The notes beneath the pieces were generated by a model. The model had not been told where the DNA came from. It was given only the letters and a program-made list of their open reading frames with translations, and did no database searches. Source: Artemia franciscana (Eukaryota; Arthropoda; Branchiopoda; Anostraca; Artemiidae). From it: a DNA stretch of 64,000 bases. This document shows positions 1 through 64,000 of this stretch, piece after piece. Where the stretch lies: NCBI RefSeq assembly GCF_032884065.1, contig NC_088873.1, positions 32,708,227-32,772,226 on the forward strand. Direction: 5' to 3'. The translations under genes and the position numbers were made by a program. Positions within the stretch are counted from its first letter, which is position 1, and every line of letters begins with the position of its first letter.

Positions 1-240
1 TGAGCAGCTTCCTCGGCTGTTGCCATTGTAGGTTCTTCAGTCATTTTATAATTAAACATTTTTCTGTCCACGATCTTCTTACAATTAAAAATTTGTCTTT
101 GAACGATTTTCTTAAATACTTTTAATGACGTCATCGTCATAACAAACATGACGACAACTGACTTCATGACGACATGATGACATGACGTCACTGGACAGAC
201 CCACAGACAAACAATTTATTTATATATATATAGATATAGA
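1..240 (-). mobile_element. Helitron 5' end, continues beyond left edge
   Basis: Read on the minus strand, the element starts with TC at 240-239, preceded by A (T at 241), as Helitrons do. It then runs through an AT-rich terminus, GTCTGT-type repeats and several TGACGTCA palindromes (about 120-190) to an ATG at 44. The 14 codons before the window edge read MTEEPTMATAEEAA, the same start as the copy near 32395 and similar to the N-terminal ORF of the Helitron at 23425-26177. The flanking sequence from 241 is the dispersed inverted-repeat family, interrupted at the same internal position as in the copy at 26178. Only the 5' end is in the window. Confidence 0.75.
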
Positions 241-935
241 TATGAGGGAATTCACCCCCTCGTCAGTACCTCGCTCTTCACGCTAAAGCTAAAATTTTGT
301 CCCGATTTCTTAAGAATGACCCCTGAATCACAAAAGCCGTAGAATAAATAGTTGAAATTTCTAAAAATACTTTAGCGTAGAGAGCGAGGTATTAAGAGGA
401 GGTGAGCCCCTCATATGCGTAATAATTTCTGTTCCTTTTAAGTTTTAATGCTGCTCCTTACTTTCAGTTGAAAAAACTTTGTCATATTTATTTTTTCATT
501 GTTTTTTTAAATAATGCTAGAAAATCCTGCGCTCCCTTCATGGAAATTTTCTTCCCCCATGACAAGTTTCTCCATGAGAAGTTCCACCAGCATATCCCTC
601 TCTTCTCAACCCCTGCCCCTAACCAAATCAAAACACCCCTGAAAACGTCAGTACACTTCCCAATAATAATTACTATATGTAAGCACTGGTCAGTGTTTGT
701 AACTTGTAGCCTCTCCCATGGGGACTGTGGGGGAGTAAGTCGTCCCAAAAGACATAGTTATAAGGATTTTAGACTACGCTGAATAAAATGACTATCTCAG
801 AATTTTGATCCTGTTACTTTGGGAAAATAATTAGCGTGGGACGGGGGCCTAGGTGCCCTCCGATTTTTTTCGTCACTTAAAAAGGGTACTAGAACTTTTG
901 ATTTCCGTTAGAATGAGGACAAGCAATATAAACAA
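241..935 (+). repeat. Dispersed inverted-repeat family (family A), right part plus tail
   Basis: The right arm of the inverted repeat (about 405-475) ends in the motif 'gctccttactttcagttg', which recurs at 27040-27070 and, inverted, at 23380, 26785 and 49425. The tail (476-930) resembles 26300-26660, 49700-50010 and, inverted, 21330-21660. It shares the fragments 'ctgaataaaatg', 'gcgtggga' and 'aaaagggtactagaac'. The left arm is replaced by the Helitron ending at 240. A 104-codon reading frame lies in the tail but is not conserved between copies, so I do not call a gene. Confidence 0.75.
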
Positions 936-1039
936 AGGTATTTTATTTCAAATGACAATACAATTAAGTATGTAAATACAAAGAAGGATAGAATGTAAGG
1001 GTAATGAATTTTCCTGTTACCGGTACTAGACGATTAAAC

Positions 1040-1462
1040 TTATAAGTACGGCTCTCGTATTGGAAGCCCCTGTGGAACTCTGGGATCAACAAGCTCTGGG
1101 ATCAAAGCATCCATGAAGAATCCTTTCAGCTTGGGAAAAATCTTTTCGGTCCAAAAGCCTGGATCGCGGTCTATCTTTTCAATGTTGAAGTCTTTCTGGG
1201 TAAAAATCACGAAAAAGCAAGTATCTAGCTGAGCACATTTAAGCTGACATTGTACTTGGTAAAAGTAATCGTGGCCTCATTTGAGGTTGACCAGTCCATT
1301 CTTTCCAACTTCCATGCAACAGTCCGCCTTAGCCTCTTTTCGGTTCTTTATCCACTCGCCTATCCCCAAATTTTTCGCAGTTTCGCAGTTGCATACCTCG
1401 CTTTGATTTAATTTTCCCCATGATTTCGGCTTTGTGTTCACAACTTTACTGAAGGCTCCTGA
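1040..1462 (-). pseudogene. YqaJ-like exonuclease/recombinase domain relic
   Basis: One minus-strand frame, interrupted by a single TGA, reads through about 140 codons to a TAA at 1042-1040. It contains GHDYFYQVQCQL, then a CFFVIFTQKDFNIEKID segment and the ending PELVDPRVPQGLPIREPYL. From memory these match the C-terminal half of the YqaJ-like viral recombinase domain, a PD-(D/E)XK nuclease fold found in many invertebrate transposon-encoded or orphan proteins. In that family the H-x-Y-xx-Q-x-Q block carries the conserved Lys/Gln region. Only the C-terminal part is recognisable, and no transposase or other partner was found beside it. The domain call is good, but which element it came from is unknown. 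Confidence 0.6.
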
Positions 1463-1469
1463 CTATTTC

Positions 1470-3555
1470 TCATTTCTAGGTTTCTTCATTGCATTGAAAT
1501 AATTTATGAAAATTTCACACTATTAACAAGCAGCTGATTATACCAGCTTATCATTTTGGTCTCTAGGGGGTATTATCGGAGATCTGAAACGATTCTTTCT
1601 GGCAACCGACTTGTAAAAATTTCAGGTAGCTGAAAATATTCTAGGGGACTGTTAGAAAACAGGAAAATACATAGAAAAATGATTCCAATCATCTTACAGG
1701 TTATTGTCTTCTGCTCATGATAGTACCAATTTTGTTCCAAAAGCAATATCCTTCATAGAGTACACTTGTGAAAAAGACCTAGACATTTTCTAAGATTTCT
1801 AAGCAATTAGAGGAAATAGAGCAAAATCCTTTCAAACATTTTGTAGCATCTTCAAGAAGCTATGGCCTGATATTAAAAATGACATCTTCCGCCCATGAAT
1901 ACTTGAGTACTTTTTAAATATAAATTTTCAATTTAACATGGGATTTTCGAGTTCCATCAGTTCACTTAATCCCGGCCTTAAGAAATCTGATTGCATTTAG
2001 TATCAGAGGACCGAGCGTCGTTCTTAATAGCGAATTTTGTACCTAAAATTGGTATAAGGTGTACTCACCCCCTCCCCGAAGGAAATACGATTCCTCCGTA
2101 CCATTGTTCATTCAAGAAACTTTTCGTGAAAATTTTGTAAGTCTAGTCGTATAGAGGTTTATTTTGTTTTGTTACCTAGTCAATTCGTGAATTGGTGTCC
2201 CAAACAATACAAAAGAAGAACAAACTCTTTCTTTACTGAAAATATAAACCAAAATAATAATATTCTTAGCTTAATAGGTTAATAAGACCAGTGTTAAAGT
2301 TCAATTGACCTGCTCTTTCAACCTGCAAGGCTCAATTGACCTGTAAAGTAGCTAATTTGTAAAACAGTCGCTGCATACGAATTTTATTCAAAGAGGAGAC
2401 ACAGAAGTAATCCAGGTCGCAACAACTAAAAATCGTAGTAATTTGTTTGATATTCACTCACCCAGTTCCAACTTTCAGACTTCATTTAGACGTTTTTTCT
2501 GGTTGTTGGGTGTCTAATTTTAGTTAGCAGAGGAAATAAGAAAAATACATTACCATTGATGTAAGATTATTGACGACTAGAATATTATCATAAAAGAAAT
2601 AATGGCCAGGGTTTAGAAAAATTTTGAAATTATGCTATATTTTCATATGGTGCTTACAAACATAATAAAAAGCGAAACAGCCAATGCAAGTGCAAAAAGG
2701 GATTATTTTTTTTTCATTGTATCACAAGAAAACAACGTTTTGGCTGTACTTTTTTGAATGGCATGTATTGAACAATAGCAAAAGAATAAAATAAATTGAT
2801 TCCTCATTCAACACTGTTTTCAAAGACAATAGTCAACACAATGTCAATCACATCCTAAAGTCTAAGCCCTTTTCCCTCAATCTAGTAGATCTAGACATAG
2901 CCCTTGTCTATATAAATAACTTAGCTGATTCTACTGGTTTGAACTATTTTGTAATATTTCTCGTCGGCACTTGGTTGATAATACAAATTTGAAAAAAGAC
3001 TAAGCTCAAATTTTTTATTTTTCTACGATAAATGAGGAGGGCCTTATTCAGCTACTGACATAAACCTAAAAAAAATGATATTTTGGAACAAGGTGACTTG
3101 ATATGTCTCAAACAGTTAAAAAGTGAAAAAAAGTGTGAACAGTAGGAATTTCCCTTTTATAGCTATTTTTACGTATTTTAGGATATATTAAAGGTTGTCA
3201 TATTTAGCTTTGTAGGGGTGACAGACGAGGGCGAAGTTCTGTGAAAATAAAGCAGTGATATAGAGACCTTATCTACTAAACACTTTTAATAGGCCTTTAC
3301 AATTTTGTTCTTTTATGTAGTTCTGTGTTTTCTCTTGTGTTCTCTCCAAGTTCGAAAATATGGTATGATGATAAAATTCAGCACAAAGATAGAGGTATGC
3401 TTCAAAATGAGATCTTCATCCCCTTGCTCTTAAACTTTTAATGCAACGAGTCGCTTTCTCAGCAGAGGCATACCCCACGCCACTTAGTGCGTCCCAAAGT
3501 GACAGATAGGGAGTATTGATTTTGATTACCTATAGATCTTGGTTACCTCAGATGA
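1470..3555. other. AT-rich sequence, nothing identified
   Basis: About 2.1 kb with many stops in all frames. I see no protein motif, no terminal repeats and no simple-sequence array beyond short A/T runs. Confidence 0.5.
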
Positions 3556-3559
3556 GTAA

Positions 3560-4760
3560 GAGGAGCCCCAGCACCGGGTTAAATTACATGGACAAGCAGA
3601 ACACCATCGTGGGAGGATCCTCTACAGGAGAACAACTGTGGAAGGTCGTGGGACCCAGTTTTATGGACAATGGCCTCTGTTAAGGGCCGCCTCGACCCTT
3701 TCTTGATGTCAAACGTCTGAGAACCTTGGGTGCAAAAAACGACCATGAAACATTAGTGGATATTAAAGATCAATTGCAGAATAGCACTACTATGGTGTTC
3801 ACGATAAGCAACAGGGACCAAGTCGGGTTGGTACCTAGTCCGACAAATATTGAAGCCACCAAACAAAGTAAGCATCTGAATATTAGTGCGCGGAATGTTC
3901 AAAGCTGCAAAACGAAATCCACACTGCTACTCCTTCCACGGGAGCTCCTAAAGTATAGAGTCAGCATTTGTTGCGTGTCTGAAACACGAATGAATGAATT
4001 TCTGTCGAAAAAGCCGATTATCAATGATACTTTTATATTCCAGTTTTACAACTTGGGCCCCAGTGATGGTTTGGGCTATCACATAGTTAGATTCTTTGTA
4101 TATACTCCTACTGAAAGTCGCATGGCGACCTGGGAACGAATTTCATTCTTTGTCACGACAGTCAGACTCAGAAGCCGCATAAGTCTCTGCTACTAACCGT
4201 GTCCAACACATTCTGTGCTACTAACGCACTCTTTGAACAAAAGGAACTGCATCGCATTGCATGGTAATTGAACGAGGGCAGAACAAAACCTCAAATGCAT
4301 CACGTCCTAGTGAGCAGGCGATGGAGAAGCTCCTTCTTAGATGCCAGAATATATAAAGGAGCTGATACGGGGTCTTTAAAAGGGTCTGATCATTACCTAC
4401 TTGTATGAAGAGTCCGTCATCGTCTAAACAGATTTTTGTGACAAAAAAGAGGAAATTCCTTTGACCTGTCTAAATTAAGTTGTCCAGAAATCAAACTTGA
4501 GTTCGAGCTGAAGGTCAGCAACTAATTTGAAGTCCAGAACCGATTGTCCGACATGGACCAAGAAGAGGCACAGATGAAAGTTGCTGATTAAATGTAGCCG
4601 AAGAAGTCCTTGAACACGCAAACTGCGAAAAAACAAATCTCGATTTCTGACTGTACCATACAAATAGTTGAAAAGACGTGTTGTGTTTAAGGGCGAATAT
4701 CTCGGCAAGTACAAAGACTCTTGTGATCGGGGAACTGCCCCTCTTCTGCTTGCCAATTAG
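3560..4760 (+). pseudogene. Non-LTR retrotransposon endonuclease relic (LINE)
   Basis: The open frame at 3726-4196 contains ISARNVQSC, then a Leu/Arg-rich helix and RVSICCVSETRM. This is the start of an APE-type endonuclease of the kind annotated 'craniofacial development protein 2-like' (N-V-R...I-S-E-T-R). After frameshifts, 4290-4440 gives VSRRWRSSFLDARIYKGAD and GSDHYLLV, the C-terminal SDH block with the catalytic His. About 4470-4560 gives LEFELKVSN and FEVQNRLSD, the linker towards the RT. Stops at several points make it non-functional. The RT domain does not follow directly. A similar LINE type on the minus strand at 56580-57850 could be another part of the same family. The exact clade (RTE/CR1/L2-like) is not resolved. 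Confidence 0.7.
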
Positions 4761-4857
4761 GGTTACACACTTTTTGGAACACTATATATATAAATGTTCA
4801 GAAACTAGGTCAGTAGATCAGTAGAAACATGTGTTGGTGAATAGAAACATGTCAGGA

Positions 4858-5790
4858 TTATACGTCACTAATTTCTATTGCAAAATTTTTGTTTTCTTCA
4901 CTACAACTTACTGAATGCCAATACAATATATAATTTTGATTTTGACACTTCGAAAACAAAACCAATACTGAATCAGAGATACTATTTCCACTAGCTCTTA
5001 ATTTTTGAATCGCCAAAGCAACATAATTCATGACTTGTTTTTTCCGTGCATGAAGTATTGTGGAGATGAGAGAGATTATTACATCAGGTGCAAATGCCAA
5101 CTATTTTTCGCAAGATAAAATTGGACGGAACAAGCTGTAACTTTATATCAAATATTATATTGGGAGGTAAACATTAAGGTATATTAAATATCTCGTGATT
5201 AACTTTCCCAACCAAGTGTAAATCCTTGGTTGCTGCATCTCAAAGAATATGGCTAGAGTAAGTGTCCGTTTAATATTCCTATCCAGTAGCTATACCTATC
5301 AAAAGCTTATAGGACATTGGAGTCATCAAAATGAATTGTATATAAGTTGCTTAATTTGTAAGATTGCTGATTGTGCTATCCGGTGTTCCGTTTATGTAGA
5401 TACTGATTCGTCAAAACAAATTATGTAGTACACCATTTTCCTAGGATAATCCCTCGGCTTCACTTGGTTTTTCACTGTTAGATTTTTTGACAACGACTTG
5501 TAAATTTATAAATGTGAAAATCAAATGTATGAAACAGTCCTCACTGGAATAAATTTGAAAATATACGTTTTCAGAGAGCGGTTGCTGCGGATACAATTGT
5601 TCATAGTACCCTTTTTTTACACTTACATCAACATTTTCTGCATTGAAAAGATTTATAGTTGAGTTGAATGAAGCATGATATTTTTTATGTGGTAGATATG
5701 CCATTTCTAGGAAAAGAAATTCCATTTTTGTTCTGAGAATTTTTACTTTCTTTCTCTTCTTCAACAAGAGCGATGTTTCACGCTTCCGGC
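4858..5790 (-). pseudogene. Penton-type minor capsid protein of Polinton, broken
   Basis: The frame at 5441-5767 has a Tyr/Pro-rich stretch followed by NVYFQIYSSEDCFIHL and a T-F-I-N-L-Q-V-V-V-K-K strand. This is the order seen in the N-terminal jelly-roll of Polinton minor capsid proteins, where 'I-x-G-S-x-x-F-I-D-L-x-x-T' precedes a V-K-K strand. After a frameshift, 5300-5400 gives SIYINGTPDSTISNL. About 5130-5230 gives HLVGKVNHEIFNIP and LPPNIIFDIKLQLVPSNFIL, the 'G-x-L-H-x-D-x-F ... L-P' block. The frame at 4858-5100 continues with ILHARKKQVMNYVALAIQKL. Order and spacing fit one gene of about 310 codons. The family match is from memory of conserved blocks, without an alignment. Confidence 0.7.
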
Positions 5791-6485
5791 CTGAGTTTAG
5801 ACTGATGAGAGATGAGGTGTTTCTTGACCTTTCTAAACCTTTTCCGCTTTGTCGTGATTTAAATCACTCGCCGAGGGATCACATACTAGACTCGAAATTT
5901 TTTATTATTAGAATTTCATATTAGACTCGAAGACTCGAAACTGGTGCAGTATGAACCGGTGCAGAGCGAGACAGCTTAGCAAACCAATTGCTGAGACAAC
6001 AATTAGACATTGACGAACGACCCTGTAATAGTCTATTCCATGACCCAATTTTCGTGGTCCAAGATTAGTTACATAGAAATCAATATAGAGACAAACATAA
6101 GTATTTTTTCTATTAGCCATCCCAATGAATGGGTCGAAAATGACATACAATCGCAGCCAAAGCTTTTGTTATTGCTAGAGAATCACCCAATTCACTTCTT
6201 AATGTTAATTGACAGAGATCGAAATATAAAGTGTTGACTGGAATATATTGAAGGTACTTTACATTTCACTGGTGAATGTGTTTGTGACTGGTTTTTTGTT
6301 CAAGATTACGTGGAAAGCGGACGTTGGTATTACCGACTATCAATGTCTTGACAAAGGATGGGTAAAGACATATACAATACCATGATGAGAAGCCCGGAGA
6401 TTAGTCTGCACAAGTAATATGATCCTTGCCACAGAAATTTTCTGCTTTGATAACATGATCTTTAAAACCGAGAATCTCACGTAAA
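5791..6485 (-). other. Decayed interval of the Polinton-like element
   Basis: Between the minor capsid and integrase relics. A short stretch at about 6115-6235 (minus) ends in AIVCHFRPI, which resembles the closing strand of some Polinton structural proteins, but it is too short to assign. The rest is stop-rich. Confidence 0.25.
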
Positions 6486-7580
6486 TCATAAACTAGGAAA
6501 TTTTTTTATTCTTAAATGGATTGGTGATGAAAATTGTCCTCTGTACTGTTGAATAGTTGAATATGAAGCCACCCTTTTATCGATTCGCAATTTTTGGTTG
6601 ACATATCGAAAAAGCTCATCCTTCCTTTTATTCCTCGTAGGATATAGTAGGAAATGGGTAGTCATCAGAGTCAAAATTTGCCACCAAACCCTCGTCAGAG
6701 AAGTCAAAAGGTCCTTTTTAATTTCATATGCACAATTATTTCTCAGGAAAAGATTTGTTTAAGACTTTTGAGACTTCAAAGAAATCATTGGACCACAAGT
6801 AACTATACTTTCCAAAAATATTATTTGATTTGAACTGTACCACCAACATTAAATTTTCTCTTCACAATCTTTTCATTAGAATATTGTTTGAGAAAAACGC
6901 CAAGTGTATTGTTACTGTGATGAACTTTAAGAGGACTATAATTGAATAAAGATCGACGAGGACGTTGTTTATAAATTAATATGATTTCATCTAAATCTTA
7001 AATAAAAGCAGGAGTATTTTTCAATGTACAGTATCTTGAAATTAAAATTCGAACAGTTTTTATCAAACGTTCAGCCAATGCCAACTTTATCGGACTGTGA
7101 ATCTGATAGAGTGCTGTATTACGTTTCAATAAACCCTCGGTACACGAGGATTATTAAATTCACTACTTCGATCCGGTTGAATTTCTTTTATAAGAATCTT
7201 GTTCAAAGATAGATTCAAGAGCTCTAGCAATTTTATCGCCTCTCTGTGAATGCAATGGAACGGTATAAGTATAGCGAATAAAAACATTGACTGCAATTAG
7301 AATTTACTTCTACGGTCTATTATGACGTCTTTGAGTCTTGTCTAGAGTCGAAAGATCTGGTAGTAATATATACAAGGGAAAAAGCCTTTAGTTTTTTCGA
7401 TAATGATTACCGTGAACTCTATTATTACGATAAAAAGTGTAGCTGGGTTCATTATGCAAATACTCTCTCGCCAACTTTCTTTTCAATTCCAGTGACTTAA
7501 GCAAGTGTGGTGGGGGAGCTTCATCAATTGTCCTATAAACTCTATTCAAAACTTGAGCCATTTTGAACGTAAACACGGTG
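6486..7580 (-). pseudogene. Retroviral-type integrase (rve) of Polinton, broken
   Basis: The first part (7388-7576) holds the N-terminal region. About 7270-7335 reads ILIAVNVFIRYTYTVPL, the first catalytic block, where the expected Asp of V-D-V-F-S-R is Asn. About 7160-7190, in another frame, gives DRSSEFNNPRV, the second-Asp block (D-x-G-x-E-F). About 6840-7080 gives LAERLIKT, with the catalytic Glu, then RPRRSLFNYSPLKVH and the KFNVGG start of the C-terminal strand-rich domain. Polinton integrases insert the element into DNA with a 6-bp duplication. At least two frameshifts, an internal TAA and loss of the first Asp show it is dead. The last part (6486-6707) is less clear. Confidence 0.8.
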
Positions 7581-7599
7581 TGAATCGTTCGCTACCCTT

Positions 7600-8252
7600 T
7601 TGCATACTAAATTTGGTGGAAAGATGCTTTCGTTTAATACCTTTTAAATCATTACGCCCACTTGGCGTGCAATCCAAAAACGATAATCCTTTGATATTTC
7701 TACAAATTCTCTTAATCGATTTATAGTTTATTTATTCCCAATAAGACTTTTTAAAAAGTTTGATGACTTTGAAAATTTATATAAACGACTATCAAATGAT
7801 TCAAGTCTTTTAAGGTTTGCTATCAAATCTGATACCAAATAAACTTAATATTAACTCTTGCCGTGGATTATACCATTACCCTTTTTGTCATCAATTTGTA
7901 CATGTTCATTTTCAGTGAGATAAGTCATGATTCTTTTACTGTTCTCACGATACAAACGAGGCATTATGTCTACAACACTTAATGAGAAATTTGATAATTC
8001 TTCATCTTGTTTTGGCATTTTCAAAGTTCCAGAACTTTCATAAGTTGGACGTTGATCAATAAAGTTCACTTTAAGCAGTTTTTCACGGAAGTGTTTACTC
8101 CTATTGGCACGTCGAAGAGCATTTTGAAGCAGAGTTAATTTTTCATCATCGGTAGCTGTTTTATTGTTAATAAACTTATCAAGATTATCTACAAAGCGCT
8201 CTTTTCGTGAAAGAGCAAGTTCAATTGGCGTCAGTTTTTAGGGTTTAGCCAT
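7600..8252 (-). pseudogene. Small Polinton-type ORF with basic N-terminal helix region
   Basis: ATG at 8252-8250, then MAKP, a TAA, and a continuous frame beginning KLTPIELALSRKERFVDNL. It runs through an Arg/Lys-rich segment to VVDIMPRLYRENSKRIMTYL and NGIIHGKS, ending at 7851. This pattern (a 'P-x-x-Y-R-x-K-A-x-x-L-L-x-x-L' helix followed by a short beta segment with G-x-I) is a recurrent gene beside capsid and ATPase genes in Polintons, with unknown or minor-capsid-associated function. After a frameshift, 7740-7800 gives FLKSLIGN, which may be the C-terminal part. The start overlaps the upstream small ORF by 9 nt. The family assignment is moderate. Confidence 0.55.
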
Positions 8253-8556
8253 CTAGAGAGAAGTTTCTATAAGTCCCGCAATTATCAGCAGTAACAATCG
8301 GCAGTAAACTAAAGTCCGCTTGAACAAGCAGTTTTCTTCTAAAATCTTTTTCCTGCTTTTTTCAAGATAGGGCACGTTAAAGTGAACGAACTTGCTTTGT
8401 CTATTCCCTAACACCTTTTGACAGTTGAACATTGCCTCCAGTTAAATTTAAACAAAGCTCATATAGGATATTTATGAATTCATTGTCAATACCATGTTTT
8501 AGTATAGCCTTTCTAAGCCGTGGTTTTACCAAGGGAGAAAAAATGTCCAATTTCAT
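8244..8556 (-). pseudogene. Small conserved Polinton ORF (L-x-x-A-I-L-K-H type)
   Basis: From an ATG at 8556 the frame reads MKLDIFSPLVKPRLRKAILK, then HGIDNEFINILYELCLNL and TGGNVQLSKG before a TAG. Later pieces include RKLLVQADFSLLP. In Polintons, and some adenovirus-like elements, a short gene has the order 'L-R-K-A-I-L ... E-I-x-x-N-x-L-x-G-N-V-x-L-S ... K-x-x-L-L-V-Q-K-G-G-F-L'. The match over this order is good, though the glycine pair after VQ is lost. The function of the family is not established. Stops follow codon 50, so it is inactive. It lies between the ATPase and the next small ORF, all on the minus strand. Confidence 0.6.
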
Positions 8557-8592
8557 GTAGCTTCATCAGTGCCATGATCCCCACTAATAACC

Positions 8593-9215
8593 TTATTTAA
8601 TATTCACAGGTAGATATATAGTAATTTCATTGTCAAAAATATCCGTAACTACACCTAACTCTTCGGGCTTGTTTTTATTGAGACCCAAAAAGATTTATCT
8701 AGAAGGTTTATTTGTAGCTTGATTATATGCCGAGTGTAAAAATTCACCGGAATATGTTTGCTTGTTTAAAGTTTCTTAGAGAACCAGAACCGCGGACATC
8801 CACTATACATGATATAGTAAGTACAATTCAATGCAAGTGTTCTCATACATTTACTCTGATGAAAGAGATTATGCAGAACATCTGTTAAGGAAATTTCTCA
8901 TGATGATACTGGACAATGAATAATTGTAACATCTCTTGAAACCATTCTTCACTTGATGCAGCTAAATAATCAATAATCAACCATGAGTTTGGCTCAATAA
9001 CATTAAGAACGTCCAGTTCTCGTAGGAATATTGTATCTCGTGCAATAGTCTTTATTTTATCATAGGACTCTTGCCATACATTATAGCAATAAAAGATATG
9101 TTTTGTTTTTTTTTAAAAACATTTTACCAAGATTTTAAATTATTTTCGTTAAAACTGCTGTTTGGCTAGACATTGATGCTCCACCAAAAAATTATCTTAA
9201 TGGCGTTTTAAGTAG
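8593..9215 (-). pseudogene. A32-like DNA-packaging ATPase of Polinton, broken
   Basis: About 9125-9190 reads FFGGASMSSQTAVLTKI, at the position of the Walker A loop, but the conserved Gly-Lys is Ser-Gln. Next comes HIFYCYNVWQESYDKIK, the 'Y-x-Y-x-x-W-Q-x-x-Y' strand, then SWLIIDYLA at Walker B (second acidic residue replaced by Tyr) and LFIVQYHHEKF, the 'L-F-x-x-x-S-H-H' block. In the neighbouring frame LHNLFHQSKCMRTLALNC is the 'Q-N-L-F ... R-T-x-x-L-N' sensor block. GEFLHSAYNQATNKP and the end TIYLPVNIK (TAA at 8595-8593) complete the family order. These ATPases translocate DNA into capsids. Both nucleotide-binding motifs are damaged. Confidence 0.8.
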
Positions 9216-9833
9216 ATACATACTCCTCCAATGTCGAGATACAACTAACCGAGCCTAACCTTAGTCTTTTCAATAAATACTCAAAAAACAGAATAGATGG
9301 TTTCTTTAATACAAAATAAATGTACTACATATTTTTGAAGCATATTTACATAAGCACAAGTCAAAAACATATAATAGGCACTTAAATAAAGATTTACATG
9401 GACATAAAAACAACTAAAAAAGGACACACCCGGAGGACCGGATCCTCCGGAGAACGTGGTGGCTAGGGAAAGACGATGATGGTAAATTAATAATATAATA
9501 TGAATCAATTTTTAAAACATTGATTCGGGTTTACGCAAAAAAAGATATATAAATATAAATAAAATAAATAAATATGAATTAGAAAAATATTTGAAAAGCA
9601 CTACTTATAAAACGACTAGAAAACACATATTGCTGAGCTGGAGACTCATCAGGCCCCTCCCACTAACTATTTAGCATTTTCCTGACCGAGAGACCGTCTT
9701 TAATCTGCACCTATTCCTCAATCTGAAGTAAGATAGTGACCATGTGGTAGTACCTTCTCACCGTCTGTGCTTACAGTCACTTTGTCCGATATGGCTGATA
9801 TGGCATTTTTCCTCGGCTCAAACTGCATAGTTT
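9216..9833. other. Spacer with a GC-rich hairpin
   Basis: AT-rich sequence between the polymerase and ATPase relics. At 9430-9450 there is a perfect 8-bp stem (CCGGAGGA / TCCTCCGG) with a 5-base loop, conspicuous in AT-rich surroundings. No coding motif seen. Confidence 0.4.
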
Positions 9834-12800
9834 CTAAATTTTAAAGAGCAATTCGCCATGAACTTCGCCCTTTAGAGCTAAATTATTTTCAACAAAGTTA
9901 CTATTAACACTCATATCGAAATTTTTCTTACTTACTGTGAAGGCCCCGCCATGCAGAATTTTTGATATCCTCATTGTTTGTTTACACAGATTGAACCTTC
10001 GGACCTGAAAGTACACCAAGGGAAATCAACTCGCTCCCCGTCTCAGATTTTACAAATAACATCTTGTTTGAGGCCTTACGCTTCACTAGCTCCGGGTAGA
10101 TGAACACGTTCCATTTGGCGTAGTCCATTTGAGAGTTAATGTGCTCGCCACTTTTCCAATTGTCTTTTCAGTTTTAACATTAACAGGAGGGAGTCCTTAT
10201 CTCCATAATAAACTTAAACTTATCCCTCCCCCAGCCATTGGAGCTTCCACACATTGTAATAAATTTCCAGCACGAATTTTTTGAAATTTCTAAAATGAAC
10301 CTGCCAGCGGCAATATTCTTATTTAATTTTATGTTTGTATTTATCTATGTAAGAGGACCATATTTGAGACTATGATCGTGAAAGATATGAAATTCGGATC
10401 TGCGATGATTTGGGTACATTCATTTGGGTCAGTCACAACGTCACAACGACTCCAAATGCGCACTCTCTCGCATATTTTATCAAAGGCCAAATTTAAAATG
10501 AGTATAAAGATTTCTTTTTCGATCTTTGTTTTTGCCTCAGATTGTTTACTGGCTAAAGTGTCAATAAATATCTTCATATATGACGTGTGATCAAACTGGA
10601 GGGCTCTATAAATCTTTGAGACATTGAAACCGTTGGAGAGCATCCTCCACAAAAGAACGTGATGTGCAACAGTATTCTGTTTCGGATGAAGCTCGGCAAT
10701 ATGCTTTTCTTTTGAAGGTATCCAGTATATACCCTCAGTCTCCACCAAAGATAAATTAGAGGAACTCAATGAGTCTTAAGGCACCGGTCTAGTTATGCAC
10801 GAGAAAACACAATCCTTTATCGAGTCATGAAGCTCCAAATGAATTTCAACATCAATTTCGAAAAAAATGTATGTGGTTCACTCTAATCAACAGTGGCAAT
10901 ATTGGGAGATTCGGAGTAGAAGAAGTTGCCAGCCATTTATAAATCCCACATGGCAAAGAGAAGTGGGACATTGCCGAAGGATTAAGGGAATTTATATTGA
11001 AAAAACGGCATTCGTCTTTTTACCTCTGCTTTGTCCAGTCCAATCAGTTTCAAGGATACGATTCCCCTGAAAAATATCCCCACGCCTAATGGATCTCTCT
11101 ACAAAGAAGTGCTGATCCACATTGGTGGTAACACCCATTTTTTCATCACTGATTTTAAGAATTCAATCCATCACCAGAGGACAAGTTGAAAAATAATTCA
11201 CCAATTTTAACCCAACTTCTTCATATTTTACCATGATTTTACAAACAATATCCAACAATGTCAATACATCACTTCCCAGGTACATTTTACAATAATCCTC
11301 CGAATTTTTACACCCTTCCTTAGCCCAATTTTTTTTTACAAAATTCATAATCGACAGTGGTATACTGACTATCGTGAAGGGAATCATAATATGCTTTGAT
11401 GGACGACTATTTTTCCTCGCGTAGCCTCGAATGGGGGTTGTAGTACTCATATGAGTATATGCCCTTAGATGTTAATATATCATGAAGTTCATCGTTTGGA
11501 TGTCGTTGTTTTAGGATCGGAAAACTATTGAATTCGTCGCTTTTTTGTAATTGAATGAGTTGTCTAAGGGATTTAAGGAAGAAAGTATAAAAAAAAGAAG
11601 AAAGCTATATATAAAAAACGGATGTTATTCAAGTAGGTATTACCATTATCTACTGTTTTCCATTTGAATTCTAGGAAAAGCAACTTTTCAGATGACTTCT
11701 TTAAAATGTTATATGAAAAAGTCCTATCTATCTATGAGTCATCTACAACTTCACCTTTCTGTATAAGTGCCATGGCTGATAATATAAAATTGAAATCATA
11801 ATTGTAATTGTACATTTAAACCGGTAGAAAGTATTGCTGTCAAACAATTACATTACAAGATGTATGTGCCATCCCCCGAGAGTTACTCGCTCTCGATAAA
11901 GTAGGGTTACTTAAGTGTTCGTGGTATTGAACTGCCATATCCCCGATACCCTCAACAAATCTTTTCTTACAGACTCAATACATATCTTTATTTTTTAATG
12001 GCCAACTCGTCTTCTTGTGATAGATTCATTCGAAAATTTGTATTTCGCAGCCGTGAAATTGATTCATTTGTTATTTTAATAAGTGCAACCATAGCTGCAC
12101 CAACAAAATCTTCCCCACCCAGTGAATCAGATACCTCTACCAATTGCATGGTATTGCTGGAGTCTCTTTGCCCTTGGGCGAAAGAGACCTGAATGGCTTC
12201 ATACTCTTTAACACGATTCGTGTTTGATGAATTGCATATGTTCATGAGTTTAGCCTCGATGTCTAAGGCAACCCTGTCTTTCTACAAAAGCGAATTCTGA
12301 AAGTTTTTGAACCGCAAGATGGTATTGTCACCCGAGACCGTCTCAACGGACTGACATACATGGACATGACATACATTACAGTGTCTTGTGTGATGTTTCA
12401 ATCTTAATTCTCTATGTAATCTAGATAAACTCATTGGACAATCGTAGGAAGTCGTCCCTTTATTATACTTGGAACCCTCACTTAAAACCTGACTAATATG
12501 TGGAATGGAAAATAAATTCCAATTTTACCAGGTTCACTGGCAGGCTCGTAAGGAAACTGTACCCAACTTTTCACTGATTCAAGGGACAGAACCCTTACTG
12601 AATATTCTACCCCCTGTTTATCTATAAGTTCTCTCTTTTCATATTCTGTATCGTACTGTAACACTGAAACCGGAATATTTAAATGTTCGTTTGCCCTCTC
12701 AAAAATGTCTATCCCCTTAACTGTTACAGGATATTGCCCCTTCAAACAGTTAAAATCTGCTTCAGGAAAATCTGTGCCCTCCGTACCCCCATTAACAGCC

Positions 12801-12838
12801 AAATATTCCAAATTCATCTTAGTGGCATCCTTTTGCAA
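9834..12838 (-). pseudogene. Protein-primed family B DNA polymerase of Polinton, broken
   Basis: Six blocks in family order, in changing frames. 12482-12838: CLKGQYPVTVKGIDIFERAN, then a strand with IPVSVLQYD, the N-terminal exonuclease-side region. About 12370-12440: H-x4-C-x2-C zinc-finger-like LRLKHHTRHCNVCHVHVC. About 11400-11530: DELHDILTSKGIYSYEYYNP. 11163-11450: EDYCKMYLGSDVLTLLDI, the D-Y-x-x-L-Y-L-x-x-D-V-L block. About 11070-11110: DQHFFVERSIRRGDIF. 10341-10769: VSKIYRALQFDHTSYMKIFI and an altered 'K-L-M-x-N-x-x-F-G-K' helix, then IIADPNFISFTI. About 10190-10213: YYGDKDSLL, motif C with both aspartates. The frame at 9834-10019 is the probable C-terminus. The total, about 1000 codons, is the usual Polinton length. 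Many stops make it inactive. Confidence 0.85.
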
Positions 12839-13049
12839 CTATTTATGTCCTGAGACGAAGACTAAGTACTTGAAGCACTGTAAGTCCGTATCGAAATAGA
12901 AGTGTTGTACACCATGACACCTCCTTAAATCTGCATTATATTTTCTAAAATTCTTTTCCCCCTCCCAACTCTTATAACAAATTCTGTTGAAAATTTGTTA
13001 TTTCAATATCTAAATTTTCCATAAATAGAACAACTGACCCGCTCCCATA

Positions 13050-13514
13050 TTAATTATGATTTTCTACCCTATTAAAAATAAATCCCACCCGATCCCAAAA
13101 AACACCCTTAAAATTATTTAGGTCCGGCTGAACCGCCCGCATTTTCGCTTTTAGGTATTGCGCGTAGACATCATCCTTCTTTTCATTAAATTTTTTTAGT
13201 GCCATGGATTCTTTCACACTGTCCCAAGCCCCCCCCCGAACGTGGTTTTCGAGCATTGCCCGAGTCTTGCTGAAATAGCGATGTGCTGTGTCGACCAGAT
13301 CCAAATAGCTACTACAACTTGTGAGAGTGTTGAAAGGGTCTCCAAACTCAGCTCTAAAAAGATAAATCTTGCGCAAAGAGGTATCAGCTAAATAAAAATC
13401 AGGTAAAACAGGGGGTGAGCCAGTACCAACTTGTTCTGGTTCCTTCATAACATTGTGAGGGGCGGGAACCTGTTCATCTAGCACCCTCTCGACCCCATTA
13501 GGCTGGACTTGCAT
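13050..13514 (-). pseudogene. ORF of unknown function upstream of the polymerase relic
   Basis: A 154-codon frame, the longest uninterrupted minus-strand frame in the element. It has a Pro-rich start (VPAPHNVMKEPEQ), then FYLADTSLRKIYLFRAEFGD, and an alpha-helical, Lys-rich second half ending in RVGFIFNRVENHN. It sits about 210 bp upstream of the first polymerase block on the same strand. It may therefore be the polymerase N-terminal extension or a separate Polinton gene. I do not recognise a domain. Base composition resembles the rest of the element. Confidence 0.35.
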
Positions 13515-13559
13515 TAAAAATTGCCCAAAAATTCAGCATCAAGGCGAAGATCCCTGACG

Positions 13560-15300
13560 AAAGTGTTTAAATCAAAGTTTGGAGTATTTATACTAATTGA
13601 GCTCACCCCAACACTATAATTCCCTTCATGTTCACTTTCCCGTGGTTCTGTACATGCATTGTTGCAAAATTGAAACGGCAATGGCGGTAAGTGAGTCTAG
13701 AAAATAATACGAACTTGTTAGCTCATTGAAACACTCTTGATTTCATCCTTTAGAAGATTTTATATTATGCTCAAAAAGAGAATAGTTAAGAATGAGCCTT
13801 CAGATGCATTGAGACTTCAATATCCCTTAAAGTTATAATGACCATACTTGGGCCTCCAAACGGACCCTTCAGATATATTGAGATCATACAACTACTAGTT
13901 AAGAACTTAATGACCAAAAATTTTTCCATACATTGATGCTTGGGGTCCATAGCCGGTTGTACTCCGAACTGTACATTTTATGACCAAAAATCATCAGAAA
14001 TGTTGTCTCCTTTACGTTCGTATTATGTAGTATTATGTATCAAAGAGTCTTAAAAACTTACTGAAGGGGTGTTGGTGTCCTTTGTGAGGGTTTGCTCCAT
14101 TCTGGTCCTAAGGAGGCTCACGAACTAATCCTCAATCATGCGATCGAAATCCTTTTCGTGCTGAAGTCTTGAAAAAGGATAAAATTTGTTTACTCTCTTG
14201 ATGTATTCATATTTTAAGATATAAAAATGAGTAATAAGCTATGGACCCTCAAATCTCCTTCAGAACTAACAGGCCAGGGCCCAGGTATTATGCTGAAAAG
14301 AATATTATCCTAAGGATCCTCAAGGCCCTCAGGACTAACACTTCAGAGGGTGTTATTAACCTCGAAAAATGGTTCATTTTTATTGTTATGAAAACACTTA
14401 ATGGGTAATATCCACAAAAAACTTCTTCGAAAAACTTCAACACTGAAATGCATTATTTTTTGAAGCTTGAAGATCTTACTTGTTAGCCTGAAAAGAATCT
14501 CTTATTTCCCCGGGGATCTCCCTTCAGAACTGTAGTGCGGGCCCCTGATATTTTTCCTTATTAACAAGTTGAAAAAAAGAAACCTATTGGGCAAAGCCAC
14601 TCAAATCTCCTTCTCATAATAGTTTTCAGAAGTAAAATGCATTATTTTTAGAAGCATGAAGATCTGCGTTGGTTCCTCTTTTGTTATCCTGAAAGGAATG
14701 TGTTATTAATCCGAGGAGCTTTGGCGCCTCACGCGATTCAGAACTAACAGACCCTGGGAGCCCCGTTAACCAAAAAGAATGTGTTACTTTTTAAAGAGAG
14801 GGGGTAGCGTCAATATTCTTAATAATTTCTAGAAAAATTTAGTTTTAGCGAAAAATCCTTCAAAGAATGGATTATTTTTAGGAGCGGTAAATCCTGGTTA
14901 TTTTTGCTTTATTAAGGCGAAATGAATGTGCTACTTTAGCAGTTATGAGGTAGGGGAATGACGCCTTCCTTACACTAGCACCAAACATAGCTACTCAATA
15001 CTTTCCAGTTATTTGCCCCTTTTTTAGCCTGATCAAGAATAGACATTATGCTGAAAAACATTTACTGCTATGTTTTTCCTGGTAAATTATTAAGATTTTC
15101 GAGAAATATAAAAGAATTTACACTTACATTAAGATCAAAAGCTTGCTTGTGGAGGGCCAAAGGGGGGTACATCATGGCCTTGCATGGGGGACCTAGAAGC
15201 TCCAGAAGCTTGACTGTCATGTGGTGCAGGTCTTGAAGTCCCGACGACCTCTTGCATGTGGAGTACAGGTGAGTTATGATTCTCGCCATTTATAGGGACT
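13560..15300. repeat. Diverged tandem repeats, unit roughly 200-230 bp
   Basis: Related phrases recur at 14270-14340, 14470-14540, 14660-14770 and 14880-14940: 'gcctgaaaagaat' followed by a T-rich pair of words, and 'cagaactaacag' or 'aggactaacac' with 'gggccc'-type G/C blocks. Copies are strongly diverged and of unequal length. Small open frames at 15048-15289 on both strands show no motif. Confidence 0.35.
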
Positions 15301-16855
15301 GTCTCCAGACTTTGTAGAGTGCCTGTTGTTGGATCTCATGCCTTTGCCCCTTTTGGGAAAGGGGGACATTGGTCAAAAATTTTCCTTAAAAAGAAAAATA
15401 AATTTTAGTTTTCTGTCAAATGAAAAAGTAAATTTTCTTTAGTGAAAAAAACAACTCTCCCCTATCGCACCCCAAACCTTCTACACCGACTCTAGAAAAC
15501 CATAGTCCTCACGGCCCGTCAGGATAAACATGAAAATAAGTTTTTCTTAGGTATAGAATTCAACTTTACAAAGTATTTTTAATTTCTCAATTACGTTTTT
15601 TGCTTTTATTCTTGCTATAATATAGTTACAAAAGCTTTATACAATGTCCTTTAACTATATAAACACGTCCCTCATGTTTATCATTATCAAATTGATATCA
15701 GCTCTCCAGCTTAAATTGTGATGCAAGTAGTTTTACAAAGAATAGGCTTTAAAATATTTGCAATTATCTTAGAATATCAGTCTTATAATATTAGTGCTTA
15801 TTTATTTAAAGCGTTGTTATCAGGTTCTGGTACGCTTCTCGAAATACAATCTTAAGCCAAGTATGTAGACCCCCATCTCATTTTCCTAATCTTCTTTTTC
15901 AACTTAGTGAAAAAGTAGCTAAACTAGAATTGTATGGTAAATATGTATTATAGAATATGCTACACAATCACTTAGCTTTGGAGTTACAACTAGGGCGGGA
16001 ACTCATTATTATTGTCAGAAAAGGAAACTTGTTTGCTCTCTTTTATTATAATAAATAGCATTCACTCCCTTTAATTGATAAAATACATTTATGCAAGCAT
16101 TTAGGCTGATATTTTTCAGACGAAAGCAGCTGGTACATAATCGAGTCTATTTTCAGTAATATTTATCACTATTTTTGATAGGCGCCCTGTAGTAATTATT
16201 TACGACCTGCCTGAATGCATTAATTTAGCAGACAACGGGATGCCCCCTTCCTATATAATAGCTGCTGTTCGGTAGGAGATAGGGCTTTACACCATTAAGG
16301 CATAAGTTGCATATTACAACCTAAACTTTTTTTTTACCAACTAACTTGAAAGACCTTTTGATGAATTTACGAGAAATAAGGTTATTCTATTATTGTGAGA
16401 ACCATTTAATAGCAGGATTAGAGGGGTTTTAGATGTTTATTAAACATAGGGATTAGAGAATTGTAGTAGGTTGAATTTAGGTGTGGACACCTTTTTTTCC
16501 TTGGTGTGATGTAAAGAATTAGAGGTTTACCTGTTGGTATCTGTGAGACATATCTGTTTTTTAGAAAATCTTGTTGTGTTACGTTCAAAATCTAACAGAA
16601 GACTGATACAATTTCTTTTCTAATAGCCGTTTTTTATAGCCCCCCAGAGACAATGTAACAACTCAGTTCCCCGTTAGAATAGTAGCACACAAAGCTTCTG
16701 TTTGCTGGGAAATCATGGGGGGGGGGGCTCTTTGTTCCATTAAATTAATAATCTCTATAACGGTTCGTTATATAAAAAATGGCGGAGAATTTGCAGGCAC
16801 GATATGGTTGATATGCATGAATATGTTGGGATGATGTAAGGTTCATATCCCTCAC
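15301..16855. other. AT-rich sequence, nothing identified
   Basis: No protein motif or terminal repeat seen. A 9-base G run lies near 16718-16730. Confidence 0.4.
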
Positions 16856-16859
16856 TTGA

Positions 16860-17190
16860 GGGGGTGGCTCCCTGAAGGTTTTTAATAAGAAATCATGGTC
16901 TGGTCGGGGGCCTGAAGGCTTTTAAAAAGAATATTTAAAAAAATCCTGGGGTAAAGAAGCCCCGTGAAGATTCTTTAAAGAAAATATTATGAGACAGTTT
17001 TAGAAATCCGCGGGTGAAGAAGCCCTGAAGGTTTTTTTAAAAGAACAGTCTTAAAAATCGTGACGTAAAGAAGTCCTGAAGGCTTTTAATCATAACAGTC
17101 TTAGAAATTCTGGGGGGTAAAGAAGTCCTGAAGGTTTTTTATCATGACAATCCTAGATACCTTGAAGTAAAAAAGGCCTGACCCAGATTT
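16860..17190. repeat. Minisatellite, unit about 52 bp (some units about 63)
   Basis: The phrase 'aagtcctgaagg' or a close variant occurs near 16909, 16957, 17020, 17071 and 17123, each followed by a T run, 'aacagtc', 'ttagaaat' and a G-rich segment. Spacings are about 48, 63, 51, 51 and 52 bp. At least five units, increasingly diverged to the left. Confidence 0.7.
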
Positions 17191-18242
17191 AAAAAAGAAA
17201 CTATTAGATAAAATCCAAGGTAATCTTGATCTAGCGGGCTCCCTCAAGGGTTTTCTCACACCCTTTGGTCTTTTAAGGAACAGATGCCTGCGTATCTTAG
17301 AAAAAATCCCCTATGGCATATTTTACATCGGAATCTCTTAGAAAATTAATAACACTTGCGTCTTGAGGGGATCGCCGTTCAACATAGATCATTAAAGGAA
17401 GAAAGGAGTGGTGGTTATGGCTCTGCTCAAAACCAGTGAGGTGTTACTACTAGCTTGTTTTTGTAACTTTCATTAGGATCAGTTGCCACCTGTGGGTGTC
17501 TTCCCTCTTTTTAAAAATTTAGTAAAAATTTTTAGTCCTGTAATTTTTGATGCTTATCTTCAAACTTGATGAATTTATAAATTTGATGAATAGATTCTTC
17601 ATCTCTACATATTGTTCTCATAATCTCTTTTCTGACTCTACTTTAAAGCAATTGTCTATATCAATCGTTTATCCTATTTTGACGGCTTAATTATTTAGGA
17701 ACAAATACGTCACTGTTCTGTATTACTGTCTTTGAAACTGGATGGCAATTTAGTTCATTCCCCCCCCCCCGCACCTCAACACTTCCTGAAATTTTCATTT
17801 TAATACACTTAGCCTTGCAAGTAGTTGTAAAAGAAGTTGCAGTTGGAGCAGTAGTATTAGTTGCAGTAGTAGTAGTGCATATATTGCCTTTTGGTCATTT
17901 GATCTTCCCCTTTAAGCATTCTCTGAAAGTTCGCACTTAATGCCCAAATCTATTCTTGAGATACATCCTTTTTACAATTGTATCCAGATAATGTAGTTCG
18001 ATTTAGTTCAAATTTAATCTCAATATTCTCTCAAATATATTGCCTTTTGGTCAGTTGATCATGATGCCCTCATGATGCCTCGGAAGTTTCATCTTGATAT
18101 GGCAAGCCGTTCCAAAAATATTGCTGATACACCCTTTTAGGAGTCTGTATGTAAATAGTATGTTCTTATTAAGCTCAACTTTCTCCTCAATATTTCCTCA
18201 AATGTTCACTTCAATACCCTCAGTCTTAGTAGAACTTGTTTT
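17191..18242. other. AT-rich sequence with a C10 run
   Basis: No gene seen. 17761-17770 is a run of ten C. The phrase 'atattgccttttggtca' occurs twice (17881, 18037) with downstream similarity, a direct repeat of about 156 bp. 17820-17880 already shows scattered GTA/GCA triplets leading into the array that follows. Confidence 0.4.
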
Positions 18243-18290
18243 AGAAGAAGTAGTTTTAGTGGTAGCAGTGGTAGTAGTAGTAGTAGTAGC

Positions 18291-18354
<64 letters not shown>

Positions 18355-18420
18355 AGTGGTAGTAGTAGTGGTTGTTGTAACAGGAGGAATACTATTATTA
18401 GTAGTAGTAATAGTAGTAGC
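18243..18420 (+). repeat. (GTA)n trinucleotide microsatellite
   Basis: An almost pure GTA/AGT array, purest at 18265-18352, with interspersed GCA and GTG variants. It generates long poly-Val or poly-Ser frames, which are not genes. Confidence 0.9.
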
Positions 18421-18599
18421 GCACAAATATTCCCTTTTTAGTTAATTGATCATCCTCCCTTATTATTTCCTAAAAGTTCCGAATTAATATACACAGTAGT
18501 TCCTGAGTTACGACTATTTAACCAATATACACATAACGTGTTTTGATTTAGTTCAGCACTCCTTCAACGTCTGGAAGGCTCGCCTAAATACCCTTCGAC

Positions 18600-19420
18600 T
18601 TTTTGAAAACTCAGGGTCAAACATGGCCACGTTTTTCAATAGCAAATAATTTATGTAAAAAATCGGCAAATTGCATAACTTATTACCCTAACCCTAAGGG
18701 CTGTGGGGGGGGGGGGGGGTTGACATCCCCAAAGACACACTTACTGATCCTTTTAACTATGCTGAATAAAATGGCTATCGCAAAATTTTGATTGGATCTG
18801 TTTGGGAAATGGTGGGCCTGGGGGGGGGGTTGCCCTCCAGTCACTTTTGACTCTTATAAAGGTCACTAGAACTTTCAGTTTCCCATTGAATGAGCTCCTT
18901 TCGACGTTTCGGCGACAACTCCTTCTATACGAAGTGCCTTGGTCAGAAAAAAGAATAAATAATACATTGTGCCCAATTGGCTCTTTATTAGGTGCCGCTA
19001 TTGCCCGGCCTATGTTGAAGTAAACTTTCTTAGGCTTGTAACTTTTGTTGGGTTACTTCAAACTTAACATTGAATTACCATGAAAAACAATTTTTCTAAT
19101 GAATATGTCACTACCAAGGCATTTCTTACGACTCCTAGCTATTGTATCACGAGTCGCTCCTCACCTACAGTAAGGAGCCTCCTCCTCCTGGGAAAATCCT
19201 TTGCAACTTTCAAGGTGGCCCTCCAAATCTCCATTTTGTGCGACGGAAACTATAAGAATGCAATCTTTCATATTTCAAAGAACACATTTTTCTGGAATAA
19301 AAAGGGAGCTAGAGGCACCAGCCCCCCCCCTCACATACAGAATGACCACTGGCCATTTTCGGTCATAGTCAGTGTGAAAGTTATATATTACTGTGCATTA
19401 TTTTATCGAACCTAGTGAAT
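18600..19420 (+). repeat. Family A tail copies, diverged
   Basis: 18640-18890 shares with 476-930 and 26320-26660 the order 'caaattgcataac', a G-rich run, 'tgctgaataaaatgg', 'gggaaatgg..ggcctggg' and 'gtcactagaact'. 19080-19420 resembles further tail sequence ('gagtcgctcctcacctac', 'aatgaccactggccat'). Long G and C homopolymers (18702-18719, 19321-19330) interrupt it. Confidence 0.55.
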
Positions 19421-19429
19421 CAACTTGGT

Positions 19430-19813
19430 TCACCGAATCTGTATTCATCCAAACTTTTTGCAACTAAGGAAAAAATTCCTTGACCTTGACTTTTACAATA
19501 ATAATTAAGTTGAAGAAAAGTATTTTCCAATGTTTGTAGGGAATCACATTAAGACTTAGAACGAACGAGACTTAAATTGTTGGACAGTGCTGTACAACAC
19601 ATTGTAGCATAAACAGCGAGGGGCTCAGGGGGCGGCAGATGTACAGCACTGTATAACTTGAGCGCTCGTTTTCATTCTTAATACGATTTTTTACAAACAT
19701 TGGAAAATACTTTTCCTCAGTTTAATTGTTGGGGGGAAGATGTAGAAGATATAAAAGACAAGGTTAAGGAATTTTTTTCCGTAGTTGCAAAAGGTTTGGA
19801 TGAATAGGAAGAC
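19430..19813. repeat. Foldback palindrome, arms about 165 bp
   Basis: The left arm, from 'tattcatccaaact' through 'agtattttccaatgtttgta' to 'gtgctgtaca' (ends about 19595), matches the reverse complement of the right arm (19640-19813) in order. The right arm ends 'aaaggtttggatgaata'. The centre, about 45 bp, is GC-richer (near 19600-19640). Arms differ by scattered substitutions and small indels. No coding content, so it is probably a foldback or MITE-type element. I could not define a target duplication. Confidence 0.75.
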
Positions 19814-21329
19814 GAGTCAAAAAAGAAAATATGATAACAATATGTAAATATGAGAAATATATTAATCTAAATTTATAAACCCATTAAGTTTAAAGTTAAG
19901 CATCAAAAACTACAGGCCTAAAAAAATTCACTTGATTTTTAAAAAGAGGGCAAATACCCACATCGGGCAACTGATCTTAATAAAATTACAAATCGAAGTT
20001 AATTAAATCAGAGAAGCTTGCCATGGAAGTGTCAAGCTCACAGTTAAAGAAATGTAGAATCTTGCATTTTTTTTTCCAGAAGTGAGGTTACGGACTCATG
20101 TTTGCATCTTTATGTTTTCTAAGAATTATCGTATCAAACCATGGTCAAATAAAACTTGGGATGGCTCATAGAGCGGAAGTTAGAAATTTTAGTGCCCTTG
20201 TTTTATTAGCCAAATAGATTGTCACAGCAAAGTTACGATTTCTGTCATTTTGTGGCACCAAACTGTGATTTTGACAAAAAGAGGGCAAAGTTGCTCTCGA
20301 TTGAAGATTTTGAGATTGCCAATCGTTTTAAAACTGTATTGTGAACTCATTTACTGATGAGTAATTCGAAACAAGCAAGGTTATTTATATTAGTTGAGTT
20401 TACTCGGATTTCTTATTCTAAGCTGGAAAGATTTCTCACTCTTTTTTTTTCAGTTCGTGAACTGTTACCATTCATTATCAAGCAACAACAGACATCCTTT
20501 CTACGAATACTTTCCAAAGATCCAAGTGGCTTCTTGATTATCATATTCCAATTCTAGAGAATAATGAAGCCAACAAAATTTCTTAAACCAGCAGCAGTTT
20601 GCAACGATATCCCAAGAATCAAATATCAGCTGAGTAAACAAATACACAAGTGTTAAGCTCCTCAAAGTTTTTTGACATTAATGGCTCTAAGTGTTGCCGA
20701 GAGAAGTGGAATTTGCGAAATCAGCTAGATTTATTTTCTTATTGTATCCGGTGTTTTTTTCATAGTTGTTAATTTATTTGATTTTATTTGTATGTTGTCT
20801 CGACTAGGGCAAATATCAAGACTGCTATGGTGGGCGTCAATTTTCCATCAGACCATTCACACGCGTAGAGAGTTCTTGGATTGAGAGGGAAGGGTCAAAG
20901 TAAGAAGCAATAAATAAAAAGCCGAAGAATATAAGAAATTATGAGGGACATCTTGCCTTACTACAGATATTCGGAAACGCTCTGGGATCCAAAGGCCCAC
21001 CTCTTGTTTGAGTTCCAGTATCAGATTCAGCATGCTCATCCATTTAAACAGTGAACTACATTTTATAAATGAGTCAGTTAAAGGGAAATAAGCGCAATAA
21101 ACAGAGGAGGCGCTAATAAGTTCGATTTTTATTAGTTTGTTGAAAGAATTTTACTTTTACATTGATTTGAAATATATAAGTTTCATAAAGTTTAGTCTTG
21201 CCCCTCAAGAAAAACGAGTCTGAGAAAATTTGCCTTATTTTAGAAAATAGGGGTAAACAACCCCTAAAAGTCATAAGATCTTAAAAAAAATCACACCATC
21301 AGGTTCAGCCTATCAGAGAATCCTATTGA
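19814..21329. other. AT-rich sequence with a family A fragment
   Basis: 20045-20240 has weak family A resemblance in reverse orientation ('ccagaa', 'catgtttg', 'agtgccctt'). The remainder shows no motif. Open frames at 20357-20557 and 20857-21039 are short and unremarkable. Confidence 0.35.
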
Positions 21330-22075
21330 AGAAGCTTCAAGCTCCCAGAAGACAGATCACGGATGCGTGTTCATTTGTTTTTTGTTTTTTCCCCAGGGGG
21401 GATAGTATTGACCCAGTGGTCCTAGAATGTCGCAAGAGAGCTCCTTCTAACAAAAATTAAAGTTCTAGTGCCCTTTTTAAGTAGCCAAAAAATTGGAGGG
21501 CACCTAAGCCCCCTCCCACGCTCAATTTTTCCCAAAGTCACCGAATCAAAATTTGGAGATTTGGATCATTTTTTCAGCATAGTAGAAAAACCGAATTACT
21601 ATGTCTTTGGGGACGACCTAAACCCCCACAGTCCCTGGGAGAGGGGCTGAAATATGAAATGTTTCAAATTAAAAATATAGAATAGAAAAAATTCTTACTT
21701 TTCCACAGGAGGATAGTCATNNNNNNNNNNNNNNNNNNNNNNNNNNNNNNNNNNNNNNNNNNNNTTCAAAATATATAAAATTCATCAATGTTACCTGTCG
21801 AAAGTTACGAGCCAATATTTAAAGAAGTGAAGAAACACCCCCAAAACTTCAAGTAATCTTAGTGAAAATCACACTATCAGAGTCAGAATACTAGAGCAGC
21901 CTACTGAAGCGATTTTATGCTCCTATTTGCCAAAATGTGAAATTTTGCATTTTTCTCCGGAAGAAAGATCATGGATGCGTGTTTATTTATTGTTTTTTTT
22001 TTGTACGTTTTTCAGGGGGTGATCGTATCGACCCAATGACCTTAGAAGATTAGGAGAAAGCTGATTTGATCAACT
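21330..22075 (-). repeat. Two family A tail copies in reverse orientation
   Basis: 21340-21655 is the reverse complement of the 476-930 / 26320-26760 tail: 'cacggatgcgtgtt', 'gacccagtggtcctag', 'agttctagtgccctttttaa', 'cctcccacgctcaattttt'. 21945-22070 repeats the first part ('catggatgcgtgttta', 'atcgacccaatgac'). The N run at 21721-21764 separates them. An assembly join between two copies of one repeat is possible here. Confidence 0.75.
21721..21764. other. Assembly gap (44 N)
   Basis: Run of N between two copies of family A. The order of the flanking sequence should be treated as provisional. Confidence 0.99.
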
Positions 22076-23030
22076 CGCTCCGTGGAACAAAACCAGTTTT
22101 ATAACGTCAGTAGGAAGGCCCCAAAAACGAAAAGTTGCAGTTATTACAAATGATGACTCTGTGGAACAACCTGAACTATCAAACATGACAGGACCGATAG
22201 AGATAAAAATGAGACAAGACCAATACGGGCAGTTAAAGCAACTTAAAAGTAAAGAAGTAAGTAAGACTACACTAGACCCTTAAGGTCCAAACCGGCGGTG
22301 TTGATCTCCGTTTCATGGCCCTTCAGCCAGGAAGTGCAATGGGGGGTTGGGCGCCAGTCATCCTGAAACAACCTTTGCTAAAGCAAAGGGCATTGCTAAA
22401 CAGCATAAACAGCGTAAATTGCTAAAAGCGAGTATCAAAACATTCCAAAATTGAAAATGATACTTATGATAATTGGGTTTGGGATTTTGACATGGATAAG
22501 GTACCAATGCTTACCTTGCCTTTGTTAAAAAAAATTAAATTTTGGCGATATGTATTTCAGAATGACAAAAGACAAGCTGAGGCAAAAGTCGACTTTAAAC
22601 ATTTTATAAAAGCTCCAAGCGATGAAGTAGATATAAATAATGAAATTACACTTTATAAGGACATTAGCCAGAAACATTATACTTCATCAGCCACTGTTGA
22701 AAAAAAAAGGTTCGGCGTCATGTTTTTCATAATGACAAAACAAAAGCCTAGGCAAAAGTTAATTGTCCAATAACAAAAAAAAACTAATTTTACAAAGACG
22801 CCAATTCTAATTTAATATCATTCAAAGTGTTGAAGAAGTTGACTGAGGAAAACGAAGAACAGATAAATGTGATCAGAAAACTAGTGAAAGTGAGGATCGA
22901 AACCGCCAAACAAAAGGCATGGAAAAAACGACAGCGAGAATCACATTCAATTGTAAACGAAATTTTGAACCAGGATCTGTGGTTGGAAACTGGAAAAGAC
23001 GTATTTGTTATCTATAACCTCTTATGAGAA
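22076..23030 (+). pseudogene. Coding-like fragments of unknown gene
   Basis: Three plus-strand stretches have protein-like composition. About 22076-22281, no ATG: VGRPQKRKVAVITNDD, Lys-rich with an AT-hook-like GRP core, to a TAA. 22492-22773: FWRYVFQNDKRQAEAKVDF and a charged C-terminal half. 22827-23027: a Lys/Glu-rich helix, ENEEQINVIRKLVKVRIETA. Within the second, the segment around 22530-22590 is repeated around 22705-22765 ('ttgaaaaaaaaaggttcggc', 'aatgacaaaa...caaaagcc'). Its second copy reads in another frame, so a duplication followed by a frameshift is likely. No family recognised. It could be the remains of one transposon or host ORF. Confidence 0.35.
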
Positions 23031-23354
23031 TAAATCAGATAATGGATGAATCTAAACTTCCAAAGCAAAAGGTTTAGAAAAAAATTTCTGAGGTAAACAT
23101 GAAAAAAATGGACAATTAGATCTACGGTTGGAAAACAAGGAACAGCGATGACTGGCGACAAGAACGATCCAAATATGTCCGGAATTTAAGAAAGAATTCG
23201 TGTTTTTCCCAGGGTGGCTGTATTGAACCTATGGTGACATCATGACATCAAGAAAAGGCTCAAATTGTCTGCGGTTAGAATACATGCAACAATGACAATC
23301 CATATATAGGAGCCTGCCGCGTGCCGAGGCCTGGTATTCTATATATATTAAATA
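23031..23354. other. Spacer, nothing identified
   Basis: Continuation of the fragment above with stops in every frame. No motif seen. Confidence 0.3.
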
Positions 23355-23424
23355 AAAAGAAAAATTTTTTAACTGCAATTAAGGAGCGACATTAAAACTG
23401 AAAACGAACAGAAATTATTGCGTA
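23355..23424 (+). repeat. Family A left arm, split by Helitron
   Basis: Left inverted-repeat arm ('taaggagcgacattaaaact' onward to 'cgta' at 23424). It is continued at 26178 after the Helitron. Joining 23424 to 26178 recreates the uninterrupted sequence seen at 26785-26860. Confidence 0.85.
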
Positions 23425-23777
23425 CTAGCTGTTGGGGTGGCGCTTCGCGCCACCCCAACACCTAGTTGGTGGGGCGCTTCGCAACCCCCCAAGCCCCCCC
23501 CGCGCGCGTAAGTCGTTACGCGCCATATTAGTTATGTGCCATTGTAGTTGTGTCCCTGTGTCCCACCTGTGAATATAGATAGATTTATATATGTGTTTCA
23601 AACTACGTAAAAATTGCGAATAAACAACATTCTTGGCTTTCCCATTGTCTGTGCATATACAAAGCCGTATGTACTAATAATGACGTCATATGCAAACGCT
23701 CTTTTTACAAACAAACAAACATGCATCCACACAACTCGTTTTTATATAGATAGATAGATAGATAGATACAATACAAA

Positions 23778-24610
23778 TTAACTGCGTAAAACTTGCGAAT
23801 ATACAACATTCTTCGCTGTCCAATTGTCGCTGCATATAAATACATTGTCAGGTTTACCGACCCTCGAACATGCAACGTACAATTGTCCATCAGAAAAACA
23901 ATCAGTATTAAGATCTATACCACATTTTTCTAATGATTGACCTTGAGCTTTGTTAATGGTGATTGCAAATACTAATCGAATTGGGAATTGCAATCTTTTA
24001 AATTGAAAAAGCAGATCCGTTGGAATCATGGGAATGCGAGGAATAAGAACAGCCTCACCCTCATAAGGCCCTGTCAAGATTGTGGCCTCTATTAGGTTTT
24101 CCATTGTTTTTTTACGGCAAGTCGCGTGCCATTGCAAAGCTTTGGTGGGTTGATATTTCTTAAAAGTATTATTGGTACGCCTATTTTTAGTTGTAGCACG
24201 TGTGGTGGAAACCCTGAAGGATCTATGGAATTTAAAAATTCAGATGGATAATTAACCGCTTCATTTGGTTCTAAAACTGTGTCGACTGACTTGTAAAGGA
24301 CTGCCTGGTCTCGAATCTTGGTCAAAACAATATTGTTGATTTCGTGGACGTCTATATTTTTGGGTGCGAGAATCGCTCTTTAACTTAGCCATTTATTATT
24401 TTTATAATTTTTTAGCATATTCGGAAATACTTTTTCAATCAATTCATTTTTGGACGTCACTAAATTACAGAAATCAGCAGGTAGTTGTATACGTCCTGAA
24501 ATTGAGTCTACTGTTTGACCAGAGTCATCGTTTTGCAATCGGACACGCATATTTGTAGTTAATTTTAATATTTTTACGTGTGCCCATAAATTAGAATTTT
24601 TTTAGGCAAG
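23778..24610 (-). pseudogene. Helitron helicase C-terminal part, copy 1
   Basis: 24092-24325 gives VDTVLEPNEAVNYPSEFLNS and GVPIILLRNINPPKLCNGTR. After a frameshift, 23778-24137 gives FAITINKAQGQSLEKCGIDL, motif VI region of PIF1-like helicases, then [16 protein letters not shown] and the C-terminus [10 protein letters not shown] stop lies at 24364-24380. Compared with copy 2 it lacks about 42 bp (around 24505). The intact parent protein would unwind DNA during rolling-circle transposition. Confidence 0.85.
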
Positions 24611-24840
24611 CATTCATTTCGTCTGCAGGAGTTAAACTACGTAAAAATTGCGAATATACAACATTCTTGGCTTTCCCATTGTCTCTGCATATACAAAGCC
24701 GTATGTACTAATAATGACATCATATGCAAACGCTCTTTTTACAAACAAACAAACATGCATACACACAACTCGTTTTTATATAGATAGATAGATAGATAGA
24801 TACAATAGAAATTAACTGCGTAAAACTTGCGAATATAGTT
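24605..24840 (-). repeat. Duplicated Helitron 3' segment (copy of 23607-23812)
   Basis: Nearly identical to 23607-23812, including 'actacgtaaaaattgcgaat', the acaaa-repeat and the (GATA)n. It marks the right unit of a tandem duplication of about 1.03 kb, whose right unit has lost the part equivalent to 23815-24185. Confidence 0.85.
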
Positions 24841-25306
24841 GTAGCACGTGTGGTGGAAACCCTGAAAGATCTATGGAATTTAAAAATTCAGATGGATAAT
24901 TAACCGCTTCATTTGGTTCCAAAACTGTGTCGACTGACTTGTAAAGGACTGCCTGGTCTCGAATCTTGGTCAAAACAATATTGTTGATTTCGTGGACGTC
25001 TATATTTTTGGGTGCGAGAATCGCTCTTTCACTTAGCCATTTATTATTTTTATAATTTTTTAGAATATTCGGAAATACTTTTTCAATCAATTCATTTTTG
25101 GACGTCACTAAATTACAGAAATCAGCAGGTAGTTGTATACGTCCTGAAATTGAGTCTACTGGGAGCTTTCCGTTTCCAATTGTCAGCAATTGATCTGAAA
25201 ATGTTTGACCAGAGTCATCGTTTTGCAATCGGACATGCATATTTGTAGTTAATTTTAATATTTTTGCGTGTGCCCATAAATTAGAATTTTTCAGGCAAGC
25301 ATTCAT
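24812..25306 (-). pseudogene. Helitron helicase middle part, copy 2, with internal deletion
   Basis: An open frame from MNACLKNSNLWAHAK through [20 protein letters not shown] to GFPPHVLQL, then directly YSQVLRS. The jump from PPHVLQL to the protein C-terminus removes about 120 codons including motif VI. The upstream end joins the N-terminal ORF within a few bases of shared sequence (GACGAATG at about 25305), which in an intact element lie more than 1000 codons apart. Confidence 0.85.
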
Positions 25307-26012
25307 TCGTCTTCAATGGCTCTGGTGGTGCAGCCAATAGAGGAAGTTTAACTTTTCCTGAGGCGCAACACATTCCCATTGTTTCACCATTGAATTTCAA
25401 GGCCTTGCAATAGGGACAAATTTTAGACATTGTCCCGATTTGAACACATCTACTCAAGCTATAATCATCGACTGGGTTGTACCTGAATGCCAGGCGATAA
25501 CTTTCAGGTTGCTCTGATTCCTCGGCACGCTTTCTTTTCTTACTTTCTCTATAAGCAGCAAGCCTGTTTTCTTGCTGTTCTTGTGATTCCTCGGCACGCT
25601 TTCTTTTCTTACTTTCTCTCGGCAAGCTTTCTTTTCTTACTTTATCTATCAGCAGCAAGCCTGATTTCTTGCTGTTCTTGTAATTCCTCGGCACGCCTTC
25701 TTTTTTCACTTTCTCTTTTAGCAGCAAGTCTGCTTCCGCGTTGCTCTGGTAGTTCCTCGGCACGCTTTCTGTTCTTTTTTCTTTATCAGCCTCAAGCCTG
25801 TTTCCTTGCTGTTCTTTTGATTCCTCAGCACGCTTTCTGTTCTTTCTTTCTCTATCAGCCTCAAGCCTGTTTCCTTGCTGTTCTTTTGATTCCTCGGCAC
25901 GCTTTCTTTTCTGACTTTCTCTATCAGCAGCAAGTTTTTTGGCATAGACTCTTTGAGCATCTTCATCGGCTTTTGCCATGGTAAGTTCATCAGTCATTGT
26001 AAACTTAAACAT
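25281..26012 (-). pseudogene. Helitron N-terminal ORF with charged repeats and zinc motif
   Basis: From MFKFTMTDELTMAKADEDAQ the frame has about seven units of roughly 24 residues of the type KRKRAEESKEQQGNRLEADR, some shifted out of frame and back. It ends with SKICPYCKALKFNGETMGMC and CASGKVKLPLLAAPPEPLK. The C-x2-C...C-C segment before the Rep domain is typical of animal Helitron proteins. The Lys/Arg/Glu-rich repeats probably form a nuclear-localised coiled coil. The frame leads straight into the helicase fragment, so the Rep domain is deleted. Confidence 0.8.
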
Positions 26013-26177
26013 TAATAGATTTCTACGTGAACATATGTCTTAAATATCTTGAATGACGTCACCGTCAAAGCAAAAATGACGACAACTAATTTCATGACGT
26101 CAGTCAACACAGAAACATGACGTCACCTGATCCACAGACAGACACACAGACAGACAACTTATTTTTATATATATAGA

Positions 26178-26760
26178 TATGAAAGGGGATGTCCCCTCAT
26201 CAACGCCTCGCTCTTTGCGCTAAAATTTGACTCTTTCTCACATCCCTACTTTTTAAAACAAATAAAAACTTTAGCGTAAGGAGCTAAAGCTCCTCGTCCC
26301 CCATGAAGAATTCCTCCAAGGAAAGATCTTTCCAAGTAGTTCCATCCCCTCAACCTCCCCCGCCAACCAAACAAATCCCCATGAAAACGTCTGTACATTT
26401 CCCAATAACCGTTACTGTACGAAAACACTGGTCAAAGTCTGTGACTTGCAGCCCCTTCCCCGGTGATTGTGGGAGTGAGTCGTCACCAAAGACAAAGCTA
26501 CTATGTTTTTCGACTATGCTGAACAAAATGGCTATCTCAAAATTTTCATCCGTTGACCTTGGGAAAAAATGAGCGTGGGAGGGGGCCTAGATCCCCTCCA
26601 ACTTTTTTGGTCACTTAAAAAGGGCACTAGAACTTTTAATTTAAGTTAGAATAAGGCCTCTCTTAACATTTTAAGACCACTGGGTCGCTACGGTCACCCC
26701 TGGAGAAAAGAAAAAACTAATAAACACGCACCCGTGATCGGTCTTTGTCAAAAAATTAAA
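26178..26760 (+). repeat. Family A, part distal to the Helitron, with tail
   Basis: It continues the arm broken at 23424 ('tatgaaaggggatg'), then the inner region with 'cctcgctctttgcgctaaa', and passes into the tail (26300-26660), which matches 476-930. The tail ends with 'ctgggtcgctacggtcaccc' and 'aataaacacgcacccgtgat'. Confidence 0.85.
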
Positions 26761-27086
26761 CAAAAAAAACAAGTTTTTTCAACTGAAAGTAAGGAGTGAC
26801 ATTAAAACTTAAAACGAACAGAAATTACTTCGTATATGAAGGGGGCTGCTTTCTCATCAACGCCCCGCTCTTTACACTAAAGTTTGACTCTTTCTCTTAA
26901 CTCTTCTTTTTAAAACAGTAAAAAATTCTTTGCCACAATTCTGCTTTTTAAAACAATTAAAAGCTTTAGCTTAAAGAGCAAGGGATTGCAGAGGTGACAA
27001 CCCATTTCATATACGGAGTAATTTCTGTTCGTTTTAAGTTTTAATGTCGCTCCTTACTTTCAGTTAAAAAAACTAGTTTTTTTTTA
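26760..27086. repeat. Intact inverted-repeat unit of family A
   Basis: Arms of about 85 bp: left 26775-26860 ('ttcaactgaaagtaaggagt' ... 'cttcgtatatgaa'), right 27000-27075 ('catatacggagtaat' ... 'ccttactttcagttaaaaaa'). The central region carries 'gccccgctctttacactaaa' and its inverted partner. This copy is uninterrupted at the position where two Helitrons sit in the other copies. Confidence 0.85.
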
Positions 27087-28029
27087 TGTAATAACATACT
27101 TAAATTAAAAAGGAATTCTGGATTTCTAGTATATCTTGGGAAAGGTAGCTGTTTGGTTTCACCCGAAGTTGTCCGAGAAAAAATGTCTTCAAAGCCACTT
27201 AAATATGCAATTTCAAGCAACGAACTGGGGATTTTTTACACTTAGCTTGTCAAAAATACAATATAAACAATAAAATATATGAAAATACCAGATTTTCTCT
27301 AATATAAGCTAAGATTTGGTTTATTTTTGTAAATTTTTTTTCCCTATCTCCGAGTTAATAATAACACATACACACACAAACACACAAAATAGGAAAAAAA
27401 AAGAAATTTTCAAAATTTCAAGGAGGCTTAAAGGTTAAAAAATGTCAAAAACAATTAAGTCTCGCAGATTAAAAGAAACAGACCAATTATAAACACAAGT
27501 GTAAAATTTAGGCTCTTGAATTAAAAAATACAAAACTAAATCAAGAGAGAGAGATATATCTTTCAGTGCAAAATTCTATTGATGTAAAAACAAATTATTT
27601 TTGTTGAAGCGGAACGAGGGGGGTGAGTCTGGTGGGAGGAAAATTTACTAGGGAAAAGAGAATTTATTCGAGGGTTATGGAGGGAATTATTGGCAAAACG
27701 TAAAAAGAATGTTCATTCTTCTTTCCCTAAGGGCGACCAGATCCGCTCTCCGAAGAGAGGAGAGATTGAAGATAGTTGTAAAGCGCCAATTTTGGACTGC
27801 CTCTAGTTCGTTTGACAGTTCATTAGAAATGCCAGGATGCTAAACAAGACCCGTGCACTCGAAGATTGGGCGTACAAATGAAAAAGAAAACACTTAAACA
27901 ATAGAATTTAGGAAATTTAAATCTTTAAGGAGTTTATGGAAGGAAAATGTGGCATTTGCGCGTCTTAATACATCACTAATACGGAAATCCCATTTAAACT
28001 CATTTTAAGAGATATACGTTTTTCAGCTC
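27087..28029. other. AT-rich sequence, nothing identified
   Basis: No protein motif or terminal repeats seen. Short CA/CAA repeats at 27365-27385. Confidence 0.4.
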
Positions 28030-28051
28030 AAGACTTTTGGGGACCCCAACA

Positions 28052-28113
<62 letters not shown>

Positions 28114-28320
28114 ACTACGTAAAACATGCAAATATACAACATTCTTTGCTGTCCCATTGTCTGTCCATATAAATAGATTGTCAGGTTTACCAACTCTTGA
28201 ACATGCAACATAATAATTGTCCATGGGCAAACAATCCGTATTCAGATCTATACAGCATTTTTCTAACGATTGCCCTTGAGCTTTGTTGATGGTGATTGCT
28301 AATCGAACATTCCCTGTGTC
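28030..28320 (-). mobile_element. Helitron 3' fragment with helicase C-terminus
   Basis: On the minus strand the helicase end LAITINKAQGQSLEKCCIDL ... [17 protein letters not shown] ... NVVYLHVLRS (28111-28315) is followed by (TA)n (28054-28110) and a shortened hairpin remnant 'ggggaccccaacacc' near 28040. The canonical CTAG is not present. The upstream side runs into the GACCGGGACAC minisatellite. Confidence 0.75.
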
Positions 28321-28545
28321 CCCGTCGTCATTTGTATATTCCCCTGTGCCCCCGGCGTCCCCGTTGTAGTTGTGTCCATGTGTCCTGGTCGTCATTTATA
28401 TTCCCTGTGTCCCGGTCGTCATTTGTGTCCCGATGTCCCGGTCTGTAATTTCTCTTTGAGTGTCCCGGTCGTCATTTATATTCCCTGTGTCCCGGTCGTC
28501 ATTTGTTACCCGGTGTCCCGGTCTGTAGTGTCATCTTATAATGAC
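28320..28545 (-). repeat. GACCGGGACAC minisatellite (reverse orientation)
   Basis: Units of the form 'tgtcccggtcgtcattt' with 'atattccctg' spacers, period about 30 bp. The same array occurs at 31900-32070, 32460-32640, 33770-33910, 38700-39240, 40495-40810, 43625-43825 and 44130-44240. Its open frames (VPVVIYIPCVPVVIC-type) are repeat artefacts. Confidence 0.85.
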
Positions 28546-28622
28546 GTCATATATAAAGCCTTATATACTTATAATGACGTCAAATGCAAACCCACAAACA
28601 AACAAACATGCATATATACAAC

Positions 28623-28623
<1 letters not shown>

Positions 28624-28707
<84 letters not shown>
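28624..28707. repeat. (TA)n microsatellite
   Basis: Nearly pure TA array of about 84 bp at the left boundary of the Rep/helicase block. Between it and the Rep frame (28708-28998) is a T-rich spacer with no motif. Confidence 0.95.
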
Positions 28708-28709
<2 letters not shown>

Positions 28710-30601
28710 TACAGTTTCTTCTTTAGTTTTTTTTCTTTTTCAGTTTTTTATTTTTTTAGTTTCTTCTTTTTATTGATTTGTTTTCTTCAATTTGTCAATG
28801 TTCATTCTAACATTGACACTTGGAAAAATCTTTACGTGCCAAGCATGCTAAAGCTCCAACAATTTATATTAAACCTCAAAATTTGGGGTATCTGTTTTAA
28901 GGTTTTCGAATTACTTTAATCTATTGTCAAAATATATTGAAATATTTGTGCAATTCCCAGTTTTTTTAGTTGTTTCTTTTTTTTAGTTTTTGTTTCACCA
29001 ATACGTCGTTGATATGTATGCTAAAATTGAATCAAAACGTTTGCTATATATCCGCCTGAATCAGACCAACCTCCGCTCTGAACAATATATTCATTTGCGA
29101 GATGCAGTTATAAATGACGGTAATACCACAAACGTGGGAAGATTAACAATTTTACCTTCGTCATATGCTGGCAGTCCCCGTCATATGCATGAATATGCTC
29201 AAGATGCTATTGCGTATGTTCGTCTCTATGGTCGTCCAGATTTATTTATTACATTTACATGTAATCAATCTTGGGACGAGATACAGCAGCTTTTACTTCA
29301 AGGACAATCGGCGGTTCATAGACATGACATTACGGCCCGTGTCTTCCGGCAAAAGTTGAAATCACTGATAAACTACATAGTAAAACTTGAAGTGTTTGGG
29401 TCAGTGCGATGCTGGATGTACTCAGTGGAATGGCAAAAACGAGGTTTGCCACACGCACATATACTAATCTGGCTACATAAAAAAATTACTTCGAACGAAA
29501 TTGATGATGTGATTTCCGCTGAAATACCTGATGAAAATGTCGATAAGGGGTTACATGATATTATTGTAAAAAATATGATACATGGACCTTGCGGTGCACT
29601 GAACGAAAATTCACCATGCATGGCCAAAGGAAGGTGCACAAAGCAATATCCTCGACTTTTAGTATCAAACACAATTACTGGCAATGATGGTTACCCACAA
29701 TATAGAAGAAGATCAACTGAAGGTGGCGGTAAAACAGCAATAATAAAGAAGCGTAAAGGTACCACCAACGAAGTAAATAACCCGTGGGTTGTTCCATATT
29801 CCCTGTTATTATCAAAAACATTTAATGCACACATAAACGTTGAATACTGTAACTCCGTAAAGGCAATCAAATACATATGTAAATACGTCAACAAAGGCAG
29901 TGACATGGCAGTTTTTGGCTTGCAGCCCGAAATCAAAGATATCGACGAAATCGTACAATATCAGGCTGGAAGATACATAAGCAGTAATGAAGCTGTTTGG
30001 CGAATTCTTTCATTTCCGATACATGAACGTAGTCCAGCTGTTGTTCACTTAGCGGTACATTTACAGAATGGTCAACGTGTTTATTTCTCGGAAACCAACG
30101 TGCAACAAAGAGCCCTGAATCCACCAGATACAAAGTTAACCGCTTTCTTGTCGCTTTGCAAAAATGATTCTTTTGCAAAAAAACTGCTGTATACTGAAGT
30201 GCCTTCGTATTACACGTGGAATACTAAAAATAAAGTATTTGAACGTCAAAAACAGGGTAAGTCAGTCGACGGCCAACCTACCATCTTCAAAGATACCACG
30301 TTAGGAAGACTCTACACCGTTCACCCCAATCAACATGAATGCTTCTTTCTACGCCTGCTTTTGGTGAATGTACCCGGTCCGACATCCTTTGAGTATTTGA
30401 GAACTGTAAACGGTACTATACATGACACTTACCGTAGTGCATGCCAAACTCTGAATTTATTGGAGAATGACCAACACTGGGATAACTGCATCAATGACAC
30501 ATGTGAAACGTCAACTCCAAGTCAAATTCGCGCATTGTTTGGCATCATTTTAACAACTTGCTCTCCATCAGCTCCTACAGAGTTATGGGAAAAAGTCAAA
30601 A

Positions 30602-32188
<1,587 letters not shown>

Positions 32189-32244
32189 TTTCTTTTTAGT
32201 TTTTTTGTAGTTTTTACCTTTTTTAGTTTTTTTCTTCTTTTGTA

Positions 32245-32337
32245 TTAATGCTAAAGCCAAGGTTCAAACCTGGAGCCTCTCGGACCTAGAACCTGAAACA
32301 TAACGCTTTACCAGCTCAGCTACTTCGGCTTGAATAC
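32245..32337 (-). repeat. tRNA-derived segment (SINE-like or tRNA pseudogene)
   Basis: The minus strand has an A-box-like TAGCTGAGCTGGTAAAGCG and a B-box-like GGTTTGAACCTTGG at the expected distance, a variable-arm-like GGTCCGAGAGGCTCC as in Leu/Ser types, and acceptor-like ends (GCCGAAG / CTTTAGC, 5 of 7 pairs). It runs into 'attaatacaaaagaag' and an A-rich tract. It is embedded in the Helitron N-terminal frame, so it is not a functional tRNA gene in this state. Confidence 0.5.
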
Positions 32338-32460
32338 ATTCGTTTTGAGCAGCTTCCTCGGGTGTTGCCATTGTAGGTTCTTCAGTCATTTTACAGTTAG
32401 AAATTTCTCTTTCAACGGTCTTCTTACAATTAAAAATTTGTCTTTGAACGATATTCTTAA
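32338..32460 (-). pseudogene. Helitron N-terminal ORF start
   Basis: MTEEPTMATPEEAAQNEC with upstream 'ggaaatttct'-type leader, parallel to the copy at the left edge of the window. The frame is carried on by the tRNA-like segment and then stops. The region 32460-32640 is minisatellite. Confidence 0.7.
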
Positions 32461-32639
32461 ATACCTGTGTCCTGGTCGTCATTTTTATTCCCTGTGTCCC
32501 GGTCGTCATTTGTGTCCCGGTGTCCCAGTCTGTAATTTCTCTTTGAGTGTCCCGGTCGTTATTTATATTCCCTCTGTCCCGGTCGTCATTTGTGTCCCGG
32601 TCTGTAATTTCTCTTTGAGTGTTTATTCTTTTTAGTATT

Positions 32640-34109
32640 TTTTAGTTTTTTACATTTAACTAAAAAAAGGCAAAAACTACAAAAAAACTAAAAACTAATA
32701 AAAAAAGTAAAAAAGCTAAAAAACAAAAAAACTAAAAAAAAACTAAAAAAAGGTAAAAAACTAAAAAAAATAAAAAATAAAAAAAAAAATAAAAAAAAGG
32801 AAAAAACTGAAAAATAAGCTAAAATAAAGGTAAAAACCAATAAAAAACTAAAAAGAAAAAAAGGAAAAAACTAAAAAAAATTTTCATCTAAAAAACTAAA
32901 AAAGGTAAAAACTAAAAGAACTAAAAAAGAAAAAAATAAATGACGACACTCAAAGAGAAAGCGACCAGGACAAAAGGAATGTTCGATTAGCAATCAACAA
33001 AGCACCGGGACACAGGGAGTATAAATGACGACCAGGACATAAGTAAAAAAAAAAATAAAAAACCTAAAAAAAAGGTAAAAACCACAAAAAAACTAAAAAG
33101 AAAAAAAAACTAAAAACTAATAAATAAACTAAAAAATCTAAAAATCTAAATAAACTAAAAAAGAAAAAAAAAGGAAAAAAATAAAGGAGAAAAACAAAAC
33201 TTAAAAAAAGGCAAAAACTACAAAAAAAACTAAAAACTAATAAAAAAAGTAAAAAAGCTAAAAAACTAAAAAAACTAAAAAAAACTAAAAAAAGGTAAAA
33301 AACTAAAAAAAATAAAAAATAAAAAAAAATAAAAAAAAGGAAAAAACTGAAAAATAGGCTAAAATAAAGGTAAAAACCAATAAAAAACTAAAAAGAAAAA
33401 AAGGAAAAAACTAAAAAAAATTTCATCTAAAAAACTAAAAAAAACTAAAAAAGGTAAAAACTAAAAGAACTAAAAAAGAAAAAAATAAATGACGACACTC
33501 AAAGAGAAAGCGACCAGGACAAAAGGAATGTTCGATTAGCAATCAACAAAGCACCGGGACACAGGGAGTATAAATGACGACCAGGACATAAGTAAAAAAA
33601 AAACTAACAAAACTAAAAAGAAGGTAAAAACTACAAAAAAACTAAAAAGAAAAAAAAACTAAAAACTAATAAAAAAACTAAAAAATCTAAAAATCTAAAT
33701 AAACTAAAAAAGAAAAAAAAAGGAAAAAAATAAAGGAGAAAAACAAAACTAAAAAACGAATGTATATACAGACCGGGACACCGGGATACAAATGACGACC
33801 GGGACACAGGGAATATAAATGACGACCGGGACACAGGGACACAACTACAACGGGGACACCGGGGGAAACAGGGGGATATAAATGACGACCGGGACACCGG
33901 GACAGGGAATGGTCGATTAGCAATCACCATCAACAAAGCTCAAGGGCAATCATTAGAATCATGAGGTATAGATCTGAATACAGATTGTTTTCCCATGGAC
34001 CATTATATGTTGCATGTTCAAGAGTCGGTAAACCTGACAGTCTATTTATATGCAAAGACAATGGGACAGCAAAGAATGTTGTATATTCGCAAGTTTTACG
34101 TAGTTAAAA

Positions 34110-34203
<94 letters not shown>

Positions 34204-36830
34204 ATATTCACAGGTGGGACATAGGGACACAACTACAATGGCGCGTAACTATTATGGCGCGTAACGACTTACGCGCGCGGGGGGGCTTGGGGGGGCGCGA
34301 AGCGCCCCACCAACTAGGTGTTGGGGTGGCGCGAAGCGCCACCCCAACAGCTAGTATATATATATAAATAAGTTGTCTGTGTGTGGATCTGTGGATGGAT
34401 CAGGTGACGTCACCTGAAAAACTGGATCAGGTGACGTCAAAACTGAAAAAACTAAAAAAAGGCAAAAACTACAAAAAAAACTAAAAACTAATAAAAAAAA
34501 TAAAAAAGCTAAAAAACTAAAAAAACTAATAAAAGGCAAAAACTACAAAAAAACTAAAAACTAATAAAAAAGCTAAAAAACTAAAAAAACTAAAAAAAGG
34601 CAAAAACTACAAAAAAAACTAAAAACTAATAAAAAAAATAAAAAAGCTAAAAAACTAAAAAAACTAAAAAAACTAAAAAAAGGTAAAAAACTAAAAAAAC
34701 TAAAAACTAAAAAAAAACTAAAAAAAGGAAAAAACTGAAAAATAAGCTAAAATAAAGGTAAAAACCAATAAAAAACTAAAAAAAACTGAAAAAACTAAAA
34801 AAAGGCAAAAACTACAAAAAAAACTAAAAACTAATAAAAAAAAGTAAAAAAGCTAAAAAACTAAAAAAAAAACTAAAAAAACTATAAAAAGGTAAAAAAC
34901 TGAAAAAAATAAAAAATAAAAAAACTAAAAAAAAGGAAAAAACTGAAAAATAAGCTAAAATAAAGGTAAAAACCAATAAAAAACTAAAAAGAAAAAAAGC
35001 CAAAAACTAAAAAAAATTTTCATCTAAAAAACTAAAAAAAACTAAAAAAGGTAAAAACTAAAAGAACTAAAAAAGAAAAAAATAAATGACGACACTCAAA
35101 GAGAAAGCGACGAGGACAAAAGGAATGTTCGATTAGCAATCAACAAAGCACCGGGACACAGGGAGTATAAATGACGACCAGGACATAAGTACAACTACAA
35201 AAAAACTAAAAACTAATAAAAAAAATAAAAAAGCTAAAAAACTAAAAAAACTAAAAAAAAATAAAAAAAGGTAAAAAACTAAAAAAACTAAAAACTAAAA
35301 AAAAAACTAAAAAAAAAGGAAAAAACTGAAAAATAAGCTAAAATAAAGGTAAAAACCAATAAAAAACTAAAAAAAACTGAAAAAACTAAAAAAAGGTAAA
35401 AACCAATAAAAAACTAAAAAGAAAAAAAGCAAAAAACTAAAAAAAATTTTCATCTAAAAAACGAAAAAAAAACTAAAAAAGGTAAAAACTAAAAGAACTA
35501 AAAAAGAAAAAAATAAATGACGACACTCAAAGAGAAAGCGACCAGGACAAAAGGAATGTTCGATTAGCAATCAACGAAAAAAAGCAAAAAACTAAAAAAA
35601 ATTTTCATCTAAAAAACTAAAAAAAACTAAAAAAGGTAAAAACTAAAAGAACTAAAAAAGAAAAAAATAAATGACGACACTCAAAGAGAAATCGACCAGG
35701 ACAAAAGGAATGTTCGATTAGCAATCAACAAAGCACCGGGACACAGGGAGTATAAATGACGACCAGGACATAAGTACAACTACAAAAAAAAACTAAAAAC
35801 TAATAAAAAAAATAAAAAAGCTAAAAAACTAAAAAATCTAAAAAAACTAAAAAAAGGTAAAAAACTAAAAAAACTAAAAACTAAAAAAAACTAAAAAAAA
35901 AGGAAAAAACTGAAAAATAAGCTAAAATAAAGGTAAAAACCAATAAAAAACTAAAAAAAAAACTGAAAAAACTAAAAAAAGGTAAAAACCAATAAAAAAC
36001 TAAAAAGAAAAAAAGCAAAAAACTAAAAAAAATTTTCATCTAAAAAACTAAAAAAAACTAAAAAAGGTAAAAACTAAAAGAACTAAAAAAGAAAAAAATA
36101 AATGACGACACTCAAAGAGAAAGCGACCAGGACAAAAGGAATGTTCGATTAGCAATCAACAAAGCACCGGGACACAGGGAGTATAAATGACGACCAGGAC
36201 ATAAGTAAAAAAAAACTAACAAAACTAAAAAGAAGGTAAAAACTACAAAAAAACTCAAAAGAAAAAAAAAACTAAAAACTAATAAAAAAACTAAAAAATC
36301 TAAAAATCTAAATAAACTAAAAAAGAAAAAAAAGGAAAAAAATAAAGGAGAAAAACAAAACTTAAAAAAAGGCAAAAACTACAAAAAAAACTAAAAACTA
36401 ATAAAAAAAGTAAAAAAGCTAAAAAACTAAAAAAACTAAAAAAACTAAAAAAAGGTAAAAAACTAAAAAAAAATAAAAAATAAAAAAAAACTAAAAAAAG
36501 GAAAAAACTGAAAAATAAGCTAAAATAAAGGTAAAATCCAATAAAAAACTAAAAAGAAAAAAAGGAAAAAACTAAAAAAAAAATTCATATAAAAAACTAA
36601 AAAAAACTAAAAAAGGTAAAAACTAAAAGAACTAAAAAAGAAAAAAATAAATGACGACACTCAAAGAGAAAGCGACCAGGACAAAAGGAATGTTCGATTA
36701 GCAATCAACAAAGCACCGGGACACAGGGAGTATAAATGACGACCAGGACATAAGTAAAAAAAAAACTAACAAAACTAAAAAGAAGGTAAAAACTAAAAAA
36801 AAAACTAAAAAGAAAAAAAACTAAAAATTT
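32640..36830 (+). repeat. A-rich CTAAAAA-type array with seven 105-bp modules
   Basis: Words such as 'ctaaaaaaggtaaaaact', 'ctacaaaaaaactaaaaa' and 'ggaaaaaactgaaaaataag' repeat for 4 kb. A unique-looking module starting 'atgacgacactcaaagagaa' and ending 'ccaggacataagta' recurs near 32940, 33489, 35085, 35516 (truncated), 35671, 36101 and 36651. The module contains 'ggaatgttcgattagcaatc', the degenerate Helitron helicase/minisatellite junction, so Helitron sequence has been amplified together with the A-rich words. Reverse-strand frames are Phe/Ser-rich artefacts. The continuous run is broken at 33770-34440 by a Helitron 3' end. Confidence 0.85.
33910..34354 (+). mobile_element. Helitron 3' end
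   Basis: Helicase C-terminal relic (33920-34105, 'gggacagcaaagaatgttgt', frameshifted), (TA)n at 34112-34202, GC-rich subterminal block with 'cgcgcgggggggcttggggg', hairpin GGGGTGGCGCGAAGCGCCAC and CTAG at 34351-34354. The next base is T, and the sequence directly after resembles a Helitron 5' end. Confidence 0.9.
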
Positions 36831-37017
36831 ACCTTTTTCTTTTTTTAGTTTTTTTTCTTCTTTATTTTTCAGACGTCATATACAAACCCCCAAACATACG
36901 AAAATACATACATACAACTAATTTTTATATATATTGCCACTTTGCTGTAATAATTATGCGGTAATTCGGTTGGCATATGACATAATTGAGACAATATGTT
37001 CTTCTTATTTCTAGTTA

Positions 37018-37225
37018 CCGCAGCATATTGGCTTTGATGCTCTCTTTCAAATTCGAAGGATGTGGGTTCAAGTCACTCTGAGGTAAAATTAGGTTTCCTG
37101 GTTTTCAGTACCCCTCCCCCTCCCTGGACAAAAATCTTTTTTAGTTACCGCAGCATATTGGCTTTGATGCTCTCTTTCGAATTCGAAGTATGCGAGTTCA
37201 AGTCACTCTGCGGTAAAATTAGGTT
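37018..37225 (+). repeat. Tandem tRNA-like units (two copies, about 120 bp)
   Basis: Copy 2 (37144-37213) starts TTACCGC and ends GCGGTAA, a perfect 7-bp acceptor-like pair. It has a GCAT...ATGC D-arm-like pair and a B-box-like GAGTTCAAGTCAC. The anticodon arm is poor and the loop lacks a normal anticodon. Copy 1 (37018-37088) is the same with a few changes (TTACC / GGTAA). Both are followed by 'aattaggtttc' and C-rich sequence. These may be tRNA-derived SINE heads. Confidence 0.45.
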
Positions 37226-37302
37226 TCTTGGTTTTCGGCCCCCCCCTCCCTGTATTTGATTTTTAATGCACCTATCACCGGCAAGGGACATCAGAAACTG
37301 TT

Positions 37303-37494
37303 TTGGAGAAGCTGATTTTAGTTGGCTGGCGCCCAGGTGAGGCTAGGCCTAAGGAAAACATGCTGTATGCCTCAGCCTTGGATGCTTTGAAAAGATCTCT
37401 AGGCAATCATTTCCCGTATATACAGGCAGCAGATTACAGAGAGGCTTCTTACGAGACTGTTGAGGCTAAACTTAATTCAATGGTCCGTTTTTAA
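37303..37494 (+). pseudogene. ADF/cofilin C-terminal fragment
   Basis: The frame reads LILVGWRPGEARPKENMLYA, then SALDALKRSLGNHFPYIQAA and DYREASYETVEAKLNSMVRF before a TAA. This matches the C-terminal third of ADF/cofilin (twinstar-type), an actin-severing protein: W-x-P-D-x-A-x-x-K-x-K-M-x-Y-x-S-S-x-D-A-L-K, then I-Q-A-T-D and the closing amphipathic helix E-A-x-x-E-K-L. It has no start codon of its own and the N-terminal two thirds are absent. It lies between tRNA-like repeats and the A-rich array inside a Helitron series, so a captured exon or retrocopy fragment is likely. An exon of a real gene interrupted by repeats is the alternative. Coding appears undamaged over 63 codons. Confidence 0.75.
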
Positions 37495-37649
37495 AGCAGC
37501 CCATTAATATTGGTGTTCTTAAGAACACACGCTTGGATATGTACTAACAAAAAAATGTTAGTACACAATAAGATCTCACAGACTCTGCTGAAACGCATTT
37601 TGAAAGCTCATAGAATTTCACTTGTGATGGGTAGGATTGAACCTGCAAC

Positions 37650-38790
37650 CTTCGTCGTGTTTGTCCGCATATGACGTCTGAATTATTTCACACTAATACA
37701 AAAGAAGAAAAAAAACTAAAAAAGGTAAAAACTACAAAAAAAACTAAAAAGAAAAAAAACTAAAAAAGCTAAAAAACTAAAAAAAACTAAAAAAAGGTAA
37801 AAAACTAAAAACTAAAAAAAAACTGAAAAAACTAAAAAAAGGCAAAAACTAAAAAAAAACTAAAAACTAATAAAAAAACTAAAAAAGCTAAAAAACTAAA
37901 AAAACTAAAAAAACTAAAAAAAAGTAAAAAACAAAAAAAAACTAAAAACTAAAAAAGAAAAAACTAAAAAAAAGGAAAAAACTGAAAAATAAGAGAAAAA
38001 GAAAACTAAAAAAATATTAATAAATATAAAAAATATAAATATAAATATAATATAAATTAGCAATCAACAAAGCACCGAGACACAAATGACGACCGGGACA
38101 CAGGGAGTATAAATGACGACCAGGACATAAGTAAAAAAAAACTGAAAAAACTAAAAAAATGGTAAAAACTACAAAAAAAACTAAAAACTAATAAAAAAAA
38201 TTAAAAAATCTAAAAATCTAAATAAACTAAAAAAGAAAAAAAAGAAAAAAGGAAAAAAATAAAGGAGAAAAACAAAACTAAAAAACGAATGTATATACAG
38301 ACCGGGTCTGTCGAGTGACGTCGTGTTTGTTCGCATATGACGTCTGAATTATTTCACACTAATACAAAAGAAGAAAAAAAACTAAAAAAGGTAAAAACTA
38401 CAAAAAAAAACTAAAAAGAAAAAAAACTAAAAAAGCTAAAAAACTAAAAAAAACTAAAAAAAGGTAAAAAACTAAAAACTAAAAAAAACTGAAAAAACTA
38501 AAAAAAGGCAAAAACTAAAAAAACTAAAAACTAATAAAAAACTGAAAACTAAAAAAAGGTAAAAAACAAAAAAAAAACTAAAAACTAAAAAAGAAAAAAC
38601 TAAAAAAAAGGAAAAAACTGAAAAATAAGAGAAAAAGAAAACTAAAAAAATATTAATAAATATAAAAAATATAAATATAAATATAATATAAATTAGCAAT
38701 CAACAAAGCACCGAGACACAAATGACGACCGGGACACAGGGAGTATAAATGACGACCAGGACATAAGTAAAAAAAACTAAAAAAACTAAA
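37650..38790 (+). repeat. Tandem segmental duplication, offset about 666 bp
   Basis: The sequence from 'tcgtgtttgt' (37655) through 'cactaatacaaaagaag', A-rich words, 'aatattaataaatataaaaa' and 'gcaccgagacacaaatgacg' is repeated from 38321 with small indels. The second unit then runs into the minisatellite. Confidence 0.85.
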
Positions 38791-39240
38791 AAAATGGTAA
38801 AAACTACAAAAAAACTAAAAACTAATAAAAAAACTAAAAAATCTAAAAATCTAAATAAATTAAAAAATAAAAAAAAGAAAAAAGGAAAAAAATAAAGGAG
38901 AAAAACAAAACTAAAAAACGAATGTATATACAGACCGGGACACCGGGATACAAATGACGACCGGGACACAGGGAATATAAATGACGACCGGGACAAAGGG
39001 ACACAACTACAATGGGGACGCCGGGGGGGCACAGGGGGATATAAATGACGACCGGGACACCGGGACACAAGGAATATAAATGACGCCCGGGACACTCAAA
39101 GAGAAATCACAGACTGGAACACCGGGACACAAATGACGACCGGGACACAGGGAATATAAATGACGACCGGGACACAGGGACATAACTACAAAGGGGACGC
39201 CGGGGTGCACAGGGGGATATATAAATGACGATGGCGACTC
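38700..39240 (+). repeat. GACCGGGACAC minisatellite, longest array
   Basis: Alternating 'atgacgaccgggacac', 'agggaatataa' and 'ccgggacac' blocks with a 'ggggacgccggggg' variant. The most extended copy in the window. Confidence 0.85.
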
Positions 39241-39444
39241 AGGGAATGGTGAATTAGCAATCACCATCAACAGAGCTCAAGGGCAATCATTAGAATCATG
39301 AGGTATAGATCTGAATACGGATTGTTTTCCCATGGACCATTATATGTTGCATGTTCAAGAGTCGGTAAACCTGACAATCTATTTATATGCACAGACAATG
39401 GGACAGCAAAGAATGTTGTATATTCGCAAGTTTTACGTAGTTAA

Positions 39445-39542
<98 letters not shown>

Positions 39543-39691
39543 CAGGTGGGACATAGGGACACAACTACAATGGCGCGTAACTAATATGGCGCGTAACGAC
39601 TTAACGCGCGCGGGGGGGCTTGGGGGGGGGGCGCGAAGCGCCCCCACCAACTAGGTGTTGGGGTGGCGCGAAGCGCCACCCCAACAGCTAG

Positions 39692-40326
39692 TATATATAT
39701 AAAAATAAGTTGTCTGTCCGTTACGCCATATTATATCTTCTATATATAAAAGAAAACAAACTAGAATGTAAAAACTGGAAATTGCATAAATATTTCGAAA
39801 TATTTTGACAATAGATTAAAGTAATTCGAAAAAATAAAAATGGTAAAAAACTAAAAAAAAATAAAAAGAAAAAACTAAAAAAAATAAAAAATTAAAAAAA
39901 TTAAAAAAAGAAAAAACCTAAAAAGAAAAAACTTAAAAAAATAAAAAAGATAAAAAACTAAAAGAAAAAAACTAAAAAAAGAAAAAAATTAAAAAGAAAA
40001 ATTAGAAAAGAAAAAATTAAAAGAGAAAAAAAAACTAAAAAAGAAAAACTAAAAAAAAAGAAAAAACTAAAAACAGAAAAACTAAAAAAAAAGAAAAAAC
40101 TGAAAAAAGGAAAAAACACAAAGGAAAAAGAGAAAAAACTAAGCACAATGACAATCATTTTAAAAACTAACAAAAAGAGGTTTCACTTCTTTTTCATTTT
40201 CTCTCTCACTCTATCTTAATCAAGTATTCAAATTGAGGCTCTTTCAATTTCATTAAATTGCTTAAGATGTAACAAACTGGTAAATGCACAAATCTATATA
40301 TATATTTATATATATATATATATATA
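39692..40326 (+). other. Helitron 5'-end remnant and A-rich spacer
   Basis: It begins 'tatatatataaaaataag', a Helitron 5' end without TC, soon broken off. The remainder is A-rich (AAAAACT and AAAAAG words) and then unique AT-rich sequence with (TA)n at about 40295-40326. Confidence 0.5.
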
Positions 40327-40968
40327 TCTTCTTCTATATATATAAAAATAAGTTGTCTGTGTGTGTGTGTGTCGAGTGACGTCATGTTTGTGTGTCGACT
40401 GACGTCATGTTTGTCAACTGACGTCATTTTAAGGATTGAGCTGTATGCGTAATGAAGTTGTTTGTCGACTGACGTCATGTTTTTCAACTGATGAAATTAC
40501 ATACCGGGACACAAGGACACAAATGACGACCGGGACACAGGGAATATAAATGACGACCGGGAACCTCAAAGAGAAATTACAGACTGGGACACCCGGACAC
40601 AAATCAAGACAGGGACACAGGGAATATAAATGACGACCGGGACACAGGGACACAACTACAACGGGGACGCCTGGGGCACAGGCGGGATATATAAATGACG
40701 ACCTGGACACATGGATTGTTCGAATAGAAATTACAGACCGAGACACCGGGACACAAATGACGACCGGGACACAGGGAATATAAATGACGACCGGGACACA
40801 GGGACACATCATTAGAATAATGAGGTATAGATCTGAATACGGATTGTTTTTCCCATGGACAATTATATGTTGCATGTTCAAGAGTCAGTAAACCTGACAA
40901 GTTATTTATATGCATAGACAATGGGACAGCGAAGAATGTTGTATATTCGCATGTTTTACGTAGTTAAA

Positions 40969-41031
<63 letters not shown>

Positions 41032-41035
<4 letters not shown>

Positions 41036-42720
41036 AACCGGTTTGTAATTGTAAGCAACTTGGCCCATCTGTAAATCCTACTTACAAACATGTTATAACA
41101 GGGGACTTGTCAATAATAAAGCAAGATGATCTTCAAATTATAATGAATAAAGGGGCTAATTTCCGTCTTTCTCATCATCTGAAACCATCGAGTGTTCTTG
41201 ATGGCTTGGAAAATGATTTTGATTTATTTATTGATATGTGGTGTAAGAAAGAGAATAAAAATAAAGAGAGTTTTCAAAGTTGGAAGAATTTAATTATTAG
41301 TAGAATAAGAAATAAAATATATTCTAACTTAAAAAATAGTAACACTAAATCATTATTTTATATTGCGAAGATTAAACAAGCAATTGCTAATCTAAAGAAT
41401 GAATTTGTAATTGTGCCAGTGGATAAAGCTAATAATAATTTTGCCATAATTTGTCAGAAGCTGTAATGTGATATCTTAAAAAGGGAGTTATGCACAACTA
41501 ATGTTTACGAGAAGGTAAATATAGAGGATGAGAATTTAATTGAAAAGACTGAAGAAATACTTTTTAAAAATTTTAATATTAAAATAAATGACAATGATAA
41601 AAAGTTCCCTTTCCTATATTGGACTGTAAAATTTCATAAGAATCCCCCTAAACCACGGTTTATTGCTGGAGCAGCTAAATGTCCAACCCGCATTGCTGCT
41701 ACTGACCTCTCTTTAATTTTAAAGGAAATTGTAAATAAACTTAAAACCTATTGTTCTGGTATTAAAAAATTTTCGAATTTTAATCCATATTGGAGTGTTA
41801 ATAATTCACTGCAGGTGATAGATTCTTTAACAATGGTTTCAGCTAAAAGAATTGAGTTTTTCGATTTTGCGACAATGTATACTAATTTATCACTTAATGT
41901 AGTGTTTGATAATTTAAAAACTGTTATCAAGAAATCTTTCCTCTTATCTAGTAAAATGTTCTTAAAAATAGACACTTATAATAAAAAAGCTATATGGACA
42001 AATTGCTTTAATACTACAGTTAACTTGAGATGTTACAGCTTGGATATGATTTTTGAGTTACTAGAATTTGTTTTATACAATACTTATATAAGATTTGGTG
42101 GTGATTTGTACAAGCAAATTGTGGGAATTCCCATTGGGGGGAATGCCAGCCCATTTATAGCTGACTTGTTTTTAAGTCAACTAGAATATAAATATATGAT
42201 GGATAAGAATAATCCAATTAATTTAAAACATGTTTTGTCAAATAATAAAAGATATTTAGATGATATTTTGGTCTTAAATTGTAAGGATTTCATTGATATT
42301 TCTAAAAATATATATCCATCAGAGCTTATTCTTGAACCTAGTCATGGCGCTGGTCATGAAGATCATTTATTAGATTTAAATTTTAATATTTGTGATAATA
42401 ATAAATTAAGTTTTAAAATGTATAATAAAACGGATGATTTTGATTTTGAAGTGATTAGTTTCCCATTCCCTGAAAGTAATATACACTCAAATATCACATA
42501 TTCAGTGTTTTTCTCACAGTTACTTCGTTATGCAAGGATTTGTAGAAATTACATTGATTTTAAAAATAGATGTAAAATCTTGAGCCAAAAATTGATATCA
42601 AGAGGTTTTTCTGCAAATAAATTAACTTTGCAATTTAAAAAATTTAGTTTTCATTATAACGAACTTTTAAATAAATATCAAAAGAATTATCTAGAAATAC
42701 TTAAGGAAATTTTCAACTAA
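41032..42720 (+). pseudogene. Penelope-like reverse transcriptase, one stop codon
   Basis: A single frame of 563 codons, interrupted only by TAA at 41464-41466. It starts abruptly after (TA)n with a C-x-C segment (WKPVCNCKQ), then HVITGDLSIIKQDDL and FVIVPVDKANNNFAII. RT blocks: FLYWTVKFHKNPPKPRFI (41610-41660), motif A FFDFATMYTNL (Asp at 41863), motif B GIPIGGNASPFIADLFLSQL (about 42124), motif C RYLDDILVLN (about 42250), then FLD-like LLDLNFNI and FSQLLRYARICRNYIDF. This is the Penelope-like family common in invertebrates. No GIY-YIG nuclease follows, so either the nuclease was N-terminal, as in permuted families, and is lost, or the element lacks one. Catalytic residues are present. Confidence 0.8.
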
Positions 42721-43431
42721 TTTCGGAGGTTCGAGAAATGTTGTTGCAGCGCCATTTATTTTGAATTGTGTTTCAAATTGAGCGGATTTTCTTAAAAATT
42801 AGCCACATGGTAAAGATGAATTCTATAATTGTTTAGTTCATTCAGGTTTTTTGCAATGTGTTAATATTTGTGATTTGGTAAAATTTATTATATTTAGTTT
42901 ACCTATTGTTGCTAAAAAGAGGGATATATTAACAGGATAAGCTTGTTTTGATGTTACTTGGTTGTTTTACATTTGCTGTTTTTTTTTCTTTCATAGGCAT
43001 GTATTTTGGGGGTGATAACTGACACGGGGATGCCATGGAAATTCTGTGGTAGCCACAACACTTGGCTGGGTAGAGAATTTAAAGTGGCGAAACCCTTTAA
43101 AGGCCAGTGTATTCTCCTGATGATCCCTTGTGTTGGGTTGTTGCCTCTAAATTATTTGTCTTTATTATTTTTTCTATTGTTTGGTAAATGACGACTTAAA
43201 CTTATTGACGACATGACTGCCTGTCCATGGATTATTCTTTATGGTTGATTGTGTATGGCTATGCTATTTGACCTATGTGATTGTATGGATGAGTAGGGTT
43301 AAGGCCTCATTCAAGTGCTGGTCTATATTAATCACTAATTTAGGAAAACAGTCTTCCTTTTCTCCTTCTGTCTCTCTCTTTTTTTTCTTTTTTTTGTGTT
43401 TGTGCTGTTGCATTGGTGATTTCTTTTTTCA

Positions 43432-43433
<2 letters not shown>
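42721..43433 (+). mobile_element. 3' region of the Penelope-like element
   Basis: Non-coding sequence between the RT stop and (TA)n. It includes a frame at 43006-43191 without recognisable domain, and a T-rich end with a C/T-rich segment (43355-43400). I looked for a hammerhead ribozyme and did not find a convincing one. Confidence 0.5.
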
Positions 43434-43502
<69 letters not shown>

Positions 43503-43538
43503 TGTTGGGGTGGCGCGAAGCACCACCCCAACAGCTAG

Positions 43539-44441
43539 TATATAAATAAAAATAAGTTGTCTGTGTGTGTGTGTCGAGTGACGTCATGTTTGCGTGTCGA
43601 CTGACGTCATGTTTGTCCACAGACGAAATTACAGACCGGGACATCGGGACACAAATGACGACCGGGACACCGGGACATAGGGAATATAAATGACGACCGG
43701 GAAACTCAAAGAGAAAGGGACCGGGACACAAGGAATGTTCGATTAGCAATCACCATCAACAAAGCACCGGGACACAAATGACGACCGGGACACAGGGAAT
43801 ATAAATGACGACCAGGACATAAGTAAAACAAAAACTAAAAATACTAAAAAAAAGGTAAAAACTACAAACAAAATAAAACAAAAACTAAAAAAACTAAAAA
43901 AGAAAAAAAATAAAAAAAGGAAAAAACTGAAAAATAAAGGAGAAAAACAAAAATAAAAAAAATAAAAATTGAAAAAAAACTAAAAAGGTAAAAATTACAA
44001 AAAAAACTAAAAAGAAAAAAGAAAAAAAAACAAAAAAAAGTATAAACCAAAAAAAAAAACTAAACAGAAAAAAAGGGGAAAAACACAAAAATTTATTTCA
44101 TCATATACCAATTCAAAAACGAATTTATATACAGACCGGGACACCGGGACACAAATGACGACCGGGACACAGGGACATAACTACAACGGGGACGCCGGGG
44201 GGCACAGGGGGATATATAAATGACGACGGCAACACAGGGAACGTTCGATTAGCAATCACCAGCAACAAAGCTCAAGGGCAATCATTAGAATCATGAGGTA
44301 TAGATCTGAATACGGATTGTTTTTCCCATGGACAATTATATGTTGCATGTTCAAGAGTCGGTAAACCTGACAATCTATTTATATGCACAGACAATGGGAC
44401 AGCGAAGAATGTTGCATATTCGCAAGTTTTACGTAGTTAAA

Positions 44442-44495
<54 letters not shown>

Positions 44496-44630
44496 CAGGT
44501 GGGACACAGGGACACAACTACAATGGCGCGTAACTAATATGGCGCGTAACGACTTATGCGTGCGGGGGGGCTTGGGGGGGCGTGAAGCGCCCCCACCAAC
44601 TAGGTGTTGGGGTACAACCCCAACAGCTAG
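43539..44630 (+). mobile_element. Non-autonomous Helitron abutting the previous one
   Basis: It starts 'tatataaataaaaataag' directly after CTAG, then GTCTGT repeats, two TGACGTCA motifs (43579, 43602), minisatellite (43625-43825), A-rich array (43825-44090), minisatellite (44130-44240), helicase C-terminal relic (44255-44440), (TA)n (44445-44492), GC-rich block, shortened hairpin (GTTGGGGTACAACCCCAAC) and CTAG (44627-44630). Total 1092 bp. Confidence 0.8.

Positions 44631-44633
<3 letters not shown>

Positions 44634-44709
<76 letters not shown>
44634..44709. repeat. (TA)n microsatellite
   Basis: TA array of about 76 bp directly after the last Helitron end. The TA runs at 34112-34202, 39448-39539, 40972-41030, 43434-43500 and 44445-44492 are described with their elements. 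Confidence 0.95.
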
Positions 44710-44713
<4 letters not shown>

Positions 44714-45249
44714 CATCATTGTTTGGAATAACGCTTTCTGTGCATTAACAGTATTAGTTACTCAATGAGTTCCAGATAAGAAAACGGGAAAAACAAGCAA
44801 TGTATTGCCATAACTATTTCACATTGCTCGGAAACCACAAAAATGTTTATCAGCCGCAAGTAATCCCAGTTCCAAGCAAGATTACCGCAACTATTGCTTT
44901 ACCACATTATTCTAAGAGAATTCAAAGATAAGGAGGAATAAAAGGATATTCCGTCTTGAGGTTTATCGGATTTTTAAAACAATAAATTCCTATTCTTATC
45001 AGACTCAAGAAAGCCAAGAAACTTTAAGGGATTTGACGAAGATATAAATTAGTATACCCTCTCCTCGTTTTCAATATTTCTTCCTTTTCGAAAGTATTCT
45101 ATACGCGAACAAGTCTATCTTCATCTGTAAAATTAAATAAGTCTATGTTATCCTGAATGCCCGAAATCTGGTTAACGTCGACATGGTTAACGTCGACATT
45201 CACCAGTGAATTTTCAAAATTCCTTTTTCTCTGCCCGAATTCAATTAGC
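44710..45249. other. AT-rich flank with a palindromic repeat
   Basis: 45170-45217 contains 'ggttaacgtcgacatgg' followed by a second 'ttaacgtcgacattcacc' and the near-palindrome 'attcaccagtgaat'. An inverted relative lies at 46555-46615 on the other side of the hAT-like element. No gene. Confidence 0.5.
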
Positions 45250-45257
45250 TCTACGAG

Positions 45258-46279
45258 CAGGGCTGCCAATTTTTTTTTAAAGAGTGTGTCATAATTTTTC
45301 CGAAAATGTGCTTTTTGTGTCATCTCAGATCCCATAATGTGTCATATTTTTTTGCTACAAGTGCTATCATATTTAATTGTCAAATCTTTATTTAGAGTTT
45401 GGAATATATAACCTTTTCCAAATTAGTTCAAAAAGGAGTAAACTTAACCTTATCCTATTATCTTGGGATCGTGACCTTTTTGTGACGTCATGAAAGAACT
45501 AGAAACATTGGATTAAATTAATGTTAAACACTATGAATTTGTATCTGGGCGGACAACGAGGCAAGTTTACATTTATAAAAGTTTTAGGGACAAAAACTTT
45601 TTATTAGGGGTCATACTTTTCGTATGACGTCGTAATCGTAATCGGCTCTATACGTAATCGGCTAAGCCTTTTGTTAAGCCATTCAACCAGCTTCAATCTA
45701 GTGTTTTTGTCATATTTGTTGGTACCTTTTTAAGCCAGATGAATTATCCTGAAGGAAAGACATTTCTAGAAATTTGAAATCTTGTCTGAGGTGGGATAAC
45801 CTTCCTGTACTCCTAAAAATGGGGTTGCTGCTTATGCATACAGATTTGGTCAACTGCATGCTGTTACGTACCAGTTGGCTACATCAAATACTCAATAAAG
45901 AAGTCAATTAAGTTCGGATATTCAGCATGCATTTTGATTTGAAATTTCTGCCTATGGCTATTTTCTTCGCGTGGTTTAAATTTTAAATATGGTGATGGCA
46001 TCTGGCCTGTATTCCGCACTTTTTTTGTACTACTGCCACCATTAGGTAGCGCTATTTCCTTCCATTAATTTGTAGCTTTTCTGGAGGTAGAAAGTTGAAA
46101 TTTTACTTTTCTTTTATTACCATTTAAAAAACAAGACTTGAACGATAAAAAAGTGTCATTTACTTGAAAAATGTGTCATTTTTGTCGATTGTGTCATCAT
46201 CTTGACTTAATGTGTCATTGTGTCATGCAACATCAAATTGTGTCATTTTGACAAAAAATGTGTCAATTTGGCAGCCCAG
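45258..46279. mobile_element. Non-autonomous hAT-like element, 1022 bp
   Basis: TIR CAGGGCTGCCAA at 45258 and its inverse TTGGCAGCCCAG ending at 46279 (11 of 12 positions). Flanking 8-bp duplication TCTACGAG (45250-45257) / TTTACGAG (46280-46287), one mismatch. CAGGG-type termini and 8-bp duplications are the hAT hallmark. Near both ends the word TGTGTCAT or close variants is repeated (three near the left, about eight at 46150-46265), as expected for transposase-binding subterminal repeats. No transposase is encoded. Confidence 0.85.
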
Positions 46280-46287
46280 TTTACGAG

Positions 46288-49200
46288 TCAGCTTTTTCAG
46301 TCTAATGCAAGCTGTGACGGTAAAAATGAAAGTTAGGGTAGATTATGTTAGTTTAGATTAGATAGATTCGGAGGTTCAGGATAGATTCGGTTAGGTTAGG
46401 TAAAATTTGAGTCTTGATATCAGAAATGGGTTATGAACCTAAACTAAGCTAACCCAACCAAACCTAGTCTATTCTAAACTAACAAGTCATCATCATACCT
46501 TGCATTAAAATGAAAAAATTAACTGTCAACGCTGACTAAACCCAAGGAGAAAAAAAGGTATTTCGGACATTCACCGGTGAATGTCGACTTTCACCAATAT
46601 GCGGACATTCACGGTAACATCTACACCGTTTAGGATGTACATTCTTTGTTTGCACTGGAAAATAAGCTGAACTACTCATGCTAGAAGAGTCCTATTTATT
46701 CAGAACAGTTTCGGAAACATGGAAATGGAAATGGACTATAAATATGAAAAACGAAAAGTAAAAACTCAAAACGTGACATCTTGATAACATGCAATTCTGT
46801 TAATTAGAATGGCTATTCCCAAACTCTAAAATACTTGTGAGGGTGTTCTCGTCGTCGTCTTTGTAAAATGAATAACAAATAGAAAAAAAACTAATTAGTT
46901 GATGAGCCAATGAGCTCCAAATGAGTTTTAGACTATAAAGAACTAAAAAAATCGGAAAATTATCCTCCCTGGGTACTTTTCCACTCTTTCTACTCAGGAA
47001 AGATGCATACGATTTTTCTACACTCTAGGCTTGGGCAAATTTTGGCCTCTAGGACCTTGGAGCCAAAACACTTTGCAAAAAAAACAACATTTTCTATGTT
47101 CTAAGTTTTTTCTACATAAATTTTTTTTTATTTAATTTGTTGATGCAAGTTGCTCGTGGCTTGCAAGTCTGAAGGTAATTAAAGCTAGTAAAACAAAATA
47201 ATTTTTTTACTCATAATGATAATAAAAAAAAGAATAGCAGTTTGAGGACTTCTATGCGATTGGAAAATTTGGTCATTTTCTTTCATTTGGGATTTAAGAA
47301 CAGGAAAACGCAACGAGTCAACATTTTTCTCAAATAAGAGAAAAAGCTTTTTAAGACGTCCAGAGTCCATACATACCATATTAAAGCCACTATAAGAAAA
47401 AAAATGAAATCGTAGTACACAGTAAATGAAATCAAAGAAAAATGAAATTTCAGTACAAGCATATTACCTCAAGAAACTAAATTGCAAAATTAATTTTCTA
47501 ATTTGGGTATCAAATATAATACACAAGTAAAGGTACGTAATAGTTTTAGAAATAGAATTAAGAACTTAATTTTATTAGTGATTTGGTTGGTTTCTCGTAT
47601 TGAAGAAGATATATTGATATAATGAAAAATTAAAGTTTAAAAAAATTGTGTTACTTATATTATTGGAAAATGCACATTGACATTCTATTTGCAAGGAGGG
47701 GGGCCTCGCCTGTTTTATCCATTTAAATACAAATAAATTTAATTTTAAGAAATAATAGACTGTTTAAAGTTTTGACATCTTATGTAAATCTCTTTTGGAG
47801 TCCGGAGGTAAGTCACCGATATGATCGAACTAAATAAAGATTTAATATTTTAAATCGGCGTTAAGACGAAAATCTTGTTCATTAAGTGTGAAAACAGAAA
47901 ATTCAAAAGTATAATTATTATCTTGTCGGTAATTTTTACCCCATAGAGACAACCACCTCCTCCAGTCCTGAGTATCGCAAAAATAATATTTTATTATTTA
48001 GGACCAGAAGGAAAGGAAAGTAGCTAGGGCGGATGATTTTTTAAATGCTCTGATTATTTTTTTTTCATTTTATTTCGGTCCCTTTCATCTAATAGGAACG
48101 TGTAAGTTACATCAGCCCAATAAACAGAGGGTTTAATTTTTTTTTATTCTAATCCACTTCATACAAGTTCGTAGCTTTATAGTATAATATTATCTTTGGT
48201 TGCTAAATGCGAAGTAGCGGGATCTGTAAAAACTCTCATACACACCAGATTGTTCTGAACATCAGCCACTACTTTTGACCCCCCAAATCCTCTATTACAA
48301 ATAGTCCTAATAACGCAGTCTTGATCTCTACACGCTAACGCAACGCCAAAAAAACATCTTGGTTCTATTCGTGTGTTGTGTTATGTTTTGCTGCAAAAGC
48401 TCTGCGCTGTACCGTTGTAAGCGTGACACATGGTTTACGCAATGGTCAGCGCGTGAACACGAAAGGAGCTTAAGCGTGCATGTAGTCCATATAAAATAAA
48501 CAGTTAAAATAAACATCTATTTCAAAGCTTTGTTTATTGATGTATATCCATCGGAGGATTGATAAGACTAGGTACAGTGGAATATAATTGTGCAAAAGCC
48601 TGTGTGAAGAAGGGCCGGCGGATCTTCGTATAGGTGGCTGGAGTGTGTTTGAAGCCTGAAAAGGTGTGTTTTTAAGCCCAAATTTCTTAGCTTTCGGTGC
48701 CCCTTTACATAAATATAGATCAAGGTTTGGAGGAGGATGGGGGAATGGATGAGAAGAACTTTATATCTAGAAAGAGAGTATCTTCAGAATAAGCCTTTAA
48801 TACTAGCGCGGGGGGATAGACCCATTTTATTGCAAATTTTTTTTCCATGTAACAGTAAAAGTCACATTTACATGCCTATGGGTGTAGAGATGAAAATGGG
48901 CATGAGTGCTATAGCTAAATTTCTTGAGGTGAGCGGGGGTAGGGGTGGGAAAATGATTTTACAAAGTTTTTTTTAAATATTTAAATGTTAATATATTTCA
49001 TTTTCTTATCTAAAACAATGTTAAATTGCTTCTTGTTTCCCGGAGTCATTACCTTCCAATGCCGTCAATGGGAATTTCCTTATATTAAAAAATTATTCAA
49101 AGAATGTGCTTTGAAACTTTCGAAACAATAAACCTATTAATAATTTTTGATATCAAAACTCCCGCCCCCTCCTAGTAAACATTTGGAGGGGTAAATATTT

Positions 49201-49400
49201 TCATAGATGATTGAAGGAGAGAGGACAAATGTACTTTATTTTGGGAGGCAAATGTACGAAGTGAGCTCAGTTTCTCGAAACATCGTTGCAGGAAAATTAA
49301 ATCTTGATTTAAACTACTGTGTTCGAGGGGGCGGTAGTCCTCCTTATATTTAGGGCAACACTGTGTACGCTGTACGAAAACAAATAAAAAAAAAATTAAA
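46288..49400. other. AT-rich sequence, little structure
   Basis: 46330-46495 has arthropod-style 'ggttaggttagg' and 'ctaacccaaccaaacctag' words in inverted arrangement. 46555-46615 carries 'gacattcaccggtgaatgtc', the partner of the repeat at 45195. The rest holds no recognisable protein motif. Frames at 47185-47379, 48328-48516 and 48737-48976 are short and show no family. Confidence 0.4.
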
Positions 49401-49402
49401 AA

Positions 49403-50030
49403 ATAAGCCGTTGTAACTGAAAGTAAGGAGCGACATTAAAACTCAAAACTAATAGAAATTATCCTCTATATGAGGGGGGTTTTTCCTTCCACAATCCTCA
49501 CTCTTTAGGGTGAGGTTCTTCGAAAACTCTTATCATTCAAAATCAAGGCCCTTTTGCTTGAGTAATCTTTCCTAAGGGATTAGGACAAAAAGTCAAACTT
49601 TAGTGTACAGAATAGGGGTTGAAGAAAGGACAGCCACCCTCATATACAGAATAATTTATGTTTGTGTTAAGTTTTCATGCTGCTCCTGACTTTCAGTTGA
49701 TTTTTTTTTAATTCAGCTTTTTTTTCAAATCATGGCTGGAAATATCCTTCCCTCCCCACGTGTAAATTTCTCCCGCAGAATTTCCCGGGAAGTTTCCTTC
49801 TCGCGAAAAATTTTCCCTGTGGAGAATCGTTCCCCCTCTTCGCAGAAAACATCCCAAAAATTTCTGTATGTTCCCCCGTGTTTGAACAATATCTGAACAA
49901 TATGGGCAAATTGCGCAACTTACAGTTCTTTTCCAGGAACTATAAAGGTTCATGTCGTCACCAAAAGCATAGTTATTGGACCTTTCAACTATGCTGAATT
50001 AAACCACTCTCTTAAAATTTTGGTCGAAAC
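49403..50030 (+). repeat. Family A inverted-repeat unit plus tail
   Basis: Left arm 49410-49480 ('ctgaaagtaaggagcgacat'), right arm 49630-49700 ('gctgctcctgactttcagtt'), inner region diverged. The tail 49700-50010 has 'atgggcaaattgcgcaac', 'gtcgtcaccaaaagcatag' and 'actatgctgaattaaacc', matching the tails near 700 and 26500. Confidence 0.8.
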
Positions 50031-51573
50031 AGTTTCATTATTTTCGTCGCTATCACACATCACTTAGAAGAATTTCACCTTTTATCTAAAATTATGAAAA
50101 AATTCTAATATTTTTTCTTAACATCAATTTCCAAAGATTTTAATTTTATTGCTTCAAAATTATGAAGTTTTAAGGCAGCATAGCATTTTGAACAGTGCAA
50201 GCTCGCCGCGCCGTGAAAATAAATCCGATTTTATAATTCCGATTTTTTCCAGATTTTTTTTATGATATATATGGTTGTGCAAGTTTTGATATAACTATTT
50301 TAGATCAGAGCCGGATCTAGGCGGGCAAAGGGATAGAGGGTGTAAGCGCCCCGGTTGACACGCCTGGAGTGGCAATACAAGGTTAAATTGTAGTATTTTT
50401 GGGCAAAAATTGCAATATCTACAATATTAATGGTGTGGCAGGGGGCGGCAAAGTTTACATCCTTCCTCCTGATAAAAAACCTAGCTCTGAAAAAAAAACT
50501 TTAGCTCTCATTTGGACAACCAGGATTCATATTCACTGTCCTTGGTGCTTTAATTTCAAGTCAGCTATTAAATCTTACAACTCTCCTCCAGTTGGCAACC
50601 CTGGTCTTCACCGGTCCAGATTTCGGAATCCATCAATGAAGGCTGGACAAAAAAGTGAACTGTAGTAAGAGGGTTGGAACATGTTCTAAATGGAGTCACA
50701 GGTTTTTGACAAATTTCACATGTTTTTGCGCACTTTTTTCACTGGTTTTAGAAAATTGTGGTGGTAACACCGCTCATATACTGTCTTAGTATTCATACAT
50801 ACACCATTTAAATTCTTCGATCCATTACCGTAGCGAGAGAGGATGGAGGGAAGGAGGGGTATAACTGGTAGTGTAGCCAGGAGGGGCAAGGGGTTACACT
50901 TCTACCTGAGTGTGCCATCTGTTTCGGGCGCAGTATTTGTTCCTAGGCGCACTCTTTAGGTGGTAAACACATAGAAAAGACCTGATTATGCTCCTAACGA
51001 TAGGGGGGGGGCTCATTTTGTCCCCATACGCTAAAACACCTACCTATGCCTCCGGGGCTAAACTTTTTCCTTGATATATGAAAAAATACATATTTGAACT
51101 GTTCTTATTAATCAATAACGACTATTAAACACCCTTTCCCTATTAAAACACCTCACCCAATTGCAAATGATCATATCTAATTTACTGAATCATGAGTAGC
51201 ATCAATACATTTTTTTTTTTTAAATAATATAAGCAAGCAAAATAGAAGCTGTAGGTGAGAAGTTGCGTGCATCCAGGAGTATTTTTCTTTCCCAGAGGTC
51301 AAAATCGAATTTGTCTGCTGTTGTTTCATGTTCCATCCATTCCTTCAAGAGTTAAACAGTAGTTGGTTAGTTTCTCCTTCGCATTGGATTCGTTAGGATG
51401 GGTGAGTCATTCTTAAACATTATTTTATTTTATTAGTTGGTTACTAATAGAGAATTCTCAGATATTGTGTAGTTTTCATTTAGACGTCAATAATGTGACG
51501 TATAAATAGCGTGACCGAAAGTGATTAAGCTTAATTCGCTTAAAATCTAAATGCAACAAATTAGGAAGGTTTT
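50031..51573. other. Low-structure sequence with possible hAT-like ends
   Basis: 'cagagccggatctaggcg' (50306) and 'agttggcaaccctg' (50590) look like single hAT-type termini, but no matching partners with duplications were found. No gene seen. Confidence 0.3.
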
Positions 51574-52075
51574 ATGGTAAAATTCTCACATTTGATATAA
51601 TTGACTTACCAATAAAGTGAACATACCACTCGATGCCTTTTATTATGTTCTTTACGAATATAATAATCGCTTCTACCGCAAATTCAAATTTAAGCACTTT
51701 TTGGGCTCCATATTTAACCATAATTTTACGAATTTTACCAAGGTAAAATTTTCGTAATTCATATAATTGACTTACTAATCGCTTCTACCGAAAATTCAAA
51801 TTTAAGCACTTTTTGAGCTCTTCAAAATATCGAATTTTCAATTAAAGTATGAGTTATCGCTCGTTTTAAGATTAGTTTAGGTTAGGTCAAAAAGTGCTTA
51901 AATTTGAATCTGCGGTAGAAGCGATTATTATATAATATAATCTATTATATAATATATTATTATATATTATAATACAATATTATTATATAATATAATATAA
52001 GCGATGAAAAAGGCATCGAGTGGTATGTTCGCTTTATTGGTAAGTCAATTATATTAACTACGAAAAATTTACCGG
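51574..52075. repeat. Palindromic repeat with TA-rich centre
   Basis: 51574-51703 ('ttgacttaccaataaagtga' ... 'aatttaagcactttt') is inverted at 51889-52075 ('aaaagtgcttaaatt' ... 'tttattggtaagtcaa'). A third partial copy (51760-51825) lies between them, and TA-rich words lie at 51925-52005. Another relative is inside the TIR element to the right (about 52535-52660). Confidence 0.75.
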
Positions 52076-52117
52076 TTTTGTTTCAAAGCACAAAGTCTGT
52101 ATTCCATTTTTTGGTAC

Positions 52118-52748
52118 TTATCTGTTAGCCAGTACACACTCGAGAATTTTGATCTATAGGCACGGGATTGAAACTATAGAAAAGCTAGGGAGATAGATAG
52201 GATAAATACAATTTGGGCTGTATGTTTGTACATTAGGGGGGACTTGGGGTTAAGTGTATCGGGGCTGCATGCAAAATGCAACCTAACCAAAATACCAACA
52301 AAATATTTAGTAAAATACAGCTACAATGTAGTTTTTCACTGAGCCAAAGCTAATCGGGTAAATTTTTCGTTGTTCATATTATTGACTGCGTTTTCGAAAA
52401 AAATCGAAAATATGAAAGTTGTAGTAAATATGAATATGTACAAGGTGTAGAATGGTTAGGTTAGATTTTGCTATTTGAAGCCTTTTTTATACCCGAAAAA
52501 TAGAAATATTTTGATCATTTTCAAGAGATCAAAAAAGGGCTTAAATTTCAATTTGTGATAGAAGCGATTAATATATTCGTAAAGAGCTTAAAAAAGACAT
52601 CGAGTGGTATTTTCACTTTATTCGTATGTCGATAATATGAACAACAAAAAATTTGCCGCAAATTGACTCAGTATCCAAACAGCAATAAACTGGTTATTTT
52701 TTGGTTTTATAGATCAAAATTCTCGAGTTTGTACTGGCTAACAGATAA
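52118..52748. mobile_element. MITE-like TIR element, 631 bp
   Basis: Terminal inverted repeats of about 38 bp: TTATCTGTTAGCCAGTACA followed by a CTCGAGAATTTTGATCTATA block at the left, and the inverted copy ending at 52748, one or two differences. Inside is the 'agaagcgattaatatattcg' repeat related to 51640 and 51920. The outer TTA/TAA could hide a TA target duplication as in Tc1/mariner-type MITEs. No coding sequence. Confidence 0.8.
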
Positions 52749-53481
52749 TTAGGGGTGTTTCGAGCCTCTTTTCATTGGGGGGGATCTTCGCATATTTTAC
52801 CGAATTGCTACCTCGTTTCTGCCGAATTTTATGCCGAAATCAGGAATTCTGCAAAATTTCTGCCAAAATTTTCACCTTCGGAGAAAATTGAACCAAAAGT
52901 CAAAACATTTGGGGGAGGGGTGTCCCCCCTTGGGACGCCCCTGCATATAAGTGCCCTAAAAGGTAATATGACGGAGATAGTTTATTCAAAGATTTGTTCT
53001 AGAGGTTTTTCTGAAGGAAACACTATAATAACAAAAGAGAGGTACCACTCAACTCCGCAATAAAAATTATTTCCAAAAATGTTGGTTGCTACAGTGGCAC
53101 ACCAGACAAGAGGAAAGATATAGCCATAAATAATATGTTTATCCATTTTTTTTTTTTACTGCTTGAATCATCGTATCTGTTCGTTAACGGTCGTATTTCT
53201 CGTAACCCAGCCTAAACATTGCATCATTTGGAAAGAAAGAATGATGAATTGGGCAAATTTACTATTTACCCTAAGAATGATTCAAAAATGAAAATGGAAG
53301 GAAACATTAAAATCTGGCTAATAGAAACTGCCTGCATATTATAGCGTAAGAATTTTATTTTTGCAGTGGTTTCTTACAGTTTTCTGCATAGCCAAGGGCT
53401 ATATACTTAGCGCGGTCAATTGCGGGAGGGAGGGGAGTAATTGTTGCAATACCAACCAATATAGCCCAAATTGAAATAGGG
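52749..53481. other. Sequence without recognisable feature
   Basis: A frame at 52755-53063 (102 codons) has no recognised domain. It includes a G-rich stretch near 52910. Nothing else seen. Confidence 0.35.
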
Positions 53482-53489
53482 TTGATTGG

Positions 53490-53896
53490 CAGGGCCGGAT
53501 TTAAGCTTTGGCGATTCTAGGCCCAAGTGTTTTTGCCACTTCCTTTTCCGAGACTTTTGGGGAAACCCGCGAAAATTCTGGGATAATGGAAGCACTGAAC
53601 AGAGTGCAACTGATGAGCCACAAGTAATGAAAGAGAGAGGTGATACCCCACTCTCAACTGCCATTCTTGGGTGACATCTGGCCATTCTTGGTGACGAAAT
53701 TCCTGGCTTTTTTTTTTTAAATCACTTTTCTGCGAATAGACAGCGCGGCGGTGCACTACACCTGGCATTTAGACGATAAAGAACATCAGTCCAGTTTTTG
53801 TTAAGAAAAAATCGTGCAGTGATAATTTATTGCTCCCCCTGGCAATATGCGCCCCTAGGCCCAGACCTAGTGGGCCTATTGGTAAATTCTCATCTG
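53490..53896. mobile_element. Non-autonomous hAT-like element, 407 bp
   Basis: 5' end CAGGGCCGGATTTA at 53490, 3' end TAAATTCTCATCTG ending at 53896 (9 of 14 positions inverted-complementary). The flanking 8-bp duplication is perfect: TTGATTGG at 53482-53489 and 53897-53904. The inner subterminal words 'ctaggcccaag' (53517) and 'cctaggcccag' (53852) also recur. No coding sequence. Confidence 0.8.
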
Positions 53897-53904
53897 TTGA
53901 TTGG

Positions 53905-54468
53905 GAGCCGAATGATGGTACTTTTTGTTAGTATAGTCTTCAGAAGAGCTCATCGAACAGAATCCTACCACAGTTTTTATTTTAGAAACGTCTTAAATAG
54001 CCGGAGTCCTCTAAGCATAGGTAAGGTAAAAACTAATTAATAACTTTATTGTTGTCTTCTTTAAGTCGGGGTGGATGTAGGGGGTGGGGAGACTATGCTG
54101 CTCCCCCTAGATTTTTATGGCGCCCTCATTTGTTTTTTTTTTACTTAAAAAAATGTCAATTTGGTCAATTATTGGTACCCTTTTCAACCTCCCCTCCCCC
54201 AGATTTTGCTCTAGATCCACTTTTGTCTTAAGGGTGAACTGACAAGGTTACTGTCCTGGTCAGTTGTAAGACGTGTAACATTCAGAGAATCGCTGGGATA
54301 TTCTTCATCTATTTTTTCTTCCAATTGCTGTTATAAGACAAAGATATTGACTAGACTTTTATGTTGCTAGTCATTTTCTAACGTTTTATAAGCATTGAAT
54401 TCAAAATCCCCGTCAGACTATGTCCATATACATCTAAGCCGTTTTCTTGTAAAAATGAATGAGGCCTA
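53905..54468. other. Sequence without recognisable feature
   Basis: A G-rich 'gggtggggagactatg' and C-rich 'cctcccctccccc' flank 54070-54200. No gene or terminal repeats. Confidence 0.35.
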
Positions 54469-54476
54469 CTGGGCTA

Positions 54477-54872
54477 CAGTGTTGTCACCGCTGTCAGTAC
54501 ATGAAATGCTACATTTGCCCAAATTTGCGTGCTACAGAGCGATTTTTAGATGCTACAGTTAATTTTTTTCGTCATCCATTTAAGTATACTTAGGCTAGAT
54601 TTTATCTCATTTTTTTTTTTTAATTAAGAGGAATGAAAATGTATCCATAAAAAATGTAGCTGATGAGAGTGCTGAATGGGAAAATGTACATACACACGCA
54701 TATCCCGTATTTAAATGTATTTAGATAATTTTCATGTACAAAAATTGTACTTTATATGTCCGTATTTTCAATTTCATCATATAAGAGAAAAAGTACTACA
54801 TTCAATGTAGCACGTGCTACGGTGCTACACATGATAAAATAGTGCTAAAATAGCTACAGGTTGGCAACCCTG
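54477..54872. mobile_element. Non-autonomous hAT-like element, 396 bp
   Basis: 5' end CAGTGTTGTCACCG at 54477, 3' end GGTTGGCAACCCTG ending at 54872 (10 of 14 inverted-complementary). Flanks CTGGGCTA (54469-54476) and TTGGGCTG (54873-54880) agree at 6 of 8 positions. The word TGCTACA or a variant is repeated near both ends (54511, 54531, 54551, 54795-54830), the same architecture as the TGTGTCAT repeats in the 1022-bp element. Confidence 0.7.
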
Positions 54873-54880
54873 TTGGGCTG

Positions 54881-56575
54881 AGGCATCACCAATTAGAGAC
54901 AGGAATCCTTCTTTTTTCATGTTGGATGCATCGGAAAAAAGGCAGTTTAGACGGAAGCACTGGGATTTAACCAGGATTTTCCTACAAGTTTACGTATTTA
55001 AGCGTAATATTACCAATTTGGATGTAGTTTTTCACGAAATTTCGTTCTTTATAGGTAAACCAGTGCCCCCCCCCGTTTAGATAGTGACAGAGGAAAACGT
55101 AAAAAACATGCTTTGGATAGTGACACGTCTGACGGTGGGTTTTAGAATTTAACTGATTCTACAAGCTTTTGTGTATGCAAACGTAGAGGATACCTTACCC
55201 CTGAAGGAATCCATCAACTAGGGAAACTCATTACGACCTGCTTAAAATGTGTTTTTATTTATCCCTATGAAAATTCTCGTTGTGATTCTGTATACAGATT
55301 CACCAATGGAAATAAAGTAAAAATAATTACTTATAAATTTAGTTAAAAAGAAACTTGACTGCCAGCCGATTCGTTCAGTGTCATATACTTGTTGGGGGGG
55401 CACTGACTTCCCGACACGTGGTGTGCGTCACGGAATACCACGCGTGTCGCACAGTTCCACCACGGTTGCCATGTGCCACCTAATGTTCATGATTTTTGAG
55501 AGAGAGAAAGAGAGAGAGAGCGACCCATCGATACCACCTTTCATTGTTCAACGAAAAAAAGGCGAAAGTAACAAATAAAACACATTAATTAATCAAAGTT
55601 GTTCACATAAGCAAACAAAAGCTGATTCCGCAAAGTAAATTGGGTGTCAATCATAGATTGATTACCTGAATAGATACCACATAATATAGGAAAAGCTTCG
55701 CAACATTTGAATAGGTAAACAGCAATCAGGCATCTAAAAAATGGCTACACTCAACCAGGTAATGGAGAAGCAGACCTAAATAACCGGTTTTGCCTGCTTG
55801 AAACATCTCTGGAAGCCTCTGCTGGTGGCTTGGAAGAAAAGCACAAGAAGACTTGTCAAAACGCATGCTTACTGTAGACTATTGCATACGAATACGTCAA
55901 CAGTGGCGTCAATTTGGGGGAGGGCAAATACTTTACTAGATTAGATTTTGAAAAAATACTTTATTTGGGGCCATTTTCATTGAAGAAAATGCCGTTTTTG
56001 GGATTTTTATTGGTGAAAAATAAAGAAGCGATAAATTTGCAATATATTTTGTCTGTCTTCCTAGTTTTTACTAAACTGACGTCACCGTATATTAATGATT
56101 TTTACATAATTAAATTGGCGTCAGGCTGACGAAGACACTGGGCTGACAACTTCGGTCTAGTGTTCTTTAAATTAAAGCTACTGAAATTGAATCTTCGAAT
56201 AGTTTCAGTTTAAAGAAATGTTCCAAAATCAAATTCCATGCACGCTACGTTTACTGCTTACACTTGTTCTAAAGTTAGGAATCTATCAGATTATAAATTA
56301 TCCCGGGGGGTGTTCACGTTTTTCAGCTCTAATTTTTTATGCCAAAAATCAATATGCAAAGTATTAATAAGAAAAATGTGTTGTACAGACTTAATATTTA
56401 TAGTATTTTCAAATATTCGAATTATTGTTGATTCTTTGTCCTAATTGTGGGGTGTGATTCTTTGGCCCTATTTTTAAAGATTAATCTCTTCAGTGCTAGT
56501 TATCTAAGGAGCCTCTCTAAAATTAAAGCCAATATTCATTTGTCAGTGGTCAACGCTCTGAGGTAGTAGACGGTT
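54881..56575. other. Low-structure sequence with (GA)n
   Basis: A GA-rich microsatellite at 55499-55520. No gene, TIR or domain recognised. Frames of 60-70 codons are unremarkable. Confidence 0.4.
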
Positions 56576-56579
56576 GCAT

Positions 56580-57850
56580 TCTATTTAGGGTGGTCAAGGA
56601 GGCAGTGATTTCAAGTCTGGAGAGTCCCATCAGTGGACGTGTCGTCTGAACCCTCCAATGGGCGTGAGGTTGGATTTAATGATGTTCATCCAGGATTTTG
56701 ACTAGCCTTCACCTCTTTTTTTCCAGCTTGGGAGTGCCTTGCGAAGAACTGCCGTAGAAACAAAGGTATTATTGGGTATGAGACAGGTATGGCCGAACCA
56801 GGAGAGACGATGCGGCCAATGATGGTTACCAGATCAAACTTCTGTCCGCAACCTTGTCTTATTATTTCGTTCGAGACTCTGTCGCTTAGATTTAGCCTTT
56901 TGTACCTATGGCTGAACAAATTCAGAGCCGAGTATCGAATACTTTTAGTAGCCATGTTTTATATCCGTATAGGAGGACGGACCAAACAAGGGATTCAATC
57001 AATTTTCTCATTTTTCTCTTAATGCTAATCCTTCTCTTTTTCCTGAGTGGTCCACGCAGTAGTGAAAAGACCGAGGAGGATGTTGATATGTTGTGCCGAT
57101 TTGATCACTGCATCCACTATTAATGTCTATGATTGAACCAAAGAATTTAGGTTTATTGACTAGCTCAATCTTGCAGGGATTTATTATCAAAGGTGCGCAA
57201 AAATCATCGTTGATCACCGCTTTTGTCTTCTCGAGGCTGGTCTTCAAGCCCATAGGACCAGCTACAACAAATACTCTATAAAGTATGTCCTGCGTTTTCA
57301 GGGAAGAACTATCTAGTAGTGAGACATCGTTCGCGTAGTCGAAATCAGGGGCGTTGAAATCCGGGCTCACGGTATTTCCAGCGCAGCCTTGCATGGCTTT
57401 TCCTCAAAATCAAATCCATTGTAATCCACACAAAATTCAATTTCCACAAAACAAAGCTGAAAAACTATGTGGAGAATTTTCGACCTTGTCTCACACCGAA
57501 TTGGATGTCAAACCAACACAAGAACTCCTTCATTGACTTGGATGCAGACTCGTGTGTGTTTAGTGTGTGCCTGGGCAAGGCGAACGATATTGGGTGGTAC
57601 TCCATCTTCCAGTATTGCCATTCAAATCCCATAACGGACAGTCGAGTCTAATGCGGTGACAAAGTCGATGAAAACTGCTGTTGCTAGTTGCTGATGTTTT
57701 GCCTCAAGTTCGAAGGTCTGTCTTATCGTGTAAAGCTGGTCAATGCATCCCTTGCCTGCTCTGAATCCAAACTTGATTGGATCAGGTTGTCGAGTTTCTT
57801 TCAGATCTGAAGCGATTCAGAAGAGCAATTGTAAAGAGCTTCGCAGCTAT
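56580..57850 (-). pseudogene. LINE reverse transcriptase, 3' half, broken
   Basis: From 57830 leftwards: PDPIKFGFRAGKGCIDQLYT and IRQTFELEAKHQQLATAVFI, then DFVTALDST (motif A with its Asp) followed by a stop, and GVPPNIVRLAQAHT. The frame at 57008-57394 gives DFDYANDVSLLDSS, the FADD catalytic box with the first Asp changed to Asn. It continues with LKTSLEKTKAVI and KFFGSIIDINSG. Further on: SLVWSVLLYGYKTWLLK, then in another frame HRLSWFGHTCLIPN and TPIGGFRRHVH, the usual C-terminal end. This is the LINE type with a 'craniofacial development protein 2-like' endonuclease, and could be the other half of the family seen at 3560-4760. Stops, shifts and D-to-N show it is dead. Confidence 0.8.
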
Positions 57851-57924
57851 GCACATTAGTCTAGCATCTTAAAAGGTTGCGTATTTAACAAGTGACCATT
57901 TTGTTTCTGTACAACTGTTAAATG

Positions 57925-57982
57925 TATGGATTTATACACTCGACACACACACACACACACAACTTATTTATATATATATAGA
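57925..57982 (-). mobile_element. Helitron 5'-end fragment
   Basis: Minus strand: TC at 57982-57981 preceded by A, TATATATATAAATAAG, then (TG)n and CGAGTG, matching the 5' end at 40334. The element stops after about 60 bp. Confidence 0.55.
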
Positions 57983-58126
57983 TATAAAGGGCATTAAAGA
58001 TTATGTCTTTACTCTCAAAATTAATGATTATCGACAGAAAACAGCCATTCCAACCGTATCGTCACATTAATTATTTTTAATTTGGAATTACTTATCAATA
58101 TTTTTTATTCATTTTTCAGTCCATTA

Positions 58127-59821
58127 TGGATTTCAAGTTAGCCCCTAGAGAAAGTGATGATACTGATGTTTCGGATGCTTTAATAATCAACGAAGAAGAT
58201 GATGACAAACTAGGCTTAGTTGCTCAATATAAAAGAGACTGCGAGCATTGCTCATGGTATGAAGTAATTGCATTTATTTCCTTTTTTGAAAAATAACTTG
58301 TACTTTTTACTTGTTTTCTTCATTAAGCTTGTTAGATAAAACCTCCGTATAAATGTGAAATCTCAATGTTATCTTGTTTTCTCTTCGAAGCGCAATGTAA
58401 ACCTGTTTTTGGTAAAAAAAAAATGTAACGAATGATGTGAATTCAGTATGGGCTGATGATATTCAAAAATTTTAAATGTGTTCTTTGTTCACTTTAAGGG
58501 ATTGAATTTGATATTCGTTTGTTTATTTTAAGTGCAAGGTTCATATCATTGAGTCTTACTAGATTAATACCCTTTTTAGCAATACCTGTATAACTTTCTA
58601 CTTCTACCAAATTACTTGAAATGTTTGCTTTGGGGAATAGCTGTTTTAGCAGCAAGCACAGAAAAATTCAAGATTTTAAATCAGGTCTTCTTTTCAAATG
58701 CGGGCGAACTTAATGGTGCATCAATGCAAATAGACCTAGATTATTTAGCCTATAATGATCAACATTGACCAACATTCTATTTAAACATTTTCAGTGATCA
58801 ACATTTAATAATTGACAATTTTTTTCAGCCATGAGTTATCAATCAAAATCTAGCGATTCGGTCGATGATCTTCAGCAGTATGAAGTCTAGCATTTGTGTA
58901 CATCCAAGAAATCTTGGTTTTTCAAAACAAGGCTCGATAAAAAACCGAGATGCCTTGATATAACCCGGGCCAGGGGAGAAAATATGGAGCCACAGCTTTC
59001 GTAACTTTGAGAGAGGGAGGGGGGGGGGGGTTCTGAGTTCAGTACGCAGGGGAGATTTTGAACTTCACTATTCAAGCTAAAATTTATCTATCTAACCTAG
59101 TTTCATTAGACAGGGGATCGAATGGAAGAAAAAGTAGATGAGTTTTTTTTCTCTAGTTAGGTCTGTAATGGATAACGATGATTTTATGGTATGCAAAGAT
59201 AGTAGAAAAGTAAAGGCATAAAGTGGGGTAGCCTAACTGAAAACCATAGAATGGACATAAAGGGACATGAGTTAGATTGAATTTGCCAACTTATTAGGTG
59301 GCATTGATGAGGCCAGCCAAGTATCGCATATAAGCGTGGGACCTGGCTTTAAAAAGAATTGAATGAAAGATGTGTTTTTTTTTTTAGTGTGTCAGCCTAG
59401 TAGGGCTTGTCTCTGCCATGAGGCTGTAGCAGTCGTAGTATTCAAATTGAAATATACTCTTGGTAGGCTACTGGTGTTTCTGTTATAGTCTGTTGTTGGG
59501 ACTAGATCATAGAAGCTGAAGTCGAAGTTGACAACGAATTCCGTGCTTGAGGTTTATAAAATTTGTGTTATGAACTGTAGTGTCCGTGATTTACTGTTAC
59601 TAACTTCATTAAAATCCATAATATATTTGATTAAATTTACTATCTTTCTCTTCAGGGATAGTCGAGTCAAAGAAACTGAAGTGGAATGTTTACCATGTCC
59701 AGATGTTTTTTCTCAATTGGATAAGCTGAAGAAACACGACGGAAATAAACAGTATCTATTCAATTTCGACTCTCGTCCTGATATAGATGGCTCTAGTCCA
59801 AGTAGGTCAAATCCATACTAG
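58127..59821 (+). CDS. Putative two-exon host gene, function unknown
   Basis: Exon 1 follows an acceptor (tttttcag) and opens at ATG 58136: MDFKLAPRESDDTDVSD, an acidic NEEDDDK stretch, and RDCEHCS, ending ...TCATG before a donor GTATGAAGT at about 58258. Exon 2 follows ttctcttcag at 59655: DSRVKETEVECLPCPDVFSQ, LDKLKKHDGNKQYLFNF, to TAG near 59820. The splice joins in phase, creating Trp from TG+G. The protein would be about 98 residues, acidic then Cys-containing (C-x2-C ... C-x2-C), perhaps a small zinc-binding nuclear protein. I do not recognise the family. Exon 1 has an acceptor before its ATG, so a 5' non-coding exon must lie upstream. Confidence 0.5.
58826..58877 (+). CDS. Possible alternative first coding exon
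   Basis: An acceptor (ttttttcag) precedes CC ATG, reading MSYQSKSSDSVDDLQ and CA before a donor GTATGAAGT, the same nine bases as the donor of exon 1. Its splice phase also fits exon 2 (CA+G = Gln). It would give the same C-terminal part with a Ser/Asp-rich start. If not used, this is a chance resemblance. Confidence 0.3.
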
Positions 59822-61224
59822 GCACAAAAAACCTTTAATTATTATGATTTTTAAAGTAAGGTTACTTAAAAAAGCTTTTCCTTAAGAAAAGCTTTTTAGC
59901 TTATCATAAAATCATGGCAGTTTTATAGCTTCCTTTCAGTGCCACGGAAGAATTTGTTTTTTTTAAGTAAAAACAATATCCTTAGGAAAGATGAAAATAA
60001 CATTTGATGTAATTGAATATTCCTTTGTATTATCAAGAGAGTAAAAAAAACATTATTATTAGTTTTTAGTTGGTATGCTTAACATCACTTGGTCAAGCCA
60101 ACAGTGTATGTGACAATAATCTTCTGAATTTTACACTGATGCAAATAAAAACAAATGGCTGTTTTCTACAAGTGGTTGCTCTTTTAATTAAGAAGCATTG
60201 CCATAACATGAAGCATATGGCTGAAATTTAAACTGTGGTATTCTTACAAAATGCTAATTTGAAGGTCATATCTGTTAGGTTTGTTTGCTAATCTGTAAAT
60301 TTTGCAAAAAGGATTTTTAATTTACCACAATGTTTTTCACTGGACAATACATTATGGACGAATCCACAATTGTTTACTTGGCCCACACTTTTAAGTTACC
60401 TTAGCTTACGACATATATTTGATAAAAATTTGGGCTTGAATTAGCTCCCCCTATTCAGCTCATGCCTCCTACATTTTCAAAACTTTTGGTCTTACCTTTT
60501 CTGATGGAGGGATTTATGTTCAAAGAAGCTAGCAGAAGGTATTCAGGAGTCCTTCCCTATAATAAAAACGACGGCGACTTAGACATTTTTTGGAATTTTC
60601 TGGGCATTAGCATTTATATTACAATTATTAACTTGTACTTCTAAGTTAAATTAGCTGAAGAAATATATTTGACAAAATCTCGTGTTAGTTTTGGCTTCCC
60701 TAATTTTAGCTCAAGCCTTCTATAGCTTGAAACCTTTCGGCCTTACCTTGCTTGATGGAGGGCTTAATGTTTGTAGATGCTCTCACAAAATATTTCGGGC
60801 TATATTTTTTGCACCATTTGTTTCGAATATTTTTATGTTTCAAAAAAACCTTGTGAAATAAAAAAAGAATTGAAATTATTAAATATTGCTGTTGAACGTC
60901 CGCAGTCACAATGTTTGCTGAGCGGGGAAGGGGGAGAAAGGTAGCCAATTAGTTTTATAGGTTTGGCTGTTTTACTTATCGAACCAATATTCTGGCAAGG
61001 ACCAGTAAAGCTATTATAAAATTCAGGTAAAATAAACAAAATGCAGTAGAATCGTTGTGAAATACCATAGACAAAATGCTTCAAAATCATAGGCAGTGCA
61101 ATAGCGCTGTCTAAATAACGAGCGAAAAGGGTTCTATGTATTATTTCTTTTTTTTTCTTTTTTTCTTCTCACCAAGGTACTTTCTATGAAAGGAGTTGTA
61201 GACGCTTCTGAGGAGAATCAATTG
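59822..61224. other. Spacer with a diverged direct duplication
   Basis: 60395-60640 and 60640-60890 share the order 'aagttacc/aaatt', 'atatatttgataaaa', 'agctcatgcctcc', 'ggtcttacctt', 'tgatggagggatttatgtt' at an offset of about 255 bp. The frame at 60462-60644 lies in the first unit and is not conserved in the second. A short perfect hairpin 'aaaagcttttccttaagaaaagctttt' is at about 59870-59897. No gene seen. Confidence 0.5.
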
Positions 61225-61490
61225 ATTGGAAATTAAAAGTTCTATTGCTTTTTTAAAGAGTCAAAAATGATTTGAGAACAAGCAGCCCGCCTCCACCCCA
61301 ACGCCCCCATCCCTCAAATATATTCACAAAATTTTTAGACAGCAATTTTCTTTAGCATATTAGAAAGGTCCAATAACTTTATTTTTGGGGAAGAAAACCC
61401 CCCTTCCCCCCAGAGCCCTCTGTTTAAGGGCTTTAATTTACACAATTTGCCCTTTGTTTATACATAGTATTTGTTATTGGGAAAGGGGAC
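61225..61490 (-). repeat. Family A tail, reverse, diverged
   Basis: 'aaaagttctattgctttttt', 'tttagcatattagaaaggtc' and a C-rich block around 61395-61412 follow the reverse tail order seen at 21440-21640. Confidence 0.5.
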
Positions 61491-61499
61491 ATGTATGAC

Positions 61500-63525
61500 C
61501 CTTGGTGTCCAGAAAGGCTAAGAGTATTAAGGTGAAGCTTTCAGGGAATGTCGATGGGAGTGTTCAACTGAATTAAAATACACTATGTGCATGGATGTTG
61601 TCAAAAATGTGTATCTCAGGAACGGCATAGGATATTAAGTTGGAACTTTCAAAGAATGATGAGGAGGACAATATATTAGCCAATAGGCATTATGTGCACG
61701 CTGCTGCTATTACTGCTACTACTGTTAATACTGCTACTACTAGTACTACTGCTACTACTACTACTTCTACTTCTACTACAAATGCTACTACTGCTACTAC
61801 AGCTACTACTACTACTGCTACTACAGCTACTACTTCTACGGCTACTACAACCATTTCTGCAGCAACTACTACTATGACTAAGGGCACGAGGGTGGAAGCT
61901 TCAGGGTATATCCAGGGGTATGTTGAAATAACTAAAAGGCACTACTTGCGTACTGCTGCTACTAATACGGCTGCTACTACTGCTTCCACTACTAATGTGA
62001 CTGGTACTATCATAGAGGCTAGGTGAAACTCCAGGAATGTCCAGGAGATGTTGAACTGAATCAAAACACTCATGGGCATGCAGGTTATCACAAAGGCGTA
62101 TCAGCAATATCCCAGGAACAGCTTAAGGTATAAAGTCGAAACTTTCAGGGAATGTGGAGGGGGATGATGTTTGTTGTTGTTTTTTTTTTTTTTGTCTTTA
62201 TTTTTTATTCCGGTTTCCCTTGGAGTTGATGTCTCTGGATTGAGTTGGATATTTAATTGAGTTGGTGAAATCATGTGCTACCCCCTGCCTAGCTTGTCAT
62301 TTTTTGGAGATTATTAAGGTGGGCGACTCAATTTTGGTTTTTGTTTATATTTTTTTGTTGTAGGTATTTTTTTCTCCCCTGTTCTTTCCCGGCCATGCAG
62401 CCTTATGGGAGAGATTGTCTTGAAGTAATTTTTTTGTTTATGGATTTTAATGTTAAATAAAGAACTCAAAATGTCGATCTAAATTGAGGCACACTATGTT
62501 GATGCAGGTAATCAAAAGGGCATAACAGATATATCCCAGAAACACCTTAGAGTATCAAGCTAAATCTTTCAGTGCATGTCGAGTGGGATGTTAACCAGCC
62601 CAAAGGTACTATGTATGTACAACTACTGCAACTACAGTACTACTACTACTAAGGCTATGTGTTGAGGGGGATGTTAAACTAATAAAAATGTATGTGTACA
62701 CTAGTGCTACTGCTGCTACTTCTTATATTACTGAGGCTAAGAGTATTAAGATGAAACTCTTAATGCATGTACCTTGGGATGTCGAAATAAACCAAAACGA
62801 ATTATGGGCAAGCAAGTCGCCAAAAGGGTGAATCAGCAATATCCGAGAAACAGCTCAGGATATTAAGTTGAAATTTTCTGTGCTGGTTAAGGGGGATGTT
62901 AAACTAGACAAATGACATACTGTTCGTATTACTACTACTGCTACTGCTAAAACTGGTACTAATACTATAACTGCTACCACCACTAATACTATGCTAATAT
63001 TGCTACTACTTCTACTATGACTACTACTTCTTCTACTAATACTTCTTTTGAATGTAAATCAAAATGGTTTTAGTGCATCCATGTTGTCAAAATGGCATAG
63101 GTGGGCTATTCTAGGAGGGGAATAGGATATAAAGTTGAAACATTCAGGAAAAGTTTTATTGCTATAAAACTAAATCAGTTGACACTATTTGTATTTTGTT
63201 TTCAAAAGGACGTGTCAATAATATCTAAAAGAACAGCGGAGGGTATTAATTTGAAACTTTCAGGGCTTTGGATTTTTGGGGGGTGTTAAACTAAATCAAA
63301 GACACTATGTTTTTCCGACTTTGTCTAAAGGACATACCTGCGATATCTCAGTAACGGCTAAGAGTATTAAGTTGAAACTGCTAGGGCTTGTTGTGTGGAA
63401 AATTGCAACAAATCAAAATTCACTAAGTGCATCCAAGGTTGTCAAAAGGGTGATTCTGCGATTCCTGAGGAGAGACTAAAGGAACTAAGCTAAAACTTTC
63501 AGGGCATGTGTAGGTGGATAGTTGG
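61500..63525 (+). repeat. Minisatellite of about 130 bp with interleaved TACTGC expansions
   Basis: The phrases 'gagtattaag.tgaaact', 'ttcagggaatgt', 'gggatgttaaact', 'atcaaaa.cactatg', 'gttgtcaaaagg' and 'caatatcccaggaacagc' recur in this order about ten times. In several units, just after 'actatgtgca', a (TAC/TGC)n triplet expansion is inserted (61697-61880, 61948-62000, 62620-62650, 62700-62730, 62935-63045). Thr- and Leu-rich frames (for example 61640-62026) are products of the triplets. A T-rich segment at 62180-62460 interrupts the array. Confidence 0.8.
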
Positions 63526-64000
63526 TTAATATTTTTATATAATCAAGGTTTTGACATGATGGAAGTTAGAATTTCGTCAGTTCTATACAATCCACAGGAT
63601 GATGTGGATTTTGAACCCATAGACTTGAATATTTTACCACTCACCCATAAATACATAGCATTATAGAACAACTATCATTAAAAAGTTGTGCAAAATTTTT
63701 CCCATTATGTAAAAGTAAGCCAAAATCTTTATTTTTATAGAGAAAAACCAAAAAGATTTAAAACATTCTCTTCTTAATGAATGAAAAGACTATGTCAAAT
63801 AAAAACGAACAGAAATAATTTTTTTATAATCAATTGTTTTTTATTTAATTTCTGACCATTTTACAAATCATTCTATGAAATATCCTTCCCTCCCCCCCGT
63901 GTGAAAAAATCCCTAGAAAACACTCCTAGACACTTTCCTCTGCACGTAAAGTTCTCTCTTTGAAAAGTCCCTCCCCTGCATTTAAGTCACCACCAAAGAT
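63526..64000 (+). repeat. AT-rich spacer, then family A fragment at the window edge
   Basis: 63526-63780 shows nothing. From 63795 'aaaacgaacagaaataat' (arm fragment) and a tail-like 'atatccttccctccccc' (compare 49740) continue to 'aagtcaccaccaaagat', the same order as tail copies elsewhere. Confidence 0.6.

What the first reader, a model, noticed from the sequence alone, without database searches (positions are those of the whole stretch)
4858..13514. Hidden Polinton/Maverick-like virus relic with most of its gene set still traceable
Frame-hopping translation of the minus strand recovers six gene families in about 8.7 kb: family B polymerase, packaging ATPase, two small Polinton ORFs, retroviral-type integrase and penton-type capsid protein. 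They are masked by frameshifts, so an ORF-based annotation shows only short unnamed frames. It is direct evidence of a past virus-like element in this lineage.
Basis: partly seen in the sequence, partly recalled or inferred. Interest (0 to 1): 0.85.

Follow-up and report, generated by a model that had tools for sequence, protein, structure and literature searches.

The report
Decayed Polinton provirus in brine shrimp
This is a broken, ancient copy of a virus-like jumping element (a Polinton) in the brine shrimp genome, one of at least a dozen similarly old copies, and it sits in a genome that also holds much younger copies of a related element.

Summary
On the minus strand, pieces of a Polinton/Maverick gene set lie in collinear order: PolB, packaging ATPase, two small ORFs, integrase and capsid genes. 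74 of 74 tblastn matches at E<=1e-3 from related frames of the same genome fall there; 21 control sequences gave none. The host is almost certainly Artemia franciscana.

Three corrections. DNA shared with other copies runs from 4,978 to 14,883, further right than stated. This copy is cut off inside the capsid gene, has no detected terminal inverted repeats, and lacks the protease that three sister copies keep.

11 of 14 host loci picked as likely members are copies of this family, at K2P 0.27-0.34 from the window. A second family in the same genome is young (coding-block K2P 0.014-0.047), with terminal inverted repeats and a 6-bp target duplication in the copy examined.

Verdict: a real fossil provirus of a known kind. 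One survey reports Mavericks from all arthropods it examined; my library searches listed no paper on Polintons of Artemia.

The parts
13686..14883 (-). right terminal, probably non-coding part of the element, up to the last base shared with other copies (14115-14502 and 14708-14764 are not shared with the copies examined); contains degenerate direct repeats (14436-14476, 14625-14665, 14866-14885)
   Evidence: blastn to L039, L040, L043; direct repeats D9/D10
12914..13671 (-). segment upstream of recognisable PolB, holding the longest stop-free frame (160 aa, 13532-13053); shared with other copies, no identified domain
   Evidence: blastn to L033, L038, L043; no Pfam match over cut-off
9733..12913 (-). 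family B DNA polymerase (PolB) of the Polinton type, broken over three frames
   Evidence: tblastn with host PolB frames, E down to 2e-50, and with P0001, E 7e-57; P0001 and L015 match PF03175 over cut-off; 22 stops inside matches
8796..9224 (-). packaging ATPase (A32/FtsK-like), broken
   Evidence: tblastn with host ATPase frames, E 9e-16; those frames align to the Pox_A32-matching ATPase of L011 at z 8.4 and 11.0, 0 of 300 shuffles, and one carries a P-loop
8293..8529 (-). small ORF A, broken
   Evidence: tblastn, two queries, best E 3e-7
7686..8252 (-). small ORF B, broken
   Evidence: tblastn with P0005 E 9e-32 and with host frames E 4e-12; 4 relatives in the protein search
6827..7570 (-). 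retroviral-type (rve) integrase, broken
   Evidence: tblastn E 4e-17 and 3.9e-29; the 370-aa host relative matches rve E 3.6e-10 and Chromo E 9e-6, both over cut-off
   Evidence: tblastn 6499-6134, E 3e-6; extent from the collinear DNA match to L033, whose frame matches the host 272-aa protein, E 1.4e-22
5873..6098 (-). small gene between penton and capsid (pVI-like by recall), broken
   Evidence: by position in the collinear DNA match to L033, which matches the host 148-aa protein at E 1.8e-19; direct tblastn to the window only E 0.4
4978..5728 (-). capsid protein, most likely major capsid protein rather than penton, broken and cut off (a frame is readable at most to about 4861)
   Evidence: tblastn with P0007, 71% identity over 202 aa, E 4e-88; with the host 431-aa relative E 4e-28

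Best explanation
The stretch 4,978-14,883 is a truncated, decayed copy of a Polinton (Maverick). Working copies of this family, by inference from the gene set, copied their DNA with their own PolB, inserted it with a retroviral-type integrase, and carried genes for a virion (packaging ATPase, penton, major capsid protein and, in sister copies, a protease). This copy inserted in an ancestor of Artemia franciscana, lost its left end with the protease and the rest of the capsid gene, and has since collected stops, frameshifts and insertions. Shown here: the gene pieces, their order, the decay, the multi-copy family, its divergence, and what sister copies keep. Inferred: past activity, virion formation, the capsid labels, and the cause of the truncation.
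For: Collinear minus-strand matches for seven gene blocks with clean controls. 11 of 14 host loci picked as likely members are copies over the same stretch, 54,011 aligned bases in 62 matches, against 0 for the reversed sequence. Copies L034, L035 and L037/L047 continue past the window's break into the rest of the capsid gene and the protease-like gene. A younger sister family in the same genome has the same gene order, and its copy on C583 has terminal inverted repeats with AG...CT ends and a 6-bp target duplication, which ties the gene set to a bona fide Polinton. K2P of window to copies is 0.271-0.340.
Against: No terminal inverted repeats or target duplication were found in the window. The host ATPase frames have no Pfam match over cut-off. 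Capsid and protease labels are weak: Pfam, PDB searches and AlphaFold gave nothing usable for them. Total copy number is unknown, because the genome search was answered only once. The 14 loci were not a random sample.
Confidence: 0.96

Rival explanations
1. One reading: the 4.86-5.86 kb gene is the penton protein.
For: It is a gene of a Polinton gene set in a capsid-like position. No test here gives it a positive major-capsid match: Pfam and PDB searches gave nothing usable, and its relatives do not stand out against the 486-aa capsid candidate of L011.
Against: Another gene upstream aligns to the 282-aa protein of L011 (253-aa version: z 6.0, 0 of 200 shuffles; 272-aa version: z 5.0, 1 of 300, with another L011 frame second at z 3.6). 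That L011 protein's only PDB match is chain a6, 'P1', of 6ncl (E 0.012), which I recall as the penton of chlorella virus PBCV-1. The 4.86-5.86 kb family is 431 aa long in a younger copy and stands next to the protease-like gene, the place described for the major capsid protein relative to the penton.
Confidence: 0.2
2. A recently endogenised adintovirus-like animal virus rather than an old element of the lineage.
For: The gene set overlaps that of adintoviruses (recalled; the defining paper is not held).
Against: K2P of 0.271-0.340 to 11 other copies, 46 stops inside matches, truncation.
Confidence: 0.02
3. The pieces have been kept by the host for a function (exaptation).
For: Some frames of 118-160 codons are still open; third codon positions differ somewhat more than first and second in three coding stretches.
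Against: The same excess is expected from constraint before insertion; every one of the seven gene blocks has stops inside its matches. Expression was not tested.
Confidence: 0.03

Closest known systems
Polinton/Maverick elements (class Polintoviricetes)
   Same: PolB, rve integrase, packaging ATPase, two capsid-type genes; the sister copy on C583 has terminal inverted repeats, AG...CT ends and a 6-bp target duplication
   Different: this copy is cut off inside the capsid gene, with no terminal inverted repeats found and no protease
Young Polinton family of the same genome (L012-L031, element on C583)
   Same: same gene order on one strand; about 25-47% amino-acid identity to the window pieces
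   Different: no DNA-level match to the window (0 matches at E<=1e-6); coding-block K2P of the C583 copy to 5 other copies 0.014-0.047; long open frames
Polinton fossils of vertebrate genomes (PMC9004415, passages)
   Same: decayed protein fossils found by protein-level search
   Different: the human ones are described as fragments; here about 9.9 kb of one copy is traceable
Polinton-like virus contig IMGVR_UViG_3300028392_002905 (L011)
   Same: long PolB, rve integrase, A32 ATPase and a penton-like gene; its PolB matches the window, its integrase and ATPase match the host relatives
   Different: distant, different gene order, mixed gene orientation, environmental contig; its polymerase frame itself has no PF03175 match

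Membership tests
[quoted passage not shown]
   family B of the viral type. The protein-primed mode is not shown; weak tblastn matches of P0001 to PRD1-type phage polymerases (54 records at E<=1, best listed E about 0.2) agree with it
Polinton/Maverick | retroviral-type (rve) integrase | tested here: met
   window 7570-6827; relative over the Pfam cut-off
Polinton/Maverick | FtsK/A32-type packaging ATPase | tested here: met
   window 9224-8796; relatives align to the Pox_A32-matching ATPase of L011; relatives themselves have no Pfam match over cut-off; the state of the P-loop in the window was not examined
Polinton/Maverick | adenovirus-like cysteine protease | tested here: not met
   no match in the window; present in three copies of the same family, L034, L035, L047. 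The window copy is truncated before it. The protease label is by position and recalled catalytic motif; no Pfam or PDB match
Polinton/Maverick | major (double jelly-roll) and minor (single jelly-roll) capsid proteins | tested here: inconclusive
   two capsid-type gene blocks present; folds not shown
Polinton/Maverick | terminal inverted repeats and 6-bp target duplication (recalled definition) | tested here: not met
   none found in the window; met by the sister-family element on C583. The window copy is truncated, so it cannot meet this as a whole element
Adintovirus | Polinton-type gene set in an infectious animal virus | not testable with these tools
   defining paper not held; no particle evidence possible

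The most novel reading that the evidence does not exclude
Artemia franciscana has been colonised by Polintons at least twice: an old family, of which the window is a fossil, and a young family with terminal repeats, a target duplication and at least one copy in which the genes downstream of PolB are open frames. The young family has transposed so recently (K2P to the C583 copy as low as 0.014) that it may still be mobile, or even packaged, in the germ line of a widely farmed animal.
Probability: 0.35. Interest if true: 0.55.

Novelty: new member of a known kind. Interest (0 to 1): 0.36.

Why it matters
It shows that most of a viral gene set can hide from ORF-based annotation, and it turns one fossil into a multi-copy family of measured divergence beside a young one in the same genome. 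A genome with old and young Polintons side by side lets one ask directly whether these elements keep returning as viruses or persist inside a lineage. The main text of the genome paper holds neither the word Polinton nor Maverick.

Tried and rejected
Pfam scans of single decayed pieces: nearly empty. Viral-contig scans with a window piece, alignments A1 and A2, and a first polymerase motif: no relative. A shorter polymerase motif gave 10 contigs, of which one (L010, extended as L011) matched the window. Its integrase and ATPase are too distant to rank high in the window, so in-host relatives had to be used. A scan with its penton-like protein returned only its own contig. Genome-contig scan with A3: none. 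AlphaFold model of P0007: mean pLDDT 30.4, not used for fold searches. PDB searches for capsid and protease proteins and alignments: nothing usable. Considered and rejected: chance, exaptation, recent virus. No age in years is claimed; half the mean K2P is about 0.15 substitutions per site per copy, an upper figure because part of it arose before insertion.

Tallies: the 14 loci were picked from the 20 weakest of the 44 PolB matches, mostly because they matched the same part of the profile as P0001; they are not a random sample. 11 are window-family, L041 is sister-family, L045 and L046 matched neither the DNA of the window region nor P0001, P0002, P0003, P0005 or P0007.

Full report
What was claimed.

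Is it there? Yes. Stop-to-stop pieces scanned alone against Pfam gave almost nothing. One PolB piece, however, found two database proteins at 64-65% identity, and P0001 matches DNA_pol_B_2 (PF03175) at E 7.8e-10, above the curated cut-off. Small ORF B found four relatives and the capsid piece six. All twelve relatives are unnamed, eleven from ENA and one from JGI; P0007 matches the window at 71% over 202 residues, stops included. An environmental polinton-like contig (L011) with a 1,299-aa polymerase frame, an rve integrase (PF00665, E 6.7e-8) and an A32 ATPase (PF04665, E 5.8e-11) matches the window's PolB in three collinear pieces, best E 1.9e-10. Its polymerase frame itself did not match PF03175.

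The decisive evidence came from the same genome. A family search found 44 PolB matches (its counts are lower bounds). Open frames beside them match the window in order: PolB, ATPase, small A, small B, integrase, penton-like, capsid. With 62 of 69 query frames (7 AT-repeat frames dropped), 74 of 74 window matches at E<=1e-3 lie in the region on the minus strand, and 21 control sequences gave none. The ATPase identity rests on a P-loop in a relative and on the relatives' alignment to the L011 ATPase (z 8.4 and 11.0, 0 of 300 shuffles each), since the relatives have no Pfam match over cut-off. The integrase relative matches rve (E 3.6e-10) and Chromo (E 9.1e-6), both above cut-off.

Host. The window lies on contig C11 of a 1.27 Gb assembly of 6,468 contigs. 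Contig C17 is 45,252,357 bases long, exactly the scaffold N50 in Table 1 of the A. franciscana genome paper PMC11492255 (passages read). That paper gives 1,270,721,445 bases in 6,486 scaffolds and a longest scaffold of 67,337,973, whereas G000 has 1,270,528,402 bases and its C1 is 71,465,782 long, so this is a close version of that assembly and not exactly the one tabulated. The young element on C583 is flanked by arrays with a 113-base period; I recall a 113-bp satellite in this species.

Extent and decay. Eleven of fourteen loci, picked as likely members and not at random, match the window at the DNA level between 4,978 and 14,883, 9,454 of the 10,040 bases examined being covered; the reversed sequence matched none. 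The right part to 14,883 carries degenerate direct repeats and is shared with L039, L040 and L043. No inverted partner was found on the left. The window's capsid gene is cut off near 4,861-4,978, while L034, L035 and L037/L047 continue into its second half and a protease-like gene. The seven gene blocks hold 46 stops inside matches (22, 3, 3, 4, 4, 2 and 8), and the longest stop-free stretch is 160 codons.

Penton or major capsid protein? In the young copies the order after the integrase is a 272-aa protein, a 148-aa protein, a 431-aa protein and a 184-aa protein (lengths from L031). The 253-aa version of the first aligns to the 282-aa protein of L011 (z 6.0, 0 of 200 shuffles), the 272-aa version at z 5.0 (1 of 300; another L011 frame came second at z 3.6, 2 of 300). 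That L011 protein's only PDB match up to E 10 is chain a6, 'P1', of 6ncl, E 0.012, recalled as the PBCV-1 penton; a profile of the aligned family matched nothing. [quoted passage not shown] So the window's 5.7-4.9 kb gene is most likely the major capsid protein, and the penton lies at about 6.60-6.13 kb (upstream end uncertain). Against this: the 431-aa protein gives no usable Pfam or PDB match and none to L011 above noise, P0007 against the 486-aa capsid candidate of L011 reached only z 2.6 with 4 of 200 shuffles as good, that candidate itself has only a sub-threshold Capsid_N match (E 0.028), and the structure model failed (pLDDT 30.4). The label is an inference.

Age and family. K2P from the window to its eleven copies is 0.271-0.340, mean 0.301; between copies (53 pairs with at least 500 aligned bases) the mean is 0.278 and the minimum 0.160. 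For the young family, seven pairs gave 0.013-0.052 over whole stretches, some with flanking repeats; the coding block of the C583 copy alone gave 0.014-0.047 to five other copies. The C583 copy has inverted repeats, about 1.2 kb on one side and 0.8 kb on the other, built of roughly 140-bp units, AG...CT ends and the 6-bp duplication CAAAAG. So one genome holds an old decayed family and a young one with the same gene order but no DNA-level match to it (0 at E<=1e-6). Mismatch between window and copies at codon positions 1, 2, 3 is 0.187, 0.200, 0.286 in the PolB core, 0.210, 0.138, 0.303 in the capsid start and 0.229, 0.256, 0.272 in small ORF B: a modest third-position excess, which suggests a coding past and mostly unconstrained decay since.

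Known or new? Polintons are described by pPolB, rve integrase, Ulp1-type protease, packaging ATPase and two capsid proteins (PMC11071308, passages). A survey lists Maverick among superfamilies present in all arthropods it investigated (PMC6327564, passages), and decayed Polinton fossils are known even in human (PMC9004415, passages). PMC3671162 was seen in passages only. The library searches 'Polinton + Artemia' (one paper), 'Maverick + Artemia + transposon' (four papers) and 'Maverick + Polinton + crustacean' (14 papers) listed no paper on Polintons of Artemia by title or start of abstract, and the genome paper's main text has neither word. Subscription papers and supplements were not searched. 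This is a new member of a known kind.

Noticed in passing
28987-31732 (+) and 23778-26039 (-): Helitron: Helitron_like_N (E 8e-54) followed by PIF1 helicase (E 3e-67) on the plus strand; partial PIF1 helicase pieces on the minus strand.
   Followed up: partly
41467-42720 (+): Open 417-aa frame that looks like a Penelope-type reverse transcriptase by recall; no Pfam match over cut-off.
   Followed up: no
32464-44200: Large A-rich arrays of AAAAAAACT-type units and 27-bp units (ACCGGGACACAGGGAATATAAATGACG type), strong AT skew.
   Followed up: no
L020 (G000:C14:18487300-18497299), 1824-8151 (+) and 8441-10000 (-): Two young Polinton copies meet head-on within small ORF B, a palindrome-like arrangement that might reflect hairpin replication or recombination.
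   Followed up: no
P0008, P0010, P0011 against P0007, P0009 and window 5444-5863: Three of six capsid relatives leave the reading frame at about the same place, which suggests that a defective copy was itself multiplied; sequencing errors in short contigs are not excluded.
   Followed up: no
L039 7280-8512 and 8779-9998: 1.2-kb direct duplication (83% identity) including the right terminal region in one old copy.
   Followed up: no
3567-4196 (+): Dispersed repeat shared with L019 (3567-3684) and a 170-aa frame (3684-4196) resembling a LINE endonuclease by recall, to the left of the break in the capsid gene; no Pfam match over cut-off.
   Followed up: partly
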